Assembly (NCBI GenBank): GCA_019240835.1
Contig: JAFAXQ010000053.1
Span: forward strand, 1 to 34,182
DNA from: Ktedonobacteraceae bacterium
GTDB lineage: Bacteria; Chloroflexota; Ktedonobacteria; Ktedonobacterales; Ktedonobacteraceae
DNA length: 34,182 bases
Direction of reading: 5' to 3'
Part shown: piece by piece, positions 1-34,182 of the stretch
How positions within the stretch are numbered: position 1 is the stretch's first letter
Layout of the letters: each line of letters starts with the position of its first letter
Notes under the pieces: generated by a model
Databases searched by the model: none
What the model was told of the DNA's origin: nothing
What the model saw: only the letters and a program-made list of their open reading frames with translations
Translations under genes and position numbers: made by a program

Positions 1-1
1 G

Positions 2-262
2 TCCAGAGGTGGCAGAATTGGGGATCAAACTCTTGCGCGTGCAACAGCCGGAACTGTTCACGTAGGCAAACGGGGAGGATATAAGGGGCATTATGACAAG
101 TCTATTGGTGAAGATATGGCGATTGATACGGGGCCGCTTCAATGGTATGCTCTGTGGCTAGGACGGAGCCTCACACTACATGACTCGGCATCTCGGCCCA
201 TGAACGCCCTTCTCAAGAGCACTCGTGATGGTCTTCAAGTCGACGACAAACTTATCTTCTGA
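2..262 (+). CDS. C-terminal fragment of an unrecognised protein, cut by the left window edge
   Basis: The frame starting at base 2 is open for 87 codons and ends in TGA at 260-262. The translated piece reads like a soluble protein tail: it has a glycine- and lysine-rich stretch near the start, then a mixed helical segment around LQWYALWLGRSLTLHD, and it ends in DDKLIF. I do not recognise the family. The support is only the length of the open frame and a plausible composition, so it could be chance. The gene's start and any domain lie outside the window. It runs in the same direction as the LuxR-type regulator about 350 bases downstream. Confidence 0.35.
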   Translation, partial: SRGGRIGDQTLARATAGTVHVGKRGGYKGHYDKSIGEDMAIDTGPLQWYALWLGRSLTLHDSASRPMNALLKSTRDGLQVDDKLIF

Positions 263-610
263 AATCCTTTCTTCAATCCGCACACACAAGAAGGGCAAAG
301 CCCAAGAACGTGCGCTCCTTCCCCAAGGCGAGTGGGCCGCCTCACATCACAGGGTCGCGCTCGACTGCTTTGGTATTCCTCCTGTTTTCACCGATGCCCC
401 TCCCGCGCTATCTGCCTCTAGAATACCTCCTGCATTTGTGATCGATTTGTGATGGGAAACGGTAGAGTTCTATTCCAGCATATGATATTATACTTGTGTT
501 ATTGACTATTGTTATATACTGCCTGATTGATTCCAAGGTATGAAATAGGTGTTTCGATGCTTCTCTAGTGCCACCTTCGACTCTGCTGGCTATGAAAAGG
601 AGATCCCAAG
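263..610. other. Intergenic region upstream of the MalT-type regulator
   Basis: No convincing gene is seen. A 75-codon frame at 225-452 lacks a good ribosome site and reads like low-order sequence. From about 480 to 525 the DNA turns AT-rich, with TATGAT and TATTAT at 481-491 and TATACT at 515-520. A promoter for the downstream regulator is likely here, but no -35/-10 pair with good spacing can be singled out. A short direct repeat at 435-453 is listed separately. The ribosome site AAGGAG at about 597-602 serves the GTG start at 611. Confidence 0.5.
435..453. promoter_or_regulatory. 11-bp-period direct repeat, possible regulator binding site
   Basis: TTTGTGAT occurs twice (435-442 and 446-453), separated by CGA, so the copies repeat every 11 bases, close to one helical turn. 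It lies about 160 bases upstream of the LuxR-type gene and just before the AT-rich part of its leader. Two half-sites on the same DNA face are typical of an activator or repressor site, but nothing links it to a named protein. Confidence 0.25.
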
Positions 611-2161
611 GTGCTTGAGCCACCCATCTTGCTGACCAGAGTGATGCTCCCTCCGCTTCGCACCCCTCTGCTTTCCCGCGCCCGCTTACTGGAGCGCATC
701 AGTGTGGCTTGGCCACTGGTCGTCATTTCTGCCTCTGCTGGTGCTGGGAAAACCACACTGCTGTCAACTTGGGCCAGATCGACAGACGACCGCGTGGGTT
801 GGCTTACCCTCACAGAAGCCGATAATGATCCCACTCGCTTCTGGAACATGGTTCTCACTGCCCTTCGATATCACAAGATGGGTGCTATCCTCCCTGATGG
901 ACGAGAACCACCTCTACCAGAGACCGAATTGCCACCATTGCTTGAGGCTGCGTGGACACATCTGCTTAATACACTGGTCGAGTCGGGTGAGAGAACGACG
1001 CTCATCCTGGATGACTATCAGGTGATCGAGGAGCCACTGGTGCATCAGTCCCTCGCGTTCCTGATCCAACATGCACCCCCGCCCTTACGCATTGTGCTTG
1101 CCACCCGCCATGATCCCCCTCTGCCCCTTCCCAGGCTTAGGGCACGGGGACAGTTGGTAGAACTGCGAGACGCGGATTTGCACCTTAGCCTGCCAGAAAC
1201 GGCAACGTTTCTCCAGATGATGATGGAAGAAGCGCTTACGGAGGGCGAGGTATTTCAACTTTTCCAGCGCACACAGGGCTGGGTCGCAGGTCTTCAGTTG
1301 GCAGTCTTAGCGATGCGAGCGCATCCTAACCGCTCCACCTTCATCCAAACCTTTAGCGGCACCCATCGTTTTTTGCTTGATTACCTGCGCCAGGAGATCC
1401 TTTCGCATCTGGATTCTGCTCACCAGGATTTCTTGTTACGCACTTCGATTGTCTCCTCCATGACCGCCAGCCTCGCCGAGCGTCTCACTGGCTGTGCCAA
1501 CTCTCAAAAAATGCTTGAGGAACTGGAACACGCTAATCTCTTCCTGATACCACTCTCCGAAGAGCGGCGTTGGTATGGCTACCATCCTCTCTTTCGAGAT
1601 GCTCTGCGTGCCCAGTTGCAAGCAACCATGCCTGAAACCGTGAAGAGCCTTCATCATCTCGCGTGTGACTGGTACGCAGAACAGAGCATGTTCACCGAGG
1701 CCCTCGAACAAGCTCTTTCGGGCACAGATTGGGCGCGTGCGATGGACCTGCTCTCTCGTGTCATTCGAGCAAATCAGGGCGAGGAGGGGTTGATCCCTCC
1801 CACATCTGCCCGCAAGCCGCTTTCCTCTGTGCTCTGCCACCTCGCCCACCAGGTAGATGAGGGGACCCTGACCAATTTTGCCTCTTCCCTCATCCTCGCG
1901 TACCAGTCCTGCAAGGCAGAGATGCTGCCCACTCCCAATGTGCAGACGATGCGCGAGAGCTTCCCCCAAGAGCATCTGACCCCACAAGAACGACGGGTAT
2001 TACTCCTGATGGCAGAAGGGGCATCGAACCAGGAAATTGCCCGTCGGTTGGTGATTGGACTCTCTACAGCGAAGAAACATGTCTCCCACCTGCTTGCTAA
2101 ACTTGGCGTACAGAGTCGAATCCAGGCCGTTCAAGAGGCACAAAAACGCCTGCTGCTCTAG
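611..2161 (+). CDS. Shortened MalT-type LuxR transcriptional regulator with STAND ATPase domain
   Basis: This is a cytoplasmic ATP-dependent transcription regulator of the MalT/LAL class. The N-terminal STAND NTPase has a Walker A loop ASAGAGKTT at residues 41-49 and a Walker B segment LILDD at 131-135. The winged-helix part follows to about residue 370. A LuxR helix-turn-helix occupies about 456-516, with LTPQERRVLLLMAEG and a recognition helix around STAKKHVSHLLAKLG. MalT relatives are usually about 850-900 residues because a long TPR-like sensor region sits between these parts; here only about 80 residues separate them, so the sensor is nearly absent. The GTG start is supported by AAGGAG upstream. 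The next gene starts 23 bases downstream on the same strand, so this regulator may control the sulfotransferase/MauE genes. The inducer is unknown. Confidence 0.88.
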   Translation: MLEPPILLTRVMLPPLRTPLLSRARLLERISVAWPLVVISASAGAGKTTLLSTWARSTDDRVGWLTLTEADNDPTRFWNMVLTALRYHKMGAILPDGREPPLPETELPPLLEAAWTHLLNTLVESGERTTLILDDYQVIEEPLVHQSLAFLIQHAPPPLRIVLATRHDPPLPLPRLRARGQLVELRDADLHLSLPETATFLQMMMEEALTEGEVFQLFQRTQGWVAGLQLAVLAMRAHPNRSTFIQTFSGTHRFLLDYLRQEILSHLDSAHQDFLLRTSIVSSMTASLAERLTGCANSQKMLEELEHANLFLIPLSEERRWYGYHPLFRDALRAQLQATMPETVKSLHHLACDWYAEQSMFTEALEQALSGTDWARAMDLLSRVIRANQGEEGLIPPTSARKPLSSVLCHLAHQVDEGTLTNFASSLILAYQSCKAEMLPTPNVQTMRESFPQEHLTPQERRVLLLMAEGASNQEIARRLVIGLSTAKKHVSHLLAKLGVQSRIQAVQEAQKRLLL

Positions 2162-2184
2162 GTCAGGCCCGACGTTTTCTCTCC

Positions 2185-4479
2185 TTGCCTCCCTTCAACA
2201 TGATCTTTGACAACGGAAACATGGGCGGCACCCATATGGACCCTTATTGGGGCACGCAAATGTGGGGGACGTGGGGACGAGACCCGAGGGGGCAAGACCA
2301 GGATGGGGAACCATTTGAGATTCCCATGCAAGGATTAGGCGTCTTCAGTTGCCTGAAGTCTGCTTGGCCCGGCTTTCATCCTGATTTTCGCGGGTTTGGG
2401 GGAGAAGAGGGCTACATTCATGAAAAGTTCCGACAGGCAGGCCACCGTACGCTGTGTCTGCCCTGGCTCCGCTGGATCCATCGCTTTGGCCGACCTGCTG
2501 GGGTAACCTATCCCTTCACACTGGAAGACCGAATCCGCAATTATGTGATCGGCTTTACTGAACTCGGGCTGGAACTGACCCCAATCCTTCAGCACTTCTC
2601 CCACTACCTGCCCCCACGTCACGTCATTGCTGTGACAGAGCAGGCCCGCTCTGAGATGCAAGAATCACGGAGGGTGCCTGTAGCGGAGAAGACCCTTCTG
2701 CCTGACATGCAGCTCCTGGTCTCCGTCGTGATCGTGGTCTATAACGGCGAACGCTATCTTGAGGCGGCGGTCAAGAGCATCCTGGAACAGACTTTACACC
2801 AGATCGAAGTCATCATTGTCAATGATGGCTCTACGGACACGACCGGACAGATCATCCAGGCGCTCGCCTGCGATCCGAGAGTCAGGCCAGTCCAGCAGAA
2901 TCATCTAGGTATTTCACGTGCCAAACACGCAGGGATAGCATTGGCCCAAGCAAAGTATATAGCCATGCAGGATGCAGATGATCTTTCCTTGCCAACGCGA
3001 CTGGAAAAACAGTATGCCCTCCTGCAACGCTGCCCTGATGTTGGCCTGGTCGCTACTTTGGCAGATCTGATCAACGAAGCAGGGGTCGTACAAGTGCTGA
3101 GCGAAGCAAGACAACAGCGCAGACAAGCACTGGGACGGATGAATGCTCACGAGTTACGGACGCTGTTGTTTCAGATGAATTGTTTCGTGCATGGTTCAGT
3201 GATGATGCAGAAGTCAGCCTGTCTGGCCGTAGGCAATTATCGTGAAGAGCTTTCACTGGCGGAAGACTATGATCTCTGGTTGCGCATGGCTGAACGCTCT
3301 GCATTGGCTCTTCTTCCCGAGATGTTGTATCAGTATCGTGTCCACGCGGACACCCTCTCGAACAAGCATGCTCCTTTGCAGCAGGCGAAGGCGCGTATTG
3401 TCAGAGAACTCGCACACGAACGGCTGCAAGTAGGAATGGATGTACTACAGCAAGGAGGAACGGCAGCCTTTTTGGCCAGATATGGAGCAGAACTCCAGGC
3501 CGCAGAACAGGCCAACGCCATTCGTCCGTCACGTCAGTTGATGGAGGCTCCCTCATCGCGCCCAGTTTTGAAGCCGAGAGGAAACCATGACGAGCTCGAA
3601 GACAGGGCAAGTGTCTCTGCCACGCTTCCGTTTCCTCTCGTCCCCTTCACTTTTTTGGAAAAGAGGACCGTCCAGCCCCAGACATCTTACCTGATCGCTT
3701 CGACCGCACGCACTGGAAGCTACCTGCTGTGTGAAGCCCTGTCACAGACTGGCTTGGCTGGGCGACCAACCGAATATTTTGTGGGAAGCATGATGCTTTC
3801 CTTGCAACGAGAATGGGGGATCTCTTCTTTGAGCGAGTACCTCAACAAAGTGCTGGAACTGGGCACAACTCCCAACGGCGTCTTTGGCATGAAGGCGCAT
3901 TTGAGTCAGTTTCGTCTTCTGCTCAGCGCGCTCCAGAAGATTGCCGTGGACCAGGGACTGACGGGAGAGGATCTGCTGTCAACCGTCTTTCCTCATCTTT
4001 CCTATATCTGGATCACACGCCGGGACAAGGTCCAGCAGGCGATCTCCTTTCTGAAGGCAGCGCAGACCAACCTCTGGTGGCTGACAGACCAACCTCCAGT
4101 TCCTGCGCCCCCGCCGAATGCAAAGATACCTCTGTTTGATTTCGAGGCGATTGACCGAGCAGTGCAGGCGATAGCGTTAGGGGAAAGCGCCTGGCAGGAG
4201 TATTTCAACGGTCATGCGATCACGCCTTTAGTGGTCACCTATGAAGATTTGATACAAACCTATGATGCAACTGCTCGCTCTGTTCTCTCCTATCTGAACA
4301 TCCCCATCCCTGCACATCTGGGGATTCTCGAACCTCGTATGAAGAAGCAGGCAGACGGGATTTCGCAGGAGTGGGCAGAGCGTTATCACAGTCTCAAGCG
4401 AGCACAGAAGGTCCCTCTCTCTATGCACAAGCGTCTTTCAAGCACCATCTCTCATCCCGCGGAAACGCGAGGGATGTGA
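2185..4479 (+). CDS. Three-module protein: truncated glycosyltransferase, GT2 glycosyltransferase, Stf0-type sulfotransferase
   Basis: Three modules are readable. Residues about 1-155 resemble the C-terminal half of a GT-A glycosyltransferase (FRGFGGEEGYIHEKFRQAG, then LCLPWLRWIHRFGRP); the nucleotide-binding half is missing. Residues about 178-400 form a GT2 domain with VSVVIVVYNGERYLEAAV at 179, NDGSTD at 213-218, DADD at 263-266 and EDYDLW near 360. Residues about 500-740 match Stf0 sulfotransferases: the PAPS-binding loop STARTGSYLL at 506-515, RPTEYF at 527-532, NGVFGMK, and TRRDKVQQAISFLKA. Stf0 enzymes move sulfate from PAPS to a sugar such as trehalose. A protein that adds a sugar and then sulfates it is a reasonable inference. 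The start is uncertain: TTG 2185, ATG 2200 and ATG 2221 are all possible and none has a strong ribosome site. It probably shares a transcript with the regulator upstream and MauE downstream. Confidence 0.85.
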   Translation: MPPFNMIFDNGNMGGTHMDPYWGTQMWGTWGRDPRGQDQDGEPFEIPMQGLGVFSCLKSAWPGFHPDFRGFGGEEGYIHEKFRQAGHRTLCLPWLRWIHRFGRPAGVTYPFTLEDRIRNYVIGFTELGLELTPILQHFSHYLPPRHVIAVTEQARSEMQESRRVPVAEKTLLPDMQLLVSVVIVVYNGERYLEAAVKSILEQTLHQIEVIIVNDGSTDTTGQIIQALACDPRVRPVQQNHLGISRAKHAGIALAQAKYIAMQDADDLSLPTRLEKQYALLQRCPDVGLVATLADLINEAGVVQVLSEARQQRRQALGRMNAHELRTLLFQMNCFVHGSVMMQKSACLAVGNYREELSLAEDYDLWLRMAERSALALLPEMLYQYRVHADTLSNKHAPLQQAKARIVRELAHERLQVGMDVLQQGGTAAFLARYGAELQAAEQANAIRPSRQLMEAPSSRPVLKPRGNHDELEDRASVSATLPFPLVPFTFLEKRTVQPQTSYLIASTARTGSYLLCEALSQTGLAGRPTEYFVGSMMLSLQREWGISSLSEYLNKVLELGTTPNGVFGMKAHLSQFRLLLSALQKIAVDQGLTGEDLLSTVFPHLSYIWITRRDKVQQAISFLKAAQTNLWWLTDQPPVPAPPPNAKIPLFDFEAIDRAVQAIALGESAWQEYFNGHAITPLVVTYEDLIQTYDATARSVLSYLNIPIPAHLGILEPRMKKQADGISQEWAERYHSLKRAQKVPLSMHKRLSSTISHPAETRGM

Positions 4480-4515
4480 TCCGGGAACGTTGTCTTCTCT
4501 ATCACAAGGGAGCAT

Positions 4516-6018
4516 ATGATGGATATTATTCTGTTGGTCATTCGTCTGCTGCTTTCGGCAGTCTTCTTGGTAGCCGGAATCGCCAAATTGGGGGATCTCA
4601 CAGGGTCCCGGCAAGCCTTACGCGACTTTGGGGTCCCTGCTCTTGTCGCCCAGCCCGCAGGAGTGCTGTTGCCACTCACTGAACTGGCGGTGGCGGTGGC
4701 GCTGATTCCGACGATTTCTACCTGGTGGGCAGCGGTGGTCTCCCTCGGTCTCTTCTTGCTTTTTGTCGCGGGCATCAGTTATAACCTGGCACGTGGGCGT
4801 ACCCCTGATTGTCATTGTTTTGGGCAGTTGCACTCCACTCCCGCTGGCCCATCCACGCTCATCCGTAATCTGGTGCTGGCCGCTCTGGCTGCTTCACTTG
4901 TCGTTCTTGGGCGCAAGAGCGTAGGGATCGACCTCTTTGGTTGGTTTGGTCAGCTTTCTCTTCGAGATCTGCTTGAACTCATTGGGACTATGATGGGGCT
5001 GGTGGCCCTCTCTGTCACCCTCTGGCTGCTCTTTCACGTTCTGCGCCAGCAGGGGCGGCTACTTTTACGGCTGGAAGCGATGGAGGCTGGGCTCACTGGC
5101 ACCCCTTCTGGCACGAGTCTGCCAACTGCCGGGCTACCTGTTGGCGTTCCTGCTCCCTCGTTTCGTCTGCCTGATATGGCGGGAGCAACAAGGACGTTGG
5201 AGGATCTGCTTGCCCTGGGCAAACCGGTGCTGCTGCTCTTTGCGTCTCCCAATTGCGGACCATGCGAGGCTATTTTCCCTGAAATGAGTCGATTGCAACG
5301 CGACCACGCGAAGGAACTGACAGTGGCTGTCATTAGTCAGGGGAGTAAGCAAGCCAACCAGAAGAAGGTGGCAGTGCATGGAATGGCCCAGGTGCTCTTG
5401 CAGGAGAAATATGAAGTGCAGACGGCCTATCAGGTCACAGGCACGCCTTCTCTCGTCCTCATTCGTCCCGATGGCACCATCGGCTCGCGCCTGGCTCAGG
5501 GGGCTGACGCCATTCGAGGGATCTTAGGAAGCTCTACTGGCTTCCCTGTGCTTGCTGGCTCGTCATCTCGCAATGGGCATGGGCCTCAGGCTGCCAGCCC
5601 GACCGGGCTTGCGCCCGGCGCACAAGCTCCCGATTTCAGTCTACCCGATCTCTCTGGCAAAACAGTTCGTCTCTCTGACTGGCTGGGAAGTCCGACGCTG
5701 CTGCTCTTCTGGCGACCCGGCTGCGGCTATTGTCAGCGGATGCTACCCGCGCTCCAAGCCTGGGAAGCAGACCCACCCTCGCATGCACCTCGCCTGCTGC
5801 TCATCTCTAGTGAGAGCGTACAGGCAAATCAGGCGATGGGACTGCACTCGCCCATTGTCCTCGATCCGTCTGGCATGAGTGTGGGCATGAAGTATGGAGC
5901 CACTGGAACGCCGATGGCGGTCCTCGTGGATGCGGAAGGTAGGGTTGCCTCGGAACTGGCGACAGGAGCAGAAGCAGTCCTCGCGCTGGCTGGGGTACAG
6001 GCCCCCTCGCCTGCATAA
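4516..6018 (+). CDS. MauE/DoxX-like membrane protein fused to two thioredoxin-like domains
   Basis: Residues 1-135 form a four-helix MauE/DoxX-type membrane domain with the family's CHCFG motif (Cys99, Cys101). MauE-like proteins act in disulfide or redox handling of exported proteins. A further membrane segment lies at about 150-175. Two TlpA/AhpC-like thioredoxin domains follow: about 207-340, with active site CGPC at 247-250 and cis-proline TGTPS at 308-312; and about 365-495, with CGYC at 403-406 and TGTPM at 463-467. Both CxxC pairs are intact. In many genomes MauE and its thioredoxin partner are separate genes, so one protein carrying the membrane module and two thioredoxins is unusual. 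The side of the membrane on which the thioredoxins act cannot be fixed by eye. ATG 4516 or 4519 follows AAGGGAG. It lies 36 bases after the sulfotransferase gene and is probably co-transcribed. Confidence 0.85.
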   Translation: MMDIILLVIRLLLSAVFLVAGIAKLGDLTGSRQALRDFGVPALVAQPAGVLLPLTELAVAVALIPTISTWWAAVVSLGLFLLFVAGISYNLARGRTPDCHCFGQLHSTPAGPSTLIRNLVLAALAASLVVLGRKSVGIDLFGWFGQLSLRDLLELIGTMMGLVALSVTLWLLFHVLRQQGRLLLRLEAMEAGLTGTPSGTSLPTAGLPVGVPAPSFRLPDMAGATRTLEDLLALGKPVLLLFASPNCGPCEAIFPEMSRLQRDHAKELTVAVISQGSKQANQKKVAVHGMAQVLLQEKYEVQTAYQVTGTPSLVLIRPDGTIGSRLAQGADAIRGILGSSTGFPVLAGSSSRNGHGPQAASPTGLAPGAQAPDFSLPDLSGKTVRLSDWLGSPTLLLFWRPGCGYCQRMLPALQAWEADPPSHAPRLLLISSESVQANQAMGLHSPIVLDPSGMSVGMKYGATGTPMAVLVDAEGRVASELATGAEAVLALAGVQAPSPA

Positions 6019-6035
6019 TCGGAAGAGAAAAACTA

Positions 6036-6073
6036 GCGAGAGAGTCTGCTGTCTGTTTAGCGGACTCTCTCGT
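6036..6073. terminator. Bidirectional intrinsic terminator between convergent genes
   Basis: A 15-bp hairpin has arms 6036-6050 and 6059-6073, two wobble pairs (one of them the outermost pair) and an 8-base loop. It starts 18 bases after the MauE-fusion stop. Read on the minus strand it is followed by a T-run (complement of the A-run at about 6027-6032), so it is a good terminator for the molybdenum enzyme gene. On the plus strand there is no T-run after the stem, so stopping there may be weaker. Confidence 0.75.
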
Positions 6074-6142
6074 CTAGAGAGAGTGATCCACGAGCAATTG
6101 GAAGCGCGTTTCTTCGCTCACCCTATGAACTTCACTAGCATG

Positions 6143-7795
6143 TCACATCACATCCACACTGATGGTATGATACCCTGACGAGCCATCAGGCAGAGGCGGA
6201 GCCTCAGCAGGATCCTGGACGTTGCCCTCCATATCAATGGCACGTACGACAATCGTATACGATCCTTTTGCGGGCTGCCAGACAAGCTCCCACAGCACCC
6301 AGGTGAGAGCAGATAGGGGACGTTTGGGCAGTGCTTTTTGCCAGGTTGTACCCGCATCAAGACTGACATCCACTTCGCTGATACCTTTGTCGCCCGAAAA
6401 AGCTACACCAGCAATGTAGGTCAGTCTGCCCGCTGGCAGTGTCGAGCCGATGAGCGGCGTGTCAATGCGCGCCGTCATACGAATAGGGGCGGCATCGCTC
6501 CAGCCGCGCTGTTGCCAGTAGCCCTGGTAGTCGCTGTTGACAACCTCAATGCGCGTTATCCATTTCACATGCTTCATGCCATAGATACCAGGGACCAGTA
6601 GACGTGCAGGAAAGCCGTGTCCCTGGGGAAGCGTCTGGCCGTTCATGCGCACCGCTACCAGTGTTGTCGGCTCCACAGCCTTCGTCAGATGAATACTATC
6701 ACTATAGTCGTCGACAGCATACAGTACCACCTTGCTTGCTCCTGGCTTCACTCCTCCAGCACGCGCTAGTAGGTCGGCAAGCGGAATCCCCTTCCACAGC
6801 GCATTGCTCATGTACTGACCCCCAACCTCGTTGCTAATGCACATCATCGACTCGTACTGTTGCTTTCTAGGCAAAGCCAGCAAACCTTGGTAGGTCAGGG
6901 TATAGGGAGACATGACCTCTCCCTCGACTCGTAAAGACCAGTTAGCCGCGTCAACCACAGGGTCGGAAAAAAGATTTTTCGACACGATATAATACCGATC
7001 ATTCGGGGTTATTTCGCTTGAGAGCAACGGGGCAGGGTGAATCTCGCCGTACTGGGGATGCGGCGGCACTATCTTAGGCGTGAACTGCGTAGCTAAGCGC
7101 GACTTCACGGCGTTATTTGATGGAGCTATACCTGCTCCGAAGCCATCGCTAATAAAGCGCCACGCCAGTACGCCCAACACCCCTATACCCGCGACTTCCA
7201 GTACACGCCATAAGATGGTGCGGCGAGAGAGGTTCTCTTCGAGGTTACTTCCTGATAGCGCATACGTTTGTAGATAGCGTTGCAGCAGCCAATTATAAGT
7301 GGACACAAACAAAAGTCCAAAAGTCAGGCCCACCACTGCCAGACTGAGCATTGTGTCACCCAGGCCAATAACCAATTGTGCGCCGAAGAGTCCGGCACCA
7401 GTCAGCGGCATGAACACAAAACCCGTTAGTAGCCAGAGTACGAGTGCGACTATGATACCCGTCGTCCAGTGTAGCCACTGCTGCGTACCTTGCTTCATTG
7501 TGGCGACGAGCAGGGCGCATAAGCCACCACTTAGCGCAAACACCAGACATTGCCCTACCATGATGCCATAGAAGAGATAGTATTTGGCATCAGCGCCTAT
7601 AAGCTGATGCAGATAGTCAAAAAGTGGCGGCGGCATGAGCTGCGTCAAAGCCGAGCCAAATACTTCAGGTAGCGAGATACCGTGCAGCGTCACGTTCAAG
7701 AAAAGCATGAGGGCCGTGGCAATTACGCCAGCGACCAGACCTGCTAGCAACCCTCTAGTGAAGAGCCGCCTACGTGGTAACGCTAGTATTTTCAT
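6143..7795 (-). CDS. Membrane-anchored sulfite-oxidase-family molybdopterin oxidoreductase
   Basis: The N-terminal 215 residues carry about five hydrophobic segments (roughly 13-37, 70-98, 106-129, 136-166 and 195-213). Residues about 270-430 form a sulfite oxidase/YedY-type molybdopterin domain: SLRVEGEV, then MMCISNEVGG with Cys319 as the expected molybdenum ligand, then GHGFPARLLVPGIYGMKHVK with the conserved Lys and Arg. Residues about 435-550 look like the Ig-like Mo-co dimerisation domain (YIAGVAFSGDKGISEVDVSLD). The enzyme should oxidise or reduce a small sulfur or oxygen compound outside the membrane; the true substrate is unknown. No clear heme ligand set is visible in the membrane part. 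The ATG at 7795 has GAGGGGG upstream on the minus strand. It is transcribed toward the MauE fusion. Confidence 0.88.
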   Translation of the reverse strand: MKILALPRRRLFTRGLLAGLVAGVIATALMLFLNVTLHGISLPEVFGSALTQLMPPPLFDYLHQLIGADAKYYLFYGIMVGQCLVFALSGGLCALLVATMKQGTQQWLHWTTGIIVALVLWLLTGFVFMPLTGAGLFGAQLVIGLGDTMLSLAVVGLTFGLLFVSTYNWLLQRYLQTYALSGSNLEENLSRRTILWRVLEVAGIGVLGVLAWRFISDGFGAGIAPSNNAVKSRLATQFTPKIVPPHPQYGEIHPAPLLSSEITPNDRYYIVSKNLFSDPVVDAANWSLRVEGEVMSPYTLTYQGLLALPRKQQYESMMCISNEVGGQYMSNALWKGIPLADLLARAGGVKPGASKVVLYAVDDYSDSIHLTKAVEPTTLVAVRMNGQTLPQGHGFPARLLVPGIYGMKHVKWITRIEVVNSDYQGYWQQRGWSDAAPIRMTARIDTPLIGSTLPAGRLTYIAGVAFSGDKGISEVDVSLDAGTTWQKALPKRPLSALTWVLWELVWQPAKGSYTIVVRAIDMEGNVQDPAEAPPLPDGSSGYHTISVDVM

Positions 7796-8084
7796 AGCAG
7801 AAGCCCCCTCTATTGCACATTGTAGAGGATAGAAAGAAAGTTATCCATAGTTTTACACGTGGCGTAGGACGAAAATTTACACAGAGTTCCCTACGTGTTT
7901 CCCCGCTCTTGAAGGCAGAGTTACTATAGATTTACCCGTTTAAAACTTTCGTACTTTTCCCGATTTCATAACCAAATACCTCTGCTATGTTCCCCTTAGA
8001 CATAATATCAGATCCTTTTTTGATATTCTTGATTTTTGGAGAACATCCCCAATTAGGGGTATACAGTCGGAGGCTAGCGAAATT
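7796..8084. other. Divergent intergenic region between molybdenum enzyme and GT2 genes
   Basis: About 290 bases, AT-rich toward the right. An imperfect inverted pair of ACACGT(A)GG-like motifs lies at 7855-7868 and 7890-7898. Near 8003-8026 there is AATATCA...TGATATT, and at about 8048-8060 CCCC-AATTA-GGGG sits in front of TATACA (8061-8066). The last could be a palindrome within a promoter for the GT2 gene, but the -35 match (TTGGAG) is poor. GGAGG at 8069-8073 is the likely ribosome site for the ATG at 8085. Confidence 0.4.
7807..7828 (-). promoter_or_regulatory. Hairpin covering the Shine-Dalgarno of the molybdenum enzyme gene
   Basis: On the minus-strand transcript CCTCTA and TAGAGG form a 6-bp stem (7 with a wobble) around a 10-base loop, directly upstream of the ATG at 7795. 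The downstream arm shares bases with the purine-rich ribosome site. When folded it would limit translation. No known riboswitch class is recognised; this is inferred from base pairing alone. Confidence 0.4.
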
Positions 8085-8963
8085 ATGGACCATGATGGAC
8101 AGACACTTTCAGAGGGAAAGACCTCTTCTAACAGCGCTCTTATCCATGATCACGGCAAGGAAACACCTGGAGAGTTCTATGAAGCATTGGGAACTGCGAC
8201 GATGCAGAAAACCAGCAGCTACCCACGGGTCAGCGTTATCATTCCAGCACTCAATGAAGCAAAGAATCTCCCTCACGTCTTGCCGTATGTGCTAACTATT
8301 GCTAGCGAGGTGATCTTGGTAGATGGGCATTCGACCGACGACACGGTCGAGATAGCACAACGTCTCATGCCCACAATCAAGATCACAAAGCAGACTGGCA
8401 AGGGCAAGGGCAACGCGCTCCAATGCGGATTAGCAGTAAGCACTGGAGACGTCATCGTGATGATGGACGCAGATGGTTCGACCGATCCCAAGGAAATTCC
8501 ACGCTTCGTGCAAGCGATACTACTAGGTGCCGACCTCGCAAAAGGGTCGCGCTTCCTCAACTCTGGCGGTAGCGCCGATATTACACGCCTACGCCGATGG
8601 GGTAACCACTTGCTGCGTATGATTGTCAACTGGCTCTTCCAAACGCACTTCACTGATCTGTGCTACGGCTATATCGCATGCTGGCAAGGTAGCCTCGATT
8701 TCATTGAACTTGATAGTAACGGTTTTGAAATCGAAACGCAGATCATCCTACGTGCTCGTAAGGCCAATCTCAAGATTGTCGAAGTGCCCAGCTATGAGCA
8801 TCTTCGCCTCCACGGTGCCAGCCACTTGAAGCCCTTTCGCGACGGGTGGCGGGTGCTGCGGACGATCTGGCAGGAGTGGAGCAAAGGGTACTCGGGTATC
8901 AAAACTCCTGGTTGGCACCGCCTCTATCAGTCGAGTATCTCTGAATGGCAAGCTGACTCGTAG
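8085..8963 (+). CDS. Family 2 glycosyltransferase, dolichol-phosphate-mannose-synthase-like
   Basis: A single GT-A domain occupies residues about 46-230: PRVSVIIPALNEAKNL at 47-62, VDGHSTDDT at 79-87, the Lys/Gly-rich GKGKGNALQCGL, and MMDADGS with the DAD metal-binding motif at 128-130. FTDLCYGY and the ending typical of DPM1-like transferases follow. There is no C-terminal membrane anchor, so the protein is cytoplasmic or peripheral. Such enzymes move a sugar from a nucleotide donor to a polyprenyl phosphate or lipid acceptor. The first 40 residues are not part of the family core; Met40, directly before the core, is an alternative start, but GGAGG before ATG 8085 supports the longer form. 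It probably contributes to the surface polysaccharide coded further right, although it stands apart from that cluster. Confidence 0.85.
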   Translation: MDHDGQTLSEGKTSSNSALIHDHGKETPGEFYEALGTATMQKTSSYPRVSVIIPALNEAKNLPHVLPYVLTIASEVILVDGHSTDDTVEIAQRLMPTIKITKQTGKGKGNALQCGLAVSTGDVIVMMDADGSTDPKEIPRFVQAILLGADLAKGSRFLNSGGSADITRLRRWGNHLLRMIVNWLFQTHFTDLCYGYIACWQGSLDFIELDSNGFEIETQIILRARKANLKIVEVPSYEHLRLHGASHLKPFRDGWRVLRTIWQEWSKGYSGIKTPGWHRLYQSSISEWQADS

Positions 8964-9108
8964 AGAGCAAACTAGCATAGCAGTATCATTTTTCACGAAG
9001 TGGTGTTCAAAGGGGTAGCTACTCATAGGCGCTGATTTAAGGCCCTATGGGCAACACCCCAATCTTTGGCGCGCCGACATCATTTAGGGAATTTTCGAGA
9101 AGACCTCT

Positions 9109-9981
9109 TCATGAGCTGACCGGTTTCGTTGCCCACGCGCTCAGAAAAAACAGCGTACCATGAAAATCAGGTTGCTGCATTTCTACGGAGGCCTGATGGT
9201 ACAGGCGCTCAAACTGCTCTTTCGTGGTCACCCCCATTTTCACAAACCAAGGGGCCATGAGTGAAAACGTCATCATGAAATTTTGATAATTCGATTCATG
9301 TGCTTCTGTCCCGTAGGAGTAATCCAGAGCGTAGGCATGGCGCTGGATGTTGGTCAGCCCCACATCAAGCAGGAACTGAATCAGCATCAATGTGATACCG
9401 TGCATCCCACCTTCAGGACCAAACGATTTTCCATCCAACTGCCCAGCAGATCTCATGAGTGCAAAGATCTGCTCATGGGCCGAGCTAGTGCTGAACGGTG
9501 CCTCACAGTCGGTGAGCCTGATGACTCCACCGGGTTGTGTGACGCGAAAACACTCTTGCAGCAAGTGCGACCAGGCACCTTTTGGCATGAAGCTAGAGAG
9601 GAAGCGAGCATTGACGAACTGGAAGACGTTCTCAGGGAATTGGAGAGGTTTGAGGATGTCCATCACCTGGAAGTTGGCATTGAGCAGATGCAGTATCCCA
9701 GCTTGAGCTTGGGCATAGCGGATCATCTTCTGGCTGATGTCCACTCCGATTACGTCGGTAGTGGCATAGGCACGAGCAACATCAAGCACCCAGCCACCAG
9801 AGCCACAGGCCAGATCGAGCACCATCTGGCCAGGCGCAGGCTCGAAAGCAGCGGGGAAGACACCTCCCATCTCTTTAGTGACGAGGCGGTCCTGCAAGAG
9901 CGAGCGTGTACATTCCTCAGCATCTTCGGGGTTAATTACATAGGTACTCGCATTTTCTGGTGGATTGAATTGGTTCGCCAT
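9109..9981 (-). CDS. Class I SAM-dependent methyltransferase
   Basis: A Rossmann-fold methyltransferase of the UbiE/Methyltransf_25 type. From the preferred start, motif I VLDLACGSGGW lies near residue 60, then GVDIS with the acidic residue that contacts the SAM ribose, then a motif around PGGVIRLTDCE. The methyl acceptor cannot be told. The ATG at 9981 (protein begins MANQFNPPENAS) is preferred over 10017: GGAAGA sits 6-8 bases upstream, and the start then lies 20 bases after the stop of the HTH/GAF gene instead of overlapping it. The two genes are almost certainly one operon, so the methyltransferase is probably under the HTH/GAF regulator's control. It converges with the GT2 gene across 145 bases. 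Confidence 0.85.
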   Translation of the reverse strand: MANQFNPPENASTYVINPEDAEECTRSLLQDRLVTKEMGGVFPAAFEPAPGQMVLDLACGSGGWVLDVARAYATTDVIGVDISQKMIRYAQAQAGILHLLNANFQVMDILKPLQFPENVFQFVNARFLSSFMPKGAWSHLLQECFRVTQPGGVIRLTDCEAPFSTSSAHEQIFALMRSAGQLDGKSFGPEGGMHGITLMLIQFLLDVGLTNIQRHAYALDYSYGTEAHESNYQNFMMTFSLMAPWFVKMGVTTKEQFERLYHQASVEMQQPDFHGTLFFLSAWATKPVSS

Positions 9982-10000
9982 ACAGATTCTTCCGTTGTTA

Positions 10001-10996
10001 TCACCCGCTCGACACATCTAACAATTCAGCTTCCATCTGTTGCAGGACCAATGCCTCTGCTTCAGGCTCCGAGAGGCGATATTGCTGCTCCCGTCGAAGG
10101 CGCAACACGCGGTCACGGAACTGAGACACGGAGCTATACTGGCCCTTCTCAGAGAGAAGTGGTATTTCATGCAGAGCTATCCTGTATAGCTCGTAGAACT
10201 CCTCGTCCCGAAAGGAGAGGGCAACCATATTGGCACAAACCTCAATGAGGCTCAAACGTGCTTGCGTGAAGTAGTTGACCTGAGTGCTGAAAACCAGCAG
10301 ACAGCCTGCAACCTTTCCTTCTCTCTGCAAGGGCCAAGCCATGGCACTTTTCTCATGAGCACTTGGTCGAACAGCTAGTGGCTCATCCTGCTCCATATCC
10401 TGCACGACGCTAGGCTCACCACAGCCGACTGTCCAGCCTGCTAGCGACTTGGCCCCAAGAAAGAGAAATCGCCACGCGACCCCAGTATAGTCCCAAGGAG
10501 CAGTTCCCACGCCCATGCGCTCACACAACGAGCGCACAGATGCAGCCTGAAAAGGAGGAACGCATTGGACAATAGTCATTTCCATGCCGAGCGCATCAGG
10601 ATCGAGCAGATCGATAGTTGTCTGCAACGCGTTGGCACGCAGCGTCCAGGCTCGAAACGGGCCGCTAGTAGTGGCATAGGCAGCTAAGGCATGGACGAGA
10701 CACTCGCAAGGCATCACGTCCTGAGGACGATTAACAGCAGGAAACTTGCTCAACGTTATGTACGGGAAGAACTCCGCTTGGATCAACTCCAGAAGCTGGT
10801 CGCGGTATGGGGAAGGAAAGACATCGGGCAGTCTCTTGAGTGTACTCGCCCTCGGCTCCGTCTCGTTATTGATCCACCGTGTCACTGTGTAGGTATTCAC
10901 GCCGAGTATATCGGCAACACGTTGCCTTTCGGATGGCCTCTCCGTGAGCCTCCCTAAGAGTACTCTCCATGATTGTGGTTGGGTGTCTATGCTCAT
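10001..10996 (-). CDS. Cro/CI-type HTH regulator with a GAF-like sensor domain
   Basis: Residues about 10-65 hold a helix-turn-helix of the Cro/CI type (RQRVADILGVNTYTVTRWI) followed by a linker. Residues about 100-260 look like a GAF-type small-molecule or redox sensor (PLQREGKVAGCLLVFS, then LSLIEVCANMVALSF). The last 60 residues are helical and charged. The protein is cytoplasmic. ATG 10996, with GGAAG upstream, is preferred over GTG 11008, which has no ribosome site. Upstream, a strong promoter is overlaid by a perfect palindrome at 11160-11183, which makes self-repression likely. It is the first gene of an operon with the methyltransferase. The signal bound by the GAF domain is unknown, and the GAF call rests on pattern reading. 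Confidence 0.75.
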   Translation of the reverse strand: MSIDTQPQSWRVLLGRLTERPSERQRVADILGVNTYTVTRWINNETEPRASTLKRLPDVFPSPYRDQLLELIQAEFFPYITLSKFPAVNRPQDVMPCECLVHALAAYATTSGPFRAWTLRANALQTTIDLLDPDALGMEMTIVQCVPPFQAASVRSLCERMGVGTAPWDYTGVAWRFLFLGAKSLAGWTVGCGEPSVVQDMEQDEPLAVRPSAHEKSAMAWPLQREGKVAGCLLVFSTQVNYFTQARLSLIEVCANMVALSFRDEEFYELYRIALHEIPLLSEKGQYSSVSQFRDRVLRLRREQQYRLSEPEAEALVLQQMEAELLDVSSG

Positions 10997-11159
10997 TGCT
11001 GCTTCCACTTACAGGAACTTTTCTGTTACGGCTAGTGGCTGTGGAATTACTCTGAATAGTTGCAAAGGTTGCCACCGCATCTTCTGCTAGTTCTAAGCGC
11101 GAACTAACCTCAACCCCTTTCGGGTATGAGATAGAATACATACTTTTCCCAATCATTTC

Positions 11160-11183
11160 GTATACTCTAGTATTGTAGTATAC
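11160..11183. promoter_or_regulatory. Palindromic operator overlapping the HTH/GAF promoter
   Basis: GTATACT and AGTATAC form perfect 7-bp arms separated by 10 bases. On the minus strand the palindrome covers the -10 box (11172-11177) and the expected start of transcription. A dimeric HTH protein bound here would block RNA polymerase, and the adjacent Cro/CI-type regulator is the natural candidate. Confidence 0.6.
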
Positions 11184-11200
11184 AAATATGCGCATGTCAA
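11172..11200 (-). promoter_or_regulatory. Sigma-70-type promoter for the HTH/GAF-methyltransferase operon
   Basis: On the minus strand a perfect TTGACA (11195-11200) is followed by a 17-base spacer and TACAAT (11172-11177). The predicted start is near 11165, which gives a leader of about 170 bases before the ATG at 10996. Confidence 0.72.
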
Positions 11201-11252
11201 GCTATATTTTCGCATTACTGCGTGCTCAATAGGTGAAACGATTATAGAAATG

Positions 11253-11281
11253 TTGACATTCTGTGCTTTCTATGCTACAGT
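11253..11281 (+). promoter_or_regulatory. Sigma-70-type promoter, TG-extended, for the response-regulator operon
   Basis: TTGACA at 11253-11258, a 17-base spacer and TACAGT at 11276-11281 with TGC directly before it (extended -10). The start is expected near 11288, about 255 bases before the response regulator's ATG. The -35 and the spacing are ideal, the -10 is moderate. Confidence 0.55.
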
Positions 11282-11543
11282 TAGCTTAATAAATACGTAT
11301 TCACGCTTACAGAATAAAAAGTATCCTAGTCTCATGTGGAGGAGACGGTATTGTACTCTTATGAGGAGGCAGGGCGGTTGTTAAGATCAAACATAAAATA
11401 GAGCGGTGTGTGCCCTGAGTACGACCTTTGCAGTTACTACTGCTATACCTATTTCGGCGTTTCTACGTATATGGTAGGGATCCTTGCGGTCACCTTGCCC
11501 CCCATTGACTATGCAATGGTCCTGTTAAAGGAGACTGGATATT

Positions 11544-12263
11544 ATGGAGAACAAGGCTCCAGCTGTGCTAGTGCGTCCCATTACAGTCCTGGTTGTAGAT
11601 GATCATCCACTAGTTCGCTCAGCAATTAGCCACGCTCTCTCCTCCCAGCCTGAGATCAAGCTGGTTGTTACTGTACAGAATTATACTGAAGCTGAGGAGC
11701 AAGCCTCTCAACTACTTCCCGATATCATCTGGTTAGATATGCACATTACTCATGGCGATAGCATTGCGGAGATACGCTTCCTGAACAAGCTTTCTCCCTC
11801 CTCCCGCATCATAGTGCTTGCCGATAGAGAGGACGAGCAGGAAGCGTTTGCAGCGATCATGATGGGCGCACAGGGTTATCGCTCTAAACAGGACGTTGAC
11901 CCAGAGGAAATGATGGCGATGATTCATGCGCTCTGTCGCGGTGAACTGGTGCTACGTCCAGTGCTACTGATGTGCTTAGTGGGGCGCTTACGCTCCGCTG
12001 CCATGCCGCTGTGGGGAAGCGAGAGCGGGTTGGGCTATCGTGCCTTGCAGCCCAGCGCGTCACTCAACGGGCTAGCACAATTAACAGCACGAGAGCGCGA
12101 GATACTGCAGCTAATCAGCCAGGGACATCGTGATCGTGATATTGCTAAGGGACTGTGCATCTCTGAGAAGACAGTGCAAAAGCATGTACAGAGTATTCTG
12201 AGTAAGCTTGGCGCACAAAACCGTACTGAAGCAGCGTACCTCATTCGTCAGCGAGCAGGCTAA
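11544..12263 (+). CDS. Orphan NarL/FixJ-type response regulator
   Basis: The receiver domain spans about residues 13-130: acidic pair Asp19-Asp20 in LVVDDHPLVR, phosphoacceptor Asp65 in IIWLDMHI, and the conserved Lys115 in YRSKQ. The usual Thr/Ser switch residue after the fourth strand appears to be Ala93 (IIVLADRED). A LuxR-type helix-turn-helix fills about 187-239 (LTAREREILQLISQG, then SEKTVQKHVQSILSKLG). No histidine kinase is encoded nearby, so its partner lies elsewhere or it works without one. The ATG has AAAGGAG 10 bases upstream. The hydrolase-like gene begins 23 bases after its stop and is probably co-transcribed, but DNA targets cannot be read from the sequence. Confidence 0.88.
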   Translation: MENKAPAVLVRPITVLVVDDHPLVRSAISHALSSQPEIKLVVTVQNYTEAEEQASQLLPDIIWLDMHITHGDSIAEIRFLNKLSPSSRIIVLADREDEQEAFAAIMMGAQGYRSKQDVDPEEMMAMIHALCRGELVLRPVLLMCLVGRLRSAAMPLWGSESGLGYRALQPSASLNGLAQLTAREREILQLISQGHRDRDIAKGLCISEKTVQKHVQSILSKLGAQNRTEAAYLIRQRAG

Positions 12264-12286
12264 ATGTAACTAGGAAGACATTTGTT

Positions 12287-13330
12287 ATGGTTGTGAAACG
12301 TTTGAGAGCCTTTTCTTACTGGCGGAAGAACAAGGCATTGTTAGCTCTGCTTCTTGGAGTAGTACTTATCATCAGCATTGCTGGATATGCGGTCGTCCTC
12401 GAGCTACTGTCAGTATCCTCAGCTCACATTGGAGCCAACGTGGATATGAGTGCTATAATTCCGGGCACTCCCTACACCATCACGACAGCTCATAGTGGCA
12501 ATTTCTTCGATCTAGCCGAGCAGCTTGGTATCAATACACTACGCATCACAGATATCCAGTGGGAGCTTAGCGGAGAGGAATATTCCCAAGCAACCTGGCG
12601 GCACGTGTTCGATGAAGCAGCACAGCATCATATAAACATTATTCTGCTACTCATAGATGGCAAAGGACACCCAGCCATCGAGCAGGCGCACACACTGCTG
12701 GAGCGCTATCGGTTGGCCTACGCCTCAGCACTTTGGCTGGTAGACCTCTATAATGAGCCGGACCTGAGCGATCCGCAACGCATGAATGCATTGCACAAGG
12801 AAGCTGCCTACGTTCATAGTGTCGCGCCAGGGGTTCCTGTCACCATTGGTGGCTGGAGGAGCGAGATGCCAGGGAATCCAGGAGAGTTTGACTGGCAAGA
12901 CCCGGCAGATATCCCCAAATTTATTAGCCTAGTGGATGTCGTATCTCCCCACCTCTATCAATTTGCAGAAGCAGCTCAACAAGGCTTCACACCGCAACAA
13001 TGGACGCGGCGCTTCTTGAATGCAGTGCGTCAGAAAGCGCAGCAGAAACCGATCCTGCTGGAAGAGTTTGGGGCAAGCAATGGATTAGCGCCGACTACCA
13101 CATCCAATCCCACGGGTAGCCCCGAGTGGCAGGCGTTTGTATACCACGGAGTTCTACAAGAGATTGTAGCAGAATATCATCATCACGAGGTCATTGGCGC
13201 AGTCGCCTGGATAAGCGCACCGCGAACACTGCAACCCGACCAGCAAGGAGACATGAGTGGTTGGGCATTCATACTCAACAATGGGCACCGTCTCTTGCCC
13301 GCAGCAAAAGCATTCTCCACCCCTTCTTGA
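12287..13330 (+). CDS. Membrane-anchored clan GH-A glycoside-hydrolase-like protein
   Basis: A basic N-terminus followed by one hydrophobic segment at about 17-41 acts as a signal anchor; the rest should be outside the cell membrane. Residues about 45-345 look like a TIM-barrel glycoside hydrolase of clan GH-A (GH5/GH39-like). The expected acid/base is Glu157 in LVDLYNEPD, and the expected nucleophile is Glu260 in PILLEEFGA. VSPHLYQF and AVAWISAP fit the late barrel strands. It may trim or process the cell's own polysaccharide or cut an external glycan; the substrate is not readable and the exact GH family is uncertain. ATG 12287 has AGGAAG 9 bases upstream. It follows the response regulator closely. 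Confidence 0.7.
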   Translation: MVVKRLRAFSYWRKNKALLALLLGVVLIISIAGYAVVLELLSVSSAHIGANVDMSAIIPGTPYTITTAHSGNFFDLAEQLGINTLRITDIQWELSGEEYSQATWRHVFDEAAQHHINIILLLIDGKGHPAIEQAHTLLERYRLAYASALWLVDLYNEPDLSDPQRMNALHKEAAYVHSVAPGVPVTIGGWRSEMPGNPGEFDWQDPADIPKFISLVDVVSPHLYQFAEAAQQGFTPQQWTRRFLNAVRQKAQQKPILLEEFGASNGLAPTTTSNPTGSPEWQAFVYHGVLQEIVAEYHHHEVIGAVAWISAPRTLQPDQQGDMSGWAFILNNGHRLLPAAKAFSTPS

Positions 13331-13337
13331 GTTGCTT

Positions 13338-13357
13338 GCCCGGCCTCAGGGCTTTTT
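13338..13357 (+). terminator. Weak intrinsic terminator after the hydrolase-like gene
   Basis: GCCC (13338-13341) and GGGC (13349-13352) pair around a 7-base loop, followed at once by five T residues. The stem is short, but it sits 8 bases after the stop, in the 80-base gap between convergent genes. Confidence 0.45.
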
Positions 13358-13410
13358 CAAGTCGCCCTCTGGTCACAGCAGCTCACCACCCACTCAAGAA
13401 AATGCCCTTA

Positions 13411-14571
13411 TTAGGATGGATGGATAGCCTCAAATAGTTGGTGATAGGATGTGACGCTGTGCTCCCATGAATGGGAATCAGTGTAACGCTTTCCACGAAG
13501 TCGCGCTACCTGGGACAGTGCGCTTTGAAGCATAGCAACATCTCCTGGGGGCACTAGAATAGCACCTTCGTAACCAGCCACTGCCTCAATTAAACCGCCG
13601 ACACGCGTTACCACTATCGGCAATCCCCAGCTCATTGCGATGTGCAGGGGTCCGCTCGTTGATGCCCGGTGGTAGGGCATCACTACAGCGTCTGCCCCGG
13701 CAAAGAACTGCCCAACCTCTGCATCGGACACATAGCGGTTGACGAACGTGATCCGATCACTATAGCGGCTTTGGTGAATGAGATTTGTTGGCATAGTCCA
13801 TTGCTCCCAAGTCTCGCCAACAATAGTAAGCCAGTAGCCGGCAATTTCGTCCTCGGGCAGCGCATCGAACGCTCTGATAAGATCTTCAAGGCCTTTATAC
13901 GGTCGAATCACGCCAAAAAATAGCAAGTTGCAGCATGACGCCGGCGCAGTGCGCTGCCCCTGCTCCCCATCAGCTAACTGATAATGGTCATACGGGCCAT
14001 GGGGAATCAGCGCGACAGGTCGTCTCTCCAGGTCATAGTATCCCTGCAACAATTTATGGTCATATTCAGAGTGGATGACCAAGCCATGCGCCAAGCGTAC
14101 CACGAGCGGCGCAATGAGTCGCACATAGGCTTGTGCCAGCCGCAGCTTTGCCTCCCCCGTATCGAGCACTTCGTGGAACTCAATCACCACTCGTGCCCCC
14201 AACAGCCGTGTTACTAAAGCAAGCAGAAGATACGAATGTAGCACTGTCCCGCTCCACCATTGGAACACAACCACCTGCGGGCGCTCCTGTATAAGCAGCA
14301 GCAGAGCGCGGAGCATACTGGGTAGCCAGTACCAATCCACCCCATCAAAGACTCGCACAGCAGGATCATACTCCAAGCGGGTTAGGTTCGCCCCTACACG
14401 CTTTCGTCCAGGGTAAAAATGCGTTGGCAACAACTGACGCATCAAAATCGCTGATACCTTACATGATCGTGCCAACGCATTCACCAAGCGGAGGGTATAG
14501 TAGCTGATTCCGCTCAGAAAGCGCGTGCCCGCCCCAACCACGCATACCCGTAGCTGCGTGTTCTCCGTCAT
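13411..14571 (-). CDS. GT4-like glycosyltransferase (GT-B fold)
   Basis: The N-terminal half begins LRVCVVGAGTRFLSGISYYT, typical of GT4 enzymes with a Gly-rich loop that binds the acceptor. The C-terminal half has CNLLFFGVIRPYKGLEDLI (the conserved K/G region), then FVNRYVSDAEVGQFFAGADAVVMPY, then SGPLHIAMSWGLPIVVT. The classical E-x7-E pair at this last place is absent: the position expected to hold the second Glu is Ile. This occurs in some GT4 subfamilies. It should add a sugar to a lipid-linked oligosaccharide at the inner membrane face. The ATG at 14571 has AGAGG upstream and lies 5 bases after the flippase stop. It is the last gene of the minus-strand polysaccharide cluster. Confidence 0.85.
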   Translation of the reverse strand: MTENTQLRVCVVGAGTRFLSGISYYTLRLVNALARSCKVSAILMRQLLPTHFYPGRKRVGANLTRLEYDPAVRVFDGVDWYWLPSMLRALLLLIQERPQVVVFQWWSGTVLHSYLLLALVTRLLGARVVIEFHEVLDTGEAKLRLAQAYVRLIAPLVVRLAHGLVIHSEYDHKLLQGYYDLERRPVALIPHGPYDHYQLADGEQGQRTAPASCCNLLFFGVIRPYKGLEDLIRAFDALPEDEIAGYWLTIVGETWEQWTMPTNLIHQSRYSDRITFVNRYVSDAEVGQFFAGADAVVMPYHRASTSGPLHIAMSWGLPIVVTRVGGLIEAVAGYEGAILVPPGDVAMLQSALSQVARLRGKRYTDSHSWEHSVTSYHQLFEAIHPS

Positions 14572-14576
14572 TGTAC

Positions 14577-15878
14577 TTAACCTCTTCTAGAAAAGCTGAT
14601 AAGATCTGCCGCTGCCACCAAACTCCCGGCTGTTTGAGCGGCAAAGAAGGCCCAACCAGCCCCTGCAATGCCCAGTATTGGCAGCAATAACCATGATAGA
14701 AGCAGTGTGAGCGATGCCATACCCAGGTTGAGCAGTACAGCACGCCGTAGACGCCTCTGCACACGTAACACACTCACATAGATATTTGTGATTGCGTCAG
14801 GAACCGCTGTAATAGTGAGAATTGTCAAGAGTGGCAGGCCATACTGAGCATAGTTCGGTCCAAACAATAACATGATAGAGCGCCCACCTAAGAATGCAAT
14901 GAGCATAGCTGGGATTAACAGTATAGTGATGATCACTGCGCTAGAGCGTGTCTTATGCAAGACGTTATCAGTAGCGTGCGAGCCTTCGGCGAAGAGCGCC
15001 ACTGCCACCGCCGACGATATCATATAGAAGAAGCCACCCACCATAGAAGTGGTATAATAGTAGGCATTATCGGCTGCAGATAGCCGCACTGTCACAAAGA
15101 CTGGCACCAGATATACAGGCATCAAGCCACCGATATTGATGAAATGATTCCATGCAAGCAATGAGAGCATGGTGCGGACCTGCCCTACTATACCACGCAC
15201 GGCCAAGCAGTAGGCTCGCTTCAGATATGGTATCAGCACCAACCATGCTCCTATCAAAGTAGCCGCAGCGGCCAGGACGAACCCAGAGAAAATCCCCAAT
15301 ACGCCCCATGAGGTGAGCAACACCATCAGTACAAACTTGATCACGGCAAAAGCTGCATTGCGCACTAGCGTGTTGTTTGCAGCTCGCTCTGCTACAAAGG
15401 TTTGATCTAACAGTGTGGTAATGATCCATAGTGGCACCCCAGCAATGAAGACAAAGGCACAGGTAGGATAATATGCGAAGATAGCGAACTGGCGCGAGAA
15501 GAAAGGAAGAACCAAGACAACAATGCTGCCAGCAAGTAAGCCAGCTAAGGTACCTATCACCAATCCTGCATTCAGTGTGAGCGACCACGCATAACCTGTC
15601 TCACGGCGAGGCAAGATGTGTACCAACGTTGAGTCTATACCCAGGTTGCTAAAAGTCGCAGTGAGCATCATAACAGCAATAATCGCTGACGCCAAGCCTA
15701 CATCCTGGGTTGAGTAGATATGGGCTGCCACAATCCAATAGAGGTAGCCGATGGCTGACGTAGTAACGGTTGTACTCATGATGTAGATGCTATTGCGTAG
15801 CAAAGAATCATTGCGTATGCGCCGAACCAATGCATGTAACAACGACCAGAAGTTCTGGCTGACCTGTTCGAAAATCAT
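14577..15878 (-). CDS. Polysaccharide flippase of the MOP superfamily (Wzx-like)
   Basis: The 433-residue protein is hydrophobic throughout, with about 12 membrane segments, and begins with a short amphipathic stretch before NSIYIMSTTVTTSAIGYLYW. The region STQDVGLASAIIAVMMLTATFSNLGI matches the start of RfbX/PST-type exporters. Such proteins flip a lipid-linked oligosaccharide to the outer face of the membrane. It lies between DUF1616 and a GT4 gene, as expected for a Wzx/Wzy-type polysaccharide locus. The start at 15878 has only a weak ribosome site (GAG), so an internal ATG is possible. Confidence 0.85.
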   Translation of the reverse strand: MIFEQVSQNFWSLLHALVRRIRNDSLLRNSIYIMSTTVTTSAIGYLYWIVAAHIYSTQDVGLASAIIAVMMLTATFSNLGIDSTLVHILPRRETGYAWSLTLNAGLVIGTLAGLLAGSIVVLVLPFFSRQFAIFAYYPTCAFVFIAGVPLWIITTLLDQTFVAERAANNTLVRNAAFAVIKFVLMVLLTSWGVLGIFSGFVLAAAATLIGAWLVLIPYLKRAYCLAVRGIVGQVRTMLSLLAWNHFINIGGLMPVYLVPVFVTVRLSAADNAYYYTTSMVGGFFYMISSAVAVALFAEGSHATDNVLHKTRSSAVIITILLIPAMLIAFLGGRSIMLLFGPNYAQYGLPLLTILTITAVPDAITNIYVSVLRVQRRLRRAVLLNLGMASLTLLLSWLLLPILGIAGAGWAFFAAQTAGSLVAAADLISFSRRG

Positions 15879-15957
15879 AGCACTCGCTTTTGTTCTCTCT
15901 GTTGCCGTGCGACGATGTATACAAAACTATACACGCCTACCACTGCACCGCTTTCTC

Positions 15958-16737
15958 TCATGTGCTAAGCCATAGCACAACATGACGGTATATCGTTGTG
16001 GGAGCGTTTGTATGGTAGAGCAACGCCTCCACTTTTGCAGCATGATGGGTTTGTGGTAGCACAAGTGTCACTTCCCACTTCTCGTTCACCTTGAGATCAA
16101 TAGAAGACCATACCTTCACTACCTTGCCGTCCACGTTAACACTGAGCCTGTACTGCATAGCTTTCGACTCCATGTTGCGCACCCCAAGACGGGCAACATT
16201 CGACGGGTTGGCTCCCCCTGTCGGCAGTATCCAGAGCTGGGTAAATCCCGCAAAGGGTTGCTGTGCCACTCCGACGCTAGACACAATTATCGCTGCACAC
16301 ACTATTAGCGCAGCTAAGCCCAATAGCAACCCTTGACGAACTGTGAAAACAAGACTCCTAAGTCCCCTCCGTGCTGAACTAGTTACGCTCTGTCCTCGCC
16401 GACGTACGAGTGCGACGACACAGGTGCCCAGCGTAATACTACCTAAGAGCACTGACCAGGAGCTTGCGCGCAAGCCAAATGGCGTCCAATTAAGCGCAAA
16501 CCCACCTAATATCACAATCGTTAGACTTAAACCTAGGCTAAAAACGAGGCGCTCTGCAAGCCCAAACGAGCCTCTGGGGAACATCGCTACCATTAGCGCG
16601 TAGCCCGGCAACACGAGCACAAGTGGTAATGTCCAGATGCGACCAAGCACACTATCCGGCGTCACCGCGAATGTCAAAGTGACTGCAACAATGGTGACTG
16701 CGATTGTCACAAGTATATCAATAGACCTATGTTTCAT
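15958..16737 (-). CDS. DUF1616 family membrane protein
   Basis: Four or five membrane segments lie within residues 1-180, including the family hallmark LPLVLVLPGYALMVAMFP followed by AERLVFSLGLSLTIVILGGF. The C-terminal about 85 residues form an extracytoplasmic beta-rich domain with FTQLWILPTGG and VRNMESKAMQYRLSVNVDGK, also typical of DUF1616. The function of the family is unknown; members often sit beside glycosyltransferases and surface-polysaccharide genes, as here. The ATG at 16737 has GAGGGAG about 8 bases upstream, and that site is part of a hairpin listed separately. It is separated from the GT-C-like gene by 51 bases. Confidence 0.8.
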   Translation of the reverse strand: MKHRSIDILVTIAVTIVAVTLTFAVTPDSVLGRIWTLPLVLVLPGYALMVAMFPRGSFGLAERLVFSLGLSLTIVILGGFALNWTPFGLRASSWSVLLGSITLGTCVVALVRRRGQSVTSSARRGLRSLVFTVRQGLLLGLAALIVCAAIIVSSVGVAQQPFAGFTQLWILPTGGANPSNVARLGVRNMESKAMQYRLSVNVDGKVVKVWSSIDLKVNEKWEVTLVLPQTHHAAKVEALLYHTNAPTTIYRHVVLWLST

Positions 16738-16742
16738 TTAGT

Positions 16743-16766
16743 ATTTCTCCCTCAAAAGTGAGAAAT
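16743..16766 (-). promoter_or_regulatory. Hairpin covering the Shine-Dalgarno of the DUF1616 gene
   Basis: ATTTCTC (16743-16749) and GAGAAAT (16760-16766) are perfect inverted arms around a 10-base loop, in the 51-base gap between two genes. On the minus-strand RNA the downstream arm overlaps the GGGAG ribosome site, so folding could lower translation of the DUF1616 gene relative to its neighbours. Confidence 0.4.
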
Positions 16767-16788
16767 GCTTGTTTCGCATTGCCTGTAA

Positions 16789-18717
16789 CTACGACTTGCC
16801 CGCAATTGCTTCAACGTCATAGATAATGATATCGCCGCTATCGAAAAGTCGACTCACATTCTTCACGTTATCAAATTTTGCTAGCGCTAGCGGACTGATT
16901 GGTTGGGACTGCAAAGTGTTAGACGCATCTACGCTGAAGTAGGTTCCCACCCGTGGCAATCCTTCGCTGAGTCGACGATCAACAACGAGATACTGAATCT
17001 TGTCTTCCTGCAGAATAGACTCTACGTCCGGTCCAAATTGCAGTGAGATAAATATCTGCGCCACGTCGGTTTTGGCGTCCAAGGCTGTGACAGTCCACTC
17101 GTTCCCATACGTCATCATGAGCAACGTATTGATACGGTCAGTGGCTACGCGACGCCCGGGTCCAAGGTAGGAGCGCGCCCACTCTGCTGCCGTCACACCT
17201 TGCGGCTCAATAGAACGCTGATCAGCAGAAATCAGATATGGCCCCGGCATACGAGCCCACGATGGTCCATCACTCACGATCGCTTGCCCCACGACGATGA
17301 TGCCTATTGCGCCCATGACTACTGCAGCTTGTCTCCAGCTCAGCCCGTGAGACAACCAGAACTGTTTGGTTCCAATGGTCAGGACGAAGGCAACCCCGAA
17401 AAAGAGAAATGCTGCTAACCGATCCGCTGATTCCGCTCCAGCAGGCGTCAGACGGAATGCCTGGCTCACCGGGTAGGCAAGTGCTCCGCTAGCCAGGGCA
17501 AGGGCGACTGCACTGGTGCGATATTTTCGCCAGATGTGGAACAGCCCAAATGGCAGCCCCAGCAGGATCAAAGCCACCGAAGCAAACCCTGTTACACGCT
17601 CCCACAGAGGCGTCACGAAGCCTGCACCGTCATGAAACAGTTGCCGGGTTGCTTCTTCGCCAGCGAGTATCTGCAAGACCTGATGCACTGTACTATCAAC
17701 GTGTGGGCTTAGGTAACCTACTGCCATATCCCCCGTGTATTGCAGCCAGACGGCACACAGCCCTAACGCTAGCAGCGCTGCTCCGCCCGGTCCTACATGA
17801 CCTTTCTGATGGCAACTTTGAGGAAAAGATGTCACCATCCAGACAAACAGGAATGGTGTGAGTATATATGACGTTATATGGTGCGTGATCACTACCGCCC
17901 CAATGCCAAGACAGATCATCAGGGTCAGACCTCTATGGCCACCGACAGCGCAACGCAGGGCTATGGCGAAGGCAACGAGCACCGTGAGAGGTAGGGCTAG
18001 AGACTCATACGAGAACCCTCCGTTGAACCAGCCCACGCAAGCAACGTATAACAGTGTGGAAATCCCTGCTACTTGTGCCGAGTTACTAACGTGTTCGTAG
18101 AATAGGTAGAGCGCCAGCATAAGCACCAGCCGTGCTACCCCAATTAACACAGACCCAGCAGCGAAAGCAGACAGTCCTGTCAGGCTGCTAAGTGCATTTG
18201 TGGCAATCTCTAGCCCAGGATAAAAAGGGCTAATTGGTAAACCGGGATTTGCCTGAAAGAGATGCCCGCTCGCCATAATATCGTTTGCCGTTCGCACATG
18301 TAGAAAATCGTCATAGAGGTGCCCATTCGCGAGCATATCGGTTGTTGCTTGCAGGTGTAGCAATTCGTCAAAGTGCGCGAAATAAAGTGGGTATCCCAAC
18401 AGCTTACCAAAGTAGAGTGCCATTCCCAACATAATGACAAGAGCAATGCGCTCTCGTCGTGCTGCATCAGGTGAGAAGAGACGCCACGCGACGGGTAGAA
18501 AAAGCACTAGCAGGCCAAACCAATACAGCGGCTCGGATACTTGTGATGCAAAACGCCCCGCGTTGTATGCCAGCGCTAGCAGCAACAGTCCCAGTGCGCT
18601 GGTCACGCTTAGCGCCGGCAACCAACCCCAATTGTCGGCTCTCGGTAGAGCGGTGGCGACCGCGATATCGTCAGCCAGCAACTCAGGCTCTCTCAGACCC
18701 GCCAGTACATTAGCCAT
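16789..18717 (-). CDS. Large multi-pass membrane protein, probable GT-C-fold glycosyltransferase
   Basis: The 642-residue protein has about a dozen membrane segments over residues 30-480 and a soluble C-terminal part of about 140 residues. After the third segment, at 116-118, FDE is placed like the catalytic acidic motif in the first outer loop of GT-C enzymes, which use polyprenyl-phosphate sugars. This is followed by a duplicated 19-residue unit (listed as a repeat) and ISPFYPGLE. The C-terminal part contains ARSYLGPGRRVATDRINTLL and YLVVDRRL, like the outer domains of related Chloroflexota membrane proteins. It could be a glycosyltransferase or a polymerase-like enzyme of the surface glycan. 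ATG 18717 lies 2 bases after the preceding stop, with AGG upstream. Confidence 0.65.
   Translation of the reverse strand: MANVLAGLREPELLADDIAVATALPRADNWGWLPALSVTSALGLLLLALAYNAGRFASQVSEPLYWFGLLVLFLPVAWRLFSPDAARRERIALVIMLGMALYFGKLLGYPLYFAHFDELLHLQATTDMLANGHLYDDFLHVRTANDIMASGHLFQANPGLPISPFYPGLEIATNALSSLTGLSAFAAGSVLIGVARLVLMLALYLFYEHVSNSAQVAGISTLLYVACVGWFNGGFSYESLALPLTVLVAFAIALRCAVGGHRGLTLMICLGIGAVVITHHITSYILTPFLFVWMVTSFPQSCHQKGHVGPGGAALLALGLCAVWLQYTGDMAVGYLSPHVDSTVHQVLQILAGEEATRQLFHDGAGFVTPLWERVTGFASVALILLGLPFGLFHIWRKYRTSAVALALASGALAYPVSQAFRLTPAGAESADRLAAFLFFGVAFVLTIGTKQFWLSHGLSWRQAAVVMGAIGIIVVGQAIVSDGPSWARMPGPYLISADQRSIEPQGVTAAEWARSYLGPGRRVATDRINTLLMMTYGNEWTVTALDAKTDVAQIFISLQFGPDVESILQEDKIQYLVVDRRLSEGLPRVGTYFSVDASNTLQSQPISPLALAKFDNVKNVSRLFDSGDIIIYDVEAIAGKS
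18256..18369 (-). repeat. In-frame tandem duplication of a 19-residue loop unit in the GT-C-like protein
   Basis: Residues 117-135 (DELLHLQATTDMLANGHLY) and 136-154 (DDFLHVRTANDIMASGHLF) align without gaps with 8 identities and many similar residues. Each unit is 57 bases. The copies have diverged, so the event is old. It duplicates the acidic start of the presumed catalytic loop. Confidence 0.7.
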
Positions 18718-18719
18718 AC

Positions 18720-19940
18720 CTATACCTGTTCATATATGTGCTCAATACGCGGTACAACTGTGCTAGCCTGAAACGCCATGACTTTGCGTAGTGCGGCTTG
18801 CCCCATACGACTGCGAAGATCTGGATGCGCCAGCAACCTCTCGATGGCTTGCTGTAGAGCTGTCGCATCCCCCGGTTGAACCAGAAAGCCGGTCTCACCA
18901 TCAGTCACGAGGTCGATTAGCCCACCACCACGCGAGGCGACAATAGGCTTGCCCATGGTCATCGCCTCCATAGCTACCGTCGGACAAGAGTCAGGCCCCA
19001 CTGTGGGAATTAATGCCATCATGCTACGATGCCATGCCTCCATAACTGCATAGCGCGGCCAGTCCCTTAGCACAAAGACGTTGCGCGGACAATCTACGGC
19101 CATAACTGACCAGTCTGGCATTTCGTGCCCAATGAGAACCAGGGGGGGCGCATGGGTAAGACCAGCATATGCTCGTAGCAGCACATCCACTCCCTTGAGG
19201 TGGCCCAAAGCACCGACGAAGAGCAGGTAATCCTCGTCAGGTAGTTGTGCAAGGTAGGGCTTAAGGTCACCTTGTAGTGTACTAATATCGTCAGGTATGA
19301 AGTTGGGAATGACCTGGAATGGCAGTTGACTCCCGACCAGGTGACAGCCAAGCGCCACTGCTTGACTCACCGGTAAGAACATGTCAACGGCACCTCGCTC
19401 CACCAGACTCATCACCCAATTACTCAGCACAGTGGGTATTCCCTTTACCAAGCCGTAATATTGGGTGGCACAGCCGAGGCACTTCGTAAAACCAGGCCCC
19501 TCGCACAGTGCATTGTGATACAGAAGTGTCAGCTTCGCGCATACCAGATTATTGTTGTGTAAAGTTACGATGAGCCGTACCCCACTCCAGACCTTCAGTG
19601 GTAGAAAGGAATAGACAAGCCAGTTATGTGCATGAACTATCTCAGGCCGCTCCTGCACAATGACACGGCGCAACGCCAGCGTTATCTCTGGATCAGGAAA
19701 TGGTGGCGCGTAGCACCGTTTGCTGTTACTGAAGAGCCAGGGCATACGCTGCATTGAGGAGCGAACACGATACACACGCACACCTTGGTCCAGCTCGAAC
19801 TCTGCTAAGCCCTGGTGCCACAGCGTGACGACGGTTACGTCGTGGCCACGAGCCACAAGCTCGGTGCTCAGGGCGCGAACGTGTTGTTCCTCCCCCCCAA
19901 TAATAGGTGGATAGAACTGTGAGAGCATCAAGATACGCAT
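18720..19940 (-). CDS. GT4 glycosyltransferase (GT-B fold)
   Basis: The start MRILMLSQFYPPIIGGEEQH is the standard N-terminus of GT4 enzymes, with the Gly-Gly loop for acceptor binding. VHAHNWLVYSFLPLK follows in the first half. In the second half come LLFVGALGHLKGVDVLLRAY and CPTVAMEAMTMGKPIVAS, which keeps the second Glu of the E-x7-E signature, then GETGFLVQPGD. It should transfer a sugar from a nucleotide donor with retention of configuration, on the cytoplasmic side. A Cys-rich stretch (CEGPGFTKCLGC) in the first half is also seen in GT4 members of polysaccharide loci. ATG 19940 has GGGAG upstream and overlaps the preceding gene by 13 bases, so the two are translationally linked. Confidence 0.9.
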   Translation of the reverse strand: MRILMLSQFYPPIIGGEEQHVRALSTELVARGHDVTVVTLWHQGLAEFELDQGVRVYRVRSSMQRMPWLFSNSKRCYAPPFPDPEITLALRRVIVQERPEIVHAHNWLVYSFLPLKVWSGVRLIVTLHNNNLVCAKLTLLYHNALCEGPGFTKCLGCATQYYGLVKGIPTVLSNWVMSLVERGAVDMFLPVSQAVALGCHLVGSQLPFQVIPNFIPDDISTLQGDLKPYLAQLPDEDYLLFVGALGHLKGVDVLLRAYAGLTHAPPLVLIGHEMPDWSVMAVDCPRNVFVLRDWPRYAVMEAWHRSMMALIPTVGPDSCPTVAMEAMTMGKPIVASRGGGLIDLVTDGETGFLVQPGDATALQQAIERLLAHPDLRSRMGQAALRKVMAFQASTVVPRIEHIYEQV

Positions 19941-21091
19941 GATGCTCCCCGCACGATACTCTTAGTGACATCCTGCACGATGGTCTGGTAGAGGGCTAAA
20001 AGATTAGCTGCACAGTCGTCCCACATTGGCAATTCGACGTTCGGCGGTACCAGCGGATGGCGCAGTTGGTCGACCATTGCTGTCGCTACTGCTTCTGATG
20101 TACTGTTGAGGGGGACCGTGCGTACGAGGCCACGATCAGCTAGCTCCTGCAACGCGGAGGTGGCGGTGACGAGCACTGGACGCCGCAGAGCAAGTGCCTC
20201 CAGAACAGCGATGCCTTGGGATTCATACTGGCTAAGTAGCGTCACAAGGTCAGCTCGCGCAAGCAGCGAGGCCATGCTGCCACGGTCCCCTGGCGGAACT
20301 GGCCGAATTTCTACACGTTCGGCAACACCAAGCTTTCTTGCCATCTTTTGCAGGGCCGATTCATACGGACCTACGCCCGCGATACGGACCCGCACATTTG
20401 GAACAAGTTCCAGCACCTTTGGCAGAGCCGCGATCACCCGTTGATGCCCTTTGTACCGTTCAAGCCGACCGATTGAGACAATCAGGGGGCCTTCATCTAC
20501 CTCGTCTGTTGCTTCTCCCGCCGACCCCGGCACTTCAGGCAGATACGCTCCGTTTGGAATGATCACAAATTGCTCGCCTGGAAGCCGCAACTGTTCTCGG
20601 AAGAAATCTGCCTCGAATGCTGAAACAGCGATTAACTTTCGCGCTCGCGACAAGAGTGGGCGCAACATCGCCCTTTGCAGTCCACGTAGCAAGCTGCGCA
20701 AGCGCGATACGTCCCCACCGCTATGAAAAGTGAGAACGTAGGGAAGTTTGGCTCGCCACGCAGCAAGCATCGCAAGAGGTGGTACCAGGCTATGGTACCC
20801 TTGACAATGCACAAGGTCCCACTGCCCACGAGCAATGAAGCGATAGATAGCTGGTGCAAAGTAGTAGTCCTTATTGGTCGGCCAGGCAAGCACCCGATGA
20901 ATCCGCACCCCATCTACCTCCTCAAAGGCTGGAAGCCGTCCGCTCACGTCCGTTGTCAGAACTGTGACCTCGACACCAGCACGCGCTAAACGCCGTCCTA
21001 CCTCATAGACGTGCGTCTCTGAACCTCCCATGTAGGGGAAGTAGCGCACAGCCACCAGCAGCACACGCAACGAACTAGATTCAATTGGCAT
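19928..21091 (-). CDS. GT4 glycosyltransferase (GT-B fold)
   Basis: From the preferred ATG at 21091 the protein begins MPIESSSLRVLLVAVRYFPY and continues MGGSETHVYEVGRRLARAG, the usual GT4 opening. The second half has LIVSIGRLERYKGHQRVIAAL with the conserved Arg/Lys pair for the nucleotide-sugar phosphates, and YESQGIAVLEALALRRPVLV with both Glu residues of E-x7-E. A frame continues upstream to a GTG at 21184, but that would overlap the deacetylase gene by more than 100 bases; the ATG at 21091 overlaps by only 11. It acts with the next GT4 in building the repeat unit. Confidence 0.88.
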   Translation of the reverse strand: MPIESSSLRVLLVAVRYFPYMGGSETHVYEVGRRLARAGVEVTVLTTDVSGRLPAFEEVDGVRIHRVLAWPTNKDYYFAPAIYRFIARGQWDLVHCQGYHSLVPPLAMLAAWRAKLPYVLTFHSGGDVSRLRSLLRGLQRAMLRPLLSRARKLIAVSAFEADFFREQLRLPGEQFVIIPNGAYLPEVPGSAGEATDEVDEGPLIVSIGRLERYKGHQRVIAALPKVLELVPNVRVRIAGVGPYESALQKMARKLGVAERVEIRPVPPGDRGSMASLLARADLVTLLSQYESQGIAVLEALALRRPVLVTATSALQELADRGLVRTVPLNSTSEAVATAMVDQLRHPLVPPNVELPMWDDCAANLLALYQTIVQDVTKSIVRGASCVS

Positions 21092-21965
21092 AGCTAGACC
21101 TGATTTCCTTACTAGCCCTCTTATCAATGGCGCTCCAGCCCGCCCAAAGCTTTCCGTACACGCCTCGTACACCTTGCCGCACATTGGCGCGTATCCGCTT
21201 CACAGGGGATGCAACCAGGGGTCCACAGCCACTAGATAGAGCAGTGGCTAAATCATGCACATCAGTATCCGGTTTGATCGCAAGACGAGCTAAGGCATAT
21301 GGGTCGTCGACCGGAGAACTTATCGTATGTTTGATCGCACAGGCCGAAGTATAACCGGATTCCTGCACAATCCGCCGCACAACAGAAGTGTAATAGCCAA
21401 ACGGATATGCGAAACTTGAGACATGTTGACCAAGATGTTCCTCCAGCAACTCTTTGGAGTGAACGATTTCGCTACGTGCTACAGAAGGAGATAGCATATC
21501 CAGTGGCGGGTGAGTATGAGTATGAGCACCGCACTCAATCCCGCTTGCGCTGATCTTAGCTACTTGGTCCCACATGAGCATGGGGCGCAGCGATTCGCCT
21601 TCACGCTGCAACCAACGACTCGTGCCGCCTACGAACATAGTAGCGATGTAGAGAGTCGCTACAAAGCCGTGACGTTGCAGAGCTGGCAGGGCGCAGGTAT
21701 AAAAATCCTCGTAGCCATCATCGAAGGTCAATATCACGGGCCGCGGAGGAAGCTTACCCCATCCCTGGTCCATTGCTTGCACAAATTGCGTCACCGTCAT
21801 TGAGGTGTAATGATGCTGTTCTAAGTACGACAGATGTTCCTCAAACACCTCCGGCGATACGATGCATGGCCTAAACTTTGGGCTAGCATAGCTCGAAATA
21901 CTATGATACATGAGGATTGGTATGTTTTGCTTTTGTACGCGTTTAACCATCAACATCTTTAACAC
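21081..21965 (-). CDS. Polysaccharide deacetylase (NodB/CE4 family)
   Basis: A CE4 metal-dependent deacetylase. After IPILMYHSIS (residues 15-24) come the NodB motifs: TFDDGYEDF with Asp82 and Asp83 (catalytic base and metal ligand), GAHTHTHPPL with the metal-binding His148 and His152, and FAYPFGYY. The class with ILMYHSI resembles IcaB/PgaB-type enzymes that remove N-acetyl groups from GlcNAc-rich exopolysaccharide. No clear signal peptide is visible, so the site of action is uncertain. The start may be GTG 21965, ATG 21956 or ATG 21950; none has a good ribosome site. It is the first gene of the seven-gene minus-strand cluster. Confidence 0.88.
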   Translation of the reverse strand: MLKMLMVKRVQKQNIPILMYHSISSYASPKFRPCIVSPEVFEEHLSYLEQHHYTSMTVTQFVQAMDQGWGKLPPRPVILTFDDGYEDFYTCALPALQRHGFVATLYIATMFVGGTSRWLQREGESLRPMLMWDQVAKISASGIECGAHTHTHPPLDMLSPSVARSEIVHSKELLEEHLGQHVSSFAYPFGYYTSVVRRIVQESGYTSACAIKHTISSPVDDPYALARLAIKPDTDVHDLATALSSGCGPLVASPVKRIRANVRQGVRGVYGKLWAGWSAIDKRASKEIRSSYAN

Positions 21966-22424
21966 TGCCGCTAGTGCTTCAACAGGGGTTCACTTAAACC
22001 TCGAACTTTGAAGGAATCCTCAGTTAACTGCAATAGGTTATCCGGCCTCTCCCTTATCTCAACGTCGCATGCCGACTTGAGTAGCTTAGAACAACAGCCA
22101 ACTTTAATCTCCGCGCAAATCATCGTAGCACAGCGATTGACTGAGCATAACCATAAAAGTACGAGCATTTTTGATGGGTATCTCCCCGAAGGATCTATAC
22201 GCCCTTTTCCCTAAGTAGCAGCCAGAGTCCCTCATACATTTACCTATGAAACCTGCGAGAAAATACTTACCAGAAATCTTCGTGTTTTCATGATTGTGCA
22301 TGCCAGATGCAGAGATTAGACTGTCTTCATCCCAAGCAGTAGTCTAGAACGAGGAAGTCATGTGGTTGATGCAGGCAACAGAGCTTATCGGTTTGCTTGG
22401 TTGGTCTTGTTGTAGGAAAAAAGT
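21966..22424. other. Divergent intergenic region upstream of the polysaccharide cluster and the ATP-grasp gene
   Basis: This 459-base region holds no credible gene; two overlapping frames of 65-68 codons are unsupported. TTGACT at 22137-22142 is followed after 17 bases by TACGAG, a poor -10. A 30-base imperfect palindrome at 22317-22346 (TAGACT...AGTCTA) lies about 80 bases before the ATP-grasp start and could be an operator. AGGA about 8 bases before ATG 22425 is the ribosome site. No clear minus-strand promoter for the deacetylase operon was found, although one must be here or further upstream. Confidence 0.5.
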
Positions 22425-23738
22425 ATGAAAGATTCTCTGGAAGAAGACTTGTATGTGCGTTCACCGCTGGTCGAACAGCAACTTACTAAGGTGCAGCAAG
22501 CTAAGGGCAAGGTGACCTATGACGCACTGGTGCTTGATGCAAAACTGCGCCAGTCACTGGTGACCATACGCTCGCTTGGGCGTCGTGGTATGCCTGTGGC
22601 CGCAGTGGAAATTGCCAGCCTGATCAAACAGTCCAGCCATGTACCTACCTTTGCTTCACGTTGGTGCCACCACGCCTATATTGCCCCAGCTTACGAGGAG
22701 AGCACTCACCCTTTTGTAGAATATCTGCTGCAGTTACTTGACGATACAGGTGTAAGGGTGCTCATCACCTCTTCCGACGGCACGCTTGCTGTACTCCGTG
22801 AGCATCGCCAAGAACTGGAAAAGCGAGTACGTCTTGCTTTGGCACAAGAGCCTGCTTTAGCACTCGCCCTCAACAAAGACCAAACCCTTCAGATGGCTGA
22901 ACAATTGGGTCTGGGTGTGCCAAGAGGGGTCATGATAAAAACTGTCAGCGAGCTTGCAGCAGCCCTACGTGAGATTGGCCTGCCTGCAGTCATCAAACCT
23001 GTTGCGTCCTGGGTCTGGGGCGAGCAACACGGCCAACGACTCGTCTGTCAGTTGGTCACCACAGCCGATGAAGCGCGTCTTGCGGTTGAGCAATTGACTC
23101 AGGATGGCGCGCCTGTGCTCTTGCAGCAGTTTCTCTCGGGAAAGCGCGAAGCGGTCAGCTTGCTGTATGCCCACGGGCAGATGTATGCCCGCTTTGCACA
23201 ATGGGCCAAGCGCACCCAGCCACCATTAGGTGGCTCATCAGTGTATCGCCAAAGTATTGCTCTGCCGGAGGATATTGGCCAGCAAGCAGAGCGACTTGTG
23301 CGGGAAATGGCTTTAGAAGGCTATTCAGAAGTCGAGTTTCGACGCGATAGTGTTGGTAAACCCTATCTTATGGAAGTGAATCCTCGTTTGTCAGCTTCGG
23401 TTGAGGTGGCCGTCCGTGCTGGGGTGGACTTCCCTTACCTGCTCTATCAATGGGCAAATGGTGACCGCATCGAGCGAGTCCCAGGCTATCAGGTTGGCGG
23501 GTGGATGCGCTACCTAGAAGGAGATCTGCTGACCACGGCTCAGACGTTCACGCAACGGGGCAGGCCAGGAGTGACGCCACCAGCTCAAGCGTTGCTCGAG
23601 TTTTGTACCGATTTCTTGACCCCAAGCGGCTATGATTACCTCGACTGGCAGGACCTGCGCCCTGTATGGGTAGCTGTTGCTGAGTCTATAGATCGTTTGC
23701 GGCAACGGCTGGGTAAAGACTTCTCGAAGCTATCATAA
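22425..23738 (+). CDS. ATP-grasp family carboxylate-amine ligase
   Basis: Residues about 30-130 form a Rossmann-like pre-ATP-grasp part (YDALVLDAKLRQSLVTIRSLG). Residues about 150-350 form an ATP-grasp domain: LPAVIKPV with Lys191 contacting ATP, PVLLQQFLSGKREAVSLL, and the metal-binding MEVNPRLSAS with Glu317 and Asn319. Such enzymes couple ATP cleavage to joining a carboxylate with an amine or similar nucleophile. Members of this subgroup occur in polysaccharide loci and as D-aspartate-ligase-like proteins; the substrate is unknown here. Since its neighbour makes a UDP-sugar with a carboxylate, amide formation on a uronic acid is a possible but untested job. Its last 6 bases overlap the 3' end of the convergent dehydrogenase gene. 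Confidence 0.8.
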   Translation: MKDSLEEDLYVRSPLVEQQLTKVQQAKGKVTYDALVLDAKLRQSLVTIRSLGRRGMPVAAVEIASLIKQSSHVPTFASRWCHHAYIAPAYEESTHPFVEYLLQLLDDTGVRVLITSSDGTLAVLREHRQELEKRVRLALAQEPALALALNKDQTLQMAEQLGLGVPRGVMIKTVSELAAALREIGLPAVIKPVASWVWGEQHGQRLVCQLVTTADEARLAVEQLTQDGAPVLLQQFLSGKREAVSLLYAHGQMYARFAQWAKRTQPPLGGSSVYRQSIALPEDIGQQAERLVREMALEGYSEVEFRRDSVGKPYLMEVNPRLSASVEVAVRAGVDFPYLLYQWANGDRIERVPGYQVGGWMRYLEGDLLTTAQTFTQRGRPGVTPPAQALLEFCTDFLTPSGYDYLDWQDLRPVWVAVAESIDRLRQRLGKDFSKLS

Positions 23739-25034
23739 TCGCCAGATGTGCGATCCACTGATACCAGCCGTAGCATTACGCGTATCAACGACAAGAGAAG
23801 CGGTTCTGCACAGATGGGCATAATCAAAGACGCTATGATCCGCGACGATGACAACGCAGTCAACACCCCTCAGACATTCATCATCAAGTGGCACAGCCGT
23901 TAGCGTTGTTCCTGCGAGTCTTAATGTGGGTATATAGGGGTCGGCATACTCAATATGTGCTTTGCGCTCTTGTAGCAGCTCGATAATATCAAGGGCGGGA
24001 GATTCGCGCAGGTCGGCCACATCACGTTTATAGCTTACGCCTAGTATGAGGATGCGTGAGCCTTTGAGGCATTTGCTCACCTCATTCATAGCACTGACAA
24101 CGCGCTCAACCACATAGCGCGGCATTTGCGCATTGATCTCGCTTGCCACCTCGATGAAACGAGTCTTGTAATTGAGAGTGCGCAGCTTCCACGCTAGATA
24201 ATGTGGGTCAATAGGAATACAGTGACCTCCAAGACCGGGTCCGGGATAAAAAGGCATGAACCCAAAAGGCTTGGTTGCTGCTGCAGAAATAACTTCCCAC
24301 ACATCAACACCAAGCAGGTTAGCAATAATGGCCAGTTCATTGACCATACCAATGTTGACGGCACGGAACGTATTTTCCTGGAGCTTGACGAGTTCCGCTA
24401 CCCGAGTAGAGCTGACAGGCACGACGCTCTCTATCACCGTTTTGTATAGTGCTGTCACTACCTCTAGGCACTGTGGTGTGATACCAGCGACAATCTTTGG
24501 CGTGTTGCTCAGGGTATAGTACTTATTACCCGGGTCAATACGCTCTGGAGAAAAGGCTAGGAAAAAATCCTCACCGACGGTTAAGCCTGTCTGACTGAGA
24601 CATGGCAGAATAAGTTCGTCAGTAGTACCAGGGTAGGTCGTGCTTTCGAGCACGATGAGTTGGCCCCGACGCAGGTATGCAAGAACAGCATCGATGGCGC
24701 TGAGGACGGCACTAATATCTGGATCCTTCGTCTTATTCAAAGGAGTTGGAACGCAAATGCTAACAGCATCCAATTCGGCAAGCACTGTCATGTCAGTCGT
24801 TGCCGTTAAGCGGTCTTCTCGTACGAGTGCCGCAAGATCATGTGATGCTATATCAGCAATCCAAGAAACGCCCTGTTGGCACATTGCCACACGCTGAGCG
24901 TCGATGTCGATTCCTGTGACACGAAAGCCTGCACGTGCCCATTCAGTGGCCAGCGGCAAGCCTACATACCCCAGCCCAATGACACCGACACGGGCAGTAC
25001 GCTGGGTAATGCGAGTGAGTAGGTGTTGATACAT
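23733..25034 (-). CDS. UDP-sugar 6-dehydrogenase, WbpA/UDP-GlcNAc dehydrogenase-like
   Basis: This enzyme oxidises C6 of a UDP-sugar to the carboxylate with two NAD+. The Rossmann loop GLGYVGLP (residues 20-27) opens the protein. STTYPGTT and FSPERIDPGN are family motifs. KLQENTFRAVNIGMVNELA has Lys217 and Asn221, and PGLGGHCIPIDP has the catalytic Cys272. The sequence around PFGFMPFYPGPGLGGHC favours the UDP-N-acetylhexosamine branch (WbpA/WecC) over UDP-glucose dehydrogenase. The product, a UDP-uronic acid, would feed the polysaccharide cluster. ATG 25034 has AAGGA upstream and a strong promoter at 25063-25091. Confidence 0.9.
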   Translation of the reverse strand: MYQHLLTRITQRTARVGVIGLGYVGLPLATEWARAGFRVTGIDIDAQRVAMCQQGVSWIADIASHDLAALVREDRLTATTDMTVLAELDAVSICVPTPLNKTKDPDISAVLSAIDAVLAYLRRGQLIVLESTTYPGTTDELILPCLSQTGLTVGEDFFLAFSPERIDPGNKYYTLSNTPKIVAGITPQCLEVVTALYKTVIESVVPVSSTRVAELVKLQENTFRAVNIGMVNELAIIANLLGVDVWEVISAAATKPFGFMPFYPGPGLGGHCIPIDPHYLAWKLRTLNYKTRFIEVASEINAQMPRYVVERVVSAMNEVSKCLKGSRILILGVSYKRDVADLRESPALDIIELLQERKAHIEYADPYIPTLRLAGTTLTAVPLDDECLRGVDCVVIVADHSVFDYAHLCRTASLVVDTRNATAGISGSHIWRL

Positions 25035-25062
25035 GCTATCCTTTCTGACTTATACCTCATCA

Positions 25063-25091
25063 ATTATAGGCATTCTGATAGAAGAAGTCAA
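25063..25091 (-). promoter_or_regulatory. Strong sigma-70-type promoter for the UDP-sugar dehydrogenase
   Basis: On the minus strand TTGACT (25086-25091), a 17-base spacer and a perfect TATAAT (25063-25068). Transcription should start near 25056, leaving a leader of about 22 bases. Confidence 0.8.
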
Positions 25092-25100
25092 GACTCACTC

Positions 25101-25109
25101 TGTTATAAT
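25101..25109 (+). promoter_or_regulatory. Extended -10 promoter for the Na+/H+ antiporter
   Basis: TGT followed by TATAAT (25104-25109) is a perfect extended -10 element. No good -35 is seen at 16-18 bases upstream, which is common for extended -10 promoters. It lies back to back with the dehydrogenase promoter. The leader to ATG 25207 would be about 90 bases. Confidence 0.55.
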
Positions 25110-25206
25110 ACGTTTATCCTTGATGGAACCCTGGCCGAACCAGTACATCAATCCAAAGGGGCGATTGTGCAAGAGGAAAGAAAAGACTAACAGCTAGGAT
25201 GAAAGC

Positions 25207-26457
25207 ATGACAGAAATCACCGCGATTGTGCGCCTACTCGTCCTTCTCCTACTTATTGCCTTAACAGTCATCCTGATAACCAGGCGCTTAAAGATCCCCT
25301 ACACGCTTGGTCTGGTCGTGGTAGGTCTGCTCATCAGCTTCTTTGACAGCAATGCTCACCTTCACCTTACCCCTGACTTGGTACTGTTCGTGTTCCTGCC
25401 TGCTTTGCTCTTTGAAGGCTCCTGGGCTATTTCGCTACAGGTGATGCGCGAGAACTGGCTCGTTATTTTTTTGCTGGCCGGTCCTGCACTGTTGTTGGAG
25501 GTAGTATTGATCACTGTTCCTCTCTCTTTTTTTACTATATTGAATTGGGAACAGGCGTTTCTACTGGCAGTTATCCTCTCACCAACCGATCCCGTGGCTG
25601 TGCTTGGGCTATTTCGTCAGTTGAGAATCAACAAGCAGTTGTCAACTATTATTGAGGCAGAGAGCCTCTTTAACGATGGTGTGGCGGGCGCACTGTACCA
25701 GGTATTTTTGGTTCTCGTGCTGCTCAATGCACACGGCGAAGCTTTGTCCGCGGCAGGGGCGTGGTTAGAGGGCATACAAACTTTTCTCTTGCAGGCAGGG
25801 GGAGGTGTCCTCATCGGTGCTCTGTGCGGCTTCCTTATCAACCGCTTCGTCAAAATGATTGATGATCCTCTGATCGAAACCACCATTACTATCGTGACGG
25901 CCTATGGCGTTTACCTGCTCGCCGACTTTTTGCACACCTCTGGCATTCTTGCCGTTATTCTGGCAGGCTTGATTCTTAGCAGTGGACAAGCAATGGGCAT
26001 GTCGGAGCTAACACACGAGGCCGTTGACAATTTCTGGAGCGTGATAGCCTTTCTTGCTAACGCGCTGCTCTTCCTACTGGTGGGAATACAGTTGAATCCT
26101 ACACGCTTGCTCGACTCTCAGGATAGCGTGTCACTGCTCTTGACGGCAGGGCTGGCTATTATAGCTGTCCTGGCAGCGCGCTTCGTGATAGTGGCGGCAT
26201 TGCCCACTGGTTTGCCGCCTACCGTGCCTGGTAAGCGCTTGCGCTCATGGCGCTTTGTCATCTTCTGGAGTGGCCTACGAGGAGCACTCTCACTAGCGCT
26301 GGTGCTGGCATTACCTCTGGACGTGCCGAACCGCAGTAACTTTCTCTTTGCCACCTACGCCGTTGTACTTTTTACCCTACTCGTACAGGGCTTTAGCTTA
26401 CGTGCTATCTTGCAGCGCTTGCCATGTATGTCGGAGTCTTACGAGCCAAGGCCATAG
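25207..26457 (+). CDS. CPA1 family Na+/H+ antiporter
   Basis: The 416-residue protein has about 12 membrane segments. The CPA1 (NhaP/NHE) signature is clear: FLPALLFEGSW near 63-73, SPTDPVAV at 125-132 with Asp128, and AESLFNDG at 151-158 with the Asn156-Asp157 ion-binding pair that marks electroneutral exchangers. FWSGLRGALSLALVLALP is the conserved late segment. It exchanges Na+ (or K+) for H+ across the inner membrane for pH and salt balance. There is no long cytoplasmic tail. It ends before a clear terminator and stands alone between divergent and downstream promoters. Confidence 0.92.
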   Translation: MTEITAIVRLLVLLLLIALTVILITRRLKIPYTLGLVVVGLLISFFDSNAHLHLTPDLVLFVFLPALLFEGSWAISLQVMRENWLVIFLLAGPALLLEVVLITVPLSFFTILNWEQAFLLAVILSPTDPVAVLGLFRQLRINKQLSTIIEAESLFNDGVAGALYQVFLVLVLLNAHGEALSAAGAWLEGIQTFLLQAGGGVLIGALCGFLINRFVKMIDDPLIETTITIVTAYGVYLLADFLHTSGILAVILAGLILSSGQAMGMSELTHEAVDNFWSVIAFLANALLFLLVGIQLNPTRLLDSQDSVSLLLTAGLAIIAVLAARFVIVAALPTGLPPTVPGKRLRSWRFVIFWSGLRGALSLALVLALPLDVPNRSNFLFATYAVVLFTLLVQGFSLRAILQRLPCMSESYEPRP

Positions 26458-26462
26458 CTAGA

Positions 26463-26501
26463 GAACAGGGTGACCACAAGAAACCTGTTCGCGTTTTGTT
26501 T
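26463..26501 (+). terminator. Intrinsic terminator after the antiporter gene
   Basis: GAACAGG (26463-26469) and CCTGTTC (26484-26490) form a perfect 7-bp stem with a 14-base loop, followed by a T-rich tract (26494-26501). It begins 6 bases after the antiporter stop. The end of the T tract runs into the -35 box of the nuo promoter. Confidence 0.7.
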
Positions 26502-26528
26502 GACACTCGCCCCCTGCTGTGCTAGGAT
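26500..26528 (+). promoter_or_regulatory. Sigma-70-type promoter of the nuo operon
   Basis: Perfect TTGACA (26500-26505), a 17-base spacer and TAGGAT (26523-26528) with TGC directly before it (extended -10). The start should lie near 26535, giving a leader of about 100 bases before nuoA. Confidence 0.8.
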
Positions 26529-26569
26529 AAACGTGAGGAAGTGTACTTTGGACACTAGTCAATAGATGC

Positions 26570-26588
26570 AGCATACACGTCTTATGCT
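26570..26588 (+). promoter_or_regulatory. Hairpin in the nuo leader
   Basis: AGCATA and TATGCT are perfect 6-bp arms around a 7-base loop, in the untranslated leader about 45 bases before the nuoA start. No T-run follows, so it is not a terminator; it may affect mRNA stability. Confidence 0.3.
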
Positions 26589-26633
26589 CGATGTGTGCTG
26601 TGCCGACAGAGATAGGAATGAAGAATTGCACCT

Positions 26634-26987
26634 ATGGCAACAACACTCCCTATTTTTATTATGGTAACCCTGGCTATCCTCTTCGGCATCCTAGTGATGG
26701 TCATTACCGCCATTATTGGACCCAAGAAGCCGACGCCGGAGAAGTTAGCTCCCTATGAGTGTGGCATGCAGGAGATTGCAGCGCCAAAAAGACGCTTTCC
26801 TGTTAAATATCTCTTGACAGGTATGCTCTTTATAGTATTCGACATTGAAATTGTTTCGTTTTATCCACTTGCCATCCTAATGCATCAGTTGAAAGTTTTT
26901 GGACTGATTGAACTACTCGTCTTTCTACTCATTCTGATGGTGGGTTACGTGTATGTCTGGCGCAAGGGAGCATTCACATGGGAGTAG
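26634..26987 (+). CDS. nuoA: NADH-quinone oxidoreductase subunit A
   Basis: A small membrane subunit of complex I with three membrane segments (about 5-27, 62-82 and 88-110). The loop after the first one holds KLAPYECGM (residues 37-45), the conserved Cys loop near the quinone channel in all NuoA/ND3 proteins, and [21 protein letters not shown] with the conserved acidic residues in the second segment. Length is normal. It is the first gene of the nuo series. The ribosome site is weak (AGGAAT, then AAGAA). The last 10 bases overlap nuoB. Confidence 0.95.
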
Positions 26988-27586
26988 TCAAGAACCCCTG
27001 GGAGCCGGTACAGACCGTCTCGAATACACAGACTGCTCGCCCGCGACAAGAATTGGCGATGCATACAAAAGACGGCGATTTTGGGGTTTTGACGACCCAA
27101 GTACACAAATTGCTCGATTGGGGACGTAGTTCCTCGCTATGGCCTGCTCTGTTCGGCCTGGCGTGCTGTGCTATTGAGATGATGGCGACCAGCGCCGACC
27201 GCTTCGATATCGCACGCTTTGGAGCCGAAGTGTACCGTGCCTCGCCGCGCCAGTCCGACTTGCTGATTGTGGCAGGGCGTTGCTCGGTCAAGATGGCACC
27301 CATACTGCGGCAGATTTACGACCAGATGCCTGAGCCTAAGTGGGTGATCTCAATGGGGGCCTGTGCATCATGTGGTGGCGTTTTCAACAACTATGCTATT
27401 GTGCAAGGCGTGGACAAGATCCTGCCAGTAGATGTCTTCATCCCCGGTTGTCCCCCGACGCCCGATATGCTGCTTTACGGCTTCAACGAGCTACAGCGCA
27501 AAATCCGCGCAGGTATTCCCAATCCGCCCGACCCTTTAAAGGATAGCGGACTTCAGTTGATAGGGCCTATCGGTGAGGAACTTTAA
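26978..27586 (+). CDS. nuoB: NADH-quinone oxidoreductase subunit B
   Basis: This is the complex I subunit that holds the terminal iron-sulfur cluster N2, which passes electrons to quinone. All four Cys ligands are present: the tandem pair Cys63-Cys64 in [11 protein letters not shown], Cys129 in [10 protein letters not shown] and Cys158 in [27 protein letters not shown] is the usual motif between them. The N-terminal 30 residues are variable. ATG 26978, with AAGGGAG 8 bases upstream, overlaps the nuoA end, so translation is coupled. Confidence 0.96.
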
Positions 27587-27628
27587 GGGAAGCACAAAGA
27601 AAAAGAATATGTGAGGAATATTGTACGT

Positions 27629-28246
27629 ATGCTTACAACAGCACCATCAACAGTAGAGTTGGTGCGAGAGAAGTTTCCGCACGCAGTAATTGAGACTTCT
27701 GACTTTCGCGACGAGCAGACCATTTTACTCAAGGCCGAGCATTTAGCATCTGTATGCACCTATCTGAAAAAAGATCTGCAATACGACTTCCTTGAGACGA
27801 TTACAGCAGTAGATTGGCTTGAGCGTGTACCGCGCTTCGACGTGGTCTATCAACTGCTTTCTCTGTCCAATCAATGTTTTCTACGCTTGAAGATACAGGT
27901 TGGGCAGCGGCGCGAGGAAAATCCGGCGCTACCGACGGTAACAGGGGTCTGGCCAGGAGCCAATTGGTACGAACGCGAGGTGTACGATCTGTTCGGTCTC
28001 ACCTTTACTGACCATCCTGACCTGCGCCGCATTCTAATGCCAAATGACTGGACGACGCATCCGCTGCGCAAGGACTACCCTCTCTCTGGCTTTGATCTGC
28101 CTGAACCACATTGGGGTGGACAGGTGCCCTATGATAGCGACCCCGGCGTTGGCAGCCAAACACTACGCACCCCGCAGGGCCGCGAATTGAATGAGAGCCG
28201 CACAAAAATCAATCCGAACCAGGAACCTGGCATGCCAAAGGGATAA
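27629..28246 (+). CDS. nuoC: NADH-quinone oxidoreductase subunit C
   Basis: The 30-kDa hydrophilic subunit of the complex I peripheral arm, without cofactors, which supports NuoD. The signature is complete: WYEREVYDLFGLTFTDHPDL, then RRILMPNDW and HPLRKDYPL. The C-terminal 45 residues continue past the core with a Gly/Pro-rich segment common in Chloroflexota. ATG 27629, with GAGGA upstream, is taken as the start; an in-frame GTG at 27611 would add six residues but lacks a ribosome site. It is a separate gene here, not fused with nuoD. It lies 24-42 bases after nuoB and is followed by the only sizeable gap in the operon. Confidence 0.94.
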   Translation: MLTTAPSTVELVREKFPHAVIETSDFRDEQTILLKAEHLASVCTYLKKDLQYDFLETITAVDWLERVPRFDVVYQLLSLSNQCFLRLKIQVGQRREENPALPTVTGVWPGANWYEREVYDLFGLTFTDHPDLRRILMPNDWTTHPLRKDYPLSGFDLPEPHWGGQVPYDSDPGVGSQTLRTPQGRELNESRTKINPNQEPGMPKG

Positions 28247-28250
28247 CATA

Positions 28251-28320
28251 CTTCTTCAGTGCAGAAGATTGCAGCAGGCCCTATAGCTCCTTGTGACCCG
28301 CTTTACTGAAGAGTTACAAT
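28251..28320 (+). promoter_or_regulatory. Structured nuoC-nuoD spacer with a possible internal promoter
   Basis: The 110-base gap between nuoC and nuoD contains perfect 8-bp inverted arms TCTTCAGT (28253-28260) and ACTGAAGA (28305-28312). A competing short hairpin pairs CTTCT (28251-28255) with AGAAG (28263-28267). A promoter-like TTGTGA (28291-28296), an 18-base spacer and TACAAT (28315-28320) overlap the right arm. It may be a processing site or an internal promoter. Confidence 0.35.
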
Positions 28321-28356
28321 TAGAGAAGATAATGTGCATACTAGCCACGAGGATAT

Positions 28357-29595
28357 ATGCAACAACAACAACTAGAAAATTATGACGCCATCGCGGATAA
28401 TCAGCAATTGGAGGATGGGCAACGTGTCGATACGATGACCATCAACATGGGACCTCAGCATCCTAGCACTCATGGCGTGTTGCGCCTGATCCTGACAATT
28501 GAGGGTGAGACCGTTGTCAAAGCAGTTCCCGACATTGGCTTTCTACACACGGGCATTGAGAAGACTGCTGAGGCCAAAACCTACCACCAGGCACTGGTGC
28601 TGACAGATCGCATGGACTATTTGGCCCCCCTGTGCAACAATCTGGGCTACTCGCTCACTGTCGAGAAGCTCTTGGGCATTGAGCACGAGATCACCGACAA
28701 GATCAAGTATGTGCGCGTAGTCTTGGCTGAGCTGCAGCGTATCGCCAGCCATCTGGTATGGTTGGGCACACACGCGCTCGACCTAGGGGCTATGAGCGTC
28801 TTCCTTTACTGCTTCCGTGAGCGCGAGATAATCTTAGACATCTTTGAGTATGTCTCAGGCGTGCGTCTGATGACCAGCTATATCTGTCCCGGTGGGCTAC
28901 AGGCCGATCTGCCTGCTAGTTTTGATGCCAAGGTGCGCGAGTTCACAGGCATCTTCCCACAGCGTCTACAGGAGTATCACGACCTGTTGACCAACAACCA
29001 GCTCTGGCTTGAACGCACCAGGGGAATTGCCCACCTGAGTGCGAAGGATGCTATCGCCTATGGAGCCAGTGGCCCCGTCTTGCGTGGTAGTGGGGTAGTA
29101 TGGGACATACGCAAAGTCTTCCCTTACAGCGGCTATGAGCAGTTTGATTTTGATATTCCCGTTGGCTCAAATGGTGATGCCTATGATCGCTATCTCGTGC
29201 GTATGCTTGAAATGGAGCAAAGTCTGAAGATCATCAACCAAGCTCTTGACGGCATACCCACAGGAGCCTTCCGTGTCAGCAGTCCCAAGATTACACCGCC
29301 ACCCAAGTGGCAGATTACGGGCAGCATGGAAGCGCTTATTCACCACTTTAAGCTCTATACCGAGGGCTATCGCCCACCCGAAGGCGAGGTGTTCACGCGT
29401 ACAGAATCACCTAAAGGTGAGCTTGGCTTCTATATCGTCAGTGATGGCAGCGCCAAACCCTACCGCATGCACGTGCGCGGTGCCTCGTTCGCCAACTTAC
29501 AAGTCCTGCCAGTGATGATTGAGGGACGCTTTCTCTCCGACGTTGTCGTGGCTATTGGTAGCATCGATATTGTGCTAGGTGAGGTTGATCGATGA
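28357..29595 (+). CDS. nuoD: NADH-quinone oxidoreductase subunit D
   Basis: The 49-kDa subunit that, with NuoB, forms the quinone site of complex I. The N-terminal hallmark NMGPQHPSTHGVLRL holds the conserved His-Pro and His residues that line the quinone pocket, followed by GFLHTGIEKTAE and TDRMDYLAPLCNN with the conserved Tyr. SGVVWDIRKVFPYSGYE and the ending DIVLGEVDR are also standard. It is related to the large subunit of [NiFe] hydrogenases but lacks the metal Cys ligands. ATG 28357 has GAGGAT close upstream. Its stop overlaps the nuoE start (ATGA). Confidence 0.96.
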   Translation: MQQQQLENYDAIADNQQLEDGQRVDTMTINMGPQHPSTHGVLRLILTIEGETVVKAVPDIGFLHTGIEKTAEAKTYHQALVLTDRMDYLAPLCNNLGYSLTVEKLLGIEHEITDKIKYVRVVLAELQRIASHLVWLGTHALDLGAMSVFLYCFREREIILDIFEYVSGVRLMTSYICPGGLQADLPASFDAKVREFTGIFPQRLQEYHDLLTNNQLWLERTRGIAHLSAKDAIAYGASGPVLRGSGVVWDIRKVFPYSGYEQFDFDIPVGSNGDAYDRYLVRMLEMEQSLKIINQALDGIPTGAFRVSSPKITPPPKWQITGSMEALIHHFKLYTEGYRPPEGEVFTRTESPKGELGFYIVSDGSAKPYRMHVRGASFANLQVLPVMIEGRFLSDVVVAIGSIDIVLGEVDR

Positions 29596-30068
29596 TTTCA
29601 GAAGAGACGAAGCAGCGCATGCAAAGTCTGGCTGCACGCTATCCCGTGGCGCGCTCGGCTGTTATGCCAGCGCTGTATCTAGCCCAGCAAGAAGAGGGCT
29701 ATATCACACAACAAGGACTGTGTACCATCGCCGAGGCCATAGGCATGAGCGTTGACGACGTAGAGAGTATTGCCACCTTCTATACAATGTACCACCAGCA
29801 CCAGCCAGGCAAGAGGATCATTAAAGTATGCACGAGCATCTCTTGCTACTTGCGCAACTGTGACGCATTGGTCGAGCACCTGGAAAAGCGTCTCGGTATC
29901 AAGCGTGGCGAGACAACTGCCGATGGCAGCTACACGCTGATGACCGCCGAATGCCTCGCCTCCTGTGGCACTGCACCCGTGCTGCAAGTCAATAACGAGT
30001 TTGTCGAAAACGTCACACTGCAGATGGCCGACACACTTATTGACGAGCTAGATGGAGAATTGCATTGA
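29592..30068 (+). CDS. nuoE: NADH-quinone oxidoreductase subunit E
   Basis: The 24-kDa thioredoxin-fold subunit of the NADH-dehydrogenase module, binding the [2Fe-2S] cluster N1a. The four ligands are Cys80 and Cys85 (VCTSISCYL) and Cys121 and Cys125 (ECLASCGTAP). The N-terminal helical bundle (residues 1-70) includes VESIATFYTMY. Length is normal for the family. It starts in the ATGA overlap with nuoD, with GGTGAGG upstream, and its stop overlaps the nuoF start, so nuoD-E-F are translationally coupled. Confidence 0.95.
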   Translation: MISEETKQRMQSLAARYPVARSAVMPALYLAQQEEGYITQQGLCTIAEAIGMSVDDVESIATFYTMYHQHQPGKRIIKVCTSISCYLRNCDALVEHLEKRLGIKRGETTADGSYTLMTAECLASCGTAPVLQVNNEFVENVTLQMADTLIDELDGELH

Positions 30069-31342
30069 TTATCACCAAAAACCTGGATGTCCCCGACCTG
30101 GACAACATAGATGTGTATCGTCAACACGGCGGCTATGAAGCACTGGCCAAGGCTCTTAAAGACTACCAGCCCGATCAAATCGCTGAAATGGTCAAGCAAT
30201 CGGGCCTACGTGGACGAGGTGGCGCAGGCTTCCCTACAGGTATGAAGTGGGGCTTCCTAGCCAAGAACGGCAAGACACGCTATCTCTGCTGTAACGCTGA
30301 TGAGAGCGAACCCGGCACGTTCAAAGACCGCATGCTGATGGAGAAGAATCCTCATCTGCTCGTTGAAGGAGTGATCCTGACCAGTTATGCCTGCGGCGTT
30401 TCAACTGCCTTTATTTACGTGCGCGGCGAGTTAGCATATGCAACTCGCCAGGTAGAGCGAGCGGTAAATGAAGCGTACGCAGCCGGACTGATCGGCAACA
30501 ATATTCTAGGCAGTGATTTTAGCCTGGATGTGATCGTTCATCGTGGCGCGGGCGCTTATATCTGCGGTGAGGAAAGCGCTTTGATGGAATCGCTCGAAGG
30601 TCGACGCGGTTACCCACGCTTGAAGCCTCCTTTCCCCGCCGCAATTGGCCTCTATGGAGGGCCTACTGTTATTAATAACTGTGAGACGCTGTGTACGGTG
30701 CCCTCCATCGTACAGAATGGTGCTGAGTGGTACGCCAGTTTCGGCACTGAGAAGAGCAAAGGGACGCGTATCTTCTGCTTGAGCGGACACGTTAAGAAGC
30801 CTGGTAACTACGAGTTGCCATTGGGTACGCCACTGCGCACATTGATCTACGACGAACAGTACGGCGGCGGTATCCTCGGCGACAAGGAGCTGAAAGCAAT
30901 TATCCCTGGCGGCTCATCCACTTTTCTGCTAGGCCCCGACAAATTAGACACGCCGCTCGACTTCGAGTCTATTGCAGCCGCAGGCTCCATGCTCGGCTCT
31001 GGTGGCGTGGTGGTCATCGACCAGGACACCTGTATCGTCGCTGCTATCCTACGCATGACGGAATTTTATCGTGACGAGTCCTGTGGCAAATGCACTCCTT
31101 GCCGCGAAGGCACATACTGGCTGACGGAGATACTGGAACGCCTCGAACACGGACACGGCACAGAGGGCGACATAGCGCTGCTACTCGACATTTGTGACAA
31201 CATCAGCGGCAAATCGTTCTGCCCGCTAGGTGACGCCGCTACCAGTTCCATCACCAGTGGCATCAAGCTTTTCCGCTCCGAGTTTGAATACCATGTCAAG
31301 CACGGTCATTGCATGGTTGGAACGTGCCTGGTAGGGGCATGA
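30065..31342 (+). CDS. nuoF: NADH-quinone oxidoreductase subunit F
   Basis: The 51-kDa subunit that oxidises NADH. The FMN/NADH-binding loop LRGRGGAGFPTGMKWGF begins at residue 48, NADESEPGTFKDR follows, and GAGAYICGEESALMESLEG is in place. The [4Fe-4S] N3 ligands are Cys340, Cys343 and Cys346 (SCGKCTPCREG) and Cys386 (SFCPLGD). The start is a TTG at 30065 overlapping the nuoE stop, supported by GGAG about 7 bases upstream; use of TTG probably tunes its level to nuoE. The stop overlaps nuoG in ATGA. Confidence 0.95.
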   Translation: MIITKNLDVPDLDNIDVYRQHGGYEALAKALKDYQPDQIAEMVKQSGLRGRGGAGFPTGMKWGFLAKNGKTRYLCCNADESEPGTFKDRMLMEKNPHLLVEGVILTSYACGVSTAFIYVRGELAYATRQVERAVNEAYAAGLIGNNILGSDFSLDVIVHRGAGAYICGEESALMESLEGRRGYPRLKPPFPAAIGLYGGPTVINNCETLCTVPSIVQNGAEWYASFGTEKSKGTRIFCLSGHVKKPGNYELPLGTPLRTLIYDEQYGGGILGDKELKAIIPGGSSTFLLGPDKLDTPLDFESIAAAGSMLGSGGVVVIDQDTCIVAAILRMTEFYRDESCGKCTPCREGTYWLTEILERLEHGHGTEGDIALLLDICDNISGKSFCPLGDAATSSITSGIKLFRSEFEYHVKHGHCMVGTCLVGA

Positions 31343-33531
31343 CTTTGATAGATGGTAAAAAACATATGCCAGAAGAAGAGAAAAAACCAGAACTCATTCA
31401 CCTGACCATTGACGACATACCCGTCGAGGTTCCCGCCGGAACCGTGGTATGGGCGGCAGCACAACAGGCCGGAATAGAAATTCCTATTTACTGCTATCAC
31501 CCCAAGATGCCACCCTTGGGGGCGTGCCGCATGTGCTTCGTCGAGATTGAAAAGATGCCCAAACCACCGCAGACGGCCTGTACGACTCCGGTGAGCGAGG
31601 GCATGGTTGTGCATACAAACACGGAGAGAGTACTCAAGGCTCGTCGAGGCACTCTGGAGTTCTTGCTTATCAATCATCCGCTCGACTGTCCTATTTGCGA
31701 TAAAGGCGGCGAGTGTGATCTGCAAGATTTCACCTTGCGCCACGGGCCAGGTGGCACACGTTTCAACCTGTACAAGCGTCACTACAGCAAGCCCATTGCT
31801 GTCAGCAACGACGTACTGCTTGACCGCGAGCGCTGCATTCTCTGCCAACGCTGCACGCGTTTTTGCTCCGAAATCTCTATGGATAATGGCCTCGTGATGA
31901 TCTCACGAGGCCACAAGATGGAGGTCGGCACAGCTCCCGAGCACGCTTTCGATTCCATCTTCTCCGGCAACACCGTTGAGATATGTCCTGTGGGTGCCTT
32001 GACTGCGGCAAGTTATCGCTTCAAGTCGCGGCCTTGGGAGCTTAAGCGTACGCCCAGCGTCTGCAACAACTGTAGTGTTGGCTGTAACGTGCGCATAGAC
32101 GTACGCGTTGACAAGGTGATGCGCTTGATGTCGCGCACAAACGACGAAATCGACGACGGCTGGCTGTGTAACCGTGGGCGCTGGGGCTTCGAGTTCGTCA
32201 ACAGCCCACAGCGTCTGCGTACACCTCTCTTTCGCCACGAGGGCAGCCTTGTGCCGACCAACTGGGACGCGGCTTTCGACTACATCGCCACACGCCTCAA
32301 AAAGACCATTGCCAAACACGGAGCACAAGCGGTGGCTGGTATCGGCTCGACGCGTACCACCAATGAAGAAGCCTATCTCTTCCAGAAATTCCTGCGCAAG
32401 GTCGTCGGCACGCCTAACATCGATCATTATCACGGGCTGTTCCCTGCTCCACGTGATCGCTTGACGGGCAAGCCGTGGATGATGACCAATAGCATCGCAG
32501 AGATCGAGAAAGCCTCGCACCTCGTGTTGATCGCCGCCGATCCCTACCAGCGTCAGCCCGTTCTCAACCTGCGTATCAAGAAGGCCATCAAGGGGGGCGC
32601 AAAACTTTCTATCGTTAACGCGCATGAAACAGAGCTTGATCGTTTCGCTACACGCAAGATTACCATTCCACAACATGCTGCGGGTATTGCTGCCAAGCTT
32701 TTACTCAAGCAGGCATTGAGCAACCAAAACATCAAGACCGACGGCTACGAAGATGTGCGCACAAAGCTAGAGCGCGAGGATCAGAGCCTGCAGGCCGCTA
32801 CGCAGACGTTGGGGCCTGAGGCCATATCACAGCTTCAACATCTTGCCGATGAGATCATAGAGGCTAGGGGCGCGATCATGCTCTACGATGAGATGGCGAC
32901 ACGGACACCTGACTGCGAAGACTTGGCGGCAGACTTGCAAACTCTGGCTGTGCTCACCAATACTATTGGTCGCCCCGGTGCTGGTGTGGGACCACTCTTT
33001 GAAGACGCCAACTCGCTTGGAGCACGCGATATGGGTCTTCTACCCGACGCACTCCCCGGCTATCAGTTGCCCGCACAGGTTGGCATGTCATACGAAGAGA
33101 TAATGAGCAGCCCACAGATCAAAGCACTGTATGTCATGGGTGCTAATCCCGTCCGTCACCTAGCTAAACCGGAGCTGCCCTCGTCGCTAGAGTTCACCAT
33201 CGTACAGGACATTGTGCTCTCCGAGACGGCACAGCAGGCTGATGTTGTGCTGCCTGCCGTGACCTTTGCAGAAAAAGATGGCACTATGACCAACGTCGAT
33301 CACCACGTGCAGGCCATTCGCCGTACGTTGCGTCCGTTGCCCGGTGCCAAGGCCGATTGGGAGATTTTGACCGAACTGGCGCAGACTATGGGTCAGGCGT
33401 GGGACTACGATAGTCCATGTGACATCTTCCTAGAAATCGCCGACAAGAATCCCTTCTATGCTAGCCTCACCTGGCAAGACCTGGGTCTGCATGGCATACG
33501 TACGCAAGAACAGGAGCTAGCCCATGCTTGA
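31339..33531 (+). CDS. nuoG: NADH-quinone oxidoreductase subunit G
   Basis: The 75-kDa subunit with several iron-sulfur clusters. Residues about 20-95 form a ferredoxin domain with [2Fe-2S] ligands Cys52, Cys63, Cys66 and Cys81. Next come the His/Cys site (His113, Cys117, Cys120, Cys126) and a [4Fe-4S] site (Cys166, Cys169, Cys172, Cys216). A molybdopterin-type domain then carries CNNCSVGC plus WLCNRG (Cys242, Cys245, Cys249, Cys277), the ligands of the extra N7 cluster found in some bacteria and absent from mitochondria. The rest is the non-catalytic formate-dehydrogenase-like fold. ATG 31339, in ATGA overlap with nuoF, is chosen; starts at 31309 or 31366 are possible. It overlaps nuoH by 8 bases. 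Confidence 0.94.
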   Translation: MTLIDGKKHMPEEEKKPELIHLTIDDIPVEVPAGTVVWAAAQQAGIEIPIYCYHPKMPPLGACRMCFVEIEKMPKPPQTACTTPVSEGMVVHTNTERVLKARRGTLEFLLINHPLDCPICDKGGECDLQDFTLRHGPGGTRFNLYKRHYSKPIAVSNDVLLDRERCILCQRCTRFCSEISMDNGLVMISRGHKMEVGTAPEHAFDSIFSGNTVEICPVGALTAASYRFKSRPWELKRTPSVCNNCSVGCNVRIDVRVDKVMRLMSRTNDEIDDGWLCNRGRWGFEFVNSPQRLRTPLFRHEGSLVPTNWDAAFDYIATRLKKTIAKHGAQAVAGIGSTRTTNEEAYLFQKFLRKVVGTPNIDHYHGLFPAPRDRLTGKPWMMTNSIAEIEKASHLVLIAADPYQRQPVLNLRIKKAIKGGAKLSIVNAHETELDRFATRKITIPQHAAGIAAKLLLKQALSNQNIKTDGYEDVRTKLEREDQSLQAATQTLGPEAISQLQHLADEIIEARGAIMLYDEMATRTPDCEDLAADLQTLAVLTNTIGRPGAGVGPLFEDANSLGARDMGLLPDALPGYQLPAQVGMSYEEIMSSPQIKALYVMGANPVRHLAKPELPSSLEFTIVQDIVLSETAQQADVVLPAVTFAEKDGTMTNVDHHVQAIRRTLRPLPGAKADWEILTELAQTMGQAWDYDSPCDIFLEIADKNPFYASLTWQDLGLHGIRTQEQELAHA

Positions 33532-34182
33532 TCTTCTTCACAACGCAATCTTTGCGGCTCTTATCAAGAGCGCCATCGTGATCGTCGCCCTCTTGACAGC
33601 GTTCGCTTATATGACGTTGATTGAGCGGCGCGTGGTTGCCAAGATGCAGGGACGCCTTGGCCCTAACCGTGCTGGCCCCTTTGGCCTCTTGCAACCACTA
33701 GCCGACGCGCTCAAGATGGCCTTCAAAGAGCAGATTGTGCCATCACAAGCCCAAAAGGCGGTCTACCTTATCGCGCCTATTATCTCGGTCGTTATTGCGC
33801 TCTCTGCTTTTGCCGTAGTACCCATCGGCAACAGTTGGATCGACGGCAAACCGAGCGTGTGGGATCCGGTCATCGGCGATATTAATGTTGGTCTCCTCTG
33901 GATACTGTCAATCTCGTCGCTGGCTGTCTATGGCATTGTGCTCGGTGGCTGGGCCTCTGGCAATCGCTACTCGCTGCTCGGTTCGCTGCGCAGTGCTGCC
34001 CAAATAGTTTCATATGAAACAAGCCTTGGCCTCGCCCTCAGTGGCACGCTCATGCTGGCTGGCACCTTGAGCATGGTAGGCATCGTCCATGCACAGCTCA
34101 ACCAGGGCATCTGGTTTCTCTTCGCACAACCTTTGGGCTTTGTGCTCTACCTGATCGCTGGCGTCGCCGAGGTCAACCGTGC
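33524..34182 (+). CDS. nuoH: NADH-quinone oxidoreductase subunit H, cut by the right window edge
   Basis: About 219 N-terminal residues of the membrane subunit that connects the peripheral arm with the membrane arm and forms part of the quinone chamber. [19 protein letters not shown] follows the first membrane segment and is the family signature; [17 protein letters not shown] comes next. Later, [16 protein letters not shown] marks the fifth-helix loop, and GVAEVNR is the last part seen, just before the conserved acidic motif. ATG 33524 has AGGAG 7 bases upstream and overlaps the nuoG stop. The rest of the gene, and probably nuoI-N, lie to the right. Confidence 0.96.

Follow-up and report, generated by a model that had tools for sequence, protein, structure and literature searches.

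Glycosyltransferases of the GT-A fold bind the cation and the donor through a DxD motif, and in inverting enzymes the xED motif provides the catalytic base (PMC7185993). Two such modules can occupy a single chain, as in the E. coli K4 chondroitin polymerase K4CP (2z86/2z87), in which both modules are complete and no sulfotransferase is attached. In the Stf0 sulfotransferase (1TEX), Arg143 and Ser152 belong to the 3'-PB (PMC10638397). The open-access literature searched yielded no paper on an enzyme that combines a glycosyltransferase and Stf0 in one chain. The gene described here lies in a contig of a Ktedonobacteraceae bacterium (Chloroflexota), whose whole analysed stretch of 34,182 nucleotides is referred to as the window, and it encodes part of one glycosyltransferase, a complete GT2 domain and a complete Stf0 domain. 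The interpretation to which we give about an even chance is that its product is a two-activity GT2-Stf0 enzyme that acts in making a sulfated surface polysaccharide and carries at its front a non-catalytic glycosyltransferase remnant left by a 5' deletion.

The open reading frame (positions 2185–4479, + strand) runs for 764 codons from a TTG and has no internal stop. Its central part is a complete GT2 domain (residues ~175–422, positions 2707–3450, + strand), recognised by Pfam match, motifs and structural model alike. Glycos_transf_2 (PF00535) matches residues 180–289 with 97.7 bits, above the cut-off, and longer GT2 models extend the match to residue 392; the DGSTD (214–218), DADD (263–266) and ED (360–361) motifs are intact, so that both the DXD-type motif and the ED catalytic base are present, and pLDDT is above 90 across most of the domain. 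The best GT2 match by both sequence and fold is K4CP, and other GT2 enzymes also match by fold. A linker follows (residues ~423–500, positions 3451–3684, + strand), which from about residue 444 can be aligned with the N-terminal extension of a 388-residue Stf0 protein from another Chloroflexota genome.

The C-terminal part is a complete Stf0 sulfotransferase domain (residues 501–764, positions 3685–4476, + strand). Stf0 (PF09037) matches residues 501–735 with 152.6 bits against a cut-off of 22, covering profile positions 1–242 of 244. The 5'-PSB (TARTGS, 507–512), Glu530, and Arg612 and Ser621 of the 3'-PB line up with their counterparts in 1TEX and in 15 further Stf0 domains from Chloroflexota, and Arg612 and Ser621 are spaced as Arg143 and Ser152 are. 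The Stf0 part of the structural model has a pLDDT of about 40, too low to confirm the fold or display a PAPS pocket, this being a single-sequence region modelled without homologues. In a tree of 16 Chloroflexota Stf0 domains the placement of the window's copy is not resolved; by path, its nearest neighbours are standalone copies of its own family. The genome also contains adjacent ATP sulfurylase and APS kinase genes elsewhere (on C54), and PAPS synthesis is thus encoded. The sequence-only reading of a complete GT2 domain followed by a complete Stf0 domain is borne out, and the PAPS-binding motifs are in place.

These domains are preceded by the C-terminal half of a GT-A glycosyltransferase, its catalytic and acceptor side with the GGEEGYIHEKF stretch (residues 6–154, positions 2200–2646, + strand), from which the donor-binding half with its acidic DSH motif is absent. 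No Pfam or NCBIfam model matches residues 1–165. By direct comparison, residues 6–154 are 62% identical to residues 117–265 of a glycosyltransferase of 302 residues encoded in a Thermomicrobiales genome, which is one of seven loci of the same family, from six phyla, recovered in a scan of the genome collection. The other six, from Actinomycetota, Pseudomonadota (Hyphomicrobiales), Acidobacteriota (two), Myxococcales and Verrucomicrobiota, show 52–63% identity. A family HMM, built with the window's own row included, matches the fragment with 284 bits (E 1.3e-84) over profile positions 121–270 of 271; judged from these alignments, a chance match to the family is excluded. The donor half, of about 115 residues with an acidic CMDSH-type motif, is clearly present in six of the seven relatives, and the seventh, a Chthoniobacter frame, also has an N-terminal half but with a disturbed middle. 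The earlier claim of a half domain lacking its donor-binding side accordingly stands, and the alternative that the N-terminal part is an independent family of half length does not. Full-length members carry varied unrecognised extensions (L038:7197-8477, L039:1302-3920, L040:1614-3077): the Rhizocola member has a membrane-like N-terminus that looks by eye like DoxX/MauE and has no Pfam match, a member from a Hyphomicrobiales MAG has a long N-terminal extension, and an Acidobacteriota member has a C-terminal extension of ~200 residues.

In an AlphaFold2 model of a full-length relative (pLDDT 67, pTM 0.69) the N-terminal Rossmann half, with strands at 4–10, 33–39, 56–59 and 81–86, is confident, and the fold matches are GT-A enzymes, polypeptide GalNAc-transferases, TarP and SpsA among them. 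The window's fragment corresponds to this relative from the strand at 117–120 onwards, just after the Rossmann half. The fragment thus has the C-terminal core of its family and lacks the donor half with the metal motif, and is not an active member; from the fold, a fragment without the nucleotide-binding half and metal motif would be expected to carry out no sugar transfer by itself. The GGEE that it retains may correspond to the xED motif.

The homology to this family begins abruptly at base 2200 (ATG, residue 6), 39 bases past the stop codon of an upstream LuxR-type gene (stop at 2159–2161) and just past the position of an LLQGP stretch that is conserved in the family; a junction of 38 bases (positions 2162–2199, + strand) lies in between. 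The frame proposed from the sequence at 2185–4479 is therefore real, with the refinement that homology starts at the ATG at 2200 and not at the TTG at 2185. The frame stays open for a further 28 codons in the 5' direction, and these contain no start codon. At no start codon within 2185–2734 was a Shine-Dalgarno sequence with at least 4 matches found, whereas seven of eight other window genes checked do have one; NuoA, a native gene among those checked, also lacks a clear one. Since none of the fragment's starts has such a sequence, the 5' end of the gene has most likely been lost; most simply, the original start region went in the same deletion. Because no start is preceded by a recognisable ribosome-binding site, the complete chain may not be produced. 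A search for repeat-mediated recombination at the junction found none. The upstream gene encodes a short MalT-like LuxR regulator of 516 residues (positions 611–2161, + strand), in which an N-terminal NTPase part is joined to a LuxR HTH with little in between, and its matches in related genomes are mostly ~900–1100 residues long.

Taking these features together, we propose that the ancestral gene probably encoded three domains, GT, GT2 and Stf0, and that a deletion removed its 5' end, including the promoter, the ribosome-binding site and that half of the first glycosyltransferase which holds the donor nucleotide, leaving the remaining gene 39 bases behind the LuxR gene. Deletion had already been suggested as the origin of the half domain and is supported here as the likely one. 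In the remaining protein, the GT2 domain would add a sugar to a growing glycan and the Stf0 domain would transfer sulfate from PAPS to a hydroxyl of the added sugar or of its neighbour, coupling sulfation to chain assembly, and the remnant by itself would not catalyse sugar transfer.

The whole gene could be a 5'-truncated pseudogene in the process of being lost, with its promoter, start and ribosome-binding site gone and its open frame reflecting a recent event; we regard this as unlikely, though deserving of serious attention. The fragment keeps 58 of the 62 sites that are invariant in six other relatives, and all four altered sites fall within its first 32 residues, which hold 16 of the 62 (p about 0.003 by simple counting), as expected of a pseudogene if selection is relaxed at the cut edge; the lack of a Shine-Dalgarno sequence at every start and the confinement of the architecture to one genome point the same way. 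On the other hand, the 58 retained sites, 764 codons without a stop and intact catalytic motifs throughout the GT2 and Stf0 domains argue against a pseudogene, and translation could be leaderless or coupled to that of the LuxR gene, the condition of NuoA being a native precedent. The fragment's tree branch (0.47, against 0.35 and 0.25 for its nearest relatives) is not the longest in the tree, and the pattern of sites and branch lengths, coming from a single genome, fits two histories alike: the truncation may be recent and selection relaxed at the cut edge, or the remainder may have been retained. Such retention could mean that the half domain serves as an acceptor-binding or docking module feeding glycan to the GT2 and Stf0 domains, which we consider improbable. 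The core of the half (RGFGGEEGYIHEKFRQAG and the residues that follow) is unchanged, no invariant site being altered beyond the N-terminal edge, and the spacer of about 20 residues to the GT2 domain is in frame; but a recent deletion would leave equal conservation, and half of a GT-A domain would be unlikely to fold once its Rossmann sheet is missing. In the whole-protein model residues 1–104 have a pLDDT of about 40, all below 50; the same segment is also poorly modelled in the full-length relative, with a similarly thin alignment, and the low values are therefore weak evidence. A fuller form of the earlier idea of an acceptor-binding module, a glycan-sulfating assembly line in which the catalytically dead GT-A half is retained for binding or docking and elongation and sulfation both run on one tethered substrate, has a slightly slimmer chance.

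Two further explanations concern the assembly and the product. Two contigs might have been misjoined near 2161–2200, the real gene having a complete first glycosyltransferase; the genome is a draft of 313 contigs with 6% contamination and the break falls in intergenic sequence, yet the sequence at the join occurs only once in the assembly and contains no repeat, base composition is even across it, and the missing donor half is found on no contig of the assembly, which together make a misjoin decidedly improbable. As for the product, the sequence-only reading had raised the idea of a sulfated glycolipid, and synthesis of the mycobacterial sulfolipid type, with trehalose 2-sulfate as an intermediate, would agree with 1TEX being the sole solved relative of the Stf0 part by sequence and with trehalose 2-sulfotransferase (NF047724) being its best named NCBIfam model. 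That match reaches 115.2 bits against an equivalog cut-off of 400, however, so the domain is not an equivalog and trehalose is not to be assumed as its acceptor, and no acyltransferase or polyketide synthase gene was identified among the window proteins scanned. Stf0 relatives that lie beside or are fused to glycosyltransferases occur in polysaccharide or capsule-export neighbourhoods, which favours a sulfated polysaccharide over a sulfolipid; the glycolipid is unsupported, and the sulfolipid route is very improbable. The 388-residue Chloroflexota Stf0 protein that shares the linker (L007/L077), for instance, is encoded among four GT2 genes, two other sulfotransferase genes, and genes for an ABC transporter and a Wzy-type protein.

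The surroundings of the fusion gene are consistent with a polysaccharide product, albeit at a distance. Directly downstream is a gene for a MauE-TlpA-AhpC/TSA redox membrane protein (positions 4516–6018, + strand), which shares 60% identity with its copy in a sister genome and 43–49% with the full-length copies that other members of the window's family carry, indicating that the gene is native to the genus and the contig native as well. In the sister genome a GT2 gene lies directly upstream of the MauE-TlpA gene, with 31% identity to the window's GT2 domain over 95 residues; this likeness is a positional similarity only and no proof of orthology. A separate, AglJ-like GT2 gene is found at positions 8085–8963 (+ strand), and polysaccharide-related genes (three GT4 genes, a Wzx-like Polysacc_synt gene, a polysaccharide deacetylase, DUF1616 and a UDP-sugar dehydrogenase) occupy positions 13411–25034 on the − strand, with an ATP-grasp gene among them on the + strand. 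This polysaccharide-related group starts about 9 kb from the fusion gene and shares no operon with it; a respiratory complex I operon closes the window.

Several genes related to sulfur metabolism or lying near Stf0 genes were observed alongside. A sulfite-oxidase-type molybdopterin gene (PF00174) is located at window positions 6143–7795, 1.7 kb after the fusion gene and beyond the MauE-TlpA gene, and the same type of gene (PF00174) follows the second Stf0 gene of genome G116 (L076:7989-10153). A standalone Stf0 gene and a PF00884 sulfatase gene are divergent neighbours in four genomes of the family, one of them the window's own genome, on contig C282 (L074:1-1870, L075:1993-4320, L076:12222-14673, L079:5721-8289), and this holds for all standalone family copies whose neighbours were examined except the second copy in G116; an enzyme that adds sulfate and one that removes it may together form a conserved unit. 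In both genomes of the window's genus a TIR-domain protein is encoded downstream of the pair (L074:2165-3730, L075:4478-6115).

The half-GT/GT2/Stf0 architecture is unique among the 400 Chloroflexota genomes sampled. Stf0 is found in 18 of them, and in a minority of genomes of the window's family, with the window's copy the only one fused to a glycosyltransferase; the fragment's glycosyltransferase family is found in just one other of the 400, and the half domain in none of the 28 other genomes of the window's family, so the same architecture was sought there without success. No three-domain protein with an intact first glycosyltransferase was present among the relatives found, no Stf0 match occurred in the seven genomes carrying the fragment's relatives, and the initial scan of genome contigs with the whole protein returned no relative. 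Searches found neither phage relatives of the fragment nor viral-contig relatives of the Stf0 domain. A match on a Pararhizobium plasmid (residues 178–556) was considered as a second GT2-Stf0 fusion and rejected, being absent from the Stf0 matches in plasmids. Another Chloroflexota genome encodes a 548-residue Stf0 protein with a C-terminal 2OG-Fe(II) oxygenase domain (L017:655-2298). Stf0 is also present in 20 of 398 Pseudomonadota genomes, in one of them as a 981-residue GT2-GT4-Stf0 protein (L185:5313-8300), whose gene adjoins ABC-2 exporter, Wzz-like and ABC ATPase genes in a capsule-export neighbourhood. The domains of this protein are far from those of the window (29% identity in Stf0), and fusion of a glycosyltransferase to Stf0 has probably arisen at least twice.

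Two independent fusions suggest that bacteria may build sulfation into chain assembly, and the window's protein is a ready single-chain candidate for testing sulfated-glycan production. It extends the potential for sulfated glycans to a Chloroflexota family in which Stf0 is a minority trait, and its half domain shows clearly how part of one module can be lost from a fusion protein.

Compared with known systems, the window's Stf0 domain aligns over its whole length with 1TEX and shares with it the SxRSGS-type 5'-PSB, the conserved Glu and the Arg and Ser of the 3'-PB; unlike 1TEX, it is fused behind a GT2 domain and has Leu in place of Trp154 of the 3'-PB. K4CP resembles the presumed ancestor of the window's protein in having two GT-A modules in one chain. 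The uncharacterised GT-A family (L037-L043; Thermomicrobiales, Rhizocola, Hyphomicrobiales, Acidobacteriota, Myxococcales and Chthoniobacter) shares its C-terminal ~150 residues with the window, whereas its N-terminal part is the one that the window lacks. The Pseudomonadota GT2-GT4-Stf0 protein differs in that its second glycosyltransferase is a GT4, its GT2 match to the window's protein is short and weak and none of its domains is truncated, and it is like the window's protein in placing its glycosyltransferase parts ahead of a C-terminal Stf0 domain in a single chain.

Follow-up and report, generated by a model that had tools for sequence, protein, structure and literature searches.

A one-frame fusion of a MauE-type membrane domain with two thioredoxin domains in a Ktedonobacteraceae bacterium, and its relatives beside genes for cysteine-rich proteins with RR leaders

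The window, a stretch of 34,182 nt from a Ktedonobacteraceae bacterium (GenBank assembly GCA_019240835.1, contig JAFAXQ010000053.1), includes a single frame with an ATG start (ORF listing) that specifies a MauE-type membrane domain followed by two thioredoxin (Trx) domains (Table 1). On one side the gene is flanked by a frame (2185–4479, TTG start) for a GT2 glycosyltransferase fused to an Stf0 sulfotransferase, and on the other by that for a molybdopterin oxidoreductase; further downstream, a run of ORFs (26978–33531) resembles, by eye, subunits of NADH dehydrogenase (complex I). A sulfur or redox task had been proposed on account of the sulfotransferase and the molybdenum enzyme next door, and we rejected it: in the closest relative, a genome of the same genus (G029), the flanking genes encode a GT2 glycosyltransferase and UreF, so that no more than the GT2 part is shared, and elsewhere in the family the neighbour that recurs is a cysteine-rich protein with an RR leader. 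The source genome (4.3 Mb in 313 contigs) is rated 99.5% complete with 6% contamination; its family includes Ktedonobacter racemifer and Dictyobacter vulcani (G027).

Table 1. Features of the MauE-Trx-Trx gene and its product, with positions in the window.
Feature	Position	Strand	Details and basis
MauE-Trx-Trx gene	4516..6018	+	500 aa; ORF, Pfam, homologues
AAGGGAG, probable ribosome-binding site	4506..4512	+	sequence just 5′ of the ATG
MauE domain (residues 2-129) with its four membrane helices	4519..4902	+	PF07291, 101.4 bits; AlphaFold
CHCFG motif (Cys99, Cys101), helix 3-4 loop	4810..4824	+	C99, C101, F102 and G103 invariant
Membrane helix 5 plus stalk (residues 149-193), with Lys/Arg C-terminal to the helix	4960..5094	+	AlphaFold helix, charge counts
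First thioredoxin domain (MauD-like), residues ~208-330, cis-Pro311	5137..5505	+	Pfam, NCBIfam, conservation
CGPC site, first thioredoxin domain	5254-5265	+	within 5137..5505
Inter-thioredoxin linker	5506..5607	+	residues 344-361 with pLDDT below 50
Second thioredoxin domain (TlpA/ResA-like), residues ~365-480, cis-Pro466	5608..5955	+	PF00578, Foldseek, conservation
CGYC site, second thioredoxin domain	5722-5733	+	within 5608..5955

As judged from the sequence, this architecture is real and looks functional. In a Pfam search of the window protein, the MauE match far exceeded its cut-off of 27 bits, AhpC-TSA (PF00578) scored 105.8 bits (cut-off 26) over two stretches, the best being residues 367–478, and Thioredoxin_2 covered residues 235–323 with 62 bits (cut-off 27); DoxX (PF07681) was also above its cut-off. 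The best NCBIfam match of the first thioredoxin domain is TIGR02661 (MauD), which at 90 bits is below its cut-off of 188.6, as is ResA (NF002854; 77.8 bits) with respect to its curated cut-off of 170. The protein has exactly six cysteines (99, 101, 247, 250, 403 and 406), two in each of the CHC, CGPC and CGYC sites.

The AlphaFold model of the full-length protein (mean pLDDT 87.9) consists of four membrane helices, a long helix (149–193) and two thioredoxin folds, the relative placement of the domains being uncertain because the pTM is 0.50; the MauE domain modelled by itself has a pLDDT of 93.9. Using Foldseek, the best matches of the full model were ResA structures, and the MauE domain alone gave no significant match. 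The best structural match of the MauE domain was NACHO (9h9e_B; 116 aligned, rmsd 2.2) with a Z of 13.4, which is at the edge of the chance level for helical bundles; the next Z was 9.0. NACHO (TMEM35A) is a DoxX-like receptor-assembly factor. The layout is also like that of VKOR-thioredoxin fusions, in which a four-helix membrane domain with a thiol motif is followed by a fifth helix and a thioredoxin on the same face. However, VKOR (PF07884) is absent among the 13 families that the window protein matched at E 0.1, its charge bias is the opposite one, and the Z of the MauE domain with VKOR chains (~6) is at background level for helical bundles. A VKOR fold for MauE is not supported; the absence of other families from the list of structural matches is no argument against those families.

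A scan of GTDB genomes yielded 73 loci encoding relatives. In 47 of these, the MauE domain, the first thioredoxin domain and one, two or three TlpA-like domains (29, 17 and 1 proteins, respectively) are encoded in one frame. In the class Ktedonobacteria, 5 of 47 genomes, the source genome included, have full-length copies (seven in all, three of them in genome G020), and in another (G024) a relative was found for just the MauE part; at E 0.001, every one of the 47 genomes gives a match of some kind, for the most part to single thioredoxins. The homologue in G029 is 60% identical over residues 2–493, and this copy, together with the full-length copies in the class and across GTDB, implies that the gene is not an assembly accident.

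In an alignment of 26 single-TlpA proteins (window protein included), the six cysteines, P311 and P466 are invariant, as is T465, which accompanies C403, C406 and P466 in the second thioredoxin domain. The fusion of MauE to two intact thioredoxin domains, as read by the earlier note, is therefore sound, and the pattern that would have spoken against it, homologues in which one domain is usually inactive, was not seen: both CxxC sites and both cis-prolines persist in all 26 rows. The MauE motif (C99, C101, F102, G103) is invariant there and in a set of 35 MauE rows. The two thioredoxin sites, moreover, differ from one another, as the same note had it, and are each conserved by position. The first domain has CxxC in 47 of 47 proteins and CxPC in 43 (one domain was matched as two pieces); a CxxC is likewise present in each of the 66 TlpA-like domains, as CGFC (60), CGYC (5) or CAFC (1). 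First sites lacking the proline (L069, L074, L088, L099, L100) read CLAC, CSAC or CSLC, and CGAC/CSAC in Streptomyces. In the repeat-bearing proteins, the TlpA-like domains are mutually 44–80% identical and look like repeat duplications, whereas the first domain is 26–42% identical to them; a single recent duplication yielding both kinds of domain is not favoured by these values.

The recurrent neighbour has an N-terminus of the form FDxLT+xLAxxxSRR, followed by a hydrophobic stretch and a body very rich in cysteine. We surveyed 73 neighbourhoods, which comprise the window, three loci from related genomes (L035 and L036, which stem from one contig, and L040) and 69 of the 73 loci from the GTDB scan; L102, L103, L105 and L108 were left out, no qualifying enzyme frame having been found in them. 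The ORFs were delimited by simple open-frame rules rather than by gene calling and were scored as cysteine-rich RR-leader ORFs when they combined an RR motif and a hydrophobic stretch with at least 12 Cys and at least 4.5% Cys. By this rule, 27 of 32 such ORFs occur no more than 1 kb from the enzyme gene, in 24 of the 73 loci, although the 1-kb zone makes up 17% of the flanking sequence searched (binomial P 2.6e-16). One of the 27 near hits looks spurious (L082, 8710–9963) and another has an off-centre leader (L092), and three of the five far hits look spurious (L082, L087, L093); the rule misses a 44-Cys protein whose leader is cut off by the contig start (L073) and proteins with 7–10 Cys (L040, L094, L101). 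An earlier count, made on a greedy set of 745 ORFs, had placed 18 of its 20 leader-motif ORFs at a distance of 900 bp or less. The other 49 loci, including the window, have no cysteine-rich RR-leader neighbour within 1 kb; 34 of them extend for at least 1 kb on both sides and 15 for less than 1 kb on a side. Linked pairs occur in Chloroflexota, Acidobacteriota, Actinomycetota and other phyla, and at the level of the family, the link between the enzyme and RR-leader cysteine-rich proteins is strong.

The rule-passing neighbours have from at least 12 up to 84 cysteines (58, 66, 68, 76 and 84, for example). Each of the three enzyme copies in G020 is adjoined by a cysteine-rich RR-leader gene, and the gene order in Ktedonobacter racemifer (G032) is cysteine-rich RR-leader genes, enzyme, TatC (PF00902, 207.6 bits). 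When ten of the cysteine-rich proteins were compared with Pfam, seven had no match, one had disintegrin repeats, and two had matches below cut-off, one spider-toxin-like and the other to a Tat signal. Against NCBIfam, one leader (L036) scored above the cut-off for a Tat signal. The RR leaders are thus putative Tat signals, a label that rests mainly on the motif. An RR-leader protein of 846 aa in genome G062 (L198, 4564–7101) has 150 cysteines and twelve STIG1-like stretches (PF04885, 237 bits), and its gene adjoins that of a Trx-pair protein without MauE. In genome G070 (L205, 7133–7831), a protein of 233 aa encoded beside a MauE-Trx-Trx gene combines a PqqD-like domain, an internal RR leader and a cysteine-rich tail, and a link to peptide modification is possible.

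Because relatives adjoin genes for exported proteins packed with cysteines, the enzyme probably ties the disulfides of such proteins. With moderate confidence, we propose a membrane thiol-disulfide enzyme in a single chain, which would form and proof-read disulfides in cysteine-rich proteins with Tat leaders, presumably by oxidation and not by reduction. Client thiols would give electrons to the outermost domain (TlpA-like, CGYC), or be shuffled by it, and the MauD-like domain (CGPC) would relay the electrons to the CxC of MauE on the same membrane face; the latter would be re-oxidised through the membrane domain, perhaps by quinone. Both the order of the relay and the electron acceptor are conjectural here. 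The earlier suggestion of either a two-step relay or two client specificities stands in part. Different sites, each conserved by position, favour distinct roles, so that a relay or two specificities are possible, but the direction from the membrane to the first and then to the second thioredoxin is only one of those conceivable, and electron flow from client to thioredoxin to membrane is likelier for disulfide formation.

The CxC, the far end of helix 5 and both thioredoxin domains should be on one face of the membrane. No membrane-like stretch follows residue 205 (the highest 19-residue hydropathy is 1.16, as compared to 2.12 for helix 5), and the two thioredoxin domains should therefore lie on one side; an arrangement on opposite sides, which would have counted against the earlier reading, was not seen. 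In the usual view, bacteria form disulfides outside the cytosol. It is possible, if short of an even chance, that the same maturase has both thioredoxin domains outside the membrane and acts on cysteine-rich proteins after their export: the closest solved relatives of the window protein, of the ResA/TlpA type, are extracytoplasmic, the cytosol is normally reducing, and the fused VKOR-Trx or the MauD/MauE pair is usually drawn so. The charges, however, point the other way. In all 26 aligned rows, Lys + Arg favour a cytosolic Trx face (means 11.2 versus 1.5, in segments drawn by hand), and the bias persists after removal of the five conserved basic positions. The VKOR of the source genome obeys the normal charge rule (8 inside, 3 outside, again in segments drawn by hand). 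Among 28 thioredoxin frames without MauE, 25 have a clear hydrophobic anchor, with on average 3.92 Lys + Arg before and 0.88 after the helix, which is the usual pattern of outside-facing proteins, the stretch before the helix possibly extending past the true start codon. Two of the MauE-less frames are clear exceptions (L003 and L014, the latter adjoining a MauE gene) and two are ambiguous (L031 and one of L033); at L198, a MauE-less relative carries basic residues before as well as after its helix. The basic residues may nevertheless be functional rather than topological.

Single-ORF fusions in Streptomyces also bear on the membrane side. Four loci of the genus (L099, L100, L175, L176) and a Streptomyces plasmid (L208) specify MauE-Trx, an RR leader and a cysteine-rich domain in one ORF, with one thioredoxin domain; the fusion was found in 3 of 343 sampled genomes of the genus, the query's own included. 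The Tat-like leader, STIARRA(L/V)LFASA, lies in frame after MauE-Trx, and 14 (L099, L100) or 15 (L175, L176) cysteines follow the RR. A GTG precedes the RR motif by 12 codons in L099 and L100, and L099 has an ATG at 35 as well, while L176 offers just two starts, 35 and 26 codons upstream, and none occurs within 45 codons in L175. On these grounds we rejected an internal start from which the cysteine-rich part would be made separately; the fusion is probably real, joining the enzyme and its likely client in one chain. Its RR leader is C-terminal to the Trx domain, which fits a cytosolic thioredoxin and speaks against one outside the membrane. In genome G133 (L194, contig C115), an RR leader stands at the head of a TlpA-TlpA frame and is attached, mid-fold, to a TrxD domain's tail; on account of this junction, the tandem is probably a deletion or an assembly chimera, though also a possible counter-example to the cytosolic reading.

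From the charge bias and the Streptomyces fusion, we put the odds that both thioredoxin domains face the cytosol at about even; in that case, disulfides would be made on the cytosolic face and Tat export would follow. The broader proposal of a natural, membrane-bound system for oxidative folding on the cytosolic face, consisting of MauE and one to four Trx domains, acting before folded export via Tat in several phyla and fused to a client in Streptomyces, is a tentative one. A comparable order of events has been engineered in Escherichia coli, where CyDisCo forms disulfides in the cytoplasm before Tat export (PMC6708511, PMC9995818). CyDisCo combines an oxidase of yeast with a human isomerase, whereas the present system would be a natural one, bound to the membrane. 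The review of Tat in PMC6708511 has PhoA and antibody fragments exported only where disulfides could form first, and growth hormone and others exported without prior disulfides. If true, a cytosolic-face system would span several phyla, fused to its own client in Streptomyces. The family, whose named hosts are Ktedonobacter racemifer, Dictyobacter vulcani and Streptomyces, gives a concrete candidate for the handling of very cysteine-rich Tat proteins, and the side of the membrane on which it works can be tested.

One of the closest known systems is the MauE/MauD pair of methylamine dehydrogenase maturation, on which van der Palen et al. reportedly published a study in 1997. The window protein shares the MauE domain and a MauD-like thioredoxin with it but scores below the MauD cut-off, and in the family the two parts are fused, with one to three TlpA-like domains added. 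The small subunit of methylamine dehydrogenase (PF02975) had no match in the source genome, and none in the control genomes either. The beta-subunit of that enzyme has many disulfides and a putative RR leader. In PMC7794033, MauE is speculated to form disulfides in this subunit. Part of our linkage is already in print there: three candidate RiPP families of Streptomyces have mauE homologues, one of them mauD too, and each comes with a precursor gene with at least eight cysteines, the same pairing of mauE with a gene for a cysteine-rich protein. The terms "twin-arginine" and "Tat signal" have no occurrences in the text of PMC7794033, and tandem thioredoxins and fusions are absent from its mauE passages. 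Among the matches listed in the openly licensed literature, no paper joins MauE, Tat leaders and cysteine-rich proteins. The family also points to a role for MauD/MauE that is more general than the use of methylamine.

Across 400 Chloroflexota genomes, 14 matched a profile of the enzyme (E 1e-30) and 13 a profile of the leader (E 1e-6), these counts being lower bounds, and 12 matched both (Fisher 4e-20); without the genomes recognised as contributors to the profiles, 6 were shared of 7 and 7 (P 1e-11). Six of the 14 showed, in the sequence examined, Trx relatives but no MauE (two of these six being cut by contig ends and one probably a chimera), and one had only the MauE part. The single leader-positive, enzyme-negative genome (G295) owes its match to a periplasmic binding protein with two cysteines. 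The converse pair consists of G189, where a 22-Cys RR-leader protein below the leader-profile cut-off is encoded beside the Trx gene, and the source genome (G000). No cysteine-rich RR-leader client was found in the window, and a search of the source genome gave none either (best E 0.335 with the leader profile and 0.205 with the cysteine-rich protein of G029 as the query), so that the link to cysteine-rich proteins is extended to the window copy by inference. The source genome encodes TatC and VKOR. That its gene has lost the cysteine-rich partner and now acts on an unrelated client, or on the thiol balance of the envelope in general, is an explanation that the missing client and the presence of VKOR would suit, but we deem it rather unlikely: all of the catalytic residues are intact, and the same-genus genome G029 has a cysteine-rich RR-leader protein even though it is not adjacent, gene and enzyme being on different contigs there as they are in G027.

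Reducing thioredoxins have the CGPC motif, and proteins of the ResA/CcmG type work as reductants; with the PqqD-domain cysteine-rich protein beside one copy, this could suggest a reductase or holdase, which would hold the cysteines of a client in the reduced state or undo wrong disulfides in preparation for export, metal loading or another modification. We regard this as improbable, given that proteins with up to 84 cysteines (150 beside a MauE-less relative), some with STIG1- or disintegrin-like repeats, look stabilised by disulfides and that Tat, according to passages in PMC6708511, prefers folded cargo.

In genome G269, one protein combines MauE with four thioredoxin domains, and the leader profile has 82 matches (E up to 1), the most among the 12 genomes searched. 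In L035 (G020, contig C39), two enzyme/cysteine-rich pairs are interleaved with four secreted-looking proteins that contain HIVIMVKEN or a close variant and are, by eye, phospholipase- or phosphatase-like.
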